Shown here: piece after piece, positions 1 to 60,849 of the stretch
Position numbering within the stretch: position 1 is the first letter of the stretch
Layout: each line of letters opens with the position of its first letter
DNA from: Chryseobacterium gleum
Lineage (GTDB): Bacteria; Bacteroidota; Bacteroidia; Flavobacteriales_D; Sanyastnellaceae
Direction: 5' to 3'
Length of the DNA stretch: 60,849 nt
Assembly (NCBI GenBank): GCA_945881835.1
Contig: CAMCVP010000012.1
Coordinates: forward strand, 1-60,849
Notes under the pieces: generated by a model
Seen by the model: the letters and a program-made list of their open reading frames with translations, nothing else
What the model was told of the DNA's origin: nothing
Database searches by the model: none
Made by a program: the position numbers and the translations under genes

Positions 1-112
1 CTATCTCCAAGAAACTTCCTTCTTAAACATGCAAAACCACATTTAATTGATTCTGATTTTCCAACCTTTCAAATAGATAACTAACTTAGCAACAACAAAT
101 AACCCAGGTACT

Positions 113-844
113 CTAATTTAAAACGTTACAGTTAAGGGGAAGTTTACCCTGTATGTTTAAGATTTCTATTTTACTATCCTCATTAGAAAACGAAATATGA
201 TCGAACGGATTTATATGAAAAGTGAAATATTCTTCTGAATGTGATTTATTAAGAATAGATTTCAGACATTTCAATTTGTAGTTTGATGAATTAAGTGTAT
301 TTCGTTTTCTTCTTTCATTTTCATTTGGCTCAGACAATAACCACTTCTGAAATGAAAGTATGTAATCTATATTAATATCTTTCATCAATATAATATCTGT
401 TGTTTCTACATCTAACACATTTTTACTATACCATTTCTGAAACTGAATAATTAGATTTAACACATTCTGATACCTCAATCTCGTCCCTTGATTAAGCTGT
501 CTATTAATAACTAGTAAGAACCAATTATTTAATGTTCGTTTATCAAATGGTAGTGTTTCTTTTCTTCCATTATTTCGTTGAAAGTTCTCCAACCTTTCAT
601 CAAGAAAATTATTTAGTGATTCAGTTGTATCAAATCCTGTTTTTTTTAGATGAGGAGATTTATCTAATAAAACGGATACTTTCCTAAATTCTTTTACAGA
701 TGGTAGACAATACCTTTTCGGGATTCTGATTTTTAATGATGTAAGAAGAGGTTGTTTATCTCCTGTATTCAATTTATATAGATACAAATAAACCTGGTCT
801 TTTTGACCCCTTACTTCTTTAGCATAAAGTTTATATACACTCAT
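113..844 (-). pseudogene. Truncated tyrosine recombinase (integrase N-terminal half)
   Basis: The 243-residue product looks like the front half of a Bacteroidota phage-type integrase: an arm-type DNA-binding region over about residues 1-95 and a helical SAM-like core-binding region over about 100-200 (segments such as RLRYQNVLNLIIQFQKWY and INIDYILSFQKWL). The catalytic domain carrying the R-H-R-Y residues is absent, and the reading frame ends in an unrelated tail. Full-length relatives are around 400 residues. The stretch to its left shows no continuation of the domain in any minus frame I read. It lies in markedly AT-rich DNA next to the interrupted comM gene, so I infer it is the remnant of the enzyme that inserted this DNA. 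A short stand-alone core-binding protein cannot be excluded. Confidence 0.6.
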
Positions 845-944
845 ATTTTAGTCTGAATAATAGTCAGATAATCTGACTACATTATTTGATTATCTCAAAA
901 TCAATTATTTATAATTAACTGATATACAAAGATAAAGAAAAATC

Positions 945-2027
945 TTATAAGTGGAACACAATTCCACACGGGCAGGGGTTCATGGAGGCCACCAACATGA
1001 AGCTCGCCGGATACTCAACACTGAACTTACTGCGCGAAATAGTTACGTTGCGATCCTCCAACGGCTGTCGCATAACCTCCAACACCGTGCGTTTGAATTC
1101 AGGCAATTCATCCAAGAACAAAACACCGTTGTGAGCCAACGAAATCTCTCCAGGTTGAGGGTAAGATCCGCCCCCGACGAGCGCGACGTCAGAGATGGTG
1201 TGATGTGGACTTCTGAACGGACGATTTACGATTAACGCATCGTGTTTTTTCAATCTACCTGCAACACTGTGAATCTTCGTGGTCTCCAATGCTTCGTCCA
1301 AAGACAACGGCGGAAGTATGGAAGGAAGTCGCTTCGCCAACATCGTCTTTCCCGCGCCAGGCGGACCAATGAGAATAAGGTTGTGTCCGCCTGATGCCGC
1401 AATTTCAAATGCACGCTTAATGTTTTCTTGTCCTTTCACATCGGTGAAATCCAATGCAAAATGTTGCGTTTGCAACGACTGGAATTTTTCTTTTTCGAAG
1501 GGGAATTCTTCCAACTTTCCTTCACCCTTGAAAAAATTCACGACGTCTAAAATGCACTGTGATCCATAGATTTTCAATCCATCTACCACCGCACATTCCG
1601 GTGCGTTTTCAATAGGGACAATAATCCCTTCAAAGCCATCGCGCTTGGCTTGAATGGCCATGGGCAAAACACCCTTAATCGGACGAATGCTTCCGTCTAA
1701 CGACAACTCACCCATGATAATGTATTTCGAGAGCGCTTCGCTTGGGATCTGTTCCGTTGCGGCTAGCAGACCTAATGCAAGAGGTAAGTCATACGCCGTT
1801 CCTTCCTTTCGAATATCTGCAGGCGCCATGTTAATGGTGTAATTCCGAATGGGATTCTTCATTCCTGAATTCGTGAACGCGGCACGAATGCGCTGCTGCG
1901 CTTCTTTAACGGAAGTATCTGGAAGTCCAACCATGTTCACCAACGTTCCTTTGTCGGCATGAACTTCAATCGTAATGAGATAAGCATTTACGCCGTAAAC
2001 AGCGCTGCCAAATGTTTTTGCAAGCAT
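945..2027 (-). pseudogene. comM: comM / YifB Mg-chelatase-like AAA+ ATPase, 3' end cut off
   Basis: ComM is a hexameric helicase of natural transformation that drives branch migration of incoming DNA. This copy has the N-terminal Lon-protease-like domain starting [12 protein letters not shown], a Walker A motif [13 protein letters not shown], a Walker [10 protein letters not shown], and the strongly conserved [10 protein letters not shown], after which it breaks off with a four-residue foreign tail. About 361 residues remain of the usual 500 or so; the rest of the AAA+ module and the C-terminal Mg-chelatase domain are missing. I chose the ATG at 2027 because it matches the family start; the reading frame is open nine codons further. 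The break coincides with AT-rich integrase-bearing DNA, so insertion is the likely cause. The missing 3' part would be expected beyond the left edge if the insertion is intact. Confidence 0.85.
951..967. repeat. Inverted repeat at the island/comM junction, candidate attachment site
   Basis: GTGGAA and TTCCAC arms surround a 5-base centre (CACAA). The right arm runs into the conserved MNPCPCG codons of comM and the left arm runs into AT-rich DNA, so the repeat sits on the junction. Paired arms with a short crossover region are the usual core-site layout for tyrosine recombinases; the assignment to this integrase is inference. Confidence 0.4.
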
Positions 2028-2064
2028 AATTTTTTCTTGCAAATGACTTTTCAATAAAACGAAA

Positions 2065-2099
2065 AAGCAAGAAAGTCATATGCCATAACCTTCTTGCTT
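2065..2099 (-). terminator. Probable terminator of the phnA-like gene
   Basis: AAGCAAGAA and TTCTTGCTT form a stem that extends to 12 pairs with one G-U pair. Read leftward it is followed by TTTTCG, downstream of the gene ending at 2160. Confidence 0.5.
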
Positions 2100-2159
2100 C
2101 TCTTTCCGAAACGCTCTTTAATCAAGGGTTTCAGCGTATTATATGTTGAAATAACTACC

Positions 2160-2738
2160 TTAAGACTTCTTCACGAACTTCGTTAAAATCACGATTTGTT
2201 GTCCGTCTACTTTGCCCTCAATCTGCTCAAGGTTGTCGTGAACCAATCGAATGTTTCTTACGGCAACACCTACGTTCGCTTTCACTTGAGATCCTTTTAC
2301 TTCCAATGTTTTGATTAGCGTTACGGTATCTCCGTTTTGCAAAATGGCTCCGTTCGAATCTTTATGAAACTCCACTTCTCCTGAATCTTCTTCGTCTCCA
2401 GCAGCGCGCGCCCACGTCAATTGGTCTTCTTCCAAATACATCATATCAATGGCATCTGCCGCCCATGAATTCGACTTCAAGCGACTTAGCATTCTCCAAG
2501 AAACTACCTTCACAGCAGGAACTTCGCTCCACATACTTGTATTCAAACACGCCCAATGATTTGCATCAAGCGCAGCGCGTTTATCCAATTGTGCTTTACA
2601 CACTTCACAAACTAAAATAGTCTCGTCTTCATTTCCGTCTGAATGCGGAGGAACTTCGTAAACCGATAAACTTTCCTTCGATTCGCACAATTCGCAACTT
2701 CCGTTGCTGCGTGCATGTAGCTTTTGTTCTGTAGTCAT
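2160..2738 (-). CDS. yjdM: PhnA/YjdM-type zinc-ribbon protein
   Basis: The 192-residue protein has the PhnA-family layout: an N-terminal zinc ribbon with two CxxC pairs (CELC near residue 15 and CEVC near residue 45) and a C-terminal small beta-barrel domain that begins around residue 130 (NGDTVTLIKTLEVKG). Despite its name the family is not the phosphonoacetate hydrolase, and its biochemical role is unsettled. The middle portion (about residues 50-115, with NHWACLNTSMWSEVPAVKVVSW) is longer than in the E. coli protein, as in many Bacteroidota members. It follows gmhA by 8 bp in the same direction, so the two are probably co-transcribed, possibly as the tail of the long polysaccharide operon upstream. 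A hairpin at 2065-2099 may end the transcript. Confidence 0.85.
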   Translation of the reverse strand: MTTEQKLHARSNGSCELCESKESLSVYEVPPHSDGNEDETILVCEVCKAQLDKRAALDANHWACLNTSMWSEVPAVKVVSWRMLSRLKSNSWAADAIDMMYLEEDQLTWARAAGDEEDSGEVEFHKDSNGAILQNGDTVTLIKTLEVKGSQVKANVGVAVRNIRLVHDNLEQIEGKVDGQQIVILTKFVKKS

Positions 2739-2746
2739 TTCTTTAA

Positions 2747-3313
2747 TTAGTCAATATTTTTTTCAATGAAGTCAATAAAACTGTGAATCACCTTGATGTG
2801 GATTTCTTGAATACGATCGGCGTATCCCATCCATGGAACACGCACTTCGAAATCGCACAACGGAGCCAGTTTACCACCGTCCTTTCCCGTTAGGGCAATA
2901 ACTTTCATCCCTTTCGCTTTCGCTGCTTCAGCGGCCTTCAACACATTCGCAGAGTTACCGCTGGTTGAAATAGCCAACAATACATCGCCTTCATTCCCTA
3001 TGGCTTCCACCATACGCGAAAAAACAAAATCATATCCGTAATCATTCCCCACACAAGACATGTGTGAAGGATCAGAGATACTCATGGCTGCAATAGCCGG
3101 ACGGTTATCGCGGTATCTACCGGAAAGCTCTTCAGCAAAATGCATGGCATCGCACATGCTACCGCCGTTACCACAAGACATAATCTTCTTACCCAATTTC
3201 AATTGGGAAGACATGCATTGTGCGCTGTTGTTTACTGAAGTTAAAAAGTCAGGCGAAGCCAACAATTGCGAAAGCAACTGATGCGCTTCTTCAAAATGTT
3301 TCTGAACGATCAT
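2747..3313 (-). CDS. gmhA: Phosphoheptose isomerase (sedoheptulose-7-phosphate isomerase)
   Basis: GmhA converts D-sedoheptulose 7-phosphate to D-glycero-D-manno-heptose 7-phosphate, the first step of ADP-heptose synthesis for lipopolysaccharide or S-layer glycans. At 188 residues it has the normal family length and a single SIS domain: [20 protein letters not shown] near residue 48 supplies the sugar-phosphate loop and metal-binding histidine, and [13 protein letters not shown] near residue 117 supplies the second phosphate-binding loop. The start ATG at 3313 gives a typical N-terminus ([17 protein letters not shown]). It lies 18 bp downstream of the GH16-like lipoprotein gene and 8 bp upstream of the phnA-like gene. 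No other heptose genes are present, so its position behind a polysaccharide locus may be incidental. Confidence 0.9.
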
Positions 3314-3331
3314 GCTGCGAATTTACAGCAA

Positions 3332-4162
3332 TCATTGCATAGGAATGTATTTGAAATCGCGAATCACCACTTCGTGCGTCAATCCATTGTTCGGACCAAT
3401 TGCCGAAAACGGTAATGTCCAGAAATTCATGCGACAATTGGTGGTTGCTCCTGGAGCAGGAATAACAATGGGTTGAGACGTTTGATTACCGTCTTGTTTC
3501 ACACGTGGAGGATTGTTCAAATTGAAAGACCACGATGCAATCGGTGTTGCGTTCTCATAGTCTTCACCAGCATAACTGTACCAAGTGATCAACGTATCCG
3601 TCCAATTAAACATATGCGTTGTAACACCCTTCAAAACGTCTGGATCAATAAAGCGCTCGCGAGTTCTCTCCGGATAAAATGCTCCGAAGCTTACAGGCTG
3701 AACAGAAAACGTTGTTGGCTCTTCAGCAGTTGCATCTCCCCACTTCGAAAATTCGATATCTACTTCGCTGTTTCCATCTGTAAGCAAAGTGTTGTTGTCC
3801 CAAGTAAACAATCCGAAAACAACGTTTTCAGAAAACGACATCGGGTCTGCTTGAATGGTGAAAATATAGGTTCCGTATCCTAAGTTGTCTTGTCCAACCA
3901 CTTCGGAAGAATACCACGTATCTCCGTGCTTGGCAATGGTCAAGTGCAAGTATCCGTTTTCATCTACCCACACATCGTCGTATAAACGAGAGAAGTTGTT
4001 TGGACCAGGACCAACAGGCGTGTTGCTGTATTTAATGTCCCACTTGCGTCCAGCGAAGTCTACAACATCGCCCTGACGACCCAATACATCTTCCGGATTA
4101 GACTGCTTACACGTAATCAGTGTAATTGAAGCAAGCACTAAAAACAACAAATATCTTTTCAT
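3332..4162 (-). CDS. GH16-like glycosidase lipoprotein
   Basis: A 276-residue lipoprotein: signal peptide with lipobox ending in ITC, mature Cys about residue 19. The body looks like a GH16 jelly roll, with the catalytic-type strand GNSEVDIEFSKWGD near residue 131 (pattern E-x-D-x-x-E, nucleophile, helper Asp and acid/base) and flanking aromatic strands (GYGTYIFTIQAD, VVFGLFTWDN). This strand matches the E[ILV]D[IVAF]xE GH16 signature, so the active site appears intact. Its precise specificity (beta-1,3-glucanase or other) is not readable. It would sit on the cell surface or face the periplasm. It is the last carbohydrate gene of the leftward operon, 1 bp downstream of the GH3 gene. A non-hydrolytic binding role remains possible. 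Confidence 0.75.
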   Translation of the reverse strand: MKRYLLFLVLASITLITCKQSNPEDVLGRQGDVVDFAGRKWDIKYSNTPVGPGPNNFSRLYDDVWVDENGYLHLTIAKHGDTWYSSEVVGQDNLGYGTYIFTIQADPMSFSENVVFGLFTWDNNTLLTDGNSEVDIEFSKWGDATAEEPTTFSVQPVSFGAFYPERTRERFIDPDVLKGVTTHMFNWTDTLITWYSYAGEDYENATPIASWSFNLNNPPRVKQDGNQTSQPIVIPAPGATTNCRMNFWTLPFSAIGPNNGLTHEVVIRDFKYIPMQ

Positions 4163-4163
4163 C

Positions 4164-6440
4164 TTATTGAATAATTAATCTCTGTGTTAACGAACCCACA
4201 TGAAACTGAAAAGCTCCCGATTCGAAAATCGGTTGCGCATCCTTTCCAATGAATTTCAAATCTTCTTTCGAAATAGAAAATTCAACGATACGCCTCTGCT
4301 TCGGCGCCAATTCTATTTTCTGAAAGGCTTTTAATTTTTTTACGGAAGGGGTAACAGATGCTACTTCATCTGTTGCAAAAACTAACACACTTTCCTTAAC
4401 CGAACGTTCGCTCGGGTTAACAACTTCTACGCGAATGAATATTTCTCCACCCATATCTTCGCTTTCATAACTCACCTGCAAATTCTCGTATTGCACATTT
4501 GAGTAGGACAATCCGTAACCAAATTCCCATTGCGGTTGGAAGGCTTTGTTACCAAAATCTTTGTCAAAAGTCTCAGTGAATTTGTGATCGTAAGTTGAAG
4601 TTCCAACTTGGAATTTTGGATACGTGAATGGAAGCTTTCCACTCGGATTAACATCGCCATATAAAATATTCGCTAACGCATCACCCCCGAAATCGCCCGG
4701 CTGATAAGCCATCACAACAGCAGAACATCCGTCAACAATATCTCGAACAATCCGCGGTCTATTTTCAACCAACACCAAAACAACTGGTTTCATTGTAGAC
4801 TGAAGCATCTTCACATACTCTTGCTGCGCCTTCGGAAGTTCGAGATCGTAGATGTTACCGGGCAATTCAGTACTTGGCAATTCTCCAACACAAACCACAA
4901 TAACATCGGCGTTCATCGCCATCTCCAACGGATTACCATTCATTTTGTTCATGGTCTCCAAACCACAAACTTCATTGAACGTAACATTCTTATTCTTGCT
5001 CAGAAGAGCCTCATAAATTGTGTTCTTCGTAGCGTCATCGAATTGCGCATCGGTTCCTTGCCATGTGCGTGTCCAAGCGCCATTCAACAAGGTCATTGAA
5101 TTCGCAGCGGGACCCGTAACAAAAATCTTCGAATCTTTCTTCAAAGGAAGAATGTTGTTCTTGTTTTCAAGAAGTGTAATGCTTTCTTCTGCGGTGTGCA
5201 ATGCCGCAGCTTTGTGTTTCTCTGAAGCAAATTCAGGAAACGCTGCAATGCCTGGTGGCATGGCGTTCTCGAACAATCCCAACTTATTCTTCGTTTCCAA
5301 AATTCTTCGAACACTCATATCCAAACGCTCTTCAGAAATTCTTCCTTCTTTCACCAATTCAATTAGATACTTCGTGAAGTCGTAGTCGTTCGGAACCATG
5401 CACATGTCTATTCCAGCCATAACAGCGAGGTATGTCGCTTCTTTCAAATCAACAGCAACGCGGTGGTTTTTCACCAACTTAATTATGTCTTCCCAGTCTG
5501 TAACAGCAAGTCCTTTGAAACCCATTTCAGTGCGCAACAAATCGATTAAGATTTTCGGATTTGCATGAACAGGAATTCCGTTAATCTCGCCGCTGTTAAT
5601 CATTACAGTTAATGCTCCCGCATCTATCGCCGCTTGAAAAGATGGACGATAAATTTCGCGCAATTCAATGTCTGAAAGAATTGCCGGTGTGCGATCGAAT
5701 CCGGTGCGTGTTCCACTGTAACCCAAGAAATGCTTCATGCATGCCGCAACGTGAAACTCGTCTACCCAAGGGCTGTCACCTTGATAACCACGAACAAGCG
5801 CGCTTCCGAATACACTGCACACATAAGGATCTTCACCAAACGTTTCGAAAAAACGCGACCAATTCTTATTTCTTCCTACATCCAATACCGGAGAGAAATT
5901 CCAAGGAATGCCCGCAGCGCGCGTCTCATAGGCAGTAATTCTTCCACCCTCTTGTGTTAAACTCGGATTGAAGGTTGCAGCTTGCGCCAACTGCTGTGGA
6001 AACAACGTCGATCCTGTTACGTAGTTCGCTCCGTGAATGGCATCTATTCCATAAAGAATTGGAATCTTCAAATTTGTTTCTGTGGTTGCTACTTTCTGAA
6101 TGCCACCAATGATTTCATGCCACTGCTCGCGCGGATAGGCATGTCCACCACAATTCAAAATTGAACCCACGTGGTAATCAACCAAAGCCGTGTGAAGCTT
6201 TGCTGCATCCAAATGATGCGGTTCCACCAGCTTGTACACTTCCCCTTCACAAACGACATCTAAATTCAATTGTGTCATTTGTCCTACCTTTTCCTCAATG
6301 GTCATTTTGGAAATGTAGTACTCGTACATTCCAATAAGCTTTTTGTCTTTTGTCGCAGACTTCTGTGAAGCACAAGAAACATTCACTGCTAAAAAAGCAA
6401 GAATGAAAAACGATTGAAAAATATTTTTTGAATTCATCAT
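4164..6440 (-). CDS. bglX: GH3 beta-glucosidase, lipoprotein
   Basis: A 758-residue family 3 glycoside hydrolase of the BglX type, which removes terminal glucose from beta-linked oligosaccharides. The N-terminal TIM barrel starts MTIEEKVGQMTQ; KHFLGYSG marks the conserved Lys-His pair near residue 237, and GLAVTDWEDI near residue 315 holds the nucleophile Asp. A second alpha/beta sandwich domain follows, and the chain ends in a fibronectin-III-like domain (about 660-758). The signal peptide ends in a lipobox (NVSCASQ), so the protein is probably anchored in the outer membrane or facing the periplasm. The ATG overlaps the stop of the preceding CBM9-like gene by 1 bp, indicating translational coupling. 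In this operon it would complete oligosaccharide breakdown begun by the GH16 and GH-A enzymes. Confidence 0.92.
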   Translation of the reverse strand: MMNSKNIFQSFFILAFLAVNVSCASQKSATKDKKLIGMYEYYISKMTIEEKVGQMTQLNLDVVCEGEVYKLVEPHHLDAAKLHTALVDYHVGSILNCGGHAYPREQWHEIIGGIQKVATTETNLKIPILYGIDAIHGANYVTGSTLFPQQLAQAATFNPSLTQEGGRITAYETRAAGIPWNFSPVLDVGRNKNWSRFFETFGEDPYVCSVFGSALVRGYQGDSPWVDEFHVAACMKHFLGYSGTRTGFDRTPAILSDIELREIYRPSFQAAIDAGALTVMINSGEINGIPVHANPKILIDLLRTEMGFKGLAVTDWEDIIKLVKNHRVAVDLKEATYLAVMAGIDMCMVPNDYDFTKYLIELVKEGRISEERLDMSVRRILETKNKLGLFENAMPPGIAAFPEFASEKHKAAALHTAEESITLLENKNNILPLKKDSKIFVTGPAANSMTLLNGAWTRTWQGTDAQFDDATKNTIYEALLSKNKNVTFNEVCGLETMNKMNGNPLEMAMNADVIVVCVGELPSTELPGNIYDLELPKAQQEYVKMLQSTMKPVVLVLVENRPRIVRDIVDGCSAVVMAYQPGDFGGDALANILYGDVNPSGKLPFTYPKFQVGTSTYDHKFTETFDKDFGNKAFQPQWEFGYGLSYSNVQYENLQVSYESEDMGGEIFIRVEVVNPSERSVKESVLVFATDEVASVTPSVKKLKAFQKIELAPKQRRIVEFSISKEDLKFIGKDAQPIFESGAFQFHVGSLTQRLIIQ

Positions 6441-7663
6441 TATTCTAACGTGATGATTGGAAGTTCTACTTTAAGCTTACCCCACAACGAAGGATTCAAG
6501 TTGAAATTTTCATTGTTCACTGAATTCCAACGTTTCTGAAAGTCTCTTGTATCCTGACTTGTAGACTGGTCAATTGCAAAATCAATGTTGTAGGTTGAAT
6601 TGTTTTTCCAAGGTGCAACACCCAATTCGCTCCAAGGAATAACACATTCGAAAACATATTTATTTTGAAGCGGCTTCACAGAAATTTGTGCTTTGATATT
6701 CTTCTCGCGTGACCAATCGTAGACGTCGAAATTTCCACCCATCTTAATTCCAATGTGACGGTCGCCTTCGTAGAACATCATGCGCTTGTCGCTAATTCCG
6801 GTTTCCGAAGAGAAGGCAATTTCAATCGCATCGCCGTTCCAAATGTCTCTTCCGTTTTGCATGTTTCTGCATGGAGAAACATCTTCAATTTCACCACCGA
6901 TGTACAATTCTTTTTCGTTCCAATTTAAGTAGATCACTGAGCCGTCTAGGTTCGCTTGCGCTACATACTGGCCACCTTCAATGAATCCGTCGTTCACCCA
7001 TCCGTAAGACTTCGTGACAACAAGTGTGTTCGGTTCCTTCGGTTTGAAAGGAATAATCTTGAACTCGTCAACGAACACCGTTCCATTCGATTCGAATTGA
7101 ATTAGCATTTGCTTCACCGTTCCGCCATCTAAATTCCAACCTTCAAATTGAAAATCTACTAAGGGTATTGTAACTGTTCTCCAAGAAGTATCCACTATTC
7201 CACCTTCAACATAACCGCTTGTAACGCCTATCCACGCTTGTGTTCCAGCGTAGTCTTCCAACGCCATGGCCCAAGGCAATCCTTTCATAGATCCCTCTTG
7301 CGTTTTTACTTTGAATGAAATGGCTGCACTGTTTTCAACAGAAGCTAAATCCTTTCCACTCCAATTCGCCCAGCCAATTCCAAGACCCAACCAAGGACAT
7401 CCGCCTGCTTGTTTGTTCCATGTAAATTTCATGGCACCTGTTCCAGAGTATACTTCTTTACGCTCTGAAGTAACAGTAAGACAAGCCGGACTTGGCGTGA
7501 ACCAAATCTCCGAAGTGATGTCGTCGTTGAAGATTTCAGTCAACTGAAATCCGTTAACATCCTTCGTTTCTTCCACTATGACTTCATGTTCATAAAGCGC
7601 AAGCTCCTTAACGGTAACGCAACTCGAGAATAAAAGAAGTACAGACCAAAATGCGTATTTCAT
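6440..7663 (-). CDS. Carbohydrate-binding lipoprotein with a C-terminal CBM9-like domain
   Basis: The 407-residue product has a lipoprotein signal (LLLFSSC) and two beta-sandwich modules. The first (about residues 40-205) resembles CBM11/CIA30-type jelly rolls, ending in the strand TVFVDEFKIIPF typical of such folds. The second (about 215-407) looks like a CBM9/DOMON domain: VNDGFIEGGQYVAQAN, YLNWNEKELYIGGEIED and NGDAIEIAFS are characteristic positions. No catalytic motif is visible, so I infer a surface glycan-binding role comparable to SusE/SusF in loci that have SusC/D. It overlaps the GH3 gene by 1 bp and lies 9 bp downstream of another lipoprotein gene. Confidence 0.7.
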   Translation of the reverse strand: MKYAFWSVLLLFSSCVTVKELALYEHEVIVEETKDVNGFQLTEIFNDDITSEIWFTPSPACLTVTSERKEVYSGTGAMKFTWNKQAGGCPWLGLGIGWANWSGKDLASVENSAAISFKVKTQEGSMKGLPWAMALEDYAGTQAWIGVTSGYVEGGIVDTSWRTVTIPLVDFQFEGWNLDGGTVKQMLIQFESNGTVFVDEFKIIPFKPKEPNTLVVTKSYGWVNDGFIEGGQYVAQANLDGSVIYLNWNEKELYIGGEIEDVSPCRNMQNGRDIWNGDAIEIAFSSETGISDKRMMFYEGDRHIGIKMGGNFDVYDWSREKNIKAQISVKPLQNKYVFECVIPWSELGVAPWKNNSTYNIDFAIDQSTSQDTRDFQKRWNSVNNENFNLNPSLWGKLKVELPIITLE

Positions 7664-7672
7664 ATGGAAGAA

Positions 7673-8671
7673 TTAAGGCTCTAGTGCAGATCCTTCAGTG
7701 AATATCATGTAATCTAACCACGTTTTCGAGTATCCTGAAGTTGGATTCGCTAAGAACAACACAGACACTTCAATAATTTTATTCGGCTCGTGCAATCCAT
7801 TTCCAATTGGACCCGAAGCAGCACCATTCACCAAGGTTGGAATGTTGTCGTAACGCTGAGAAATTTTCGCCCAGCCCGTAGCTGTCAAACTCACTTGAAT
7901 GGAATACATATCCTCTGATCCGGTAGAGTACATTCCGTCTTCGTTGTCGTCTTCTTTAATTTGAAAAAGCACCAAACCGTTATCTATGCCCGCTGGCTTG
8001 TACAACATGGTGTTGAAATACAAATTAGACGGATTGCTTGTCAATGGATAGTACGTAGATCCATACGCGCTTCCTGGCATGTTTACCAAACCAATCAACC
8101 AATCCCAAGAAACAGCTCCTGCCATTTCGTAATAACGTCCACCTTGCGCTGCGTTGTTATTCGTTTGAACCGCAAAGCTCATGTTCGCGCCGCTTTGAAC
8201 GTAAGTGTTCCAGCCGCTGTTCCAGCCGTTTTCAAAATCCGCCGCAACAAAACCTTGATAAAGTTTCGATCCAACTACCGTTAGCGTATCATGCAAAGTA
8301 TCCGCAACATTCTCTATTGAAAGTTGAACGGCGCAATCTTCAGCACGAAACATTGGAAGATCTGTCGTAGTTCCTGTCCATGTTGCGTTCGATGCATCAA
8401 TAACATTTGAGAACCCTTCGAAACGCTTGATAGCGCCCGACTGCAGACCCTTAACCTCTAAGGTCCAGTTTACATTCTTCGAAAAAGAAGCAGTAAACGT
8501 TGTTGTTTCTCCATTCGAAAAATCTACATCGCGATTGGTAATATCAAGATCATTCACCAAGGTGAACTCACCGTATAAATCAATCAATGAAGGTCCTTCG
8601 AATTCATCGTCTACCTTACAAGAAGTGTAAACCAATGAAGCAAATAATAGGATGTAAATAGACTTTTTCAT
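7673..8671 (-). CDS. Putative surface glycan-binding lipoprotein
   Basis: I do not recognise a named family. The 332-residue chain begins with a lipoprotein signal (SLVYTSCKVDDE) followed by an Ig-like domain (about residues 30-135, with strands such as TFTASFSKNVNWTLEVKG). A jelly-roll-like domain then runs to the end (about 140-332), with aromatic-rich strands (ENGWNSGWNTYVQSG, EMAGAVSWDWLIGLVNMPG) and a closing WLDYMIF strand. This two-domain plan is common among Bacteroidota glycan-binding lipoproteins. Its place between an outer-membrane barrel gene (1 bp spacing) and the CBM9-like lipoprotein supports surface sugar binding, but that is inference. Confidence 0.6.
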   Translation of the reverse strand: MKKSIYILLFASLVYTSCKVDDEFEGPSLIDLYGEFTLVNDLDITNRDVDFSNGETTTFTASFSKNVNWTLEVKGLQSGAIKRFEGFSNVIDASNATWTGTTTDLPMFRAEDCAVQLSIENVADTLHDTLTVVGSKLYQGFVAADFENGWNSGWNTYVQSGANMSFAVQTNNNAAQGGRYYEMAGAVSWDWLIGLVNMPGSAYGSTYYPLTSNPSNLYFNTMLYKPAGIDNGLVLFQIKEDDNEDGMYSTGSEDMYSIQVSLTATGWAKISQRYDNIPTLVNGAASGPIGNGLHEPNKIIEVSVLFLANPTSGYSKTWLDYMIFTEGSALEP

Positions 8672-8672
8672 A

Positions 8673-10397
8673 TTAAAAATTCATTTGATAAAGTAACATA
8701 AACTGACGAACATTGTAATTCTGTGTTGCATCGAAAGCATCGGTATTCTTGAAGTTCGAGAGGTTCATAGACAAACTAGACTTGTCTGAAAAACGGTAGC
8801 GAACTCCAGCTGCTTGCATGAATTCCTTTCCGTCTGTCTGATATTCTTTGAAGTTATAAATCTCAGAGAAGTTGTTTCTCACAGCCGTGTAATCAAATCC
8901 ATTGAACGCAACTTGTTGAAGACCTAACATAAGGTCCCAATTTTCCCAAAATTCGTATTCAGCGCCAATTGAAAATATTTTTGTTGAAAGGTCAACCGCA
9001 CGAACGTTCTCTTCTGCCTCGCGCGATGTGTTGTCGTTTCTGAATCTCACAGATACATCGAACAATTTATCCTTACTTCCGAAACGCTTGCTTAAATGCG
9101 CAACAGCCTTCACCTCAGAACGCATGAACTTACGAGGTAAGAACGTTCCTTCGCCACGTGTTTCTTGCAACATCAACTGCGTTGCAGAAATCTCGAACAA
9201 TTGTGTTGGATTAACATATCTCGCATTAACCGTTAATCCTTGTCTGTTCGGAGTAGCAGTTCCGTAAGGCGTAATGTTATCGTACTTCGGTTGCGTTAAC
9301 ATTAGGTTGGAAGAAAGCTGACGGTTGTATGCGTTAGACTCGCGCATTAAATCGAAGGCAGTAAGATTTCTTACCACCTGATCATTCGTAATTCTCCCGA
9401 AAGAAGTAGGCTGATAGTTGTAATTCACACGCTTGGTTTGCGCACCTGGACTGCGGAAATCTGAACTTACATATTTCCATCCCGCTTCAACACTTAAACC
9501 TTTCGACGAGTTAACACCCATCCATTTCGCATCGAATATCTTCCCTTTAGTCTCGGGTGAACCTTCAAATTTCTCGTAGTATGTTTTTGAAGTTCCTGCT
9601 TCCACATTCACTTTCATTTTCCAATTGGAAATATCTCTCTTCAACAATAAAGTACCTGTCGTTACTGGGTTGTGGAAGGTGCTTAAGTTTCTAGACGTTC
9701 CTTCAATATCGAAAAGAGTCACGTGATTCACTCCAATTTCAAGGAAATTACTTTGAACCAAATTCACGTTGTATCCAGCAAATAAGCGATCGTTGATGCT
9801 GCCAAAATCTGTCGTTCTAACACGTGTCGCCACCGTATGAAACTGCAACTCTTTCACAAACTTTGAAAACTGCAATCCGAATTCTGCCGCTGCTCCTTGC
9901 TGTCTCCATGAGCTATCTGCTGCATAGAAATTATCGTAATTCATCAAGCGCGTTTGTTGTTGAAACACAACAGGCCCTTGCGTAATAATTTCTTGTTGAG
10001 TGTTGGAAAGCGTGTATGGTGAAAGCTTGTAGTTGATGTCACCCAATTGGTAACGCACCACTCCACCGGCAACACCTTTGATATACAATTGACGAATGTC
10101 GAAGCTAACTCCAGATCCCCAGAATCCGCCGTAGTCGTTGCGCACACGCACCATACCTTGAATTTCGGTGTTTCTATTCGGACGAATATTCATTCCCAAG
10201 TCAACCAAAGTATGACCGCTGTTCATGCGTGGAATGGTAATGCTATCTTCCACTTCCTGACCAATTCTATCTCCGTAATAAAGTCCACGTGCAGCACCCG
10301 TGAAAACTACTTTACGTAAATCCTTTTCCTGTGCTGAAACGAACTGAGTCACTACAAGTGCAGCAATTCCAAAAACAATGTGTAATTTATTTTTCAT
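8673..10397 (-). CDS. Outer-membrane beta-barrel protein of the polysaccharide locus
   Basis: A 574-residue protein with a cleavable signal peptide (ending FVSAQ) and alternating hydrophobic and polar strands throughout. It ends in a terminal phenylalanine (LLYQMNF), the usual signal for BAM-dependent insertion. No plug domain, TonB box or OmpA domain is visible, so it is neither SusC nor a standard TonB receptor. I do not recognise a named family. It sits directly between a second barrel gene (1 bp overlap) and a lipoprotein gene (1 bp gap). The pair of barrels may provide oligosaccharide passage, or a surface scaffold, in place of SusC/SusD; this is inference from context. Confidence 0.65.
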   Translation of the reverse strand: MKNKLHIVFGIAALVVTQFVSAQEKDLRKVVFTGAARGLYYGDRIGQEVEDSITIPRMNSGHTLVDLGMNIRPNRNTEIQGMVRVRNDYGGFWGSGVSFDIRQLYIKGVAGGVVRYQLGDINYKLSPYTLSNTQQEIITQGPVVFQQQTRLMNYDNFYAADSSWRQQGAAAEFGLQFSKFVKELQFHTVATRVRTTDFGSINDRLFAGYNVNLVQSNFLEIGVNHVTLFDIEGTSRNLSTFHNPVTTGTLLLKRDISNWKMKVNVEAGTSKTYYEKFEGSPETKGKIFDAKWMGVNSSKGLSVEAGWKYVSSDFRSPGAQTKRVNYNYQPTSFGRITNDQVVRNLTAFDLMRESNAYNRQLSSNLMLTQPKYDNITPYGTATPNRQGLTVNARYVNPTQLFEISATQLMLQETRGEGTFLPRKFMRSEVKAVAHLSKRFGSKDKLFDVSVRFRNDNTSREAEENVRAVDLSTKIFSIGAEYEFWENWDLMLGLQQVAFNGFDYTAVRNNFSEIYNFKEYQTDGKEFMQAAGVRYRFSDKSSLSMNLSNFKNTDAFDATQNYNVRQFMLLYQMNF

Positions 10398-12349
10398 TAA
10401 AAAAACGCTTTTAATTCAACCACTAACTCTCTTCCATTGAAATGATCTAACGAGAAACTTTTATCTTCGAAAGAGAACCAACGATGACGTAAATAAAGTC
10501 TTGTATTTCTTCCCAATTCAACATCTACACCTAAGCCATAACCCTTTCCGTATTGGTTTCTAGGCCTTCTTGAAACTTCGTCAATATTGGTTAAGTAATT
10601 CGCAATGGTTCTCTCATATCCAATGTAACCGTTCAGCATAACCAAAGGTGTAAGTTCATAGTACACTTCTAATTCGGAAGAGTATTGACGAACATAAGCC
10701 TTCTCGTTGGTTACAACAATGGGCGAGAATTTTCTTCCGGCACTTTGCATTTGTAACAACGAAAACAAAAACACTTTATGCGCTCCAATTTTTCCCTGAT
10801 ACTTCATTTGCGCTTCGGCTACATTGAAGTGCTTCTTATTTATAACCACACCGGAGCTATCGTCTGAAAGCTGAACAGATTCGTAAGTGTCTCTGTAGAT
10901 ATCTGAATATCTTCCATATGGTCCAACATTAGCCGGATACTGCCAACGCCAGAAGCGAGAGCGCGTAACGCTGTTTACAGGGTGACCGTATGTGATGATT
11001 GCCGCTGCAGCTTCTAATTCCGAAGAAGCACCCATACCTCCACTGAACTTAAATTTCTTAGTTCCCCACTGAACATTCAAGTTCAATCCTTGACGGTTGT
11101 TAGTCATTTGACCTAAGCGAATCATAGAACTTCCAAAGGGTTGTAGCAAAGAAGAGCTACCAACACCTCCAGCAGGAATCTCATTTGCAGCATACTCTTG
11201 TGTTGCTGTATTCCAAAAAATTGCAGTGTTGTTAACGACTCTCGGACTTAAACGAAAGGCGTGAACTTCCAAGATTGGTCTTCTGCCAATAACCGGGGTA
11301 GACCAGCGCAATTGAAGTGCCTCGCCCCATTTTCCCTGATGTCTAGGACTGAAATATTTACCTACACCCATTTCCGCTTTAAGCGTATGACCTTTGATAT
11401 TGGTCACACCTTCGAAAGTAATTACGTTAAGCCCAAAAGCCTCACGCGCAAGGCTATCTGTATAGTTAACACTGTTGAACGTATTCAACGCCATAAAGCC
11501 ATTTTTCTTTCCTTTGTGAAGTAGTTTTCCTCCGTATGAATAATTTGGAACGACAGAAAAACCACCGTTGATTTCACTCTTTCCAACCATACCTAAGAGA
11601 TAAAAATTCTTGGGTAATTCTTTTCCTTCTATCACTGCGCCTTGGAAGGCACGGTTACCCCAACGCGAATCTTGATCTATACTTCCTTGATCGAAGTATT
11701 GCTGATATCTTGAAGCCGCGCTGTTTCCCATAGGATCCCACGGGTTTCTTTCAAACAACATAAAACGATTGTATCCGCGGAAAGAACCGAAGGTCAAATC
11801 AGAAATACTCAACCATTGAATACCACCCACGCGTACGCCCCATTGTCCGTATTTCGTTTTGAAATTACCGTACAAATTCATTCCCAACATTGTTCCCAAA
11901 TTTCCACCTAGCGCAACCGTTCCTAAAGGTTTCTGAATACTCGGACGAAGTGAGTCGGCCACTTGCGCGCCGTAGGAAGGGTTAATGACTCCGTTTAAAA
12001 ATTGGAACATTCTTAAATCGAATCCCCAACTTGATTTGTCTGAAAATTGTCCTGCGACATTCACCAATAAATTCGGCAGCTGCTCATCGTCACCAATGAA
12101 AAAACTACGTGGAAGAACTGTATCTGTTGGAATCGTTCGTTGATATGGGTTGTTCTGTTTGGTGTAGGTTCCGAAAAAACGATAGAACCCTGAAACACTT
12201 ATCTTTCCTGGGGTTAGAGAATCCTTCTTCGGATAAAGTCCGTATGAAGAAGTGAGGTTGTCAACCTGTCCCCACGCACCATTTCCTTCAACCAGAATTA
12301 GAAGTGCTAACAGAGAAAACAGATATTTAAAATTAGACTTCATTCGCAT
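10397..12349 (-). CDS. Large outer-membrane beta-barrel protein of the polysaccharide locus
   Basis: This 650-residue protein has a signal peptide (hydrophobic core FSLLALLILVEG, cleavage near GAWGQ) and barrel-type strands to its C-terminal pair of phenylalanines (VVELKAFF). No plug or periplasmic domain is seen. A central part contains repeated turn motifs rich in Asn and Gly, as in large porin-like barrels. The reading frame opens MRMKSN, so the start could be residue 1 or 3. It overlaps the stop of the upstream GH-A glycosidase gene and the start of the second barrel gene by 1 bp each. This degree of coupling argues that enzyme and barrels act together at the outer membrane. I recognise no named family. 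Confidence 0.65.
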   Translation of the reverse strand: MRMKSNFKYLFSLLALLILVEGNGAWGQVDNLTSSYGLYPKKDSLTPGKISVSGFYRFFGTYTKQNNPYQRTIPTDTVLPRSFFIGDDEQLPNLLVNVAGQFSDKSSWGFDLRMFQFLNGVINPSYGAQVADSLRPSIQKPLGTVALGGNLGTMLGMNLYGNFKTKYGQWGVRVGGIQWLSISDLTFGSFRGYNRFMLFERNPWDPMGNSAASRYQQYFDQGSIDQDSRWGNRAFQGAVIEGKELPKNFYLLGMVGKSEINGGFSVVPNYSYGGKLLHKGKKNGFMALNTFNSVNYTDSLAREAFGLNVITFEGVTNIKGHTLKAEMGVGKYFSPRHQGKWGEALQLRWSTPVIGRRPILEVHAFRLSPRVVNNTAIFWNTATQEYAANEIPAGGVGSSSLLQPFGSSMIRLGQMTNNRQGLNLNVQWGTKKFKFSGGMGASSELEAAAAIITYGHPVNSVTRSRFWRWQYPANVGPYGRYSDIYRDTYESVQLSDDSSGVVINKKHFNVAEAQMKYQGKIGAHKVFLFSLLQMQSAGRKFSPIVVTNEKAYVRQYSSELEVYYELTPLVMLNGYIGYERTIANYLTNIDEVSRRPRNQYGKGYGLGVDVELGRNTRLYLRHRWFSFEDKSFSLDHFNGRELVVELKAFF

Positions 12350-13698
12350 TAAGGTTGAAAATCGATTCGTTTGAAAGAGACTGCGCGCTTCGGTGCTTGT
12401 CCTTCTTTTCGTGGCATCACATAAAACGGCACATTCGTATAAGCGTAATGACCGTTTCCATCTACTGTCTCAAAAAATAATCGATACGCACCCTCAGTGG
12501 AAGGAGCGAAAAACCTAGCGCTTGTTGATGTTTTCTTTTTGAATAGTCCTGCAATAGGTGTTGGCGCGCTTTCCGCATCTCCACCCGATTTTATGTCGCG
12601 GCTCTCGGGAACAATCACCCAAGAAGATTTCAATAAATCGCCATCGGCATCTTTCACGAAAGCACTGACTTCGTAGATTTCATCCGCTGTTATGGCAATG
12701 TACTCTCCTTTCTTTTTTCCATTCACTAGAACAGAATCCAAAACAGGAGTTCTGTTTTTTACAGTTCCAGGTTTCCAAATGTCTTGAAGAACTTCAACAG
12801 CTTCCGACGCATTTCCTTCAGCAGAAAATAATCCGTACCACGTTGATGTGGTCTCTTGTTTGTGTCCCCACAAGAACACATATGAACCGATGCAATAATT
12901 TTTATCAGCTTCAATCTCGTTCGACAAACGCTCTCTGTATGATTTCGCTTTTTCTGAACTGCTTTGTTCCACCGGAGCGCCCCATTTTGTTTTAGCTACT
13001 TCCCAATGTCCGTTAGGTCCCCACTCGGTAATCATATAAGGACCCTCCCATCCGAAGCTTCTGATGTTCTTTCTCACACCGGCAATATCGCCGTAGGTAT
13101 TCACGCAATAGATATCGATTTCTGGAGCGTCGCGAAGAATCAACTTGACTTCCTTATCATCCAATCCAGCCGTTACAGTAGAAGCTGGGTGGTTGGGATC
13201 CACTTCATGTATGAATTTCGCGATGTCATTGATAGCAGCCCAAACGCGGGTGTTCGAGTAAAACAGATCCACCTCGTTTCCTATTCCCCACATTAACAAG
13301 GCCGGGTGATCTTTGTATTGAAGAATAACTTTTTTGAATCCTTCCAACTGCGCTGCCACTTTCTTTTCGTCGTTGTAATCGAACCCGTGACGCTCATGCT
13401 GAACCCAAAGTCCTAACATTACTGTAAGTCCTTTGGAATGAGCCTCGTCTAAAATTTCTTGCGCATTGTCTGTGCTCCAAGTACGAATAGAATTTCCGCC
13501 TATTTCAACCAATTTATCGAGTTGAACATTTCCTCCTGCTCCGCGAACCTCATAGGCCTTTCCGTTTCTCGACATATGCCAAACCCCAGCTTCATCTTGC
13601 ACCAATGAAACCGGAATCGCCTGAGCACTTACCGCCGCAGCACTGAAGAAAAGGGCTAAGTATATAAACAAGCAGAATAGATTAATGTTTTTTATCAT
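12349..13698 (-). CDS. Secreted clan GH-A glycosidase (GH2-like TIM barrel)
   Basis: First gene of the leftward operon. I place the start at 13698 (MIKNINLFCLFIYLAL) because it yields a clean signal peptide ending VSAQA; an upstream in-frame start at 13758 would add 20 residues and bury it. The catalytic barrel carries clan GH-A hallmarks: WGIGNEVDL near residue 145 (acid/base Glu after Asn) and YMITEWGPNGHWE near residue 228 (nucleophile Glu). A C-terminal beta-sandwich (about 320-450) follows. The overall look is closest to GH2-type catalytic domains lacking the usual N-terminal sandwich domains; other GH-A families that act on beta-1,3-glucan cannot be excluded. In context it probably attacks the same beta-glucan as the GH16 and GH3 enzymes. 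Confidence 0.75.
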   Translation of the reverse strand: MIKNINLFCLFIYLALFFSAAAVSAQAIPVSLVQDEAGVWHMSRNGKAYEVRGAGGNVQLDKLVEIGGNSIRTWSTDNAQEILDEAHSKGLTVMLGLWVQHERHGFDYNDEKKVAAQLEGFKKVILQYKDHPALLMWGIGNEVDLFYSNTRVWAAINDIAKFIHEVDPNHPASTVTAGLDDKEVKLILRDAPEIDIYCVNTYGDIAGVRKNIRSFGWEGPYMITEWGPNGHWEVAKTKWGAPVEQSSSEKAKSYRERLSNEIEADKNYCIGSYVFLWGHKQETTSTWYGLFSAEGNASEAVEVLQDIWKPGTVKNRTPVLDSVLVNGKKKGEYIAITADEIYEVSAFVKDADGDLLKSSWVIVPESRDIKSGGDAESAPTPIAGLFKKKTSTSARFFAPSTEGAYRLFFETVDGNGHYAYTNVPFYVMPRKEGQAPKRAVSFKRIDFQP

Positions 13699-13768
13699 AA
13701 ATTCATTTAAGATGAAGGAATTTGCGGCAAAGTACACAACATTTGACAAAACATTCACACATTGAAAA

Positions 13769-13804
13769 CAAATGTATTAAAACCTTTTTGTATAAAGTAC
13801 AATT
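13769..13804 (-). promoter_or_regulatory. Candidate promoter of the leftward polysaccharide operon
   Basis: Read on the minus strand, 13776-13769 is TACATTTG, a perfect match to the Bacteroidota -7 box TAnnTTTG, 70 bp before the GH-A start codon. The nearest upstream TTG belongs to the shared palindrome at 13785-13804, with a rather long 23-base spacer. If right, a single operator would serve both divergent transcripts. Confidence 0.4.
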
Positions 13805-13816
13805 TCTCTAAATTAG
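13785..13816 (+). promoter_or_regulatory. Promoter and TTGT-N7-ACAA operator of the 324-residue CBM protein gene
   Basis: TTTTTGTATAAAGTACAATT (13785-13804) contains the inverted pair TTGT/ACAA separated by 7 bases. Its TTG (13788-13790) is followed after 18 bases by TAAATTAG (13809-13816), a near match to the -7 box. The same arrangement precedes the genes at 15693 and 18477. A repressor bound here would cover the promoter spacer. Confidence 0.7.
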
Positions 13817-13830
13817 CAAAAAACTAGATC

Positions 13831-14805
13831 ATGAAAAAAATTCTATTTGCAATTCTTTCAATTTTTTCTTTGAGTGCGGCTGCTCAAGTAGATGTTACCT
13901 TTCAAGTTGACATGAACGACGTAACCGAATTCACTACTCCGGAGGTCAATGGCATCTTCAACGCATGGTGCGGAAACTGCGCGCCGATGAGCGATGCCGA
14001 CGGTGATGGTGTTTGGGATTTAACTATTTCTCTAGCGCCAGGAACTTATGAATACAAATATTCATTCGATAACTGGACGGGTCAAGAGACTTTAGTTCCT
14101 GGAAGTTCATGCACAATGACTACCGGCATATATACCAATCGTGTTCTTAACGTCTCTGTAGCTGATTCTTTGCCTGTTGTGTGTTGGGGAAGCTGCGAAG
14201 CTTGCGGAATATCATCTGGTCCTTACAATATCATGTTTGTTGTGGACATGAATGCCAGTGGAACAACATTCACCACTCCTGAAGTCAACGGAACATTCAA
14301 CAACTGGTGCGGAGGTTGTGCACCAATGAGCGATGCCAACGCCGACAACATTTGGGAATTGACTATTCCATTGAACACAGGGATATACGAATATAAGTAC
14401 GCGTATGACACTTGGGCTGGCTCTGAAGCGCTTACTGCAGGAGATCCTTGCACAGTGACAAATTCAGGTTTCACGAACAGAACGTTGGACGTAACCGGAA
14501 CGCTTGTTATGGACACCGTTTGTTACGGAACATGCATTAGCTGTGGAGGAATAAATGTGAATGAAATCAGTGCTGAAGGATTCTCAATTTACCCTAATCC
14601 CGTTCAAAATTCATTCATGATTCAAAGTGCAAACTTGGTGAAAGCCATTTCAATAATAGACAACACTGGAAAGCGTATAACACTTCCAACTGTAACATTG
14701 AATAACAATGTTCAAGTGAACACTGAATCTCTTTCTACAGGAATTTACCACGTGCAAGTAGTTACCGCAAAAGGCGCGACTACACAGCGTTTCGTGAAGT
14801 TGTAA
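13831..14805 (+). CDS. Secreted protein with two CBM48/20-like repeats and T9SS sorting domain
   Basis: 324 residues: signal peptide ending SAAAQ, two repeats of about 105 residues (about 19-122 and 130-235), and a T9SS type A C-terminal domain (SIYPNPVQNSF to the final KL). Each repeat has the plan VTFQVDM, TTPEVNG(I/T)FN.WCG.C.PMSDA..D..W, G(T/I)YEYKY, C(T).T, VC(W/Y)G(S/T)C..C. The GxFNxW / YEYKF pattern is that of glycogen-binding E-set modules (CBM48/CBM20); the extra cysteines, including WCGxC, suggest disulphide pinning outside the cell. No catalytic domain is present, so it is probably a cell-surface or secreted glycan binder. It is divergent from the glycosidase operon and convergent with the Nudix regulator gene. 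Confidence 0.8.
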   Translation: MKKILFAILSIFSLSAAAQVDVTFQVDMNDVTEFTTPEVNGIFNAWCGNCAPMSDADGDGVWDLTISLAPGTYEYKYSFDNWTGQETLVPGSSCTMTTGIYTNRVLNVSVADSLPVVCWGSCEACGISSGPYNIMFVVDMNASGTTFTTPEVNGTFNNWCGGCAPMSDANADNIWELTIPLNTGIYEYKYAYDTWAGSEALTAGDPCTVTNSGFTNRTLDVTGTLVMDTVCYGTCISCGGINVNEISAEGFSIYPNPVQNSFMIQSANLVKAISIIDNTGKRITLPTVTLNNNVQVNTESLSTGIYHVQVVTAKGATTQRFVKL

Positions 14806-14812
14806 GAAGAAG

Positions 14813-15556
14813 TTAAAACTCGAAAACAAACCCTTTGTCGCGATACTGTTTAAACAGTTTCGCGTCGAAGCGGTATAAGCTAGAAGGACGATGACGCACA
14901 TTTTGTTGTGACTCGTCCAATCGCTTTAAGAATTTCAACCCGTTGATTTTCTTTCTGAAATTACCCTTGTCAAATTCCCGTTGCAATATCGTTTCGAAAA
15001 TTGCTTGGAATTCGGTGAGGGTAAATTTTTCTGGAAGAACCTTGCTCCAAAGTGGTTCTGCTACTATTATATCTTTCAACGCTCGAAAACTTTCATTCAA
15101 AATCTCCTTGTGATCGAAGGCTAATTTCGGCATGCGTTTAATGCTGTGCCACTTGGTCTGCTTCGCCCATTTGGAAGGAAGCGGATTAATGTCCATGAGT
15201 TCAACAAGAGCAATGTATCCCACGGTAATTACACGACCAAGCGGATGACGGTTTACTTCTCCGAAGGTATGCACTTGTCTCATGGCCACGTCCGACAGAG
15301 AAGTGAGGTCGTTCAATACACGCTTCGCTGAATCGTCAAGATCTTCATACGGATAAACCAAGTCACCAGGAAGTGCCCAGTAATCTTGAAAAGGATCTGT
15401 GCCTCTTTGAATAAGCAATACTTTCAGTTCCCTCTCATGATAACCGAAAATGACACAGTCGACAGAAAAAGCCGACTTGAAAAACTCGTCTATTGGAATC
15501 GAATAAATATCGTCTTGCTCTATTCTCGTCTTTGAAATTTTCTTTGAAATTGCCAT
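14813..15556 (-). CDS. Nudix/winged-helix transcriptional regulator (NrtR/AraR-like), degenerate Nudix box
   Basis: The 247-residue protein joins a Nudix fold (about residues 28-155; VDCVIFGYHERELKVLLIQRG, then WALPGDLV) to a C-terminal winged helix (about 165-247). The catalytic Nudix box G-x5-E-x7-REuxEExGu is eroded: the REuxEE core reads KRVLND, so hydrolysis is unlikely and sugar or nucleotide sensing is expected, as established for NrtR and for the Bacteroides arabinose regulator AraR. It lies between two CBM genes, convergent with one and divergent from the other. Three flanking promoters share one palindrome, and a further copy (15596-15615) lies in its own upstream region, so autoregulation is plausible. 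The assignment of ligand (a glucan breakdown product) is inference. Confidence 0.85.
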   Translation of the reverse strand: MAISKKISKTRIEQDDIYSIPIDEFFKSAFSVDCVIFGYHERELKVLLIQRGTDPFQDYWALPGDLVYPYEDLDDSAKRVLNDLTSLSDVAMRQVHTFGEVNRHPLGRVITVGYIALVELMDINPLPSKWAKQTKWHSIKRMPKLAFDHKEILNESFRALKDIIVAEPLWSKVLPEKFTLTEFQAIFETILQREFDKGNFRKKINGLKFLKRLDESQQNVRHRPSSLYRFDAKLFKQYRDKGFVFEF

Positions 15557-15595
15557 TTCACAAATTTGAACGAAATAAATGAGATTTATTGGGAC

Positions 15596-15662
15596 TTTTT
15601 GTAAAAACTACAATTTTTTTTCAAAAAGTGTTTTTGTCTATAGTACAATTACTATATATTCG
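15596..15662 (+). promoter_or_regulatory. Double TTGT-N7-ACAA operator and promoter of the 883-residue CBM protein gene
   Basis: Site A is TTTTTGTAAAAACTACAATT (15596-15615); site B is TTTTTGTCTATAGTACAATT (15631-15650), 35 bp downstream. Site B provides the TTG (15634-15636), with an 18-base spacer to TATATTCG (15655-15662). Site A lies nearer the divergently transcribed Nudix regulator gene. The two sites 35 bp apart could allow cooperative binding. Confidence 0.72.
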
Positions 15663-15692
15663 CCCATACCTAAAAATTAATAAATAACCAAA

Positions 15693-18344
15693 ATGAAAAA
15701 GATTTACCTACTCTTTTTGCTCTTAACGTCTTACTTAGGAGCAAACGCATTTGATGTCACGTTCAGCGTAGACATGAATGGCACTGGGCTTTCCAACGTT
15801 TCCATTAATGGAACATTCAACAACTGGTGTGGCTATTGTTCGCCAATGACAGACGCGAATGCTGACGGCATTTGGGAAATAACGATTCCGCTAACTGCGG
15901 GTTCATACGAATACAAGTTCACGGCTACTTCTGGTGCCGCTTGGGAAAATTTAGCCCCAGGATCTTCTTGCACTGTAACTAACTTCGGTTTTACCAATCG
16001 CTCATTAGCTGTAACAGCAGACGCTACCTTGCCTACTGTATGTTGGCAGTCTTGCGTTTCTTGTAATCAAGCACCACCGAGCTACAACGTCACTTTCCAA
16101 GTGGATATGACTAACGTGACTGGTTTCACTACACCTACTGTGAATGGTTCATTCGACGGATGGTGCGGAAACTGTCACCCATTGACCGACGCGAATGCAG
16201 ATGGTGTTTGGGAAACAACGCTTTCACTTCCTGCCGGAACATACGAATACAAATTTGCTTACGATAACTGGGCTGGACAAGAAACATTAATCGCAGGTAC
16301 AAGCTGTACCGTTACAAATTCAGGTTACACGAATAGAGCTGTTACGGTATCAGCAAATGCAACATTACCTGTTGTTTGTTGGGCATCTTGTGTAGCTTGT
16401 TCTTCTGTACCACCAAGCTATACTGTAACCTTCCGCGTGAACATGCAAAACCAAACCGGATTCACTACACCAGAAGTAAACGGTACATTCAACAACTGGT
16501 GCGGAAACTGTAACCCATTGACCGATGCTAACGGTGACGGTGTTTGGGAAACAACTCTAACTCTCCAAGCAGGTTCATACGAATACAAATTCTCAGCAGA
16601 CGGATGGGGATCTCAAGAAAGCCTTACGCAAGGTTCTCCTTGCACGATTACCCCGAATGGATATACTAATCGTTCATTAAGCTTAACAGCTAACACAACT
16701 TTAGATATCGTTTGTTGGGGATCTTGCACCGATTGTACTCCTTCAACTATTCCCGGTTGCACAGCATCTACTGCTGTCAATTACAATGCAGCTGCAACTT
16801 CTGATGACGGTACTTGTCTTTATGCAACAGTCTTTAATGTTGACATGAATTGCGCGGGCACTGCATTCACAAATGTTTATGTAACAGGTCCATGGTGCGG
16901 ATGGTGTGCTGCTGAAGTTTACAACGTCTTGACCGACTCTAACAACGATGGCATTTACACTGTATCGGTTAACCTTCCTGCTGGAAACGTTGAGTACAAA
17001 TACATGGTAGACAACTGGGCTTCTCAAGAGAACTTAATTGATGACATGCAAAACGGTGGAACTTGTGCGCCAGTAACTGACTACACGAACTACGCAAATC
17101 GTCAAAGCCCAACAGGTCAAGTGAAAAATGACGTTTACGGAAGATGTTCTGCTTGTCCTGTATTAGGATGTACAAGCGCTACGGCTTGTAACTATAACGC
17201 TCTTGCAACAGAAGATGATGCATCTTGCCAATTCATTCCTACTATTCCAGCTGTTGTAACTGGAGAAACTTATGCATGTGCATTCTTAACGGGAGGAACT
17301 ACAACCTATTCAACACCAGCAGTTGCTAACACAACTTACCAATGGATTGCACCAGCAGGAATGACAATCGTAAGCGGACAAGGAACAAACACTATCACGG
17401 TTTCTTTCGGAAGTGCTTTCATTACCTCAAGTTTGAAGGTTCGCGCTGTTACCACATGCGGCGCTAGCTTATACAAACTTTTCCAAGTGAAGCGTGCTGC
17501 TCCTGCGAGACCAACAGCACTAACGTCTACCGCTACTAAAGCTTGCCCAGGTGATGTTGTTGTTTACACAGCAACGGCTATGGCGGGTGCTACAACGTAC
17601 AACTGGACTGCTCCAACAGGTGCTACAGTTACAGCTGGACAAGGAACGAATGTTGCTACAATTACTTTCAACAGTGGTTTCACTGCTTCAGGTATTGTAT
17701 CGGTTACAGCTTCAAACGGTTGCGGTGTTAGCTTGTCTAAAACAAAATCAATTTCCTTGAATACCATTCCACTTACGCCAAGCGTAATTACTGGAACAAG
17801 AACGGTTTCTCAAAACCAAACTGCAGTTCCATACTCTGTAGTGAACGTTGCTGGTTTAACTTACAACTGGACAATCGCTTCGAATTTCGGTACAATTGCA
17901 TCTGGACAAGGTAGCAACGCCATCACCGTGAATGCTTCAAACATCATTGGTACTGGTTACACTATGTCTGTAACTGCTTCAAACGGTTGTGGAACTTCTC
18001 CAGTGCGCGCTATTGCTAATTTGAAAATTGTTGCGGGTGTAAGTGCTCTTGAATTAGCTGAAACTCCTTCAACTGAGTTAGAGAAAACAGATGTAGTAAG
18101 CGCAGCAAACATGACAATCTTCCCTAATCCAGCAAGCGATTTCGTAACGCTTCAAATGGAGAATATAGAAGAAGGTACAGTTGCTCAAATTACAATCTAT
18201 GATCTAACTGGAAAGCAAGTGTTCAACATGCAATCAACTTCGAATTTGCAAATCTTAAATGTGAGCCAATTCGCGAAGGGTATGTATGTTATTCATGTGA
18301 ATACAACGAACCAAAACTTCGTTCAAAAGTTACAAGTGAAGTAA
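15693..18344 (+). CDS. Secreted multi-domain CBM48/20-like protein with Ig-like domains and T9SS signal
   Basis: 883 residues: signal peptide (ending GANAF), three cysteine-pinned CBM48/20-like repeats (about 20-125, 130-235, 237-345), a Bacteroidota CTxxxxxNYNxxAxxDDGTC motif (about 351-373), a variant CBM-like module (about 375-480; GPWCGWC, VEYKYMVDNWASQENL), a second such motif (about 487-510), PKD/Ig-like domains (about 515-785, with ANTTYQWIAPAG and TYNWTAPTG strands), and a T9SS type A sorting domain (about 800-883). No glycosidase domain is visible. The repeats are similar at DNA level, indicating internal duplication. It should be exported by T9SS and bind glycan at or near the surface. 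A strong terminator follows at 18392. Confidence 0.82.
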   Translation: MKKIYLLFLLLTSYLGANAFDVTFSVDMNGTGLSNVSINGTFNNWCGYCSPMTDANADGIWEITIPLTAGSYEYKFTATSGAAWENLAPGSSCTVTNFGFTNRSLAVTADATLPTVCWQSCVSCNQAPPSYNVTFQVDMTNVTGFTTPTVNGSFDGWCGNCHPLTDANADGVWETTLSLPAGTYEYKFAYDNWAGQETLIAGTSCTVTNSGYTNRAVTVSANATLPVVCWASCVACSSVPPSYTVTFRVNMQNQTGFTTPEVNGTFNNWCGNCNPLTDANGDGVWETTLTLQAGSYEYKFSADGWGSQESLTQGSPCTITPNGYTNRSLSLTANTTLDIVCWGSCTDCTPSTIPGCTASTAVNYNAAATSDDGTCLYATVFNVDMNCAGTAFTNVYVTGPWCGWCAAEVYNVLTDSNNDGIYTVSVNLPAGNVEYKYMVDNWASQENLIDDMQNGGTCAPVTDYTNYANRQSPTGQVKNDVYGRCSACPVLGCTSATACNYNALATEDDASCQFIPTIPAVVTGETYACAFLTGGTTTYSTPAVANTTYQWIAPAGMTIVSGQGTNTITVSFGSAFITSSLKVRAVTTCGASLYKLFQVKRAAPARPTALTSTATKACPGDVVVYTATAMAGATTYNWTAPTGATVTAGQGTNVATITFNSGFTASGIVSVTASNGCGVSLSKTKSISLNTIPLTPSVITGTRTVSQNQTAVPYSVVNVAGLTYNWTIASNFGTIASGQGSNAITVNASNIIGTGYTMSVTASNGCGTSPVRAIANLKIVAGVSALELAETPSTELEKTDVVSAANMTIFPNPASDFVTLQMENIEEGTVAQITIYDLTGKQVFNMQSTSNLQILNVSQFAKGMYVIHVNTTNQNFVQKLQVK

Positions 18345-18391
18345 TTCACTCAATCACTTAAGTATATAAAATACTTTAGTTTAAAAAAGTT

Positions 18392-18416
18392 AGAGGGCTT
18401 CGGCCCTCTTTCTTTT
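18392..18416 (+). terminator. Rho-independent terminator with C(UUCG)G tetraloop
   Basis: AGAGGGC (18392-18398), loop TTCG, GCCCTCT (18403-18409), then TTCTTTTT. The stem is perfect and the loop is the extra-stable UUCG type. It separates the 883-residue gene from the next CBM gene, which has its own promoter. Confidence 0.88.
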
Positions 18417-18424
18417 TGATATGC

Positions 18425-18456
18425 TTTTTGTAAAAGCAACAATTAGTCTATATTAG
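18425..18456 (+). promoter_or_regulatory. Promoter and TTGT-N7-ACAA operator of the 1101-residue CBM gene and GH16 gene
   Basis: TTTTTGTAAAAGCAACAATT (18425-18444) holds TTGT/ACAA with a 7-base centre. TTG at 18428-18430 is followed after exactly 18 bases by TATATTAG (18449-18456). Geometry is identical to the promoters at 13785 and 15631. Confidence 0.7.
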
Positions 18457-18476
18457 CACAACTTAAAATCAAACTT

Positions 18477-21400
18477 ATGTTTAAAAAATTACTTGCTTCT
18501 TTTATCGTTTCCCTTGGAATGTTATCGAGCGCTTATGCATTCAATGTAACGTTCAGCGTTGACATGAACGGCAGTGGACTCTCTAACGTTTCATTGAACG
18601 GAAATTTCAACGGATGGTGCGGTGTATGCGCACCCATGTCAGATACCAATGCCGATGGTATTTGGGAAATTACTATTCCTCTTGCCGCAGGAACTTACGA
18701 ATACAAGTTCACAGCAAACTCTGGAGCAAACTGGGAAATCCTAGCGCCAGGCGGTTCTTGCACGCTAACTACTGGTGGTTTCACCAATCGCGTGATTACT
18801 GTTGGAGCAGATGCAACCCTTCCTACCGTATGTTTCGCCTCTTGTTCGGCTTGTAACCAAGCGCCTCCGAGCTATCCTGTAACTTTTCAAGTAGATATGA
18901 ATGCCGTAACTGGATTCACTACTCCAACAGTGAACGGATCTTTCGACGGATGGTGCGGCAACTGTCACCCACTAACCGATACAAACGCAGATGGAATTTG
19001 GGAAACAACACTTTCTCTTCCAACTGGAAGTTATGAATACAAATTCGCATACGACAACTGGAACGGACAAGAAAATCTAACGGCTGGTTCTACTTGCACC
19101 ATGACAACTGGTCCTTACACCAATCGCGTAGTAAACGTTTCTGCTGCTGCCACTTTGCCTGCTGTATGTTGGGGAAGCTGCACAGCTTGTAACATTCAAC
19201 CTTCTAGCTATAGCGTGACCTTCCAACTTGACATGCAAAACGTTACCGGATTTACAACTCCTGAAGTAAACGGGACATTCAACGGATGGTGCGGAAACTG
19301 CAACGCCATGAGCGATGTGAACGGAGATAACATCTGGGAAACTACTGTTACTATTCCGGCTGGAAACTATGAATACAAATTTTCATATGATACTTGGACT
19401 GGACAAGAAAACCTAACTCCAGGTTCTTCTTGCACTATGACAACCGGTGCAAACACCAATCGTACGTTAAGTCTTACTGCTAACACTACACTACCTGTTG
19501 TTTGTTGGGCGAGCTGCGCTGCATGTACAGTGAACACAACTCCTGGTTGTACAGACATGAACGCCGTAAACTATAACCCTGCTGCAGGTACTAACGACGG
19601 TTCTTGCTTGTTCGCAACGAACTTCAACGTAGATATGAACTGTACTGATCCTTTCACCAATGTGTATATCACAGGTCCATGGTGCGGATGGTGCGGTGCA
19701 GACACGTACAATATTCTTACCGATGCAAACGCAGACGGCATCTACAGCGTAACTGTAAACCTTGCTGCTGGAAACGTTGAATACAAATACATGGTAGACA
19801 ACTGGGCTTCTCAAGAGAACCTTGTAGACGATGTTCAAAACGGAGGAACTTGTGCCCCTGTAACTGATGGAGCTACTTTCGCCAACAGACAAATCGCAGT
19901 GGGTACTACAACCAACGACGTTTATGGAAAATGTTCTGCATGTGATGGCGTTGTTACTGACCCATGCGACATTTTAACTTTGCCTTTCGATAACGCAGGT
20001 TCACTTTCTAGCTGGTATACAGTTGCCGACGCAACACTTCCAGAGGCAAGCATGACTTGGGACGCTACTGGAGCTCTTCGTTTAAGCGGATCAAACACTT
20101 CAGTTGCTATTGGTAAAGCATACATCTTCGAATACTTAAACAATGCTGTTAACTACAACGGAAACAATACTGTTCAACTTGAATTTGATGTAAAATCTGT
20201 TGGCGCTCTTGTTGGAACTGCTCTTCACCTTCTTACTGAATTCCCTGGAACAGGTGTTACAAACACCTTCGATATTCAAAACGGAGGTCTAAATGAAAAC
20301 ACTTGGACGCACTATTCATACACCTTCAATGGTTTAACTGCTGCTTCTATCTTCCGCATGCACTTCAACATGGCTGCTGGAGCATTCCTTGGTGCTGGTG
20401 GAACTATTCTTGTCGATAACATCGAACTGAATTGCTACACGCCAACAGTTATCCCTGGATGTACTGATCCAACTGCCTTGAACTACAACGCAGCTGCAAC
20501 GGAAGACGATGGTTCTTGCACATACGCAACGACTTACAATGTTACTTTCCAAGTGGATATGCAAAACGTAACCGGATTCACTACTCCAGAAGTAAACGGA
20601 ACATTCAACAACTGGTGCGGTGGATGCGCTCCAATGACCGATGCTAATGGAGATAACATCTGGGAACTTACTATCCCTATGGCTGGTGGTTCATACGAAT
20701 TCAAATACGCTTACGATGCTTGGGCTGGACAAGAAGCTCTTACTGAAGGAAGCTCGTGTACAGTGACTAACTTCGGTTTCACAAATCGCGCTATCAACGT
20801 TAACGCAGATGTAACTCTTCCTGTGGTTTGTTGGGCGAGCTGCACAAGCTGCGGACAATCTCCGGTAAGCTACTCTGTAACTTTCCAAGTGGATATGCAA
20901 AACGTAGCTGGATTTACAACTCCTGAAATCAACGGTACATTCAACAACTGGTGCGGTGGATGCTTCACTATGACCGATGCTAACGGAGATAATATCTGGG
21001 AAGGAACTACAGTTCTAGAAGAAGGAACATACGAATTCAAATACGCATACGATGCTTGGGCTGGTTCAGAACAATTAACTCCTGGAGACGCTTGCACCAT
21101 TACAAACGGCGGATTCACAAATCGCCTCTTAGAAGTTACTTCTGATATCGTTCTTCCTGTAGTTTGTTGGGCGAGCTGCTCTGATTGCGGAAGTATCGCC
21201 ACCCCTGTCGATATTACTTTCCAAGTAGACATGTCACAATACCTAGGAACATTCACTACTCCTGAAGTGAACGGTACATTCAACAACTGGTGCGGTGGTT
21301 GTGCTCCTATGACAGATACCAACGGAGACAACAAATGGGAAATCACTATTCCATTGACTCCTGGTACATACGAATACAAATTCGCTTTCGATTCATGGGC

Positions 21401-21782
21401 TGGACAAGAAAACCTAGTTTCTGGTTCTACATGTACGATTACTACAGATGGATTTACCAATCGTGTAATCACTGCAATCGATGCAGAAACTCTTCCTGCT
21501 GTATGTTGGGAAAGCTGTGAATTGTGTATTGATTTCGTTAGCGAAACTTCAAACAATCTTTCAGTTTATCCAAATCCTTCGAACGGAAACATTCGTATCA
21601 ACAGCAACTTAGGTCTTCCATACAACATCGAGGTATTCGATCTTTCAGGAAGAAAAGTTCAAGACATGAAAGTGTTCCAAAACAACACAGATATCAATTT
21701 GGAAAACCTTGCAAAAGGTGCTTACCAAATCAGAGTTTCAAACAACTACAATAGCGTTCGCGAGACCGTTATCATTCAATAA
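18477..21782 (+). CDS. Secreted protein with at least seven CBM48/20-like modules and T9SS signal
   Basis: 1101 residues: signal peptide (ending SAYAF); three CBM48/20-like repeats (about 22-345); a CTDMNAVNYNPAAGTNDGSC motif; a variant module with GPWCGWC (about 378-485); a jelly-roll-like domain of about 165 residues (about 490-655; WYTVADATLPEASMTWD to ILVDNIELNC); a second CTDPTALNYN motif; three further repeats (about 682-1012); and a T9SS type A domain (SVYPNPSNGNIRIN to the end). Many WCGxC, CT and CW..C cysteines recur at fixed spacing. Its stop overlaps the start of the GH16 laminarinase-like gene (TAATG), so the two are translationally coupled. I infer it concentrates the polysaccharide for the enzyme made from the same message. 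Confidence 0.82.
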   Translation: MFKKLLASFIVSLGMLSSAYAFNVTFSVDMNGSGLSNVSLNGNFNGWCGVCAPMSDTNADGIWEITIPLAAGTYEYKFTANSGANWEILAPGGSCTLTTGGFTNRVITVGADATLPTVCFASCSACNQAPPSYPVTFQVDMNAVTGFTTPTVNGSFDGWCGNCHPLTDTNADGIWETTLSLPTGSYEYKFAYDNWNGQENLTAGSTCTMTTGPYTNRVVNVSAAATLPAVCWGSCTACNIQPSSYSVTFQLDMQNVTGFTTPEVNGTFNGWCGNCNAMSDVNGDNIWETTVTIPAGNYEYKFSYDTWTGQENLTPGSSCTMTTGANTNRTLSLTANTTLPVVCWASCAACTVNTTPGCTDMNAVNYNPAAGTNDGSCLFATNFNVDMNCTDPFTNVYITGPWCGWCGADTYNILTDANADGIYSVTVNLAAGNVEYKYMVDNWASQENLVDDVQNGGTCAPVTDGATFANRQIAVGTTTNDVYGKCSACDGVVTDPCDILTLPFDNAGSLSSWYTVADATLPEASMTWDATGALRLSGSNTSVAIGKAYIFEYLNNAVNYNGNNTVQLEFDVKSVGALVGTALHLLTEFPGTGVTNTFDIQNGGLNENTWTHYSYTFNGLTAASIFRMHFNMAAGAFLGAGGTILVDNIELNCYTPTVIPGCTDPTALNYNAAATEDDGSCTYATTYNVTFQVDMQNVTGFTTPEVNGTFNNWCGGCAPMTDANGDNIWELTIPMAGGSYEFKYAYDAWAGQEALTEGSSCTVTNFGFTNRAINVNADVTLPVVCWASCTSCGQSPVSYSVTFQVDMQNVAGFTTPEINGTFNNWCGGCFTMTDANGDNIWEGTTVLEEGTYEFKYAYDAWAGSEQLTPGDACTITNGGFTNRLLEVTSDIVLPVVCWASCSDCGSIATPVDITFQVDMSQYLGTFTTPEVNGTFNNWCGGCAPMTDTNGDNKWEITIPLTPGTYEYKFAFDSWAGQENLVSGSTCTITTDGFTNRVITAIDAETLPAVCWESCELCIDFVSETSNNLSVYPNPSNGNIRINSNLGLPYNIEVFDLSGRKVQDMKVFQNNTDINLENLAKGAYQIRVSNNYNSVRETVIIQ

Positions 21783-22807
21783 TGAAAAGTAAATTATTCT
21801 TGTTCGTCTTTGCGTGTGGCTTCGGCCACGCGCAAGGGCAAACATGGAATCTCATCTGGTCCGATGAATTCAACGGTACTACCATTGACAATTCCAAATG
21901 GACACACGAGCTTGGCACAGGCGATTGGGGTTGGGGAAACAACGAACTTCAATACTACACAGCCAGCACCAACAACAGCTTCGTTGCTAACAGCGAGCTT
22001 CATATCCTTGCCAAACAGCAAGTCATTAACACCAGTAACTATTCTTCGGCTCGTCTCATTACCAAAGACAAATTTTCTTTTCAATACGGCAAGGTAGAAG
22101 GTCGATTAAAAGCTCCTGCCGGACAAGGTCTTTGGCCAGCATTCTGGATGCTTGGACAAAACATTGGTTCCGTTAGTTGGCCGCAATGTGGAGAAATTGA
22201 CATCATGGAACACGTGAACAACAACGCCTACGTTAACGGCACTGTTCACTACAACAACAACGGACACGTGTACGTCGGTGGTCAATACTACACGAACGTC
22301 GAAGATTATCACGTTTACTCTATCATTTGGAATCCATCTTCTATTCGTTTTTATGTAGATGGAAATATTTACTACACAAAAAACATTCTAAACAACGTAG
22401 CTGGAACCGAAGAATTTCACAATGAATTTTTCTTCATCCTAAACGTTGCGGTTGGTGGAAATTGGCCTGGAAGTCCAAATACCAGCACAACCTTCCCCGC
22501 TGAAATGACGGTAGATTACATTCGCGTATACCAACAAAACACCGTTGGCGTAGAAGAAGAAACGGCTCAAGAAATCAATTGTTATCCAAATCCGGCTAAC
22601 AACGTATTCAACGTTGAGAACCCATTTCTTTCACCCACATTTACGTGTAAGATTTTCGCTCTAGACGGAAGACTTATTTACTCAGAATCTTCTCAAGATC
22701 GCACCACCCACATTCCTTGCTCCGACTGGACCAACGGTATGTACTTCGTTGAATGCTCTAATTCGAATGGGGAGTCTTTGAAGAAATTATTTCTGATACA
22801 GGATTAG
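21782..22807 (+). CDS. Secreted GH16 laminarinase-like endo-beta-glucanase with T9SS signal
   Basis: A 341-residue GH16 enzyme with signal peptide (ending GQT), catalytic jelly roll about residues 20-255, and a C-terminal T9SS type A sorting domain (CYPNPANNVFNV onward). The typical laminarinase strands are present: WSDEFNGTTIDNSKW, GKVEGRLKAPAGQGLWPAFWMLG, and the catalytic GEIDIMEHVNN near residue 140 with nucleophile Glu, helper Asp and acid/base Glu in the E-I-D-I-M-E pattern. This subgroup usually cuts beta-1,3 or mixed beta-1,3/1,4-glucans. It is translated by coupling to the 1101-residue CBM protein upstream. No terminator is obvious beyond the small-hairpin array between it and the convergent gene. 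Confidence 0.92.
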   Translation: MKSKLFLFVFACGFGHAQGQTWNLIWSDEFNGTTIDNSKWTHELGTGDWGWGNNELQYYTASTNNSFVANSELHILAKQQVINTSNYSSARLITKDKFSFQYGKVEGRLKAPAGQGLWPAFWMLGQNIGSVSWPQCGEIDIMEHVNNNAYVNGTVHYNNNGHVYVGGQYYTNVEDYHVYSIIWNPSSIRFYVDGNIYYTKNILNNVAGTEEFHNEFFFILNVAVGGNWPGSPNTSTTFPAEMTVDYIRVYQQNTVGVEEETAQEINCYPNPANNVFNVENPFLSPTFTCKIFALDGRLIYSESSQDRTTHIPCSDWTNGMYFVECSNSNGESLKKLFLIQD

Positions 22808-22820
22808 GAAGATATTTTAT

Positions 22821-22942
22821 AAGATTCTTCGAAAGATGTTTCACAAGATTCTTCGAAAGATTTACTCCGTAAAAGTCTTTTCCTTTGCGAAGCAATCTTT
22901 GCAACGCAATCTTTGATTCATCAATCTTTGCGAAGCAATCTT
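22821..22942. repeat. Small-hairpin array, linker AAGAT then ATCTT
   Basis: The left part reads AAGAT between palindromes TC-TTC-GA, GT-TTC-AC, TC-TTC-GA and TTTAC-TCC-GTAAA. The right part reads ATCTT, the reverse complement of the first linker, between TGC-GAA-GCA, TGC-AAC-GCA, TGA-TTCA-TCA and TGC-GAA-GCA. The last unit overlaps the final codons of the convergent redoxin gene. Confidence 0.75.
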
Positions 22943-24111
22943 AAAACCGCATCCTCAATCTCGGCAGTGTGTTCTCTATAGTGCACTCCAGTTCCCGGAC
23001 CATAAAACCCCGTCCATACCTTCTTCACCTTTCCATCTTTACCTATCAAGATTAACGTTGGAAAAGACATCACGTGATTCAATTGTGAAAACACCATTGC
23101 AGCAGCCTTTTGAGGTGAATCAGCACCACAACCCAGATAAACCGGATAAGGCAAAGCCATTTGCTTAGCTTGAGAATTAATGCGTGTAAACGAAACTTTC
23201 TTGTCAGTTCCACGCTCAAACGAAACGGGAATCACCTGCAGCCCTTGTCCACTATACTTTTCATACATCGACTTCACGAATCGCGATTCGTCGGTGCAAT
23301 TCGGACACCACGTTCCCATGATCTGAACCAAAGTCACCTTGTCTTTCCAATCCTTCTCACCGAATGATCGTTCGGTCCTAACGTCGGAATTCAATTTTAA
23401 CTTCAATACTTCTTTCGGATTTTTCATCCAAGTCAATTGATCCGCCTCACGTAACTCAAAATTAGCATCCGCCTCACCTTTGAATTTAGCCATATAATGC
23501 TTGCCACTCATGAAGACACCTTCAATCTTATTGTCTATCAACTGTCCAGCTAAATAGAACAAATGCGTTCCGTCAAAAGCCGATAAATAAAAACGATTGT
23601 TTTCAAACGGCTCTCCCTGCAGGTAGCGATAGTCGCCCGTTTCAGTGAGAACAGTTCCGTAAACAACATATTCTTCTTTCACAACAGCCATATCCAAAAT
23701 CGCCGGAACTGAGTCGTCTTCGAAAACAATTCTATACTTCAAATGAACAGGAATATGAACCTTAGCATCGAACTCACGATCACGAATCCTGTTGTTCACA
23801 ATTTGAAAAGGAATGCGGTAATCGCCCGTGCGTGTCGGATCTACCCACTCGCCTGTTAAAATTCCCTTTTCCTTTCTTCCTTCAAAATAAGTGTTGAAAA
23901 GAGGAAGACTCGACGTAAACGTCGAGTCTTTTCCCCATTTAATATCAATTGGAATACGCTCTACTCCGTTCACAATTTCCCATCGTGATTCGTTGAGCAG
24001 ATCTATTCGGCAGGGAATGCTTTTGTCTTCAACTTTAAACACAATCAAATGCGATTGCGAAAAAACAGTTCCGCTGAGAGCAGCGAAAAACAAGAGCATC
24101 CAAGCCTTCAT
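22921..24111 (-). CDS. TlpA/redoxin-like thioredoxin-fold protein, exported
   Basis: The 396-residue protein has a signal peptide (ending VFSQ), an N-terminal beta-rich region of about 230 residues without a recognised name, and a C-terminal thioredoxin fold. The active-site motif GTWCPNCTDESRF (CxxC near residue 271) and the cis-Pro region SFPTLILIGKDGKV mark it as a TlpA/AhpC-TSA-type oxidoreductase that probably acts on disulphides in the periplasm. The last codons (RLLRKD) fall within a small-hairpin array, so the C-terminus may have been altered by it. Its start overlaps the stop of the aldehyde dehydrogenase gene by 1 bp (TAATG), so the two are co-translated. Confidence 0.85.
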   Translation of the reverse strand: MKAWMLLFFAALSGTVFSQSHLIVFKVEDKSIPCRIDLLNESRWEIVNGVERIPIDIKWGKDSTFTSSLPLFNTYFEGRKEKGILTGEWVDPTRTGDYRIPFQIVNNRIRDREFDAKVHIPVHLKYRIVFEDDSVPAILDMAVVKEEYVVYGTVLTETGDYRYLQGEPFENNRFYLSAFDGTHLFYLAGQLIDNKIEGVFMSGKHYMAKFKGEADANFELREADQLTWMKNPKEVLKLKLNSDVRTERSFGEKDWKDKVTLVQIMGTWCPNCTDESRFVKSMYEKYSGQGLQVIPVSFERGTDKKVSFTRINSQAKQMALPYPVYLGCGADSPQKAAAMVFSQLNHVMSFPTLILIGKDGKVKKVWTGFYGPGTGVHYREHTAEIEDAVLRLLRKD

Positions 24112-25655
24112 TATAAATCGAATTTAATTCCTTGAGCCAATGGCAACGAAGTAGAATAGTTAATGGTGTTGGTTTGTCTGCGCATGTAATTTCTCCACGC
24201 ATCAGATCCGCTCTCACGTCCGCCACCTGTCTCTTTCTCTCCTCCGAATGCTCCGCCAATCTCAGCACCGCTGGTTCCGATGTTCACATTTGCAATACCG
24301 CAGTCTGAACCTTCGCAACTTAAGAAACGCTCTGCTTCACGCATGTTGGTGGTCATGATAGCACTCGACAATCCTTGAACAACACCGTTTTGCATAGCAA
24401 TCGCCTCGTCCAATTCTTTGTACTTCATGATGTATAAAATCGGAGCAAACGTTTCGTGTTGAACAATTTCCAAACTGCTGTCTTTTACTTCAGCAATACA
24501 GGGTTTCACGTAACATCCGCTCTCATAGCCTTCTCCAGTCACAACACCGCCTTCAACAATGAAGTTCGCGCCTTCCGACTTCGCTTTTTCAATAGCTTTC
24601 AAATAAGTATCAACCGCCATCGTGTCGATCAACGGACCCACGTGGTTGTTTGAATCCAATGGATTTCCAATGCGAATCTGTCCGTAAGCAGCTACCAACT
24701 TCTCTTTCACTTCGTTGTAAACACTTTCGTGAATGATTAAGCGACGTGTTGAAGTGCAACGTTGTCCGGCAGTTCCCACTGCACCGAACACCGCACCAAT
24801 GATGGTCATTTTCAAATCTGCATTTTCAGTCACAATAATCGCATTGTTTCCGCCTAACTCTAACAACGACTTTCCAAAACGCTCTGCCACTTTCGCTCCA
24901 ACAATGCGACCCATGCGGGTGCTTCCTGTTGCAGAGATTAGTGGAATGCGATTGTCAACAGTCATCATCTCTCCTACTTTCACATCGCCAGAAACGATGG
25001 CTGAAATCCCTTCCGGAAGGTGATTCTCTGCAGCGATTTCGTTCCAGATATTTTGACAAGCAATTGCGCAAAGTGGCGCTTTCTCAGATCCTTTCCAAAT
25101 ACAAACGTCTCCGCAAATCCAAGCCAATGCGCTGTTCCAAGCCCATACTGCAACCGGGAAGTTGAATGCTGAAATAATTCCAACAACACCAAGCGGATGC
25201 CACTGCTCATACATGCGGTGACCCGGACGCTCGCTATGCATGGTTAATCCGTAAAGTTGACGAGACAATCCAACTGCGAAATCGCAGATGTCAATCATCT
25301 CTTGCACTTCACCCAAACCTTCTTGCAAGCTTTTTCCCATTTCATAACTCACCAACATGCCAAGCTCTTGCTTGTAATCGCGAAGGCGATTTCCAAACTG
25401 ACGAACAATTTCGCCACGCTTTGGAGCAGGCATTAGGCGCCATGTCTTGTATGCTTCCAAGGCAGTGGTCACCACCTTCTCATAATCTTCTTTCGTTGTG
25501 GTTTGCACCTTCGCGATCTCTTCTCCGTCTACTGGAGAATACGAGGTGATTAAATCTCCGTTCGAGAAAAAGTTTTGTCCTGTGCTGGTTCCAAGATTTT
25601 CCGCTTGAATTCCCAATTTGATCAGAACATCTGACATATCCATAGAATTGCTCAT
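24111..25655 (-). CDS. ALDH7-family aldehyde dehydrogenase (alpha-aminoadipic semialdehyde / piperideine-6-carboxylate dehydrogenase)
   Basis: About 514 residues of an NAD-dependent aldehyde dehydrogenase. ELGGNNAIIV provides the general-base Glu, and GTAGQRCTSTRRL the catalytic Cys in the arrangement typical of family 7 (antiquitin), whose members oxidise alpha-aminoadipic semialdehyde in lysine breakdown. The long C-terminal FGGEKETGGGRESGSDAW also fits this family. I prefer the start at 25655 (MSNSMDMSD): a minus-strand -7 box TACCTTTG at 25684-25677 lies inside the longer open frame, placing transcription start below the upstream candidate. No other lysine catabolism gene is nearby; the coupled redoxin gene gives no hint of substrate. 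Confidence 0.88.
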   Translation of the reverse strand: MSNSMDMSDVLIKLGIQAENLGTSTGQNFFSNGDLITSYSPVDGEEIAKVQTTTKEDYEKVVTTALEAYKTWRLMPAPKRGEIVRQFGNRLRDYKQELGMLVSYEMGKSLQEGLGEVQEMIDICDFAVGLSRQLYGLTMHSERPGHRMYEQWHPLGVVGIISAFNFPVAVWAWNSALAWICGDVCIWKGSEKAPLCAIACQNIWNEIAAENHLPEGISAIVSGDVKVGEMMTVDNRIPLISATGSTRMGRIVGAKVAERFGKSLLELGGNNAIIVTENADLKMTIIGAVFGAVGTAGQRCTSTRRLIIHESVYNEVKEKLVAAYGQIRIGNPLDSNNHVGPLIDTMAVDTYLKAIEKAKSEGANFIVEGGVVTGEGYESGCYVKPCIAEVKDSSLEIVQHETFAPILYIMKYKELDEAIAMQNGVVQGLSSAIMTTNMREAERFLSCEGSDCGIANVNIGTSGAEIGGAFGGEKETGGGRESGSDAWRNYMRRQTNTINYSTSLPLAQGIKFDL

Positions 25656-25676
25656 TGATTCTTTAATTTTAGAATG

Positions 25677-25684
25677 CAAAGGTA
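25677..25684 (-). promoter_or_regulatory. -7 promoter box of the aldehyde dehydrogenase gene
   Basis: The minus strand reads TACCTTTG, an exact TAnnTTTG match, 21 bp before the ATG at 25655. It decides the start choice. A mirror-image box for the divergent gene lies at 25713-25720. Confidence 0.55.
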
Positions 25685-25712
25685 CAACGTCCAAATACAT
25701 CAAAAGATGTTT

Positions 25713-25720
25713 TACCTTTG
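25713..25720 (+). promoter_or_regulatory. -7 promoter box of the HYC_CC_PP gene, possibly leaderless
   Basis: TACCTTTG ends only 4 bases before the ATG at 25725. Initiation about 5-7 bases after the box would put the transcript start at or within the start codon. Confidence 0.45.
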
Positions 25721-25724
25721 AAAT

Positions 25725-26156
25725 ATGCGGAAGCTCACCCTGATATTTATCTTGGGCCTATACAGCTTAATGTCTTTCGGTCTGGAAGCCAAGCTGCACT
25801 TCTGTTGTGGAAAATTACAAGCCATACATTTCTTCGAATTCGGTGACGAGCATCACGACGATTCTCACTCCGATCACAAGGGCTGTTGCCATTCCGAAGG
25901 ATGCTCAGAAGACGTTCTTATCGCCCTTCAATACGAAAGCGAACACGAGCAATGCGCATCTCCTTCTGTCCCACAATTATTTGCTTCTACTCCTGAGCCT
26001 ACTTATTTCTTATTTTATGTTGAAGGAAAATGCCAATCGGCAAATGCTCAACCAACATCACACGTACCCTTAATCTTTGAGCGGTATTCTCTTTTCTGTT
26101 GCAGAAAAGTCCCAACGGGATTAGTCCACAAAGTGGATACATCCTTTCAGGATTAG
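25725..26156 (+). CDS. HYC_CC_PP-type exported Cys/His-rich protein, tail from repeat DNA
   Basis: A 143-residue exported protein with signal peptide (LIFILGLYSLMSFG) followed by LHFCCGKL and a dense metal-ligand stretch (DEHHDDSHSDHKGCCHSEGC). This matches the HYC_CC_PP family found beside heavy-metal TonB receptors and HMA proteins in Bacteroidota; here HYC reads HFC. Its role is thought to be metal handling but is not established. Residues after about 127 (VPTGLVHKVDTSFQD) are translated from the small-hairpin array that begins at 26109, so the natural C-terminus appears to be replaced by repeat-derived sequence. It precedes the HMA and TonB-receptor genes in the same direction. Confidence 0.75.
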   Translation: MRKLTLIFILGLYSLMSFGLEAKLHFCCGKLQAIHFFEFGDEHHDDSHSDHKGCCHSEGCSEDVLIALQYESEHEQCASPSVPQLFASTPEPTYFLFYVEGKCQSANAQPTSHVPLIFERYSLFCCRKVPTGLVHKVDTSFQD

Positions 26157-26283
26157 TCCGCAAAGCGGATGTATCCCAACGGGATTGGTCCACGAAGTGG
26201 ATATGTCCCAAAGGGATTAGTCCTTTCAGGATTAGTCCGCAAAGCGGATGTATCCCAACGGGATCGGTCCACGAAGTGGATAG
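26109..26283. repeat. Small-hairpin array, six-base AT-rich linkers
   Basis: Palindromes CCC-AAC-GGG, CCAC-AAA-GTGG, CC-TTTCA-GG, CCGC-AAA-GCGG, CCAC-GAA-GTGG and CCC-AAA-GGG are separated by six-base linkers ATTAGT, ATACAT, ATGTAT, ATTGGT, ATATGT or ATCGGT. A 62-bp block starting at 26142 recurs at 26221 with one difference. It fills the space between the HYC_CC_PP and HMA genes and encodes the tail of the former. Confidence 0.8.
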
Positions 26284-26318
26284 AATAGAAATGTTAAATA
26301 TCAAAAATCTTCTTAAAA

Positions 26319-26657
26319 ATGAAAAACATATTCATGCTTGCTTTATGCATGCTTTCTTTCGGCGCGTATGCGCAAACAAAAAACACAACTGCAAATTTCT
26401 GGGTAGCCGGGGCGTGTGGTATGTGTGAAACCACCATTGAAAAAGCAGTTGATGTGAAAGGCGTAGTCGCTTATGATTACAACCTGACCACGCATCGATT
26501 AGAAATTACTTTTAATCCGACGAAAATTACGCTTGACAAAATTCATTCGCTGATCAATGCCGCCGGATACGACACCGAGAAGTCGAACGCAACCGATGCG
26601 CAATACGATCGCGTGCATGGCTGTTGCAAGTACAGAAGCATGGAACCGCACAAATAA
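26319..26657 (+). CDS. Exported heavy-metal-associated (HMA/MerP-like) protein
   Basis: A 112-residue protein with signal peptide (ending AYAQ) and one HMA domain. The metal-binding loop reads ACGMCETTIEKA (CxxC near residues 33-36), followed by the beta-alpha-beta pattern GVVAYDYNLTTHRLEITFNP and DKIHSLINAAGYDTE. The C-terminal extension carries a further HGCCKY pair. The family binds Cu(I) or Hg(II) and hands it on; being exported, this one acts in the periplasm. It lies 3 bp upstream of the TonB receptor gene, with which it must be co-transcribed. Confidence 0.9.
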   Translation: MKNIFMLALCMLSFGAYAQTKNTTANFWVAGACGMCETTIEKAVDVKGVVAYDYNLTTHRLEITFNPTKITLDKIHSLINAAGYDTEKSNATDAQYDRVHGCCKYRSMEPHK

Positions 26658-26660
26658 ACT

Positions 26661-28916
26661 ATGAAGTACATTGTTGCACTCATCGCATTTTTTTCAATCG
26701 TTACGATTGGAAATGCACAAGTCAAGGGCGTTGTTCTTGACGATGAAGGAAACCCCGCGTATGCGTTGGTCTATTACAAAGGCACACAACTCGGAACTGT
26801 TACGAATGCCGAAGGGGAATTCTCCATTGGTGTTCCGAAAGAAGCGAAATGGCTCATGGTCACTTCAACCGGTCACTACAGCGATTCACTTTTTATTGAC
26901 CCGGGATTGGGTACAATCAGAGAAGTGAAATTCAATCTGCGCGAAAACAGCACACTCGGAACTGTGCACATCGACGAGCACGACGGAGGAACACACATCA
27001 ACGGAAAAGATCCGCAGACGTTTCAAGTCATGAACGAAAAAGAATTGTGCAAAGCAGCATGCTGCAGCCTTTCCGAAAGCTTTGAAACTAACGGTTCGGT
27101 AGACGCATCGTTCACCGATGGAATAACAGGAACCCGTCAGATTAAAATGTTGGGATTAGATGGAAAGTATACCCAAATTCTTTTCGACAATATGCCCGCA
27201 GTTCGTGGAATTTCAAGCACATTGGGATTGAGCTTTCTTCCTGGACCGTGGATCAATTCCATTTCCATTGCGAAAGGCGCAGGTTCTGTTGTGCACGGAT
27301 ATGAAGGCGTTACTGGACAAATAAACGTAGCGCACAAAGCGGCGGCTATGAAAGAAAGTTTGTTCTTGAATATGTATGCGAGTTCGGCAGGACGCTACGA
27401 AACGAACATCCTTTCGAATCAGGCCATTGGTGAAAAATGGAACTATCAATTGCAAGCGCACGGTTCAAGTTCACAGAAGTTATACGACACGAACAGTGAT
27501 GGATTCTTAGACAATCCGCTTTTCAAAAACTACTTGCTCCGCAACGCATGGCAATATACAGGAGCAAAAGGATTGCGCGGTGAATACGGATTCTCTTATG
27601 GACAATTCAACACCGAGAGCGGACAAATCAATTACTACCGCAACCAAGGAGTCGTGCCGTTCACGCCTTGGATTTCTAATTCGCAAACAGAGCACGCTGA
27701 ATTCACAGCGAAGACCGGATATATGTTCGATGAACACGGACACAAAAGTTTAGGAAGTCAGATTAACATTGGCTACAACAAACAAAATGCGCTTTACGGA
27801 ATCCGCGTATACGAAGGTGTTCAGAAGAGTGCGCGCGTGAATTTATTATTCGCCAATGAAATGGCTGAAGGTTATAACATTACTGCAGGTCTATCTGCTA
27901 CAGCAGACGACTACCGCGAATCGTTGACTTCATTCATTGGAAATTTGAATCGTGTTGAAACCACCTACGGTGTATTCGGAGAGCTGAATGCGAATCCAAC
28001 AGAGAAGCTTCAAATCGTTGCGGGTATGCGTGCAGATGAAAACAATTTATACGGATTAATTCTCACGCCTCGCATTCACGCGCGTTATTCCATCACTGAA
28101 AAAACAAGTGTGAAGATTAGTTCCGGAAAAGCATACCGTTCGCCACAAATGGTAGTCGACCATCTTTCTGCCCTTGCGGGAAATAGAACGTGGAATTTAC
28201 CCATTCTTCTCGGAACCGAATATCCATTCGGTTTTGAAATGGAAGAAGCCGTGAACAGTGGAATTGTGTTGGTTCACAACACGAAGTTGTTTCACCGTAC
28301 TGCGACTTTCACACTCGATGCTTTTCACACCAACTTCCAACACCAATTGGTTGCAGATTACGAAACAGCGGGAACTTTTTCCTTGTATAATTTATCTGGA
28401 AGAAGTTTCGCGAATGCGGTTCAAACCGACTTCACCTTCAGTCCCATTAAACGAAGTGAAATTCGATTGGCCTATCGCTGGCTCGACGCACAAACGACCT
28501 ATACCGCTGGCTTGAAAGAACGTCCACTTGTTGCTAAGCATCGCGTATTCATTAACCTCGCTTACGCCACAAAGGAAAACGCTAAATCGCAAAAATGGAA
28601 TTTTGATTTCACCGCGCGTTGGTTAGGTCCGCAACGCTTAGCAAATCAGACCAACGTAGAAATTGCAAGCAGCATTTACAGTCCGGCCTATTGGACCTTG
28701 AATGCGCAGGTTTCCTTTTTCGTGAAAGAGAACTTGGAGTTTTATGCGGGCGGAGAAAACTTAACTGGGTACATGATTCATCATCCAATTCATTTAAGTG
28801 AAAATCCTTCGTCGGAATTCTTCGATGCCTCGCAAGTATACGGCCCTATGTTCGGTGCGAATTACTACGTGGGTTTGCGTTGGAGAATTGGTCAGGCAAC
28901 CAAAACAGCAAAATAA
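26661..28916 (+). CDS. TonB-dependent receptor, heavy-metal (copper-type) subgroup
   Basis: 751 residues: signal peptide (ending GNAQ), carboxypeptidase-like regulatory domain (about 22-100; VKGVVLDDEGNPAYALVYYKGT), plug (about 120-230) and a 22-strand-type barrel to the end. The plug begins ELCKAACCSLSESFETNGSVD, a Cys-rich version seen in receptors that sit beside HMA and HYC_CC_PP genes, suggesting a metal or metal-complex substrate. It spans the outer membrane and is energised by TonB-ExbBD, which are not in this window. The order HYC_CC_PP, HMA, receptor in one direction is a recurring Bacteroidota arrangement. Confidence 0.9.
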   Translation: MKYIVALIAFFSIVTIGNAQVKGVVLDDEGNPAYALVYYKGTQLGTVTNAEGEFSIGVPKEAKWLMVTSTGHYSDSLFIDPGLGTIREVKFNLRENSTLGTVHIDEHDGGTHINGKDPQTFQVMNEKELCKAACCSLSESFETNGSVDASFTDGITGTRQIKMLGLDGKYTQILFDNMPAVRGISSTLGLSFLPGPWINSISIAKGAGSVVHGYEGVTGQINVAHKAAAMKESLFLNMYASSAGRYETNILSNQAIGEKWNYQLQAHGSSSQKLYDTNSDGFLDNPLFKNYLLRNAWQYTGAKGLRGEYGFSYGQFNTESGQINYYRNQGVVPFTPWISNSQTEHAEFTAKTGYMFDEHGHKSLGSQINIGYNKQNALYGIRVYEGVQKSARVNLLFANEMAEGYNITAGLSATADDYRESLTSFIGNLNRVETTYGVFGELNANPTEKLQIVAGMRADENNLYGLILTPRIHARYSITEKTSVKISSGKAYRSPQMVVDHLSALAGNRTWNLPILLGTEYPFGFEMEEAVNSGIVLVHNTKLFHRTATFTLDAFHTNFQHQLVADYETAGTFSLYNLSGRSFANAVQTDFTFSPIKRSEIRLAYRWLDAQTTYTAGLKERPLVAKHRVFINLAYATKENAKSQKWNFDFTARWLGPQRLANQTNVEIASSIYSPAYWTLNAQVSFFVKENLEFYAGGENLTGYMIHHPIHLSENPSSEFFDASQVYGPMFGANYYVGLRWRIGQATKTAK

Positions 28917-28942
28917 ACGTCTTACTATCAAACCCTTACACC

Positions 28943-31696
28943 ATGCGTTACCTCTTACTTCTATTATTCAGTACAATTGCATTGAGTTCATTCGCTCAAT
29001 TTAACGTGTCAGGAATAACGCCTCAGAGCAATCAAGTTGCCAATGCACCTTGTAACTCGAATATTTCAATGTCATTCTCTGCCCTTACAGCTCCAACTTC
29101 TAGCCCTGGACCGGGAGAGATTGTACAAATTATTGAAGGAACAAATTTCAACACATATCAATTTTCGGTTATTGTAGATTGGGGCGATGGCACTTCCGGT
29201 CAATACAACGGAACAATCTCAACCCCAGGGACTGCCGTTCAGGCAACGCAGCCAGCATATCACTTCTACCCTGCTGCGGGAAATTATATTGTAACGACCA
29301 CTCTTTTTTACACTGGACCTAGTTTTGAGTTCGCCTTCCAAAACACAGTAAACGTATTCATTGTGCCATGCCTTCAAGTATACGCCTTTATTGGGGTTGA
29401 CTGCGATGGAGACGGAACGAACGAGCAGAGTATTAACACACCGCTTGATGCATCGGCTACCAACATTTCTATCCTGAGTTCACAAGCCATTACCCTCAAT
29501 TCCGGAAGTGTTACAACTATTTTCGGCATGCAGCCAGGACAAATTCAGATTGAATTGGATTCAATATGGCTTTTGGAAAATGGATACTTCATGAATGCCA
29601 ATTCCTACAACGCATTTTATTTTCCGGGAAGCGGAATCTATACCATCTCTATTCAACTGAATTGCATCGACACTCCGCCGTGTGCAACGAGTATTGTGCA
29701 AACCTATTTACCGAATAACGGCTTCGCATTTTCCACAACATCGAACAGTAGCATTTCCAATTTTCAATGGACCATCACACCCCATGATCAAAATGGGCAA
29801 GCCATGAACAGTGCTTTGTTCTCGTCGCAAAATGCCTATTTGACAAGCACCTTTGGCGTAGACTATGTCGTTGCATGTTTGAGCGCAACCTTCAACGACG
29901 GTTGTGTCTTCAATACATGCGATACCTTCCAAGTGGCTTCAGGAGTGTTGTGTACAGGAGGATATGTTTTTTGCGATGGAAACAACAACGGGGTGTATGA
30001 GAGTGGCGAGTACGTCCTTTCAAACGCACCTGTAACTGTAACAAATCTAGAAAATGGAAATAGCATTTCCATTACTACAAATACCGCCGGTTACTACAGT
30101 GCAGATATCGCAGGATTTTCAGGTGATTCACTCACTGTATCCATTAACCCAAATTACTTGGCGAATATGGGATATACGACTTCTTATCCTGTTATTGACA
30201 TTATCGGATTAGATTGTCAATCGGGAGGATCACAAATGCTAAATAGCATTCCTCTTCAATGCGCTGACTTTAATCCTTATCCATACTTGTGTTACAGCGG
30301 TTACATCTTCTGCGATGCCAACGGAAATGGCATTCAAAACGTGGGTGAAGCTCCTTTGATGGGAGCGCCGATCACCCTTGGTTGGACAACAACGAATTCA
30401 GCAAGTGTTACCGTATATTCAGATTCAAGCGGATACTTTCATTACTGCGGTTCTATCTACGGTGTGACGAGTTTAGCTATGGCAACTGTAAGTTCAGCGT
30501 GGTTGTCTGACAACGGTAGCACATTGCCGAATAACAATAACATCTTCACTATTCTAGGATCTACATCTTACATCACGCAGCCGCTGTCTATTGGTGTATT
30601 CTGCGCGGGTAACGTCACAGCATGCTCAGATTTATGGACAACTGTAACACCTTGGGTGGGTTACTATCAAAACCAAACAGCAATCATTCGTTTGAACTGG
30701 GGAAACTACGGTCCGGGAGGAACACCATACACCCTAACCTTGAACTGGCCATTTGGGGTTAACCTCGTTACTTCTTCGATTCAGAATCCGAATTATGTCA
30801 TCAGCGGAAACTCTATCACTTGGACCATCAATTCTACACAGACTTCATTCTCTACTACTGACTTTCTCTACTTCACTGTTCCAAGCGGAATCTTAAACGG
30901 AGAACAACACATGTTCACTTCAACCATAACATCTTCCAACGGAACCGATTGCTACGAAGGAAATAACAGCGGAGGACTCATGCAGATTGTAGGAAACAGT
31001 TACGACCCAAATGATAAAACAGTTTTCAAAAAATCATTCTACGAAATGGTCGGTAATGGCTTCCAAGAAAGCACTATTGCATACGGATTTGATGATGAAT
31101 TGGAATACACCATTCGCTTTCAAAACACGGGAACAGCGCCTGCTCAAAACATTTACATCATCGATACCCTTGACACGGAACTAGACTGGTCTACCTTCCA
31201 ACTACTCAACACCACACATGAAATGAATGTGGTAAACTTAGGCAACGGCATTCTTCGATTTGAATTCAACAATATTTGGCTTCCAGATAGCAGCGTAAGC
31301 CAAGAGTTAAGTCAAGGGCATTTAACCTTCCGCATTCGCGAAACTCCAGGCAACGAGATCTACAGCGAAGTAACCAACACGGCATACATCTTCTTCGATT
31401 GGAATCCGGCTATTATCACGAACACCACTTACAACATGAACGACTACATTGAATTCGTGGGTGAAGAAAATGCATTCCGTGTGGAAGCCTTTCCAAATCC
31501 AATGCAGAATGAATTGACGTTGAAAGTAGAAGGGAAATTCAATTACGAAATCCACGATTTAACTGGAAGAAAACTCACGGAAGGAATGGGTGTAAATCAA
31601 ACTACGATCAACACCGAATCACTTGCGACAGGAACTTATCTTCTTTCCGTTTACGTGAATGGGGTTATGCAGACAGGTAAGGTTGTAAAATACTAA
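28943..31696 (+). CDS. Large secreted T9SS protein with PKD-like and DUF11/DUF7619-like domains
   Basis: About 917 residues from the ATG at 28943 (MRYLLLLLFSTIALSSFAQ), chosen because it gives a clean signal peptide; the frame is open 21 codons upstream, overlapping the receptor gene. Visible parts: a PKD-like segment near the N-terminus (VIVDWGDGTSGQYNG), two SdrD-B-like segments (GYVFCDGNNNGVYESGEYVL near residue 345 and GYIFCDANGNGIQNVGEAPL near residue 455), a DUF7619-type domain (YDPNDKTVFKKS, LEYTIRFQNTGTAPAQNIYI, IFFDWNPAIITNT), and a T9SS type A sorting domain (AFPNPMQNELTLKVEG to the end). Proteins of this plan are exported and surface-associated; no enzymatic role is evident. It overlaps the end of hemH by 32 bp. 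Confidence 0.8.
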   Translation: MRYLLLLLFSTIALSSFAQFNVSGITPQSNQVANAPCNSNISMSFSALTAPTSSPGPGEIVQIIEGTNFNTYQFSVIVDWGDGTSGQYNGTISTPGTAVQATQPAYHFYPAAGNYIVTTTLFYTGPSFEFAFQNTVNVFIVPCLQVYAFIGVDCDGDGTNEQSINTPLDASATNISILSSQAITLNSGSVTTIFGMQPGQIQIELDSIWLLENGYFMNANSYNAFYFPGSGIYTISIQLNCIDTPPCATSIVQTYLPNNGFAFSTTSNSSISNFQWTITPHDQNGQAMNSALFSSQNAYLTSTFGVDYVVACLSATFNDGCVFNTCDTFQVASGVLCTGGYVFCDGNNNGVYESGEYVLSNAPVTVTNLENGNSISITTNTAGYYSADIAGFSGDSLTVSINPNYLANMGYTTSYPVIDIIGLDCQSGGSQMLNSIPLQCADFNPYPYLCYSGYIFCDANGNGIQNVGEAPLMGAPITLGWTTTNSASVTVYSDSSGYFHYCGSIYGVTSLAMATVSSAWLSDNGSTLPNNNNIFTILGSTSYITQPLSIGVFCAGNVTACSDLWTTVTPWVGYYQNQTAIIRLNWGNYGPGGTPYTLTLNWPFGVNLVTSSIQNPNYVISGNSITWTINSTQTSFSTTDFLYFTVPSGILNGEQHMFTSTITSSNGTDCYEGNNSGGLMQIVGNSYDPNDKTVFKKSFYEMVGNGFQESTIAYGFDDELEYTIRFQNTGTAPAQNIYIIDTLDTELDWSTFQLLNTTHEMNVVNLGNGILRFEFNNIWLPDSSVSQELSQGHLTFRIRETPGNEIYSEVTNTAYIFFDWNPAIITNTTYNMNDYIEFVGEENAFRVEAFPNPMQNELTLKVEGKFNYEIHDLTGRKLTEGMGVNQTTINTESLATGTYLLSVYVNGVMQTGKVVKY

Positions 31697-32684
31697 CCAT
31701 AGCATCAATCCACACCTCCGAGTCATTTAAACTTGGAACGAGTTGAACCAATTCGCCGCCGTGTTCTTCAAAAAGCTCTTGGTATTCTTCTCCAATTTCA
31801 ATGGTTGTTTCCAGACAATCTGCAACGAAAGCAGGAGAAAATACCAAGAGTTTTTTCGCTCCCTTATCTCCCAATTCCTTAATGATGTCGTCTGAAAAAG
31901 GTTCAATCCATCCTTTGCCTAAGCGGCTCTGAAAACAAACTGTGTATTCACTTTCTGAAAGTCCTACTCCCGCTGCAATTGCGCGAGCCGTAGCATAACA
32001 CGTCGCCTTGTAACACATGTGATTCTCTTCGTTAATCTCATGCTCGCAACTGTGATTGCGACACTTGTTATCGTCGTACAATTTGTCTAACTGACGTTCA
32101 GGCAATCCGTGAAAACTGAACAGCACACGATCATATTCCTTCAAATCGAATTGCTTCGCATTGTCTACGTATCCTTGAATGTACAAGGGCTCGTCGTAAA
32201 ACTGAGAAATCAAAACAACTTCCGGAATGCTCCACCACTTGGAAACAATGTTCATCACTTTTTCATGCACACTTCCAGTTGTAGCAGATGCGTATTGCGG
32301 GAACATAGGCAACACCACAATCTTCTCTGCACCCCACTCTTCTATCTCGCGAAGAGCGTTGTCTATACTCGGAACCTGATAGCGCATAGCCAAAAAAACT
32401 TTCGTTTCGTTTTCATCAAAACGCGCTTGCAATTGCTCCTTGTTTCTCTTTCCATAATGAATCAACGGTGAACCATTTTCCGTCCAAAGTTTCTTGTAGA
32501 TCGCAGCACTTTTTCTGTGACGGAAAGGAACAATAATCCCATTCACCAAGATGGCTCTTCCAACAGCAGCCACATCAATAACGCGGGGGTCATTCAAGAA
32601 CTCTGTTAAATATCTGTAAACAGCACCTGGTGTTGGTGCATCGGGTGAACCCAAGTTCACAAGAAGAATAGCGGTCTTTTTCAT
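31665..32684 (-). CDS. hemH: Ferrochelatase
   Basis: HemH inserts ferrous iron into protoporphyrin (or coproporphyrin) in the last steps of haem synthesis. About 339 residues with the standard start MKKTAILLVNLGSPDAPTP; an ATG two codons upstream (32690) is also possible, and the frame is open further to 32714. Family marks are the catalytic His in FSFHGLPERQLDK near residue 190, CYATARAIAAGVGLSESEY, and FQSRLGKGWIEPF. The C-terminal 11 codons overlap the 3' end of the convergent T9SS protein gene by 32 bp. It acts in the cytoplasm or on the inner membrane face. Confidence 0.95.
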   Translation of the reverse strand: MKKTAILLVNLGSPDAPTPGAVYRYLTEFLNDPRVIDVAAVGRAILVNGIIVPFRHRKSAAIYKKLWTENGSPLIHYGKRNKEQLQARFDENETKVFLAMRYQVPSIDNALREIEEWGAEKIVVLPMFPQYASATTGSVHEKVMNIVSKWWSIPEVVLISQFYDEPLYIQGYVDNAKQFDLKEYDRVLFSFHGLPERQLDKLYDDNKCRNHSCEHEINEENHMCYKATCYATARAIAAGVGLSESEYTVCFQSRLGKGWIEPFSDDIIKELGDKGAKKLLVFSPAFVADCLETTIEIGEEYQELFEEHGGELVQLVPSLNDSEVWIDAMVSILQPYLSA

Positions 32685-32740
32685 TTTCATTTCGTCTGCA
32701 AAGGAAAACAACATTCTTTAACCTCCAATGTTCAATGTTG

Positions 32741-32748
32741 TATCTTTG
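32741..32748 (+). promoter_or_regulatory. -7 promoter box of the yicC-gmk-nadD operon
   Basis: TATCTTTG matches TAnnTTTG exactly, 17 bp before the yicC ATG. No clear -33 TTG is visible at the usual distance. Confidence 0.5.
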
Positions 32749-32765
32749 CATGCAAAATTGCACAC

Positions 32766-33635
32766 ATGCTAAGATCTATGACCGGCTACGGTAAAGCCGA
32801 ACTTCAGAAAGAAACCAAAAAGTTCTCCGCTGAAGTGCGCTCGCTAAACAGCAAAGGACTAGACTTAAGCGTTCGCGTTCCAAGTGTGTATCGCGACAAA
32901 GAGCTGGAATTGCGTTCAACGTACGGAGAGCTTGTCATTCGCGGAAAATCAGAGGTTTCCATTTATATCGAAAACAACAGCGGCGAAAAGCGCATGCACC
33001 TCGACACCGACTTGATGAATTCGTATTACAACGAACTTTCAATTTGGAAGGAAGGAAAAGACCTCGGTTCAGCCGACATCTTAGCCACGCTTATGCGCAT
33101 GCCTGAAGTCATGAAGTTCGATCAGGCAGAGCCTACGGAAGACGAATGGAACAGCATTGCTGCATTGGTAAAACAAGCATTCGATCTTTTCGAAAACTAC
33201 AGACAAGCCGAAGGCGCGAAGCTTCAAAAAGAATTTGAAATGCGCATTGCGAATATTCTTCGTTTGCGTGAAGACCTTATTGCGCCTATGGAAGAGCGCA
33301 AGGAAAAAACCAGAGAGCGCATTAAAGTGCAATTGGATGAATTGGTGGGGAAGGAAAAAATAGACGAGAACAGATTCGAGCAGGAGTTGATTTATTATTT
33401 GGAAAAACTCGATGTGTCGGAAGAATTGCAACGTTTGCTTTCGAATTGCGAAATGTTCAACGAAGAATTAAACGGTGGTGCGCAAGGAAGAAAACTTGGA
33501 TTTATTTCTCAAGAAATCGGAAGAGAAATCAACACCATTGGCTCGAAAGCCAACGACGCTACTATGCAACGCATGGTTGTAGAGATGAAGGACGAACTGG
33601 AAAAAATAAAAGAGCAAATCAACAATGTTCTCTAG
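32766..33635 (+). CDS. yicC: YicC-family endoribonuclease
   Basis: 289 residues with the family opening MLRSMTGYGKAE and closing NTIGSKANDATMQRMVVEMKDELEKIKEQINNVL. YicC-type proteins are metal-dependent endoribonucleases involved in RNA turnover and stationary-phase survival. The YicC_N domain covers about residues 1-155 and the DUF1732 domain about 205-289. It overlaps the guanylate kinase gene by 11 bp; yicC-gmk neighbours are common across bacteria. A -7 box lies 17 bp upstream. Confidence 0.95.
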   Translation: MLRSMTGYGKAELQKETKKFSAEVRSLNSKGLDLSVRVPSVYRDKELELRSTYGELVIRGKSEVSIYIENNSGEKRMHLDTDLMNSYYNELSIWKEGKDLGSADILATLMRMPEVMKFDQAEPTEDEWNSIAALVKQAFDLFENYRQAEGAKLQKEFEMRIANILRLREDLIAPMEERKEKTRERIKVQLDELVGKEKIDENRFEQELIYYLEKLDVSEELQRLLSNCEMFNEELNGGAQGRKLGFISQEIGREINTIGSKANDATMQRMVVEMKDELEKIKEQINNVL

Positions 33636-34209
33636 TCAAGTAACCGGAAAAGCCATTATTTTTTCTGCTCCAAGTGGCGCGGGTAAAACAACGCTTGTCC
33701 GCTACTTACTCTCAGAGCCCGCGCTCATGCTAGCGTTCAGCGTTAGTGCTACTTCGCGTGAAAGACGCGGAGAAGAAATAGACGGAAAGGATTATCACTT
33801 TTTGTCGAACGAAGAATTTCAAAATAAAATAGACAACAACGAATTTGTAGAGTGGGAAGAAGTCTATGCGGGAACGAAATACGGAACATTGAAAAGCGAA
33901 GTGGAACGCATTTGGAAAAGCGGAAAACATGTGATCTTCGACGTTGATGTTGTAGGCGGACTTCACCTCAAAGAAATTTTCCATCATCGTGCATTGGCTG
34001 TCTTTGTTCAGCCTCCGAGTGTAGATGCGTTAATTGATCGCTTGAAAAACAGATCCACAGAATCGGAAGAAAAGATTGAACAACGCATTGCGAAAGCCGG
34101 ATTGGAATTGACATATGCCGATAAATTCGATGTGCGTTTGGTGAACGACAAACTCGATGTTGCGAAAGCGGAAGCATTGAAGTTGGTGAACGATTTCCTT
34201 GCCGAATGA
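33625..34209 (+). CDS. gmk: Guanylate kinase
   Basis: Gmk phosphorylates GMP (and dGMP) to the diphosphate with ATP. At 194 residues it has the expected length, with P-loop FSAPSGAGKTTLVRYLL near residue 13, GMP-binding SVSATSRERRGEEIDGKDYHF near residue 40, and the lid region VDALIDRLKNRSTESEEKIEQR. The ATG at 33625 lies within the end of yicC, and its stop overlaps the nadD start by 4 bp (ATGA), so all three are translationally coupled. Confidence 0.96.
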   Translation: MFSSQVTGKAIIFSAPSGAGKTTLVRYLLSEPALMLAFSVSATSRERRGEEIDGKDYHFLSNEEFQNKIDNNEFVEWEEVYAGTKYGTLKSEVERIWKSGKHVIFDVDVVGGLHLKEIFHHRALAVFVQPPSVDALIDRLKNRSTESEEKIEQRIAKAGLELTYADKFDVRLVNDKLDVAKAEALKLVNDFLAE

Positions 34210-34799
34210 ACATCGCGCTTCTCTTCGGTTCCTTCAATCCCATTCACAACGGGCATCTCGCCATGGCGCATGCAGCGCTGCAATCGAATAAATGCGACGA
34301 AGTCTGGTTCGTCGTTAGTCCGCACAATCCGCTGAAGTCGCGGAACACCCTGGCCCCTGCTAATGATAGAGCGCACATGGTTTCACTCGCAATTCAAGAC
34401 GAAAGCAAGTTTAAAATTTGCACCGTTGAATTCAATATGCCAACGCCGTCGTATACAATTCATACCGTTCAAAAACTAAAACGACATTTCCACGAACATG
34501 TCTTTTTTCTTTTGTGTGGAACGGATGTTGTGCATTCTCTTCCAGCTTGGTACAAATACGAAGAGCTCATTCAAAGTTTGAAATTCCTCGTTTGTTCCCG
34601 CGAGATTGAAAATCAATTTGCAAGTCATTCGTTGGTGCAAGAATATTCGGAACAGTTTGAGTTTATTGCTTTTGAACCGCTTGAAGTTTCTTCAACACAG
34701 ATAAGAGAAACCCTTGTGAATACTGGAAATTCGACTCAAGTCACTGAGCAAGTTTTGGCTTTCATACTCAGCCAGGGGTTATACGGGAGCAATGGGTAA
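34206..34799 (+). CDS. nadD: Nicotinate-nucleotide adenylyltransferase
   Basis: NadD joins nicotinate mononucleotide and ATP to form nicotinate adenine dinucleotide in NAD synthesis. The 197-residue protein opens with the nucleotidyltransferase motif FGSFNPIHNGHLAMA (two His of the GHxGH-type site) and has CGTDVVHSLPAWYKYEEL and SSTQIRETL (the ISSTxIR motif) in the expected order. It overlaps gmk by 4 bp. An inverted CATTCT-type repeat element begins 23 bp after its stop, at the left side of a cassette around the next gene. Confidence 0.95.
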   Translation: MNIALLFGSFNPIHNGHLAMAHAALQSNKCDEVWFVVSPHNPLKSRNTLAPANDRAHMVSLAIQDESKFKICTVEFNMPTPSYTIHTVQKLKRHFHEHVFFLLCGTDVVHSLPAWYKYEELIQSLKFLVCSREIENQFASHSLVQEYSEQFEFIAFEPLEVSSTQIRETLVNTGNSTQVTEQVLAFILSQGLYGSNG

Positions 34800-34821
34800 G
34801 AGAGGTTAAGCGAAGGGAAGA

Positions 34822-34935
34822 TTTTTATCTCATTCTCATTCTGTTTGTCACTCTCACTCTTTAACATTTCTCAAATTACAAAGACTCTTTAAGAAACAGA
34901 AACAGTAGGAGAATGAGAATGAGAATTATAAAATA
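34822..34935. repeat. CATTCT-type inverted element, copy 1
   Basis: Begins CTCATTCTCATTCTGTTT and ends AGAATGAGAATGAG, forming a long imperfect stem around a core containing AAGACTCTTTAAGAAACAG. The core is the reverse complement of that in copies 2 and 4. It lies directly left of the ogt gene; GTAAGAGAGGTTAAG precedes it. Confidence 0.7.
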
Positions 34936-34950
34936 CTAGAAACAGCAAGA

Positions 34951-35409
34951 ATGAATTCCTATCAAATCAGCCATCATTTCAAAATCGGGTATTTGCATTT
35001 ATTCTCCGACGGAACAAACATCACACGTGTTGATTTTGCCGATGAACAATTGAAGGAACAACGTTCGTGTGACATCTTAGAAACTGCGAAGAAGCAATTG
35101 CATGAATACTTCGCGAATACCCGTCAAACATTCGACTTACCGTTACTTCCTTCCGGAACCGAATTCCAGAAAAAGATTTGGGAAATACTCCTTCAAATTG
35201 AATTCTCAGAAACGAAATCCTATGAATGGGTTTCCCTTCAATATGGAAATAAAAAAGCCATTCGCGCAGTTGGACAAGCCATCGGGAAAAATCCAATTGC
35301 GATTTTTGTTCCTTGTCATAGAGTGATTGGGAAGAATGGCGCGCTTACTGGGTTTGCGGGAGGGCTAGAGCGGAAGGAGTCGCTGCTGAATTTAGAGAAT
35401 TCGTTATAG
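34951..35409 (+). CDS. ogt: Methylated-DNA--protein-cysteine methyltransferase
   Basis: A 152-residue suicide DNA-repair enzyme that moves the methyl group from O6-methylguanine to its own cysteine. The active-site motif VPCHRVIGKNGALTGFAGGLERK is near residue 120, with the preceding helix GNKKAIRAVGQAIGKNP; the short N-terminal domain is typical of Ogt/MGT. The gene is bracketed by two CATTCT-type inverted elements in opposite orientation (34822-34935 and 35418-35545), themselves bordered by GTAAGAGAGG/CCCTCTCTCAAC-like sequence. This gives a cassette-like unit of about 770 bp. No partner repair gene is near. Confidence 0.92.
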   Translation: MNSYQISHHFKIGYLHLFSDGTNITRVDFADEQLKEQRSCDILETAKKQLHEYFANTRQTFDLPLLPSGTEFQKKIWEILLQIEFSETKSYEWVSLQYGNKKAIRAVGQAIGKNPIAIFVPCHRVIGKNGALTGFAGGLERKESLLNLENSL

Positions 35410-35417
35410 GGAATAGT

Positions 35418-35545
35418 TTTATCTCATTCTCATTCTCCTACTCATTCTGTTTCTTAAAGAGTCTTGGCAATCAAAAAATTGTTAAAGAATGAGAAACAGT
35501 AAGAGAATGAGAATGAGTTTCTAAAACAGTAGGAGAATGAGACTA
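35418..35545. repeat. CATTCT-type inverted element, copy 2
   Basis: Starts TTTATCTCATTCTCATTCT and ends GTAGGAGAATGAGA. Its core GTTTCTTAAAGAGTCTT, then CAATCA-A-rich-ATTGTTAAAGAATGAGAAACAG, is nearly the same as copy 4. Orientation is opposite to copy 1 across ogt. CTTACCCTCTCTCAAC follows it. Confidence 0.7.
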
Positions 35546-35575
35546 TATCCTTACCCTCTCTCAACATAAAATCTC

Positions 35576-36832
35576 TTATGCCTGAATACGCGTGCCGCGT
35601 TTAGAGAAAACAGGTCTTCTGAATCGATTGGGATTTCTGACTCTAAGAATGAAGAGACCGATAACTAAAAGTCCCAGAAGTCTGTAAAATTGCGATGCCC
35701 AAATATCTATTCCCGCCGAAAGGGCTAGAGGTTTTTTTCCGTCTGCAGTGCGGAAAACGGGATTGGTGTAAATCTTCGATCCGTCTTTAAGTTTTATTTC
35801 AAATCGAACAAAATGTGAAACTTCTTTTAACCCGAATGCAAAGCTAGAGGTGGTGTTACTAAGCGCAGTATTCAGCAGGACTATGCCGTCTTGTCCAACA
35901 GCTTTAATCTCACGAATGCTGTCTGTGAAACCCAAGAAAATAGAATCGTTCACAAGCGTGTGCTGAATCAATTGTGGAAGTTTTTTGAATCGATTCGCTT
36001 TCGCTTCATGCGAATCTCCTTCAGGCGTTTGAACAACAAGTCCATAAGCATTGCCATGTTTCAACGCGTGAATAAGGCTGTCTTCGTTCGAAGACTTAGA
36101 ATGAATAACAGTAGCCACTCTCCCGTAATCGTTGGGCTTGTCTAGGTTGTGCGCATCATCATCGGCAACAAGAAAAACCGGATTCCCTGAAGAAAGAGCT
36201 GCATCCCACAATTCAAGACTGTTCTTGAAATTGCTAAGAGCTTCAATCAGATCATATCCGCGTAGCACCTTCATATCATCTGCGGAATAAGCGTCGCGCA
36301 AGGAAGGATGCGCTATGGCCACGCATTTGTTTTTCTTTTTCAATTCATTCAACACAAATTGCTTGCTGCTTTGCGATTGGAAAAGCGGAAAGTCGAGCCA
36401 CATCACTTCAGACGCGCCAATGCACACTTGGTGATTTTTGAAGGCTCCGTATCCATGCTCATAAACGGCTACATGCGGAAAAGAATCTTCCTGGTAGTGG
36501 TTTATTTTCATGTAATCTGAAATGGTGATGACATCGTAACCTAAATTTTTATAGGTCGAAAAAACACGTTCCGAGGAATTGTTTCTTCCATTCGTAACAC
36601 CCCCGTATGATTTCGATTGAATCTGGAAGTTCGACAGCTTCAAATCGTTTGTATCTATTGCTGTATAAGGGTTGTACCATTCACTTCCGTGAAAAGCTAC
36701 AGGCTCAGAAAAATTATAGACCGGAGGAATAAACCACCAGAGCAAAAGTGAAATAGCTACTGCGCCTCCAACAATCCACAATAGTGGTTTCAGAAAGAAG
36801 CGGACAATGTATTTTTTCGGACTGAATTTCAC
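35576..36832 (-). CDS. Membrane-anchored PHP-like protein with incomplete metal site
   Basis: 418 residues: N-terminal transmembrane helix (about 14-32, LLWIVGGAVAISLLLWWFI), a PHP-type phosphoesterase-like domain (about 55-290), a beta-rich region, and a C-terminal transmembrane helix (about 387-402). PHP-like segments are AIAHPSLRDAYSADD near residue 173 and VADDDAHNLDKPNDYG near residue 222. The first metal motif, normally HxH plus a Ser-Asp/Gly turn, reads QIQSKSYGG, so both leading histidines are missing. The domain probably faces the periplasm. No function can be assigned; a lost or altered phosphoesterase is the most likely reading. Confidence 0.55.
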   Translation of the reverse strand: MKFSPKKYIVRFFLKPLLWIVGGAVAISLLLWWFIPPVYNFSEPVAFHGSEWYNPYTAIDTNDLKLSNFQIQSKSYGGVTNGRNNSSERVFSTYKNLGYDVITISDYMKINHYQEDSFPHVAVYEHGYGAFKNHQVCIGASEVMWLDFPLFQSQSSKQFVLNELKKKNKCVAIAHPSLRDAYSADDMKVLRGYDLIEALSNFKNSLELWDAALSSGNPVFLVADDDAHNLDKPNDYGRVATVIHSKSSNEDSLIHALKHGNAYGLVVQTPEGDSHEAKANRFKKLPQLIQHTLVNDSIFLGFTDSIREIKAVGQDGIVLLNTALSNTTSSFAFGLKEVSHFVRFEIKLKDGSKIYTNPVFRTADGKKPLALSAGIDIWASQFYRLLGLLVIGLFILRVRNPNRFRRPVFSKRGTRIQA

Positions 36833-36951
36833 CCAACGAATTTAATTTTCGTATTCAGCGTGAATGTCAATGCAAGTTGAAAATAAGACTATAGAATTGT
36901 TTTCGCAACGTGAAGAAAATCACTAAATGTTAAGGGAAGTTAAGATTTTAT

Positions 36952-36992
36952 CTGATTCTCATTCTGTTTCTCATTCTGTTTCTCATTCTTTA
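36952..36992. repeat. CATTCT-type element, half copy 3
   Basis: Runs of CATTCT and GTTTCT (TGATTCTCATTCTGTTTCTC and onward) end in TTTAATTATTTC just before the four-helix-bundle gene end. GTTAAGGGAAGTTAAG precedes it, matching the borders of the other cassette. Confidence 0.6.
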
Positions 36993-37002
36993 ATTATTTC
37001 TT

Positions 37003-37386
37003 TTACCCGCGAATCTTCTCTGACAAATTACGAACCATGGCAAACAACATTTTAGAAAGCTCAATTGAAACTTCCATTTGTTTCTCATGTTGATGAGAAT
37101 CTATTTGATTTTCTAAAAGCATAATATCAAATATTGCAACGCATTCAAAAATTGACGCTCTGGCCATTGTGAAGAAGTGACGTCTATCATTTGGAGACAT
37201 GCGTCCAGATCCCTCAGCAATATTGAGAACAATACTGTATGAAGCGCGTGCCAATTGATCTTTGACATGTCGTTGGTTTTTACAAGCGCGAAGTATCGCA
37301 TTACATTCTACATGAAATGTTTTTGCCTTCTTGTAAACTTCCAATTTTTGAAAGTCAAATCGCTGTGAAGTTGGAGTGCTAATCAT
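37003..37386 (-). CDS. Four-helix-bundle protein (23S intervening-sequence/S23 family)
   Basis: A 127-residue all-helical protein of the TIGR02436-type family: opening FDFQKLEVYKKAKTFHVEC, the second-helix signature RASYSIVLNIAEGSGRMS, and the third-helix GRASIFEC-like segment (MARASIFECVAIFDIMLL). Relatives occur in insertions of 23S rRNA genes, as stand-alone genes, and as the Avd partner in diversity-generating retroelements; their molecular role is unknown. Here there is no reverse transcriptase or rRNA. CATTCT-type repeats lie on both sides (36952-36992 and 37468-37656), forming a unit of about 750 bp similar in plan to the one around ogt. A second member of this family is at 53218. Confidence 0.88.
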   Translation of the reverse strand: MISTPTSQRFDFQKLEVYKKAKTFHVECNAILRACKNQRHVKDQLARASYSIVLNIAEGSGRMSPNDRRHFFTMARASIFECVAIFDIMLLENQIDSHQHEKQMEVSIELSKMLFAMVRNLSEKIRG

Positions 37387-37467
37387 TTAGCAAATCTTCG
37401 AAAGAATTTTCACATCTGCACTATCCTTTATGTGCAGGTTATATGCTGTTTATTCCTTTTCGCAATA

Positions 37468-37656
37468 AAATTCTCATTCTGTTTCTATTTGTCATTCTCA
37501 TTCTGTTTCTCCTACTCATTCTGTTTCACCCACTCATTCTGTTTCTCCTACTCATTCTGTTTCTTAAAGAGTCTTTACAATCATAAAATTGTTAAAGAAT
37601 GAGAAACAGTAGGACAAACAGAATGAGACTTTGATACACTAGGAGAATGAGAATGA
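37468..37656. repeat. CATTCT-type inverted element, expanded copy 4
   Basis: The longest copy: a run of CATTCT/GTTTCT/CCTACT units, the core TTTCTTAAAGAGTCTTTACA followed by ATTGTTAAAGAATGAGAAACAG, and the inverted AGGAGAATGAGAATGA end. CTTACCCTCTCTTACC follows. The number of short units varies among copies. Confidence 0.75.
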
Positions 37657-37667
37657 TTGTATTCTTC

Positions 37668-38498
37668 TTACCCTCTCTTACCAAAAAAAAGCGGTCTAAC
37701 CGAACCCAAAACCGAATATCCCGGCCTTTTCGCAGGTGTTGGATACTCACTTGTAGGTATAGGATGAATCACATTCGAAAAACCAAATTCATTCTTAATT
37801 CGCACCGCGAAATCGTACCAGGAAATAACCTCGTTGCCGGTGAAATGAAAGAGACCGAACGTCCATTCGGTTTTTTCGTTTAAGCAGTTTAAAACGTATG
37901 TTGAAACTGAATTCGCGACGTCGGAAGCGTCGGTTGGACAGCCCACTTGGTCGTTCACTACGCGGAGTTCACGCGATGGGTCGGAAGCCATGGCGTTCTT
38001 CATAGTAAGGTAAAAGTTTTTTCCGTAGTTGGAATACAACCAACTTAAACGAATGACAATACCCGTTTCGCATTCCAACACCGCTAACTCTCCTTCTCGT
38101 TTGGTTCTTCCGTAAACGCCAAGCGGATTGCATTCGTCCTCTTCGGTATAGGGAGAATTCTTCTCTCCGTTGAAAACATAGTCCGTTGAAAAATGAATGA
38201 GCACAATGTCGTGCAAGGAGCAGAAATCGGACAACTCGCTAACGGCTTCGGCATTCACGCGGTGCGCAAGTTCTTCTTCCGATTCGGCTTTGTCTACTGC
38301 AGTGTAGGCAACGGTGTTGATAATGACATCTGGGATTTCATTCAACTCTGAAAGCTGTTCGAACAGATCGTTTTCGAAGTCTATTTCATCGCGTCCGAAG
38401 AAACGTATGCTTGCTGATGTTTCTTCTTTAAAAGAATCGGCAAAGCATTGCGCCAGCTGACCCGTCTTTCCCAATATCCAAATAGATGCATTCGCCAT
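37668..38498 (-). CDS. rfbD: dTDP-4-dehydrorhamnose reductase
   Basis: RfbD reduces dTDP-4-keto-L-rhamnose to dTDP-L-rhamnose for surface polysaccharide. The 276-residue protein shows the extended SDR layout: nucleotide-binding GKTGQLAQ near residue 12, NTVAYTAVDKAE near residue 61, STDYVFNG near residue 104, and catalytic YGRTKREGE near residue 128. Its 3' end lies beside the fourth CATTCT-type element. No rfbA, B or C gene is in the window, so the rest of the pathway must be elsewhere. It is divergent from the outer-membrane protein gene at 38568. Confidence 0.93.
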   Translation of the reverse strand: MANASIWILGKTGQLAQCFADSFKEETSASIRFFGRDEIDFENDLFEQLSELNEIPDVIINTVAYTAVDKAESEEELAHRVNAEAVSELSDFCSLHDIVLIHFSTDYVFNGEKNSPYTEEDECNPLGVYGRTKREGELAVLECETGIVIRLSWLYSNYGKNFYLTMKNAMASDPSRELRVVNDQVGCPTDASDVANSVSTYVLNCLNEKTEWTFGLFHFTGNEVISWYDFAVRIKNEFGFSNVIHPIPTSEYPTPAKRPGYSVLGSVRPLFFGKRG

Positions 38499-38520
38499 AT
38501 TCCACGAAGGTAAAACGACT

Positions 38521-38528
38521 TAACTTTG
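38521..38528 (+). promoter_or_regulatory. Candidate -7 box of the outer-membrane protein gene
   Basis: TAACTTTG is an exact TAnnTTTG match, 39 bp before the ATG at 38568. No convincing -33 element was seen. Confidence 0.35.
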
Positions 38529-38567
38529 TTTGGGTATAACTTTTGAAAGGCTTCCAAAAAATTTAAC

Positions 38568-39293
38568 ATGAAAAACCTCTTCCTGCTTTTATTCGCGTTA
38601 TTGACGCTCACGAATTTCGCACAAGAAAAAAGCTACTCCAACCGCAATCCACGTCATGCCACAGTGGGATTCGGCGTGCAGTTCGTTCAACCCACGGGAG
38701 AATATGCAGATCATTACACCGGCAACCCCATAGGACTTTCAGGAATTTTTTCTCATCCGATTAAGCAGTCGCCTCTCGATTGGGGATTTCAATTCTCTTG
38801 GAATCAAATGGGCGCGTTAGATCAGGACATTTCTGTTTACGGCGGGACGAACGTCTTGGGAGATACCATCTTCAACAACGGGACGTATCGCGTAAGACAC
38901 AACAACTATCGCTACCAAGGATTGCTTCGCATTCGTCCGTTCAACGGCTTCTTTCAGCCCTACGCTGAAGGTTTAGCGGGCATAGAAAGCTTCTCTACGA
39001 AGACCGATATTTCGGTGCAAAACAGCGGTGGATTTTCTTCGGTTGAAGACACAAAAGTTCAGCAGAGCAGCGTTTCATTTTTATACGGATACGCTCTTGG
39101 ATTTCGCTTTCGGACAAAGAATGCAAAACGCGTGTGGTTCGACCTTCGCTACGAAAACATTCAAGGCGGCAAAGCACAATACGTCATTCCAGAAACAGTA
39201 ACCATTCAGAACAATACCGATCTTGTTTACACCACCGGCACCACCAAAACCAATCGCCAAATCATTCAATTCGGTTTAACTTTCGGCTTTTAG
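38568..39293 (+). CDS. Small outer-membrane beta-barrel protein
   Basis: 241 residues with a signal peptide (ending NFAQ) and alternating strand pattern (ATVGFGVQFVQPTGEY, YRYQGLLRIRPFNGFFQPYAEGLAGIE, KRVWFDLRYENIQGG). It ends in a terminal phenylalanine (IIQFGLTFGF), the usual outer-membrane insertion signal. It resembles the OmpW/OmpA-like eight- to ten-strand barrels common in Bacteroidota, but I cannot name the family or ligand. Its stop overlaps the convergent ABC permease gene by 4 bp. Confidence 0.75.
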   Translation: MKNLFLLLFALLTLTNFAQEKSYSNRNPRHATVGFGVQFVQPTGEYADHYTGNPIGLSGIFSHPIKQSPLDWGFQFSWNQMGALDQDISVYGGTNVLGDTIFNNGTYRVRHNNYRYQGLLRIRPFNGFFQPYAEGLAGIESFSTKTDISVQNSGGFSSVEDTKVQQSSVSFLYGYALGFRFRTKNAKRVWFDLRYENIQGGKAQYVIPETVTIQNNTDLVYTTGTTKTNRQIIQFGLTFGF

Positions 39294-40537
39294 CCCGCCG
39301 ATCGAATAGCGTCAACCGGCCTAAGATTCGCCGCACGTAACGCAGGAATAAATCCTGCTACCAGCCCCACCACCAACGAGACCGTTATTCCCAAAACAAT
39401 TCGACTTAGGGGAAGGAAGAAGTGAAAATCGGTAGCGCCATTCAACAGCGAAAGCACACCGTAGACCAAGAGCAGTCCAAGGACTCCACCTGCTAAGCAG
39501 AGCAGCATCGATTCAAACAAAAATTGCGATAGAATGAAATAGCGTTTCGCGCCGAGGGCTTTCTGAATGCCTATGATGTTGGTGCGTTCCTTCACCGAGA
39601 CGAACATGATGTTTGCAATGCTGAAGGCACCCACAAGAATGGCGAAGATGCCAATGAACATTCCCGCAACGTTGAAGACACCTACGATGCTGTTCACCAT
39701 TTCGCTAATCATGCTGGAATCGATGACACTGAAATCGTTTTCTTCTGTTGGACGAATCCCGCGTATACCGCGGAAGACAGACATGACGTCGCCTTTGAGC
39801 ACTTCCACATCGACATCTTTTTTCGCTTTGATTAAGAGTGTCACATCGTCGACATCTCCGACAAATCGTTGTGCGTATTCGTAAGGCACATACACCGAAA
39901 GATCGCGTTCACCGCCGAAGAGCGAAGAACCTTCCTTTGCCATAACACCAATGACTTCGGCTTTTTGTCCTTGAATTTTTATGTCCTTTCCAACCGGATA
40001 TTCCGCACCGAACAATTGTTCGGCTAGCGAGTATCCGATGAGTGCCACGGGTCTACCTCCGTCGCATTCCATTTGCGAGAAGTACCGTCCCTTTTCAATT
40101 TTTAAATCAATGGCTTGAATGTAATCATATCCTACTCCAAGAAAACCGACACCTTCGAGCGAATTGTTTTCGTGTTCAATGGTTTTTGAAGCGCGCACTT
40201 GAATAGTAGCGGCAGAAAACGAATTGATCTCTGCCTTTAATAGATCAAGATCTTCTTTGCTTGGTTGTCTGCGTTGCCAGTATTTCCACCACTCGTATTC
40301 TCCTCCCTTTTCCTCTGGACCCATGGGCCATTTCTGGATGAATAACAAATCGGAACCCATAACAGACAGCCCTTCCTTTATATCGGCCTCCATGCTGTCT
40401 ACAATGCTCAGCACAAAAATGATCGAGAAAATTCCAATCGTCACTCCGAACAACGAAAGCACCGTCCGCAATTTATTCACCACCAGCGACTGTGTGGCGA
40501 AGGCGAAAGCTTCTTTGAGTTGAAGGAGGAGTTTCAT
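39290..40537 (-). CDS. MacB/FtsX-type ABC transporter permease
   Basis: About 415 residues from the ATG at 40537 (MKLLLQLKEAFAFATQSLVVNKLRTVLSLFGVTIGIFSIIFVLS), preferred because it begins with the family pattern; the open frame extends 15 codons upstream into repeat DNA. An N-terminal membrane helix, a large extracytoplasmic MacB-like core domain (about 45-270) and three C-terminal helices of the FtsX domain (about 295-410, with FVSVKERTNIIGIQKALGAKR) are visible. Such permeases work with a separate ATPase in mechanotransmission or export of peptides, lipoproteins or drugs. The ATPase gene is not adjacent, which is unusual. Confidence 0.88.
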   Translation of the reverse strand: MKLLLQLKEAFAFATQSLVVNKLRTVLSLFGVTIGIFSIIFVLSIVDSMEADIKEGLSVMGSDLLFIQKWPMGPEEKGGEYEWWKYWQRRQPSKEDLDLLKAEINSFSAATIQVRASKTIEHENNSLEGVGFLGVGYDYIQAIDLKIEKGRYFSQMECDGGRPVALIGYSLAEQLFGAEYPVGKDIKIQGQKAEVIGVMAKEGSSLFGGERDLSVYVPYEYAQRFVGDVDDVTLLIKAKKDVDVEVLKGDVMSVFRGIRGIRPTEENDFSVIDSSMISEMVNSIVGVFNVAGMFIGIFAILVGAFSIANIMFVSVKERTNIIGIQKALGAKRYFILSQFLFESMLLCLAGGVLGLLLVYGVLSLLNGATDFHFFLPLSRIVLGITVSLVVGLVAGFIPALRAANLRPVDAIRSAG

Positions 40538-40567
40538 GGAGCCAATATACGGCGGTTTGAAAGGGAA

Positions 40568-40626
40568 GAATGTGCGAAGCACGAATGTTGCAAAGCAACG
40601 AATGCCTTCGGCGAATGTCTTCGACG
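40568..40626. repeat. Small-hairpin array, linker CGAATG
   Basis: TGC-GAA-GCA, TTGC-AAA-GCAA, CC-TTC-GG and TC-TTC-GA palindromes are separated by CGAATG. It lies just upstream of the ABC permease start. GTTAAG repeats follow at 40627-40660, resembling the borders of the CATTCT cassettes. The rest of the stretch up to 40819 holds only the inverted repeat at 40755. Confidence 0.7.
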
Positions 40627-40754
40627 TTAAGAAAAGTTAAGAGAAGTTAAGAGAGGGGAAGAATGGGGAAGATTTCCACCGAAAGTGATGACAATTTGCA
40701 ATCAGTGACCGATTATCAGAGCGTTAACGACTTAAAAACAAGGTTTTATAAAAA

Positions 40755-40774
40755 TTATGTAATCCATTACATAA
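40755..40774. repeat. Perfect inverted repeat TTATGTAAT / ATTACATAA
   Basis: Nine-base arms around a CC centre in an AT-rich gap. It looks like a possible operator, but no gene starts within 190 bp, so its role is unknown. Confidence 0.4.
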
Positions 40775-40819
40775 AAAGAGTAAAAAAACGGAATGAGTTA
40801 CACAAAACCATTGGAGATG

Positions 40820-40889
40820 GATGACGGCGAAGCCGATGACACCGAAGGTGATGACACACTTCGTGTGATGAACTTCTTCGAAGGATGAC
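40820..40889. repeat. Small-hairpin array, linker GATGAC, upstream of the Fic gene
   Basis: GATGAC linkers separate GGC-GAA-GCC, ACC-GAA-GGT, ACAC-TTC-GTGT and CTTC-TTC-GAAG. It ends 77 bp before the Fic start codon. Confidence 0.85.
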
Positions 40890-40891
40890 TA

Positions 40892-40939
40892 ATAAGCTCA
40901 ATTCACGGTCTTTTTGAGCTCAAAATGAGCTTATATTTG
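40892..40939 (+). promoter_or_regulatory. Promoter and AGCTCA-type operators of the Fic gene
   Basis: ATAAGCTCA (40892-40900) and TGAGCTTAT (40926-40934) are inverted copies, and between them lies the palindrome TTTTGAGCTCAAAA (40912-40925). The last half-site overlaps an exact -7 box TATATTTG (40932-40939), 27 bp before the ATG. The encoded protein has an N-terminal winged helix, so autorepression is a reasonable inference. Confidence 0.6.
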
Positions 40940-40966
40940 TGCAGATTGATAAGTAATTGAGTCAAT

Positions 40967-42004
40967 ATGAAAAATAACGAGCGAATAATCCTGAATTATA
41001 TTCAACAATTTCCCCAATGCTCTTCCAAGGAAATTCATGAAAATATTCCAATTGAATTAGGATATGCGACCGTAAAACGTGTGCTGGCATCTTTAATAGA
41101 AAAAGAACTCATTCTTAGTTTTGGGAATGCTAGAGCGACAAAATACAGCGTTAGCCCAAATCATCTTGTCCTTTCAGAAATAGATCTAGACAAATACTTC
41201 GAGAAGGAAATTGATGAACGAATTATTCAATCTTCTTTCAACTTTGATCTTATTCAATCTACTCTTCCGCATATTCCACTTTTCACCTCAACAGAAATTG
41301 ATAAATTGAATCGCCTTCAATTCATTTACACTGAAAATATAAAACGCCTTTCGGAAAACCAACTTTCGAAAGAACTGGAACGTCTTGCCATAGACCTCAG
41401 TTGGAAATCTTCGCAAATAGAAGGAAATACATACTCCCTGCTAGAAACTGAACAGTTACTGAAAGACAAACTTACCGCCAACGGCAAAACGCAGGCCGAA
41501 GCACACATGCTGCTAAACCACAAAGAAGCTATCGATTTCATTATTTCAAATCCAGATTATCTTCATCCGGTTAGCGTCTCGCGCATTGAGGATATTCATA
41601 GCCTACTGGTCAAAGACCTTGGCGTGAATAGAAACATTCGCAATCACCGCGTTGGTATTTCAGGCACGAATTACCAACCTCTCGATAACGACCACCTCAT
41701 TCGAGAGGCCATGCAACATCTTTGCGATGTTGTGAACGCAAAAGAATCGGTTTTCGAAAAAGCACTTCTCATCCTCATCCTCATTTCATACATTCAACCC
41801 TTCGACGATGGAAATAAACGAACCGCACGAATAGTTAGCAATGCCTGCCTTATTCATCACGGACATTGCCCCATCTCCTTCCGGACAGTAGATTCCATTC
41901 ACTACAAAAAAGCTATACTGCTCTTCTACGAGCAAAACAATATCTCTGCGTTTAAATCAATTTTTATTGATCAATTTGAATTTGCAGTGAAGACGTATTT
42001 CTGA
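40967..42004 (+). CDS. Winged-helix Fic-domain protein with Gln in place of catalytic His
   Basis: 345 residues: an N-terminal winged helix (about 1-65; SKEIHENIPIELGYATVKRVLASLIEKELI), an inhibitory-helix motif SSQIEGN near residue 147 fitting the (S/T)xxxE(G/N) rule, and a Fic core (about 195-310). The core motif HxFx(D/E)GNxRxxR reads QPFDDGNKRTAR near residue 275, so the histidine that activates the target hydroxyl is glutamine. Canonical Fic enzymes AMPylate proteins; without this His the activity may be weak, altered or lost. From memory, a subgroup of HTH-Fic proteins shares this Gln, but I cannot confirm it here. GATGAC-type hairpin arrays flank the gene, and it has its own candidate operator. 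Confidence 0.88.
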   Translation: MKNNERIILNYIQQFPQCSSKEIHENIPIELGYATVKRVLASLIEKELILSFGNARATKYSVSPNHLVLSEIDLDKYFEKEIDERIIQSSFNFDLIQSTLPHIPLFTSTEIDKLNRLQFIYTENIKRLSENQLSKELERLAIDLSWKSSQIEGNTYSLLETEQLLKDKLTANGKTQAEAHMLLNHKEAIDFIISNPDYLHPVSVSRIEDIHSLLVKDLGVNRNIRNHRVGISGTNYQPLDNDHLIREAMQHLCDVVNAKESVFEKALLILILISYIQPFDDGNKRTARIVSNACLIHHGHCPISFRTVDSIHYKKAILLFYEQNNISAFKSIFIDQFEFAVKTYF

Positions 42005-42011
42005 TTGAATC

Positions 42012-42121
42012 ACCTTCTTCGAAGGATGACACCGAAGGTGATGACCGCGGAGCGGATGACATCGCGAAGCGATGATGACACCTTCGGTGATGACCGTACC
42101 GGATGACACACTTCGTGTGAC
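42012..42121. repeat. Small-hairpin array, GATGAC half, in the Fic 3' region
   Basis: GATGAC linkers separate CCTTC-TTC-GAAGG, ACC-GAA-GGT, CGC-GGA-GCG, ATCGC-GAA-GCGAT, ACC-TTC-GGT, CG-TAC-CG and ACAC-TTC-GTGT. It starts 8 bp after the Fic stop and ends at a terminator. Confidence 0.87.
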
Positions 42122-42122
42122 G

Positions 42123-42154
42123 AAAAAGGCCCACGGAAATCCGCAGGCCTTTTT
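42123..42154 (+). terminator. Terminator between the two half-arrays downstream of Fic
   Basis: AAAAAGGCC (42123-42131) pairs with GGCCTTTTT (42146-42154), with an inner CGG/CCG pairing, followed by CTTTATTTT. It can act in both directions for the convergent Fic and small-peptide genes. Confidence 0.75.
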
Positions 42155-42164
42155 CTTTATTTTA

Positions 42165-42262
42165 ATCCCGAAGGGTCATCAGCCTTGCTGTCATCACGTT
42201 AGTGTCATCAATCGAAGATTGTCATCACAACTTGTTGTGTCATCCTTATCAGAAGGTATCAT
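42165..42262. repeat. Small-hairpin array, GTCATC half
   Basis: After the terminator the linker is GTCATC, the reverse complement of GATGAC, between CCC-GAA-GGG, AGC-CTT-GCT, AC-GTTA-GT, AATC-GAA-GATT, ACAAC-TT-GTTGT and a degenerate last unit. It fills the gap to the small-peptide gene. Confidence 0.83.
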
Positions 42263-42315
42263 TCCAAAAAAATCTCCCGAAGGAGACTTTATATTTTTCT
42301 AATGACGAGTTGTTC

Positions 42316-42555
42316 TTATCTAAACCACTTCAACGGATTCATGAATTGAGAAACTATGTCACCGTTGGTTTCATTAGATTGGTCTAAAGTCATTCCACTA
42401 GGTTCATTTTGAACATTGCCTCCAGGACTCATCAAGACCAAATTAATTTCAGAATCCAATCTTGTTTCGGAAATTGTCGGACGGGAATATATTTTCTTTT
42501 CTATGTTGTTCATTTCGTTCTGCGATTTTAATGTATTCATATTAAACATTTTCAA
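42316..42555 (-). CDS. Small peptide of the Bacteroidota 'LDxEIxLxLMSPxG' type
   Basis: A 79-residue (or shorter, 65 from the ATG at 42513) product with KKIYSRPTISETRLDSEINLVLMSPGGNV, then an Asn/Gln-rich hydrophilic tail ending in MNPLKWFR. Short proteins with a (K/R)xYxxPxIxxxxLDxEISLxLxSPP-like core are frequent in Bacteroidota and usually called hypothetical; I recognise the pattern from memory, and the function is unknown. It follows the 2106-residue adhesin gene by 31 bp in the same direction. It lies within 7 kb of PqqD-like, HPr-kinase-like and peptidase genes typical of peptide-modification clusters. A precursor peptide role is an untested idea. Confidence 0.5.
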   Translation of the reverse strand: MKMFNMNTLKSQNEMNNIEKKIYSRPTISETRLDSEINLVLMSPGGNVQNEPSGMTLDQSNETNGDIVSQFMNPLKWFR

Positions 42556-42586
42556 TGTGCTCCAATTTTTTCTTCAACTGCACGAA

Positions 42587-45500
42587 TTAGGGTGCAAGCG
42601 GTGAAATAACAACCTTTCTCTTCACCTCACCTACTTCAACAATGTATAATCCAGCGGCTGTATTAAGGTCAATAATCATCTCATTGCTGCTCATGCGTTG
42701 GGTGTAAACCAGGCTGCCTGTGCTGTTGTAAACTCTTACAGTTGCTTTTGTTAGTTCTGCATTGTCGATGTTGGTCCACACTTTTATTTGATGACCTGTT
42801 GTTGTGTACACAAGCACGTCGTTCTCTTGCGAAGCACCTTCCGAAGGACCTTGCACCGCATCTTTCGTAGAACCTTGTGCAACACCTTGCTCCGCATCTT
42901 GCAACGCACCTTGTGCAACACCAACGATACACATGTATTGCACAGGTCCCCAGTTGTAGTTACTTGCTGTGTAAGTGAACAACGGTGCTGTTTGTACCGC
43001 ATACGTCTTACCGCTTTGAAGCTGGTTTACCGTTCCAAGATTCAAGTAGTTCGATGCAGCGCCGCGGTTCAACTCAATAGGTAATCCTACCGCTTGAAGC
43101 GTCAATGGGTTCACCTCTGTAAATCTCCATCTCCAGTTGTTCGCTCCACACACCCATGGCATGCTCGATACAACGGCTCCTCTGAACCTTGGTCCGTTGT
43201 TGCAGCTGCTGCTTGCGCTAAGCGTAGTTTGTGGTTGAGCAATCGTTACAACCTGACATCCGCTGTTGCTTGGCACAGTTACTTGTTCTGTGTTACCTGC
43301 TCCGTCGGTAAGGGTGTATGTGTTAGAGATCGTTACATCGTACGTTGAACCGTAAGGAAGAACTGGAGTCACTGTGCTTAGAACGCAGATGTCTGAGTTC
43401 TGTGTGCGGGTGAACGTTTGTCCGGCTGCTGGTCCGCTTGTTCCCGTGAACGTGAACGTGTAGCTAACGCCGGTTGATCCTGCCCATGTTGCCTTGTAGT
43501 ATTGGCATAGGCTATATGGACCTGCACCGTAATCACATCCACCACGCTTCAATGATTTTACGCAGATACCGTATGTTCCTGTTGGTTGGCTGCTGATGTT
43601 GTTGCGAACACCTACTTTGTAAGTTTGTCCTGCAGTTAATCCGAAGAAGTTTAACGTCTCGTTACCGATACCGTTTACTACGTTCTCTTGTGCTACCACG
43701 TTTCCTGTTCCATCTTGTAGTTCAATAACGATATCAGTAGATGCTGTGTTCACTTCGATGCTTACTCCTTCGCTTGTTGCGGTGAACGCATGCCATTGGT
43801 CTTCTGTGCTCACGTTGTTACACTGTGGCCAGTTGCTTGTTGGCATGGCAATAGCCGTTGCTGCTGTTTGTCCAGGTAAAGCGGGAACGAACGGAGCGAA
43901 GTGCAACACGAAGCGGTTGTTGAATGTTCCTGCTACGCTAGTGAACGAGTAGTTCGGAGTTGTCTTCAAGTTTTGGTATGCACCTGTGATCTTGTCCTCC
44001 AAGAACACGTCTTCGTCGATACCGATTTCTGTTGCATTGATAGTATATGTTGCTGCCAATGGGATTTGAACTCCTACTTGAACGGTGTCTTTAACTAGGG
44101 CATTCTGAATACCGTCGATAGAAAGTCTTTTGGTGCCTTCTAAGCAGTAAATCTGATAAGCAGTTGATGCTACGATAATCTTATCTGAGTCGTACGTGTC
44201 GTTCGTGTTTTGTGCATCTTCGTTTACGTAAACCAAAGCCTCATCAGTATAAGTACCATTCGTTAAGTGGAAGCGAACGCGGGCCGTGTTCTCTAGCGTA
44301 TGAAGCGTAGAAGTGCCGTGAGAGCGCATACCGTTGTTGAACGTAACGGATATCGTGCCTGTTGGTGCGTATACCCAGAACGCTTGCATAGGAGCAATGT
44401 ACTCGTTCGTCGTGCTACCATTAACAGACTGGCCACCGTTGGCATTGTAAGCAGAGTACTTCATTCCGTTACCAGCATTAAGTTGTGGGTCGAACGTACG
44501 AACCCAATAAGTACTTGCTAGGTTCGGGTTCGCGTCTCTAAACTGCGTCCAATTTAATGTCGATGGATAAGGATTGCTAATCAAATTATATCCCGCTGAA
44601 CCCGGAGTCGTATTGGCAATACCTGACAACGTAATAGTACCGTTGTTGATGTGCTGCTGATCGAAAATAACGTTTGCGGCAGATGTGCTGCGGAACAAAT
44701 AGCCACGGCCAGAGGTCATCGTTACTGCACCTCCTGAATAACCGTCACCAAAAATTTGTTGCCATTGCGTAGATGCAGATGAATTGTGTAACCAAAGCTT
44801 GGGTGTACCGCTATTTCCGAAAACATCAGAGGCCGCAGTCTCGCCCGATACAGGGCTACCGATGTACCAATAGCGAGCAGGGTTACCTGCCAAAGTAGAA
44901 CTCGTAGTTGCGGCTAACGTCTTATAGACCTTATAGGTACCGCCTGTATTCACATTGCTATCTGAGCCGCTGCCTGTCTGAACCAAACTACCGCCGTCGG
45001 CGATGCTGATTGTGCCGTTGTTAGTGATCGTGCCTTCGACCGACAGTTTACCAGTTGAGGTAAGAGAGAGAGTGCCAGAAGAGTTAATCGTATTTGCTGC
45101 AGCAGCAGCGCTAATTGTCACTGTTGTATTCGCGGGAATTATTACATTCGTTGAAGATGTTGGAATACCGCCGCACCAGTTGGCACCATCATTCCAGTTG
45201 CCAGTTGATGTACCGATCCAGGTGCCGGTAGCGTTTACTGTGAGGGTTCCATTGTTATAAGTTATGGAATAATTACTTAATCCTGAACCCTGAGCTGCAG
45301 ATGGAACAATAGATGCATTTCCAGCTGAAGCATTTGACGCCGCACCAGCGCTCGTTAAAGTAACCGATGAAACAGCATCTCCAGAAATTAAACCTGAAGT
45401 TGAAAATGCAGTAGTTCCGAGAGTATAAGTTGTACCGAAACATTTCGAAACGCTATTGGCGGTGATGGTTAGAGGTTTCTGAGCAATTGTAAATGACTCT

Positions 45501-48500
45501 GTCGAACTTCCCGAAATATAATTCGCATCTTCCTCAACCGTTGCAGTAACGGTGTAACTTCCTGCATTTGTTGGACGAGTGCTACTTGGTCCGTAGCTTG
45601 TTGGAGCAGCTCCTTCGTAACTATAAGTTACCGAAGTCGGTGTTGGTGTTAATGCAGTAATTGAATTTGGTCCTTGAACAGAACCATTGTAAGTGTATGA
45701 CCCAATAATTGGTGTTACATTCGGTGTTTTCTTAGTAGTAACTGTAATCACATTGCTATTAGCAGAAGCCGATCCATCTGTTGCTCGCATTCGGTAGTAA
45801 TAAGTAGTGTTTTCAGACAAACCTGTTACGGCTTTTGAAGTTCCTGAAATTGTCAAATCTTCATAGCCTGCAACAAAACTTGGGATCACGACAGCTTGAG
45901 TACCTGCTACGGTAATATCATCTATACCTACACCTTTATTAGAACCTGCCCCTAAAGTTTCTAATTTAATTTGAATTGTAGAAGAACCTGAATATGCACC
46001 AAGATTGTAAGCAGTCATGGCTGATATTGTAGACGATGTTGGAATAGTTGAGCCTAAACTGATAAAAGAACCTCCATTAACAGATATGGAAACAGTAATC
46101 GTGCTTTGTGCGGGACTTGGGCCACCAAAAGTTCTAGCAGAAAAATTTAGAGAACAAGAAGTAAAAGAAGTAAAATTCATGCTTGGGGTAATTACTATAG
46201 AAGTTGAAGTAAGTAATTGCAAGTAGTTGTTACTTGAAACAGAACCTTGAGCGACATTGGTTTCTGTCCAACCAGAAGCTCCAATTGAACCCGTATTATT
46301 GACAATTTGAGTATTTGGAGTTGATGTAGTTGTACTAAAATTAGAAGAAGTACTTACATCCAATTTATACCCTGTTGCATTCGTCACCGCATCCCAATTT
46401 GCCGTAAAGCCATTTTCCAAAATACTTGATGCTGTATTGGCAACTGGCGAAGTCAGGACAGGCGTAACACTATTTGAGGCAGCACTTGCTGTACTTGCAC
46501 CTGCCGCATTATTTGCTTTAACGGTAAAAGTATAAGCTGTTCCATTTGTTAAGCCAGTAACTGTTATAGTACCACTTCCTGCTTGGTTTAGTGTTCCTAT
46601 AATAGAACCTGGAGTAGATGTAGCTGTATAGCTTGTAATAGCAGAACCACCATTAGAAACTGGTGCAGTAAATGTTACGGTTGCCTGTCCATTCCCTGCA
46701 GTAGCTATTCCAATGGTTGGTGCACCTGGAGTTGTTGCAGGCGTTCCTAAAGAACTTGCTGTTGCAATTCCATCACCAATAGCATTAACCGCTTTGATTT
46801 GAACATTGTAAGATGTTCCATTTGACAACCCTGTAATTGTTATTGGGCTAGTGGTAGTCGCTGGCGATAACGTAGTAAAAGTGCTGCCTCCATCAGTTGA
46901 ATATTTGTAGTTGGTAATCGCGGAACCTCCTGAAGGACCAGCTGTAAATACAACTGATAACTGAGCATTTCCTGCTATTATTCCGTTTATAATTGGAGCA
47001 CTGGGAGTAGTTGCCGGAGTAGCAGTTGTTGAGACTGTTGGTGTCCCATCACCGATGGCATTAACCGCTCTTATTTGCACATCATAAGATGTCCCATTTA
47101 TTAAACCTGCAATCGTTATTGGGCTCGTGGTAGCTGATGGCGTTAAAGCGGTAAATGTAGCACCTCCATCAGTTGAATATTTGTAATTGGTAATGGCAGA
47201 GCCTCCGGTGGCTCCCGCTGTAAATGCCACACTTAATTGTCCATTGCCTGGCGTAATTGATGTAATTGTGGGTGCTCCTGGTGCTACAGCAGCAGCAGAT
47301 GGAGTTCCTGTTGTACTTGCGGTTGCAATACCTTCACCTTGAGCATTTACTGCTTTTATTTGCACGTTATAAGTTGTACCATTAGTCAAACCTGTAATTG
47401 TTATTGGGCTTGCTGTAACTGCTGGCGATACTGCTGTAAAAGAAGACCCACCATCAGTTGAATACATATAATTTGTAATTGCAGATCCTCCTGTGGCACC
47501 TGAAGTAAATGCAACGGACAGTTCTTGATTACCCGGTGTAATGCTAGTGATGGTTGGTGCAGATGGAGTAGTTGCTGGTGTTGCGGCGGCTGAAGCCGTT
47601 GCCACTGTACCATCGCCAGCTACGTTGACAGCGCGAATACGAACAGTGTAAGCTGTTCCATTTGTAAGTCCAGTAATTACTATTGGACTGGCAGTACCTG
47701 CGCGTGTTGTGTAATTTGTTCCATCTACTGACCATTTGTAATCTGTTATTGACGACCCTCCATCTGATCCTGCCGTAAATGCAACACTCAACTGGCCGTT
47801 GCCAGGTATAATACTTGTGATGGTTGGTGCACTCGGAGTAGTTCTTGGCGTTGCCGTTGCGCTAGCAGTGGCCGTTCCATCTCCCGCAGCATTTACTGCT
47901 CTGATTTGAATATCGTAAGATACCCCATTTGTTAGTGCTGTTGTACCATCTGTCGAAAGAGTAGAAATCACCAATGGACTGGCTGTTGTGCCTATTGATC
48001 TGGTTTGCCAATTTGCACCTCCATTTGTAGAATATTTATACGTTGTTATGGCGGAACCACCATCTGAGCCCGCTGTAAATGCTACACTCAATTGTTGGTT
48101 GCCCGGTGTAATAGTTTCAATTGTTGGCGCACCAGGCACTGTTCTCGGTGTAGCCGATGCACTAGCTGTTGCCGCTCCATCACCATTTGCATTAATCGCT
48201 CGAATTTGCACGTTGTAAGAGGTCCCATTTGTAAGTCCTGCAATAACTATTGGGCTTGAAGTACTTGGAGGAGATACTGCAGTGAAGTTTGTACCACCAT
48301 CTGTTGAGTATTTGTAATTGCTAATAGCTGAACCCCCATTTGAACTAGGAGTTGTATATGCTACAGATAATTGTTGATTTCCTGGTGTAATGGAAATACC
48401 TGTGGGTGCGTTGGGTGTTGCAGAAGAAATTGAAATTGTTCCCATGCCAACATTTCCTGTCGCCTTGGTTGTGTATGTCCATTTGATGTATCTCGTAGCC

Positions 48501-48907
48501 AAACTAGGGACATCCGTGTACAAAACATTAGAGGTCGTTAATGCTGTGACAGTTCTTAGTGTTGTAAATGTTGTACCGTTCTCTGATTCGGAAATTGTAA
48601 AGGTTCCTCCTGAAAAACCATTGCCTTTTAGATTATAGGTCAATGACAATGGCGCGGAGGCAATATATAAGGTGGCTGTCTTGGCGGTTGCGTCAAACTT
48701 AATACGAGATCCCGTATCCGAATAATCACTTCCAACATTGACATTTGTCCATCCATTGGCACTAGTCATTGAAGAAGATCCGGAATTGAATGAATATGGT
48801 AAAATCTGCGCCGTCTGCCCCCACCCCATCTCTGCCATTCCGAAAAAGGAAAGAACGATTAAAGCGCGTTGAGTAAAACGACAAATGGGAGATGCGAAAG
48901 ATTTCAT
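42587..48907 (-). CDS. Giant secreted adhesin with fibronectin-III repeats, MBG domain and T9SS signal
   Basis: 2106 residues. A signal peptide (ending GWGQT) and a jelly-roll-like domain (about 25-160) are followed by about seven fibronectin-III repeats of 88-95 residues (about 165-795), each with an ITPGNQQLSV-like opening and GLTNGTSYNVQIRAVN. Next come a cysteine-poor region with a further FN3-like unit, an MBG-type domain (ANYISGSSTESFTIAQKPLTIT), and long beta-rich domains ending in a T9SS-type sorting domain (about 2030-2106, VYNSTGSLVYTQRM). A low-complexity segment near residue 2000 (VAQGALQDAEQGVAQG) is encoded by a small-hairpin array at 42828-42920. It is probably a surface adhesin for gliding, attachment or aggregation. 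No enzyme motif was seen. Confidence 0.85.
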   Translation of the reverse strand: MKSFASPICRFTQRALIVLSFFGMAEMGWGQTAQILPYSFNSGSSSMTSANGWTNVNVGSDYSDTGSRIKFDATAKTATLYIASAPLSLTYNLKGNGFSGGTFTISESENGTTFTTLRTVTALTTSNVLYTDVPSLATRYIKWTYTTKATGNVGMGTISISSATPNAPTGISITPGNQQLSVAYTTPSSNGGSAISNYKYSTDGGTNFTAVSPPSTSSPIVIAGLTNGTSYNVQIRAINANGDGAATASASATPRTVPGAPTIETITPGNQQLSVAFTAGSDGGSAITTYKYSTNGGANWQTRSIGTTASPLVISTLSTDGTTALTNGVSYDIQIRAVNAAGDGTATASATATPRTTPSAPTITSIIPGNGQLSVAFTAGSDGGSSITDYKWSVDGTNYTTRAGTASPIVITGLTNGTAYTVRIRAVNVAGDGTVATASAAATPATTPSAPTITSITPGNQELSVAFTSGATGGSAITNYMYSTDGGSSFTAVSPAVTASPITITGLTNGTTYNVQIKAVNAQGEGIATASTTGTPSAAAVAPGAPTITSITPGNGQLSVAFTAGATGGSAITNYKYSTDGGATFTALTPSATTSPITIAGLINGTSYDVQIRAVNAIGDGTPTVSTTATPATTPSAPIINGIIAGNAQLSVVFTAGPSGGSAITNYKYSTDGGSTFTTLSPATTTSPITITGLSNGTSYNVQIKAVNAIGDGIATASSLGTPATTPGAPTIGIATAGNGQATVTFTAPVSNGGSAITSYTATSTPGSIIGTLNQAGSGTITVTGLTNGTAYTFTVKANNAAGASTASAASNSVTPVLTSPVANTASSILENGFTANWDAVTNATGYKLDVSTSSNFSTTTSTPNTQIVNNTGSIGASGWTETNVAQGSVSSNNYLQLLTSTSIVITPSMNFTSFTSCSLNFSARTFGGPSPAQSTITVSISVNGGSFISLGSTIPTSSTISAMTAYNLGAYSGSSTIQIKLETLGAGSNKGVGIDDITVAGTQAVVIPSFVAGYEDLTISGTSKAVTGLSENTTYYYRMRATDGSASANSNVITVTTKKTPNVTPIIGSYTYNGSVQGPNSITALTPTPTSVTYSYEGAAPTSYGPSSTRPTNAGSYTVTATVEEDANYISGSSTESFTIAQKPLTITANSVSKCFGTTYTLGTTAFSTSGLISGDAVSSVTLTSAGAASNASAGNASIVPSAAQGSGLSNYSITYNNGTLTVNATGTWIGTSTGNWNDGANWCGGIPTSSTNVIIPANTTVTISAAAAANTINSSGTLSLTSTGKLSVEGTITNNGTISIADGGSLVQTGSGSDSNVNTGGTYKVYKTLAATTSSTLAGNPARYWYIGSPVSGETAASDVFGNSGTPKLWLHNSSASTQWQQIFGDGYSGGAVTMTSGRGYLFRSTSAANVIFDQQHINNGTITLSGIANTTPGSAGYNLISNPYPSTLNWTQFRDANPNLASTYWVRTFDPQLNAGNGMKYSAYNANGGQSVNGSTTNEYIAPMQAFWVYAPTGTISVTFNNGMRSHGTSTLHTLENTARVRFHLTNGTYTDEALVYVNEDAQNTNDTYDSDKIIVASTAYQIYCLEGTKRLSIDGIQNALVKDTVQVGVQIPLAATYTINATEIGIDEDVFLEDKITGAYQNLKTTPNYSFTSVAGTFNNRFVLHFAPFVPALPGQTAATAIAMPTSNWPQCNNVSTEDQWHAFTATSEGVSIEVNTASTDIVIELQDGTGNVVAQENVVNGIGNETLNFFGLTAGQTYKVGVRNNISSQPTGTYGICVKSLKRGGCDYGAGPYSLCQYYKATWAGSTGVSYTFTFTGTSGPAAGQTFTRTQNSDICVLSTVTPVLPYGSTYDVTISNTYTLTDGAGNTEQVTVPSNSGCQVVTIAQPQTTLSASSSCNNGPRFRGAVVSSMPWVCGANNWRWRFTEVNPLTLQAVGLPIELNRGAASNYLNLGTVNQLQSGKTYAVQTAPLFTYTASNYNWGPVQYMCIVGVAQGALQDAEQGVAQGSTKDAVQGPSEGASQENDVLVYTTTGHQIKVWTNIDNAELTKATVRVYNSTGSLVYTQRMSSNEMIIDLNTAAGLYIVEVGEVKRKVVISPLAP
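42828..42920. repeat. Small-hairpin array inside a coding sequence
   Basis: Eight units with a strict 12-bp period: TGC-GAA-GCA, TCC-GAA-GGA, TGC-ACC-GCA, TTC-GTA-GAA, TGT-GCA-ACA, TGC-TCC-GCA, TGC-AAC-GCA, TGT-GCA-ACA, separated by CCT or TCT. The period is four codons, so the adhesin reads through it as a (V/A/S/P)xQ(G/D)-type repeat. Units match those in the 22821 array. Confidence 0.85.
46537..48412 (-). repeat. DNA-level repeats encoding fibronectin-III modules
   Basis: About seven imperfect repeats of 260-285 bp within the adhesin gene, each encoding one FN3 module and sharing long stretches such as the YKYSTDGG and GLTNGTSYNVQI codons. Such tracts are prone to unit gain and loss. Confidence 0.75.
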
Positions 48908-49002
48908 TTCGAAGAGGGTTAATGATGTTAGTTAACGAGTGGGCAAAGTTGAAACAACACTTCCGCACAAAAGAAATTCGAAGGTTAATAAATCACTATC
49001 TT

Positions 49003-49060
49003 ATATTCCTCAAATGTGAAATTATTATTACTTCAACACCGCCGAAATTATGAGGAATAT
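49003..49060. repeat. Spaced inverted repeat ATATTCCTCA / TGAGGAATAT
   Basis: Ten-base arms at 49003-49012 and 49051-49060 in the 380-bp gap upstream of the adhesin gene. The gap otherwise shows an 8-C run near 49144 and no gene. It may be an operator for the adhesin; no more can be said. Confidence 0.35.
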
Positions 49061-49261
49061 CAGTATACGCAGCGATTTTGTTATGACACACCTATGCGTT
49101 TTCTAAAATAAAAAAAAGAGAGGCTTTCGTACATTTCAAATTACCCCCCCCTTAGTTTTTGTTGACTTCTCTCGTTTTTTCAATTCACATTCCCATAACA
49201 CTCCAAGCCCCCTTTCCGACATAATTCTAGCATAATTCCGTGCAACTCTCTTCCACTCACT

Positions 49262-49269
49262 TAGATTTG
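49262..49269 (+). promoter_or_regulatory. -7 promoter box of the PqqD/HPr-kinase-like operon
   Basis: TAGATTTG matches TAnnTTTG exactly, 18 bp before the ATG at 49288. Because it lies inside the longer open frame that starts at 49240, it supports the downstream start. Confidence 0.5.
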
Positions 49270-49287
49270 CAAAAAACATTCCCACAC

Positions 49288-49575
49288 ATGGACTTCGTAC
49301 AACTCGCAGAGGCAAAGAAAAACTTCGTGGCGCGCGCCGTGAACAACGAACTCGTGCTCGTGCCACTGAAAAATCAAGTGGCCGACATGACAGCCCTCTT
49401 CAACCTAAACGAAGTAGGACAATTCATCTGGAATGAAATTCAACCCGAGACAACTCTTGATTCTCTCCTGGAAAAAATAACAAATGAATACGAGGTGGAA
49501 AGCGACATTGCTCGCGCCGATCTTAATGCCTTCCTAACCGAACTTTCTTCCTTCCTACTTAACGACAACGCCTAA
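49288..49575 (+). CDS. PqqD-like peptide chaperone
   Basis: About 95 residues from the ATG at 49288 (MDFVQLAEAKKNFVARAV); an open frame 16 codons longer overlaps the promoter box. The PqqD fold is evident: NNELVLVPL, NLNEVGQFIWNEIQPETTLDSLLEKITNEYEV and the closing helix DLNAFLTELSSFLL. PqqD and lasso-peptide B1 proteins bind the leader of a precursor peptide and present it to modifying enzymes. Its stop overlaps the start of the HPr-kinase-like gene by 1 bp (TAATG), so they are translationally coupled. No lasso cyclase or radical-SAM enzyme is visible nearby. Confidence 0.82.
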   Translation: MDFVQLAEAKKNFVARAVNNELVLVPLKNQVADMTALFNLNEVGQFIWNEIQPETTLDSLLEKITNEYEVESDIARADLNAFLTELSSFLLNDNA

Positions 49576-50459
49576 TGCAAACCTTCGTCCTGACCGTTGC
49601 CGACTACTTCGTGAAAATCTCTTCCGAAGAAACGCTTCCCGTTTTTTTTGAAGAGGGATATTCCAACTTCCTTCAACTGGAAGAGGTAGAAAAATACGAT
49701 GCCACAATAACCTGTCACGCTGGACTTCCGGATAAAGAATCCTACACCGGAGAAATTCTCTTCGATGCCATACACGAGAAAAAACGCTTGTGGCAAGTGG
49801 TGCAAACAAAAACCGAACGAGCGTTCGTGGTCTTCCACCCTTCACGCCCTGAAGAAATTCAGCAAGTGGCATTCCTTAACGAGGCTTCAACCGAATGGAA
49901 GATCTACTCTACCATTCTAACACAAAACAACGAGTCGTTCACCTGTCCGCTCGCCTACCCCATGGGCGCGCTCATTCTCTACTACCTCACCCTCAACAGC
50001 AACGCGTTCATGATACACGCGTCGGGTGTGTGGGACGGTGAGACAGGTAGAATTTTCAGCGGATTCTCGGGCGTAGGAAAAAGCACCATGGCGAAAATTT
50101 GGGAAGAAGAAGGCGCACACATTGTAAACGACGATCGCTTGATTGTGCGCGAGGTAAACGGAGAGTATTTCATGTACAGCACGCCTATGCCGTATGCCGA
50201 TTTAAACAAGCAAGCGCAAGTTTCGAAATTCTATTTCCCCTTCCATTCGAAAAAAAATTCGGCAGAAAAACTTTCCGGTGCACAAGCACTTACGCAACTC
50301 ATGGCGTTCTGCTTTCAACACAACTACGACCCGCGATATACCGAGCATCTCATTGCGCAATTAGAGAAAGCAACGCAATACGCAAGCACCTACAAACTGG
50401 GTGTTGTGCCCACCCCTTCCATCATCGATTACATTCGAAGCCTCGAGTTTAAAGGATGA
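49575..50459 (+). CDS. HPr-kinase-like P-loop protein
   Basis: 294 residues. The C-terminal half carries a P-loop in HPr kinase style, IFSGFSGVGKSTMAKIWEEEGAHIVNDDRLIVRE (about residues 157-190), followed by the beta-rich segment and an AGxx-like tail; the N-terminal half lacks the HprK sensory fold. Short HprK relatives occur next to PqqD-like, S24/S26-peptidase-like and nucleotidyltransferase genes in lasso-peptide clusters, where one (PadeK, paeninodin cluster) phosphorylates the precursor's C-terminal serine. That is established for the family; whether this protein does the same is inference. It overlaps the next gene by 4 bp. Confidence 0.78.
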   Translation: MQTFVLTVADYFVKISSEETLPVFFEEGYSNFLQLEEVEKYDATITCHAGLPDKESYTGEILFDAIHEKKRLWQVVQTKTERAFVVFHPSRPEEIQQVAFLNEASTEWKIYSTILTQNNESFTCPLAYPMGALILYYLTLNSNAFMIHASGVWDGETGRIFSGFSGVGKSTMAKIWEEEGAHIVNDDRLIVREVNGEYFMYSTPMPYADLNKQAQVSKFYFPFHSKKNSAEKLSGAQALTQLMAFCFQHNYDPRYTEHLIAQLEKATQYASTYKLGVVPTPSIIDYIRSLEFKG

Positions 50460-50953
50460 ACACGCAAGAGGCTACTTCATTAAGAAAACAGCTGATTGAA
50501 AACAATCACGCAGTGAAGATTGTAGCTTCCGGATACAGCATGTTCCCATTCATGCGCAATGGCGATATTCAAACCATAAGTCCTGTTCCCATTGAAGAAA
50601 TTCAAATCGGAGATGTGGCGGTGTTCGAACGCAACAACGACTGGATCTCTCATCGCGTGATTGACATTCGAAAAACAAACAACGAAACCACACTTATTCT
50701 TCGCGGAGATACGTGTATTCAAATTGATCCGCTTGTGACTAAGGAAAATTATGTGGGGAAGACGGTGTCGTTTGAGAGAGGTGGGAAAGTTTATGAGGTT
50801 GGTTCGAAAAAGAACAAGCGCATCGCTCGGATTATTCTTTCTCTTGGACTGGTCTACAACAGTACCTTCTACTATTGTGGAAGAATGCTTTCTCTATCGC
50901 TGCGCATATTACGCAAGTGCTTTCCTAATTTGAAAAAACAAGTACCGCGGTAA
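50456..50953 (+). CDS. S24/S26-type signal-peptidase-like protein
   Basis: 165 residues with the S24/S26 opening SGYSMFPFMRNGDIQTISPV near residue 24 (Ser as nucleophile candidate in the SGxSMxPxxxxGD pattern), then IGDVAVFERNNDWISHRVIDIRK (about 58-80). A C-terminal Lys/Arg-rich and hydrophobic stretch (about 118-150) may be a membrane segment. A clear catalytic Lys could not be placed with confidence. Proteins of this type accompany HPr-kinase-like and PqqD-like genes in peptide clusters and may process or release the product. The last 45 bp overlap the convergent nucleotidyltransferase gene. Confidence 0.75.
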   Translation: MNTQEATSLRKQLIENNHAVKIVASGYSMFPFMRNGDIQTISPVPIEEIQIGDVAVFERNNDWISHRVIDIRKTNNETTLILRGDTCIQIDPLVTKENYVGKTVSFERGGKVYEVGSKKNKRIARIILSLGLVYNSTFYYCGRMLSLSLRILRKCFPNLKKQVPR

Positions 50954-52075
50954 CAAGCGGAAACGACTCGATTTAGATCCAAAAAACTCTTGTAAATAAA
51001 GTTTCTCTGGAAAAGCATAATAATGGGCGAACTGCAGCTTTCCCCAAAAACTAAGCAGAGGACCAAACTGCATGAATCGATTCATCGTTGTGTGGTATTT
51101 TTCTTTTACTTCAGTTCTTTCGTTCCGTAAGAAAAGAAAAAACCGTTCAGTTAAGTCCTCTTGACTTTGAAGATTCAAACTATTGAATACATCTTCAGGA
51201 ATTCCGATGTCATAATATTTCCCTGTAAGGAAAAGCATGGCAGAAACTTCATGTGTGCAACCAAAGACACTGCTTCTTTCAAGAAGTAAATCCCAACTTT
51301 TTAGCGTTTCCAATTCAATTAATACATCAACTAAACCAGACAATTTGAAATCGTAAATCTGATAGTGCGTGTAGGCATGAATGCACAGATGAATTAATCT
51401 ATCTATATCTGCTAAGTTTCTTTGAGAAGGAAAATCAGCTGATTCCGATGCCGACCAAACCAGACTAAAGTCCATTGAAAAACGCTCCAGTCTATTCAAT
51501 CGGTAATGTAAGTCCAATGTGATTCCGTTTCTGTCGTAATTGTATGGAGTCGGGTTAAGCGTTAACTGAGAAAGCTTTATTGGCAGAGTTAAACGTTCTG
51601 AATAATTCTCTTTCACCAATAATTCGCGAACTTTTAATTCGTCGATTGGATGAACTAAAATATCGATATCGCTCGTTAATCGCGTATTGAAAAGCTCTTC
51701 GTGTTGCTCCAATAAATAAACACCCTTTAGCGGAATGAATTCAATTTTCGCATCGCATAAAATGGCTTTCAAATTTTCGTATTCAGCCATAATACGAACG
51801 TTGTTGGCTAGCACTCGAGAAGATAAGGCGGCGCACAACGATTCAATCTCAGCAGGAAATTTCAAACTGTATTTCCGAATAAGCGTGCTGTATACAAACG
51901 GACCAAGAAGCGAGCTGGAACATAAATTTCCAAAAGACTTCCAATCGGAAATCACTTCAATTAATTCGCTTGCTCTACTTTTTTGTGTTTCAGACAAATT
52001 CAATCGCGAAGCCAACAACAACAACTCTTCTTCAAGAGTTAATGTCAGAGCTATTCTTCGATTCTCTTCCTTCAT
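50909..52075 (-). CDS. Nucleotidyltransferase family protein (NTP_transf_5-like)
   Basis: 388 residues. The core motif FIPLKGVYLLEQHEELFNTRLTSDIDILVHPIDE (about residues 112-145) contains the DID metal-binding pair of polymerase-beta-like nucleotidyltransferases in the arrangement of the PF14907 group; the flanking regions are helical. Members recur beside HPr-kinase-like genes in lasso-peptide and similar clusters, presumably adding nucleotides or phosphate-linked groups. It lies on the opposite strand, 3' to 3' with the peptidase gene (45-bp overlap), and overlaps the CPBP protease gene by 4 bp (ATGA) with which it is co-transcribed. Confidence 0.82.
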   Translation of the reverse strand: MKEENRRIALTLTLEEELLLLASRLNLSETQKSRASELIEVISDWKSFGNLCSSSLLGPFVYSTLIRKYSLKFPAEIESLCAALSSRVLANNVRIMAEYENLKAILCDAKIEFIPLKGVYLLEQHEELFNTRLTSDIDILVHPIDELKVRELLVKENYSERLTLPIKLSQLTLNPTPYNYDRNGITLDLHYRLNRLERFSMDFSLVWSASESADFPSQRNLADIDRLIHLCIHAYTHYQIYDFKLSGLVDVLIELETLKSWDLLLERSSVFGCTHEVSAMLFLTGKYYDIGIPEDVFNSLNLQSQEDLTERFFLFLRNERTEVKEKYHTTMNRFMQFGPLLSFWGKLQFAHYYAFPEKLYLQEFFGSKSSRFRLLPRYLFFQIRKALA

Positions 52076-52947
52076 GATTGCATGAAGGCATTTTTATTCA
52101 CGACTCTACTTCTCCCCCAAACCCAAACACTGATCGCTAACCACACACTCACCGCGGGGAAAAACCAACTGTTGATGAAGTACATGAAGAGCTTTCCGGC
52201 GAAGGGGAAAATAGTGAGTCCGAGACTGAACGCGTTGAATGAAAGGTGCATCAGCACCGCTGTCCAAATACTTCCAGAATACAACACGAAATAACCCATT
52301 AATGCACCCAGTAACATCCGTGGTAAAAATCCCGCGACGTGAAAGTGAATGGCTGCAAATAAGATGGCCGATATCCAAACAGCCCAATGCTTCGAGTTGG
52401 TCCAGCTCTTCATGACACCCTGAATCAATCCGCGGAACATGAGTTCTTCGGTTAAGGGGGCAATGATAACGGTCGAAAGCAAAACCACAAACGGATGAAC
52501 CTTCGACAACGCTCCCAACTGCTGGTAAAACGCATTGCTGTCGTCTTCCATGGCGTTCTCTAACATCCACGAAGGCAAGAGCGATTCAACCTTCGCAGAA
52601 AAATAATAAATGAACGGAATGCCTATGCCCATCACCACCAGTCCCAACAACGTTGCTCTTCCACCCTTCCAACGAAACGAAGTCCATTCCACTTTCGTCA
52701 ACCACTTCTTTGCAATTAGCAACGGCCCAAACCCCACACCCAACTGAATGAGCGCGTTCAACATCAAGACAAATAAAAAGACTTGTTGATCTATTTTCGA
52801 ATTCGCCAACACCGCATCCACCGCTTCTTGACTTCCACAATAAACATACAATCCTCCAATGAAAAACAGCTGTCCAATCATATAGATAAAACCGAAGAAG
52901 GTTAGGGCGATTAGGGCTTGGTTTTTTGGGGAGAGGAAGGTGAACAT
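52072..52947 (-). CDS. CPBP-family intramembrane metalloprotease (CAAX/Abi)
   Basis: About 291 residues starting at 52947 (MFTFLSPKNQALIALTFFG); the open frame continues upstream only through GATGAC-type repeat DNA, so longer starts are artefacts. Several membrane helices surround the family motifs EELMFRGLIQG near residue 167, FAAIHFHVAGFLPRML near residue 200 and HLSFNAF near residue 234, which hold the glutamates and histidines of the active site. Such proteases handle maturation or immunity to bacteriocin-like peptides in some systems. It is co-transcribed with the nucleotidyltransferase gene, which makes a link with a peptide pathway plausible but unproven. Confidence 0.88.
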   Translation of the reverse strand: MFTFLSPKNQALIALTFFGFIYMIGQLFFIGGLYVYCGSQEAVDAVLANSKIDQQVFLFVLMLNALIQLGVGFGPLLIAKKWLTKVEWTSFRWKGGRATLLGLVVMGIGIPFIYYFSAKVESLLPSWMLENAMEDDSNAFYQQLGALSKVHPFVVLLSTVIIAPLTEELMFRGLIQGVMKSWTNSKHWAVWISAILFAAIHFHVAGFLPRMLLGALMGYFVLYSGSIWTAVLMHLSFNAFSLGLTIFPFAGKLFMYFINSWFFPAVSVWLAISVWVWGRSRVVNKNAFMQS

Positions 52948-52962
52948 TCCACGAAGATAATA

Positions 52963-53214
52963 CCTTCTTCGAAGGATGACGCAACGCAGTTGCGATGACC
53001 GCGGAGCGGATGACGGCGAAGCCGATGACACTTCGTGATGACCGCGGAGCGGATGACACCGGAGGTGATGACAAACTTCGTTTGATGACGATTTTCAATC
53101 GATGACCGCTTCGCGGAGCGTCATCCACGCAGTGGTCATCCGGAACGGTCATCCCGCAGGGTAATCCACGGAGTGGTCATCCGGAACGGTCATCACGTAG
53201 TGTCATCACGAAGT
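52963..53214. repeat. Small-hairpin array, GATGAC turning to GTCATC
   Basis: Left half, linker GATGAC: CCTTC-TTC-GAAGG, GCAAC-GCA-GTTGC, CGC-GGA-GCG, GGC-GAA-GCC, AC-TTC-GT, CGC-GGA-GCG, ACC-GGA-GGT, AAAC-TTC-GTTT, GATT-TTC-AATC. A central CGC-rich unit lies near 53107-53120. Right half, linker GTCATC: CAC-GCA-GTG, CG-GAA-CG, CCC-GCA-GGG, CAC-GGA-GTG, CG-GAA-CG, AC-GTA-GT, AC-GAA-GT. It fills the whole gap between the CPBP protease and the four-helix-bundle gene. Confidence 0.9.
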
Positions 53215-53217
53215 GTG

Positions 53218-53568
53218 TTAACCTCTCTTCTTAATAAACTTTATAAATGCATACAACTCCCGAATAAACTGATTACACTGAGTTTTCAGACTGTGCTGTT
53301 CAATATCGGAAATGATTCTGTCATGTTGGAATTTCTCTATCCAGAAGTTTGTTTCTTTCGCTTCTCTTAAGCTTATATATAGCTTACTTAAAATCATTTT
53401 ATTGCTTTGCGATGCAAGTGCCTCTTGAATATTCGCAGCCACAGAAGAAGAACTTCTAAGACATTGATCAATGGTCTTGATGTGCATGTAATCTCTCCGA
53501 TGCTTTTTACAAACCTCAGAAATATGGAAGGAAAGAGCTTTTGATTTTTGTTCAATAGAAGTCTTCAT
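53218..53568 (-). CDS. Four-helix-bundle protein (S23 / 23S intervening-sequence family), second copy
   Basis: A 116-residue all-helical protein with the family signature RSSSSVAANIQEALASQS near residue 34 and KLYISLREAKETNFWIEKF near residue 61, closing with a Lys-rich FIKFIKKRG. It is diverged from the member at 37003, so it is not a recent duplicate. GATGAC/GTCATC hairpin arrays abut it at its 3' side (52963-53214, within 4 bp) and lie beyond its 5' side (53718-53913). The molecular role of the family is unknown. It sits alone between the CPBP protease and the RND efflux operon. Confidence 0.87.
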   Translation of the reverse strand: MKTSIEQKSKALSFHISEVCKKHRRDYMHIKTIDQCLRSSSSVAANIQEALASQSNKMILSKLYISLREAKETNFWIEKFQHDRIISDIEQHSLKTQCNQFIRELYAFIKFIKKRG

Positions 53569-53717
53569 TGAGTATAGAATTTCATCAAAATTCTTTTCAC
53601 AACTCTATTCTCGCAATTATCTGTTATGTGATTTTCATATAAAATATTCCCAATTCCCTCGGAAATCCAAGACCTTCACCCCTTGTAGATATAACCAACT
53701 CACACATAAACAATAAT

Positions 53718-53913
53718 CCCGAAGGGTCATCCGCATCGCGGTCATCACGAAGTGTCATCCTTCGAAGAAGGTCATCACCTCCGGTGTCATCGCAACTCCG
53801 TTGCGTCATCCGCATCGCGGTCATCACGAAGTGTCATCCTTCGAAGAAGGTCATCCGGAACGGTCATCACCTCCGGTGTCATCCAGCTTCGCTGGTCATC
53901 ACAACGTGTTGTG
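53718..53913. repeat. Small-hairpin array, GTCATC linker throughout
   Basis: Units CCC-GAA-GGG, CGC-ATC-GCG, AC-GAA-GT, CTTC-GAA-GAAG, ACC-TCC-GGT, GCAAC-TCC-GTTGC, then CGC-ATC-GCG, AC-GAA-GT and CTTC-GAA-GAAG again, CG-GAA-CG, ACC-TCC-GGT, CAGC-TTC-GCTG and ACAA-CGTG-TTGT, each separated by GTCATC. A three-unit block is repeated. It lies next to the terminator of the efflux operon. The stretch 53569-53717 shows nothing else. Confidence 0.9.
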
Positions 53914-53920
53914 TAAAGAA

Positions 53921-53948
53921 AAAGTCCCCGACCGTTGCCGAGGACTTT
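53921..53948 (-). terminator. Terminator of the RND efflux operon
   Basis: AAAGTCC (53921-53927) pairs with GGACTTT (53942-53948) with an inner CGG/CCG. Read leftward it is followed by a T-rich run (TTTTTCTTT). Confidence 0.7.
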
Positions 53949-53970
53949 CCCCTAAACCTTAACCAAAACT

Positions 53971-53986
53971 CCTGAAGAACTTCAGG
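53971..53986 (-). terminator. Short hairpin right after the RND permease stop
   Basis: CCTGAAG and CTTCAGG with a two-base centre, immediately downstream of the stop at 53990. It may aid termination together with the stronger hairpin at 53921. Confidence 0.4.
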
Positions 53987-53989
53987 ATA

Positions 53990-56900
53990 CTAGAGTGCAG
54001 CCTCCTGCGACTCAGCTTCTTCATTTTTCTTGCCAAAAATTCTCTTCATGCGCGATTTTGTGTTTTCGCTCATTTGATACATGACAGGAACTACTATTAA
54101 TGTGATGAATGTTGCGAAACTTAATCCGAATACGATTGTCCATGCCAATGGGCCCCAGAACGCAACACTGTCGCCGCCGAAATAAATCTTCGGATCTAAC
54201 TCCGTAAACATGGTTACGAAGTCAATGTTGAATCCGATGGCCAATGGAATCATACCGAGGATTGTTGCGGTTGCCGTAAGCAATACCGGCGTCATACGCA
54301 CTCTGCCCGCTTCAACAATGGCGTCGTGCAGATTGCTTCCGCGTTCACGCAAGATGTCGGTGAATTCAACCAACAAGATTCCGTTGCGGACAACGATACC
54401 CGCTAGTGCGACAATACCTACTCCTGTCATGACAATACTGATTGACATGTCGAAAATGGCAAGTCCCAACAATACTCCTATGACACTGAAAACAATTTCA
54501 GAAAGAATAATCATTGTTCTTCCAATCGAGTTGAATTGCATAATCAAGATCAAGACGATCAAACCAATCGCAATCAATCCCGCCATTCCCAAGAAGCTCG
54601 CTGTTTCAGCCTGCTCTTCTTTCTCGCCACCCATCTTCACCGAAACTCCTTTTGGAAGGTCTTTGAATTCATTCACTTTTTGCTCAATGTTCGCAACGAC
54701 TTCATTCGGATTGAATCCCGTAAGGACGTTCGATCCCAAGGTAACAATACGCTTCTGATCTTTTCTGCGAATACCCGCGTAGGTGCTGCTGTAATGAACG
54801 TCTGCGAATGCCGAGATAGGCACTTGACGAACCATTCCCATCATGTTCATATCGCGGAAGGTGATGACCATGTTGCGAACTTCTTCCAAGTTGTTACGCT
54901 GATCTTCCTTCAAACGAATCTGAATTGGATATTCGTCTTCGTTGTCGCGGAAGTTCGATGGATTGTCGATTCCGAAAATAGATTTACGCAATTCCATACC
55001 TACTTGTGCCAACGACAACCCTTCGCGATTCAAACGCTCGCGGTTGATGTCAATGACAATCTCTGGCTTGTTGCGCTGCAAATCGCTCTTCAATTCTTCT
55101 ACTCCAGGAATCTGTTGTGCATCTAAATAGTTCTTCAGATTCACACTCGCTGCAATCAAGTCTTCGAAATTCTCTCCGGTGATTTCAACGCTAATTGGCT
55201 TCGCCGTAGGCGGACCGTTTTGCTCTTGATCTACGGAGATTTCCACCCCAGGAATTCCTTGAACAGCCACACGAATTTTTTCCAAATACTCCAACGTGCT
55301 TTGTCCGTTACGCTTTGAAAATTCAACGAACCCAACACCTACTTTCGCCTTGTGCGAATAAGGCGCACGGTCGTCGCGCGATTCGTTCGCACCCACTGCA
55401 ACGTTGGTAATCACAGACTCAACCATCGGATTGTTTTCACCAATAACGCTGTACACGCGCTCTTCAATAATTCGAGCCACACTGTCGGTTGCTTCTGGCT
55501 TCGTTCCAACCGGAAGACTTGCATACACATACACGAAATTCGGATCGGCCTTCGGGAAGAATACCACTTCCGGTTTACGTAATCCAGTAACAAAGAACGA
55601 TAAGATTAACAACGCTAATGTGCTAAACAAAATCGTCTTCGGACGCGTTAATGCCCATGCTAAGAATCGAGCGTACACCGCCTGAACACCAGGCCAAGTC
55701 TTGTTTTGGAAACGTTCGATCATGCGTTTCAATATGAAACGATAGAAGATGTAAATGATTAACATGAACATCGTGAAGTTGCCCATTCCGACATTTCCAC
55801 TGATGTAAAAAAGAATTCCAACTACAATAAAAATAACCGAAGTAATTCCCAATTTCTTTACGTTCACACCCTTGTCTTCTTTGTGCGGTTTCATGAAGTC
55901 TACTGCGAAAACAGGGCTAATGATGTACGCCACAATCAACGACGCGCTCAGCGTAATGATTAATGTAATGGGAAGGTATCCCATGAACTTTCCAATTACA
56001 CCATCCCAAAACGCAAGAGGGACGAACGGTGCAAGCGTAGTTGCGGTTCCAGATAAAACGGGAAGGAAAATTTCTCCTGCTGCTTTCTTCGCTGCGATCT
56101 TAATTGGAACTTTTCCGTTGTCGTAAATACGGTGTGTGTTTTCAACCACAACAATCGCATCATCTACCACAATTCCCAATCCGAGAAGGAAGGCGAACAA
56201 GACAATCATGTTCATGGTGAAGTCCAAACCGGGCAACAACAAGAAGGCAATGAACATCGAAAGCGGAACAGAAAGTCCAACGAAAATCGCATTCGTCGCT
56301 CCCATGAAGAACATCAAAATCAAGGTTACTAAAACGAATCCAATGATGATGGTGTTAATCAAGTCGTGCAGCGTAATACGCGTTGTTCTACTCTGATCTC
56401 CTGTTACAACAACACTTAAATCTTGCGGAAATTTGTCTTTCTTCATCTCCTCAATAATGGTCTGAATTCCGTCAGACGCATTAATCAAGTTCTCTCCACC
56501 ACGCTTAATAACATTCAACGTTATTACATTTTTCTTATCTAATCTCCCGTATGACTCTTGCTCTTTGTGTCCGTCTACCACTTCCGCAATGTCTTTCAAA
56601 TACATGCGCGCACCGGTTTGCCCAGATATAATCGAATTCTTAATTTCTTCAATGTCTTTGAATTCTCCACTCACACTTAGCGTACGCTTCATGTCGTCGA
56701 GTACTACGCTACCACCACTAATGGTCAAGTTTTCGTAGTTCAATGTGCGTTCAATATCGCCAATGCTAATTTGCGCAGCAGCGGCTTTGTACATGTCTAC
56801 GTTCACTTGAATCTCGCGCTCCAAAGCTCCTACCATGTCCACACGCGTGATCTCTTTCATTCCTTCAATTTTATCTTGAAGTTCTTCCGCGTATTTCTTC

Positions 56901-57379
56901 AACTCATCGAGACTGTAATTACCTGCAATGTTCACGAACAAAATAGGCATCTCAGAAAACTCTACTTCCATAACGTTCGGATCGGCAGGAAGATCTTGTG
57001 GAAGATCTTTCTTCGCCTTGTCCACCGCGTCTTTCACCTTTTGCTTCGCAACGGGTACGTCTACGTTCGTGTTGAATTCAACAACCACACTCGAGAAATC
57101 TTGAATGCTGGTGCTGGTTACTTTCTTCACACCGGCGATTGACTTGATTTGCTTTTCAATGTTTTTTGAAACCAAATTTTCAACGTCTTTCGGTGCTGCT
57201 CCCGGATAAACAGTACTCACATAAATTGTTGGAATAACAATGTCTGGAAACTGTTCTTTCGGAATGCTTCTGTATGTAAGAATACCCGCTAACGTAATGA
57301 ATATCGTTAGCAAATAAATGGTAGTCTTATTATCAATGGCCCAACTGGTGGGTTTGAATTCTTTAAATTTTTCTAGCAT
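53990..57379 (-). CDS. RND efflux permease (HAE1/AcrB-type)
   Basis: 1129 residues with twelve membrane helices and two large periplasmic loops. Helix 4 carries GLGIVVDDAIVVVEN near residue 400, the consecutive Asp pair of the proton relay in hydrophobe/amphiphile transporters (HAE1), which argues against the heavy-metal subgroup. The first helix (NKTTIYLLTIFITLAGILTYRS) and the loop start PKEQFPDIVIPTIYVSTVYPGAAPKDVE are standard. The chain is a little longer than AcrB (about 1050), partly due to a helix pair and a Glu-rich tail (GKKNEEAESQEAAL). It is the last gene of a TetR-TolC-MFP-RND operon, 11 bp after the adaptor gene. Confidence 0.94.
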   Translation of the reverse strand: MLEKFKEFKPTSWAIDNKTTIYLLTIFITLAGILTYRSIPKEQFPDIVIPTIYVSTVYPGAAPKDVENLVSKNIEKQIKSIAGVKKVTSTSIQDFSSVVVEFNTNVDVPVAKQKVKDAVDKAKKDLPQDLPADPNVMEVEFSEMPILFVNIAGNYSLDELKKYAEELQDKIEGMKEITRVDMVGALEREIQVNVDMYKAAAAQISIGDIERTLNYENLTISGGSVVLDDMKRTLSVSGEFKDIEEIKNSIISGQTGARMYLKDIAEVVDGHKEQESYGRLDKKNVITLNVIKRGGENLINASDGIQTIIEEMKKDKFPQDLSVVVTGDQSRTTRITLHDLINTIIIGFVLVTLILMFFMGATNAIFVGLSVPLSMFIAFLLLPGLDFTMNMIVLFAFLLGLGIVVDDAIVVVENTHRIYDNGKVPIKIAAKKAAGEIFLPVLSGTATTLAPFVPLAFWDGVIGKFMGYLPITLIITLSASLIVAYIISPVFAVDFMKPHKEDKGVNVKKLGITSVIFIVVGILFYISGNVGMGNFTMFMLIIYIFYRFILKRMIERFQNKTWPGVQAVYARFLAWALTRPKTILFSTLALLILSFFVTGLRKPEVVFFPKADPNFVYVYASLPVGTKPEATDSVARIIEERVYSVIGENNPMVESVITNVAVGANESRDDRAPYSHKAKVGVGFVEFSKRNGQSTLEYLEKIRVAVQGIPGVEISVDQEQNGPPTAKPISVEITGENFEDLIAASVNLKNYLDAQQIPGVEELKSDLQRNKPEIVIDINRERLNREGLSLAQVGMELRKSIFGIDNPSNFRDNEDEYPIQIRLKEDQRNNLEEVRNMVITFRDMNMMGMVRQVPISAFADVHYSSTYAGIRRKDQKRIVTLGSNVLTGFNPNEVVANIEQKVNEFKDLPKGVSVKMGGEKEEQAETASFLGMAGLIAIGLIVLILIMQFNSIGRTMIILSEIVFSVIGVLLGLAIFDMSISIVMTGVGIVALAGIVVRNGILLVEFTDILRERGSNLHDAIVEAGRVRMTPVLLTATATILGMIPLAIGFNIDFVTMFTELDPKIYFGGDSVAFWGPLAWTIVFGLSFATFITLIVVPVMYQMSENTKSRMKRIFGKKNEEAESQEAAL

Positions 57380-57390
57380 GATTCGGCTTC

Positions 57391-58515
57391 TTATAATTCA
57401 ATTGCCATTCCTTCTGTTAACTCTGCGTAACCTGTGGTGATTAACTTATCGCCAATGCTCAAACCGCTTGTCAATTCAGCGTTTCCAGCATACACTTGTC
57501 CAACAGTAATTGCTCTTCTGCGCGCAGTTAACACACCGTTTTCATTCACAGCAACGTATACATATTGCAAGTTGTTTTCATTCTGAATGATGTTCAATGG
57601 CGCTAAGATGGCAGCAGGATTCTCATAGTCTACAATCTTCATGATGCTTACCATATTCGGACGAAGCATTTCGTTTGCACCCGACAACATAGCCTCAGCC
57701 GTGAATGTGCGAGACATTGGGCTAATGAATTTCGCGGTGAATGAAATGCTTCCTTCAATTTCAGTACTGATGTCTGGGAAGTACAACATGACTTTGTTTC
57801 CTTTCTTCACTTTGTTTGCATAGGTTTCAGCAACTTCAGACTTCACTTTCAATGAAGCTAAGTTCACTATACGGAAGCAAGGATCTGGATTTTGTGCTGT
57901 TGCAAATTGTCCAACACGTGCGCCAATGTGATCTACCACTCCGCTAATTGGAGCCTTCACTTTTGTTAATTCAATTTGTGCTTGAATGGCACTGATTTGC
58001 TTCGTTAACGCATCTACTTGGGTCTTCGCTTGAAGGTATTGCACTTCGCTTCCGATTTTTTGTTCCCACAGACGTTCTTGTCTTAGGAACACGTCCTTGG
58101 CCAATTCCAACTGTGGCTGAATAGCTGCAATCTGTGCGGCGTATGCGCTGTTATCTGTCTCTGCTAACAACTGTCCTGCCTGAACAGCATCGCCCTCGTT
58201 CACATAAATTTTCGTAACCAATCCAGGAATTTGCGGAGCAACAACCACGTTGTTTTCTGCATCTACCGTTCCTTGAATTTCAATACAATGTTTGAATGGC
58301 GCAGTAACTACATCGGTAGTCACAACCTTTCTTGCTTTCGCAGCGTTGGTGATTCCCAATTCTTTTTCAAGCGATGCAATTTGCCCGTCTAATTCAGAAC
58401 GCTTCGCTTTCAAATCGTTCAACTCTGCATTCTTATCTTTCGATCCGCAAGAGGCCAACAACACAGCAGCTAATCCTAATGAAGCTGCGATTTTAGAGAT
58501 ATACATGGATTTCAT
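57391..58515 (-). CDS. RND periplasmic adaptor (membrane fusion protein), lipoprotein
   Basis: 374 residues: lipoprotein signal (AAVLLASCGSKDK), a Leu-zipper-like N-terminal helix (LNDLKAKRSELDGQIASLEKELG), the lipoyl-like half-motifs (EGDAVQAGQLLAETDNS near residue 108 and VKAPISGVVDHIGARVGQ near residue 185), the alpha-hairpin between them, and beta-barrel and membrane-proximal domains (about 210-374). It links the RND pump to the outer-membrane channel. It is encoded between the TolC-like and the pump genes, 13 bp after the former. Confidence 0.94.
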   Translation of the reverse strand: MKSMYISKIAASLGLAAVLLASCGSKDKNAELNDLKAKRSELDGQIASLEKELGITNAAKARKVVTTDVVTAPFKHCIEIQGTVDAENNVVVAPQIPGLVTKIYVNEGDAVQAGQLLAETDNSAYAAQIAAIQPQLELAKDVFLRQERLWEQKIGSEVQYLQAKTQVDALTKQISAIQAQIELTKVKAPISGVVDHIGARVGQFATAQNPDPCFRIVNLASLKVKSEVAETYANKVKKGNKVMLYFPDISTEIEGSISFTAKFISPMSRTFTAEAMLSGANEMLRPNMVSIMKIVDYENPAAILAPLNIIQNENNLQYVYVAVNENGVLTARRRAITVGQVYAGNAELTSGLSIGDKLITTGYAELTEGMAIEL

Positions 58516-58528
58516 TTTTTCTTAAATA

Positions 58529-59872
58529 TTATAATGCGTTCAACGATTTTGAAAGTCTGGTTTGAGCGTTCATTAAACTTAAACGCGCTTGAATAAGTGA
58601 TACTTGTGCTTGAAGCAATTGAGATGTCTGTCTCGACAATTCGAAACTTGAAGAAGTTCCTTGATCGAATTTAATCTGCGTCTTCTGCAAAATGCTTGAA
58701 GCCAAATTGTACGACTGCATGGCCAAGTCTACGTTCTGCGTAGCGTTCATGTATTCAGCCATTCCAACTTGATATTCCAATTTCGCTGCGTTGGTTGAAA
58801 ACGTTAGCGTCTCTTCCATGCGCTTCACTTCCACTTCAGCACGTTGAATACTCTTTGTTTTACCTCCACCAGAAACAATTGGAATATTCATTGAAAGCCC
58901 CCACAACTGCGTCGGATACCAAGATTCATCGCCGTCGAAGAAGTTAAATTCCTGACGTTGCGCTTGGCGTTGAAGGCTATAGAAAGCAGCAAGGTTTGGA
59001 AGCAAACCCGCTTGTTCGTTCTTCACGTTTAATTTTTGAAGCGACAATCCTTCTTTGATAATTTGATTGTCGATAAGGTTATCTGCATTGAAAGGTGTTT
59101 GAATCAATTGCGCGTTGAAGGCTTCCAAAATGGTCTTGCTGTTGTCTGCAAGTGTAATGTCTTCATCTACATTCATTCCAATGGTGAATTTCAACAGCGC
59201 CTTCGCAATTAACGCTTGTGTTTGTGCAACGCGAATGCGCGCTTCCAATTCATTCAATGAAAGGGTCAATTGCTCAACGTCTTGTGTCTCAACAAATCCT
59301 TCCTTGTTCAACGCGATAGTTTGGTCTAAAGTAGTCTTCAACAAATCGCGCGATGCCGTTAACAATGCGATGCTTTCTTGCGCAATCACAGCGTAGTGAT
59401 AAGCCTCTTCGGTCGCCTTCTTCACATCGATTTCGCTTTTAATGATGTTCTTGTTTTGCAAAGCAGCGTATGCTTTTGATGCTTGCAAACCAATTAACCA
59501 TGAACCGTCGAACAACAACTGCGAAGCATTAATGCCAGCCGTTAATGTTTGCGGAACACCGAATTGCACCGCCACGTTTTGTCCGGGCATACCGAAGAAA
59601 TCTCCAGGTAAAATGCTTGTCGGACGGTCAATGAAATTTTGGTACTGAATAGAACCGCTGATTTGCGGAAGTCCGATTGCGATAAGCTCTTCTGTTTGCA
59701 GTTTCGCCGATTGCGCGTCCATTTGTGTGTTCTTCAGTTGGAAGGCATTCTTTAACGCATACTCTTTCGCTGCAGCCAAAGTCAGCGCCTGCTGGGCGTT
59801 TCCGAGAGAAACAAAACCAAGCGCCACTGCGAGCAGGACACTTACTTTTTTGTTTATGTTGAATTGTATCAT
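58529..59872 (-). CDS. TolC-like outer-membrane efflux protein
   Basis: 447 residues with signal peptide (ending GNAQ) and the repeated long helices of the TolC family (ALTLAAAKEYALKNAFQLKNTQMDAQSA near the N-terminus; RQTSQLLQAQVSLIQARLSLMNAQTRLSKSLNAL at the end). The beta-strand segments NVAVQFGVPQTLTAGINASQLLFDGSW near residue 95 and LWGLSMNIPIVSGGG near residue 320 form the barrel. It gives the pump its exit through the outer membrane. It starts 8 bp after the TetR gene end. Confidence 0.93.
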   Translation of the reverse strand: MIQFNINKKVSVLLAVALGFVSLGNAQQALTLAAAKEYALKNAFQLKNTQMDAQSAKLQTEELIAIGLPQISGSIQYQNFIDRPTSILPGDFFGMPGQNVAVQFGVPQTLTAGINASQLLFDGSWLIGLQASKAYAALQNKNIIKSEIDVKKATEEAYHYAVIAQESIALLTASRDLLKTTLDQTIALNKEGFVETQDVEQLTLSLNELEARIRVAQTQALIAKALLKFTIGMNVDEDITLADNSKTILEAFNAQLIQTPFNADNLIDNQIIKEGLSLQKLNVKNEQAGLLPNLAAFYSLQRQAQRQEFNFFDGDESWYPTQLWGLSMNIPIVSGGGKTKSIQRAEVEVKRMEETLTFSTNAAKLEYQVGMAEYMNATQNVDLAMQSYNLASSILQKTQIKFDQGTSSSFELSRQTSQLLQAQVSLIQARLSLMNAQTRLSKSLNAL

Positions 59873-59880
59873 GAATTGAA

Positions 59881-60525
59881 TTATTGCTTTTTAGTTGATT
59901 TTTTCTTGGTTGAAGGAGAGGAGTTCAGAATGTTTTTGTTCAACAATTCTATTCCCTTTACCGTAGCCATTCCGTGAATGTGGTAGGAAAACCATTCCAT
60001 GTAAATATCACTCACGTTGTATTCTTTGCTCGGAAATAAATTCTGATCGAACATCACTTCCATTCTTCCAACATACAGTTTGGCCAATACATCTGGATTA
60101 ATCTCCTTTCTGTACAAACCGTCTTTCTGTCCTTTTACAATGTTTTCGAAAACGCATTTGTAAATAATCTCCTGGCGGGAAGCGAGCATTTTCTGATGCA
60201 CACTCGGATGAAACTTCTCCATGTCGTAAGCCACAGACGGATGAATGTTTTGCAACATTTCCAGCACCCAGCGCTTGATCTCTAGACTTTCATCTATTGC
60301 ATTCAAACCTCTTCCACAAATTTCTTCAATCTGATGTTGCTCTGCCTTGCTGAATAAGATCACCGCATTTTCCAACAAATCTTCTTTGTCTTTCACATGC
60401 GTATACAGCGTCTTCTTTGAGATGCAGAGCTTCCTGGCAATGTCATCCATTGTCAGACTCTTAATACCAAATTGCAAAAACAACTGAAGTGTTTCCGAGA
60501 GAATATGTCGTTTCTTTATTTCCAA
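59881..60525 (-). CDS. TetR-family regulator of the efflux operon, TTG start
   Basis: About 215 residues. The TetR DNA-binding domain is EIKKRHILSETLQLFLQFGIKSLTMDDIARKLCISKKTLYTHVKDKEDLL. The first in-frame ATG upstream lies in hairpin-repeat DNA (start 60696), and the next internal Met would remove helix 1, so I chose the TTG at 60525. A perfect -7 box at 60540-60533 sits 7 bp before it, which fits this choice. The C-terminal ligand domain has no recognisable signature, and the chain ends in a Lys/Ser-rich tail. It is the first gene of the operon and presumably represses it in response to a toxic compound. Confidence 0.88.
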   Translation of the reverse strand: MEIKKRHILSETLQLFLQFGIKSLTMDDIARKLCISKKTLYTHVKDKEDLLENAVILFSKAEQHQIEEICGRGLNAIDESLEIKRWVLEMLQNIHPSVAYDMEKFHPSVHQKMLASRQEIIYKCVFENIVKGQKDGLYRKEINPDVLAKLYVGRMEVMFDQNLFPSKEYNVSDIYMEWFSYHIHGMATVKGIELLNKNILNSSPSTKKKSTKKQ

Positions 60526-60532
60526 AGCGCGG

Positions 60533-60540
60533 CAAAGATA
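60533..60540 (-). promoter_or_regulatory. -7 promoter box of the TetR-efflux operon
   Basis: The minus strand reads TATCTTTG, an exact match, ending 7 bp before the TTG start codon. The transcript would be leaderless or nearly so. No clear -33 TTG was seen. Confidence 0.5.
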
Positions 60541-60589
60541 GACACAAATTTGACATTGGAAACGAAAAGTGGGGAAAATGTTTCCCCTA

Positions 60590-60849
60590 CACACTTTGTG
60601 TGATGACGCAACGGAGTTGCGATGACCGCGGAGCGGATGACACCGTAGGTGATGACAAACTTCGTTTGATGACGATTTACAATCGATGACGAACAAGTTC
60701 GATGACCGCTTCGCGGAGCGTCATCCACGCAGTGGTCATCCGGAACGGTCATCCCGCAGGGTAATCCACGCAGTGGTCATCCGGAACGGTCATCCCGCAG
60801 GGTAATCCACGCAGTGGTCATCCGGAACGGTCATCCCGCAGGGTAATCC
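60590..60849. repeat. Small-hairpin array, GATGAC turning to GTCATC, running off the window end
   Basis: Left half, linker GATGAC: ACACA-CTT-TGTGT, GCAAC-GGA-GTTGC, CGC-GGA-GCG, ACC-GTA-GGT, AAAC-TTC-GTTT, GATT-TAC-AATC, GAAC-AA-GTTC, then the central CGC-rich unit. Right half, linker GTCATC: CAC-GCA-GTG, CG-GAA-CG, CCC-GCA-GGG, repeated as a 41-bp block that starts at 60725, 60766 and 60807 and continues past the edge. The central portion matches 53067-53205 closely. Confidence 0.9.

Follow-up and report, generated by a model that had tools for sequence, protein, structure and literature searches.

A short, near-fixed linker alternating with a variable palindromic cassette forms a real class of repeat in the window, as an initial annotation of the same DNA had proposed from the letters alone. 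By the window we mean the whole stretch of DNA analysed, 60,849 nt long (contig C12, positions 1-60849, of genome G000, a 2.53-Mb draft in 38 contigs). The hexamer GATGAC or its complement GTCATC occurs there exactly 71 times, where 31.1 occurrences are expected and the highest of 100 shuffles reached 45. Moreover, the window holds 44 units in which a perfect palindrome stands between two copies of GATGAC, against none in each of 100 dinucleotide shuffles, which confirms the observation. No Rfam RNA family matched anywhere in the window at gathering thresholds.

Arrays in the window

We saw the pattern at all five places at which it had been announced. The array at 40820-40889 (forward strand) has four exact linkers and a degenerate one, GATGAA. 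At the second place, described as a single array at 42012-42262, the pattern held but two arrays are present: a forward GATGAC array with six linkers (42013-42119), which begins 8 nt past the stop codon of a Fic-domain gene (40967-42004), faces a reverse-strand GTCATC array with five (42167-42244), and a terminator-like inverted repeat, read directly from the letters, lies between them at about 42123-42155. The array at the third place (52963-53215) is two-sided, with nine GATGAC and then six GTCATC linkers and the 13-bp core CGCTTCGCGGAGC between its facing arms (53107-53119). Together with a reverse-strand GTCATC array of 12 linkers (53718-53913), found directly beyond the terminator-like repeat after an RND transporter gene, it flanks a reverse-strand PF05635 gene of the 23S rRNA-intervening-sequence protein type (53218-53568). 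The last array (60590-60849) is again two-sided, with seven GATGAC and then seven GTCATC linkers around a core identical to the one at 53107 (60707-60719), and it is cut off by the end of the contig within a 41-bp tandem repeat. Arrays also mark assembly breaks, as the window itself ends in one.

Each array unit can be written as C-stem-loop-stem-G followed by ATGA, the C and the G being supplied by the GATGAC hexamer. Because the last C and the first G of the linker can always pair as the foot of the hairpin, the unpaired linker is ATGA/TCAT and the stems, given as mostly 2-5 bp in the initial annotation, measure 3-6 bp. Between hexamers the palindromes are mostly 7, 9, 11, 12 or 13 nt long. 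Among units of 4-22 nt between successive linkers of the same direction, 183 of 200 in this genome and 176 of 185 in its relatives are perfect palindromes around a loop of 3-4 nt, fractions that describe arrays and not genomes, since the stretches used were array-bearing or whole small contigs. The stretches read, which did not take in every contig, contain at least 30 segments with three or more linkers in this genome and 24 in the relatives. We tallied 464 four-base spacers between adjacent perfect hairpins and found ATGA in 453, ATTA in seven, ACGT in two and ATAA in two, a count that leans to ATGA because the arrays were selected for three or more exact linkers and spacers were admitted only if they differed from ATGA by no more than two changes. 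The linker is thus short and nearly fixed, but it is not fully invariant as first described, and other linker classes exist in the genus.

The arrays are also more ordered than the earlier picture suggested, with a polarity, often a core, and outer hairpins. Both linker directions are present in 15 segments, and in 14 of them a GATGAC side is followed by a GTCATC side, the exception (L159) ending in one lone hexamer. The core 13-mer GCTCCGCGAAGCG or its complement separates the arms in nine of the 13 two-sided arrays compared (L152 and L159 stand outside this comparison). Outward from the core, one arm often shows the unit order GAACTTGTTC, GATTGWAAATC, AAACGAAGTTT or AACGAAGTT, and then often ACCTCCGGT; since this order recurs, also in the relative G008, the arrays look like related copies and not like independent inventions. 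Of 54 segments, 46 retain an intact hairpin beyond the last linker at their left end and 43 at their right end.

Stem pairing, loops and folding

To describe pairing we used 375 context-distinct units of 6-13 nt from array stretches of this genome and its relatives, which comprise 120 unit types, 107 of them perfect; we left out 16 intervals of 14-40 nt that separate consecutive linkers of one direction in our own and relative stretches. Watson-Crick pairs account for 1159 of the 1174 stem pairs, the rest being nine A.C, two G.T and four others, and they make up 384 of 398 pairs when each of the 120 types is counted alone. RNA helices normally tolerate G.U pairs, and their near absence here argues against a role in RNA only. 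These counts point to stem pairing that is kept at the DNA level. Unit types that differ from one another do so by one loop change in 84 pairs of types, by one compensated stem pair in 37, by one uncompensated change in 13 and by two uncompensated changes in two, so that compensated changes keeping the stems perfect, a feature of template-switch products, prevail over uncompensated ones. Selection on pairing would likewise yield an excess of compensated type pairs. Non-Watson-Crick pairs numbered 5 of 202 in units of 7 nt, 1 of 369 at 9 nt, 6 of 320 at 11 nt, 3 of 172 at 12 nt and 0 of 75 at 13 nt, with no clear trend with stem length. Reverse-complement pairs of types, that is, loop inversions, are rare (four among the 107 perfect types).

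Three-base loops are typical, as had been noted from the first. We tallied 319 of them: 79 are GNA, all closed by a C-G pair, and 170 are TNC, 132 of these C-G closed, which gives 211 loops that read C(GNA)G on one strand or the other. C(GNA)G loops are a class of very stable DNA mini-hairpins, and d(GCGAAGC) in particular is reportedly (Hirao, in 1994) an extraordinarily stable one. When folded as single-stranded DNA, positions 53714-53916 gave a z-score of -4.3 and most units formed separate hairpins in the minimum-energy fold. The two-sided array at 52959-53220 scored -6.4 as DNA and -4.3 as RNA, with its facing arms partly paired together.

Distribution across genomes

We searched this genome and its relatives for linker-palindrome units, as the initial annotation had advised, and found palindromic GATGAC arrays in eight of the nine genomes of the genus, which belongs to the Flavobacteriales. 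A three-linker pattern matched seven of 60 genomes, all within these nine, and none of the 51 genomes of other genera, although it requires one 7-nt unit and also misses G008, which has arrays, so that a lack of matches does not prove that arrays are absent. A two-linker pattern run over the same 60 genomes matched 57. It occurs 203 times in this genome (six times for the reversed-pattern control) and 16 to 127 times in seven relatives; outside the genus we counted 0-19 matches per genome, mostly due to chance. The 76 matches of seven outside genomes were read fully and by eye contained no perfect palindrome, many being runs of Asp codons, while the other outside matches listed included one perfect palindrome by eye, 9 nt long, in G039. 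By the same reading, 15 of the 16 matches in G008 are perfect, and neither of the two in G007, a member of the genus, is palindromic. Four of the nine genus genomes are less than 88% complete, so gene absences in those four mean little.

The arrays are unevenly spread, as fifteen random 20-kb stretches of this genome (300 kb) lacked arrays with three linkers or more, a two-linker pair being present in two of them. A pattern scan of GTDB found arrays, among the matches listed (117 loci), in L010, L021, L027, L038, L041, L050, L054, L086, L097 and L124; L097 and L124 have flanks in common with this genome. L028 and L090 show short runs of one or two unit types. Carriage by phages was considered and rejected: 33 IMG/VR stretches fit the three-linker pattern and none has a perfect palindromic unit. 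We recognised no published description of this repeat in the titles and abstract openings surveyed, a survey that did not extend to subscription papers and preprints.

Chains with other linkers

GATGAC is one among several linker classes in the genus. This was observed with a detector of runs of small perfect hairpins separated by any spacer of 2-8 nt, for which the shuffle maximum was 23 in 0.48 Mb. The window has one such chain at 26110-26280 (score 52), made of TCC-hairpin-GGA units with joiners TTAG, TAC, TGT, TGG and similar, and another, mostly of 12-nt period, on the reverse strand at 42826-42938 (score 29), within the coding sequence 42587-48907. Elsewhere we found a TCT-spaced chain (L250 1711-1925, score 55), CCAAT/GGAAT-spaced chains in L260 (27), L267 (33) and L268 (29), 15-nt tandem repeats of small palindromes in L253 (48 and 33), and, in L038, ATTGG-spaced chains along with TG-spaced chains of AT-ended hairpins. 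Irregular chains scoring 24-26 were present in this genome (window position 15539, L258, L263) and in G004 (L265), and G007 (76 kb) yielded one irregular chain of score 26 against the shuffle maximum of 23. The detector returned no chain in 60 kb of G008 and only one simple tandem repeat (two hits in G019) in thirteen stretches of other genera (248 kb). From 790 kb of loci of diverse bacteria, a set that excludes ten loci of the genus type, five chains reached 28, all of them in GC-rich DNA or a simple repeat and lacking a regular linker.

An array within fdhD

One array lies inside a gene, most of the others being intergenic. Six genomes (G000, G001 and G003-G006) carry a GATGAC array in frame within fdhD (PF02634), a few codons past the CGICGK motif. 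The insert was absent from the stretch inspected in G007 and in 14 genomes of other genera with an fdhD match, and the fdhD profile found no match in G002 and G008. The array varies in length and units among genomes, and its units of 6-13 nt are perfect in 31 of 33 cases, G003 having one further irregular unit of 17 nt. The frame is kept because units either measure 15 nt or come as a 17-nt and a 13-nt unit together, a combination that also avoids a TGA stop within ATGA. Two differences between genomes are synonymous as well as compensated: GAACGAAGTTC and GAGCGAAGCTC both read Glu-Arg-Ser-Ser, and the array ends CGCTGCGCG and CACTTCGTG both read Thr-Leu-Arg. Such differences could also come about through replacement of whole units.

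Turnover and block copies

Orthologous places were located by Blast of the array flanks against our set of loci. At these loci the flanks are 80-96% identical, and the place of the array is kept, as are linker, polarity and pairing, while its units are largely replaced. Flanks of L135 and L154 are 90% identical, yet of their 10 and 11 units only three are identical in order; the corresponding figures are nine for L127 and L153 (11 and 28 units) and one for L128 and L153 (9 and 13 units). The window array at 53705-53920 shares one of its 11 units with L218 (six units, flanks 94% identical) and two with L224 (seven units). Some pairs are more conservative, such as L135 and L163 (10 and 5 units, five identical) or L133 and L124 (3 and 4 units, two identical). 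L161 holds, opposite the L133 array at 3177-3363, what reads by eye as a chain with a different class of linker. The RND gene has a two-linker array beside it in G003, just one linker in G006 and nothing of the kind in G004, with other repeats following in each; in G007 the stretch inspected past this gene shows a terminator-like repeat but lacks an array.

Blocks of units recur in diverged form at other places of the genome, in one case together with a gene that lies between two arrays. Positions 53099-53207 and 60699-60807 of the window are 95% identical. Over 139 nt, the window segment 60588-60726 is 93.5% identical to an array located well within contig C19. A stretch of 812 nt comprising the PF05635 gene and parts of the two arrays around it is 88% identical between C12 and C19, the second copy of this gene in the genome lying between arrays as well. 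The matching interval lacks the gene in G001, G003, G004 and G006, and in G002 (L224) it retains sequence like the start of the gene. We did not count as a block copy the 108 nt, 100% identical, that are common to the right ends of C12 and C19, which may represent one array split by the assembly.

Gene context and candidate partner genes

A stop-to-stop frame of at least 100 codons, reading towards the array, ends between -40 and +60 nt from the outer edge in 31 of 54 segments, and does so on both sides in 11; this is a raw count over frames not checked as genes and has no baseline from random intergenic sequence. The stop codon directly abuts the outer hairpin at five array edges. With respect to the nearest gene end the direction of the linker is mixed (18 sense, 12 opposite and nine two-sided), as judged with a crude ORF caller that produces artefactual open ends.

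Two gene families were tried as partners and rejected. PF05635 genes have an array in their flanks at three of 28 loci, the third of these being L284 with a two-linker array, and the flanks examined at the other 25 have none; the family occurs in 24 of 36 genomes searched, 16 of 27 outside the genus. Six Y1_Tnp genes are present in four of the nine genus genomes (G000, G001, G004 and G006), two of them in this genome, and none of the six Y1/RAYT loci has a GATGAC array in its flanks (up to 1.5 kb). No Y1 match was found in the array-bearing G003, which is 96% complete, or in the less complete G002, G005 and G008.

Possible origin of the arrays

From the pattern that we observed, namely the pairing, the turnover, the block copies and the limitation to one genus among the genomes searched, we infer a mechanism, and we see about an even chance that the chains are selfish or neutral self-copying DNA mini-hairpins, in which template switching maintains perfect stems and recombination reshuffles the units. 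Hairpins would fold or stall replication, and strand switching inside a hairpin would copy one arm onto the other, giving perfect stems and compensated pairs; similar linkers would provide short homologies for the gain and loss of units and blocks and for their exchange between arrays. On this view the position of many arrays behind stop codons, and of one in a tolerant protein loop, would reflect the little harm that insertions do at such places. Template switching is described as making and maintaining perfect hairpins (PMC8794818). Against it, the counts per unit length show no clear disadvantage of the shortest stems, and selection on the hairpin may explain perfect short stems better, because copying from arm to arm should be inefficient on stems of 3 bp. 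Loop inversion, expected from some switches, is rare, and the linker is kept very well for a passive spacer even in a count that leans to ATGA. The partial pairing between the arms of 52959-53220 also sits poorly with a picture of separate hairpins. Selection might instead act on the transcript, the arrays being mRNA 3′-end elements in which a row of hairpins blocks 3′ exonucleases or aids termination, as proposed for REP. The frame ends near 31 of 54 segments, the five abutting stops, the terminator-like repeat flanked by the facing arrays at 42013-42244 and the good fold of the two-sided array as RNA lend some support to this reading and to the earlier suggestion of transcript ends. However, G.T pairs that RNA would tolerate are nearly missing (2 of 1174), which speaks against an RNA-only role, linker direction is mixed even allowing for crude ORF calls, one array lies within fdhD, and unit content is poorly conserved at orthologous loci, so we consider selected 3′-end elements improbable.

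An enzyme acting on single-stranded hairpins, whether one like the HUH/Y1 transposases or another, might read the linker tag and the hairpin and move or exchange units in the manner of RAYT and REP. The fixed tag with a hairpin does resemble the tetranucleotide-plus-hairpin logic of IS200/IS605 and REP (PMC6006769), polarity and a common core suggest a defined element, and this genome has two Y1_Tnp genes. Nevertheless, the absence of arrays from the flanks of all six Y1 genes of the genus, the lack of a Y1 match in several array-bearing genomes and, for PF05635, the few array-flanked loci together with the wide occurrence of the family outside the genus leave such an enzyme, by analogy with RAYT, unlikely. 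We are similarly doubtful of a bolder version, in which a dedicated enzyme system of the lineage would write and rewrite the chains, with a class-specific linker, C(GNA)G hairpins made de novo by fold-back synthesis, fixed loci with changing contents and coexisting linker classes. The near-fixed linker and the mostly intact outer hairpins would also be in keeping with arrays that serve as docking sites for a nucleoid or other DNA-binding protein recognising GATGAC at steps of 13-19 bp, but the unit lengths of mostly 7, 9, 11, 12 and 13 nt give no constant helical phase, a binding protein would not need perfect palindromes, and spacing is uneven, with 300 kb in fifteen stretches free of arrays of three or more linkers; docking is therefore very improbable. 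Template switching, selection at transcript ends or an enzyme of linker and hairpin would each leave much of the same pattern. In general, decay or deletion is the expected fate of short palindromes. Here many tiny hairpins remain almost perfect despite sequence turnover between species, even in a reading frame, which makes the lineage a natural system in which to study template-switch mutation and the birth and spread of short palindromic repeats. If the chains were driven by an enzyme, it would be a new DNA-writing activity.

Comparison with known repeat systems

The initial annotation had set the arrays apart from CRISPR and REP/BIME, and both distinctions stand. A CRISPR array consists of identical repeats of some tens of nucleotides with unique spacers and cas genes; here the repeat has only 6 nt and the "spacers" are palindromes common to several arrays and species. 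The Rickettsia palindromic element is one conserved element of about 100-150 nt, whereas array length and units differ here between genomes. A MITE is marked by terminal inverted repeats and a target-site duplication; at the outer edges of the arrays we saw hairpins beside varied sequence, which in itself speaks neither for nor against a MITE. Rickettsia elements and PARCEL are palindromic DNA within protein-coding sequence (PMC2996958, PMC6649704), a likeness to the in-frame array that leaves fdhD open in six genomes, but this array strings together very small hairpins, nearly all of them perfect, in varying number within one fdhD loop, and the Rickettsia elements are described as losing arm identity over time (PMC6649704). 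Short palindromic repeats of Volvox organelles and the double-hairpin elements of Allomyces, thought to be selfish or mobile, are also small hairpins with loops of a few nucleotides; they differ in being organellar, in the stems of 5-29 bp of the Volvox plastid and in that the available excerpts of the two papers mention no fixed linker or polarity (PMC2670323, PMC7218506). The TAACTGA direct repeats of Beggiatoaceae, Cyanobacteria and some Bacteroidetes, located in the main species mostly just upstream of start codons, resemble our arrays as short fixed motifs in intergenic arrays, but there the heptamer itself repeats, and the excerpt available mentions no hairpin between copies (PMC4679880).

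REP and BIME elements are likewise interspersed, mostly intergenic palindromes with a short tag and often clustered. Each REP family, however, has one palindrome consensus, whereas the arrays combine a near-fixed linker with a varying palindrome (120 types among 375 units). GTAG REP stems are 5-13 bp, against 3-6 bp here (PMC3733652). The foot of the hairpin carries ATGA in 453 of 464 spacers, in a count biased to ATGA-like ones, in place of the GTAG/GTGG tetranucleotide of REP, and no Y1 gene of the genus is flanked by the repeats. CGTC-tagged REPs, which include RPE-4/6 of Rickettsia conorii and dRS3 of Neisseria, occur in Bacteroidetes and are described as having no known dedicated transposase, have a tag [CT]GTC followed by AT that resembles the GTCAT of our linker (PMC3733652). 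According to the same source, their stems are 8-9 bp and start with AT pairs, their loops are mostly 4-5 nt, a CCA-like tail follows and most form head-head dimers (PMC3733652); the units studied here are short-stemmed (3-6 bp, counting the C-G of the linker) and without those AT pairs, their loops are mostly of 3 nt, and within an arm they follow one another head to tail. Descent from CGTC-REPs was rejected after a scan for NGTC with an AT-starting stem of 6-10 bp, whose six hits at five places all fell outside GATGAC arrays. The arrays matched none of REP/BIME, CGTC-REP, RPE and CRISPR, each of which has at least one tested defining feature that they do not share. We regard them as a new variety within the broad kind of interspersed palindromic repeats, because a mosaic of palindromes and linkers also underlies the idea of the BIME.

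The PF05635 gene at 53218-53568 on the (-) strand, which belongs to the 23S rRNA-intervening-sequence protein type family, has a second, diverged copy on another contig of this genome, C19 (locus L293), and GATGAC arrays, chains of small near-perfect hairpins joined by GATGAC/GTCATC linkers, lie on either side of both copies. The gene of 53218-53568 is missing from the corresponding interval in four relatives (G001, G003, G004 and G006). Another PF05635 gene, at 37042-37350, is flanked by two of three places with CTCATTCTGTTTCT / AGAAACAGAATGAG repeats, whose arrangement within 34823-37652 is partly inverted; motifs similar to CTCATTCTGTTTCT / AGAAACAGAATGAG were also observed close to an array at locus L218.

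Hairpin chains with other linkers were found as well. At 26110-26280, TCC-hairpin-GGA units are chained by linkers of 3-4 nt with regular variation, and a palindromic chain with a period of mostly 12 nt (42826-42938, (-) strand) lies within an open reading frame of 2106 aa, in the portion that encodes the C-terminal region. Locus L253 (10347-11388) carries long tandem runs of the 15-nt repeat AACTNNCGTT plus GTTGG/GTTAG, in which every unit is a small palindrome. Separately, a direct repeat of 300 nt occurs nine times within 13888-21509 of the window, its copies sharing 64-76% identity with the reference copy.

Positions 60742-60849, inside an array tandem repeat, match the right end of C19 over 108 identical nt, and because both contigs end in this sequence, C12, the contig of the window, and C19 may join at their right ends. 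Two other array-bearing loci, L021 and L050, come from MAG records labelled Chryseobacterium gleum. L050 and this genome also have flanks in common, at 83% identity, so these labels may be wrong.
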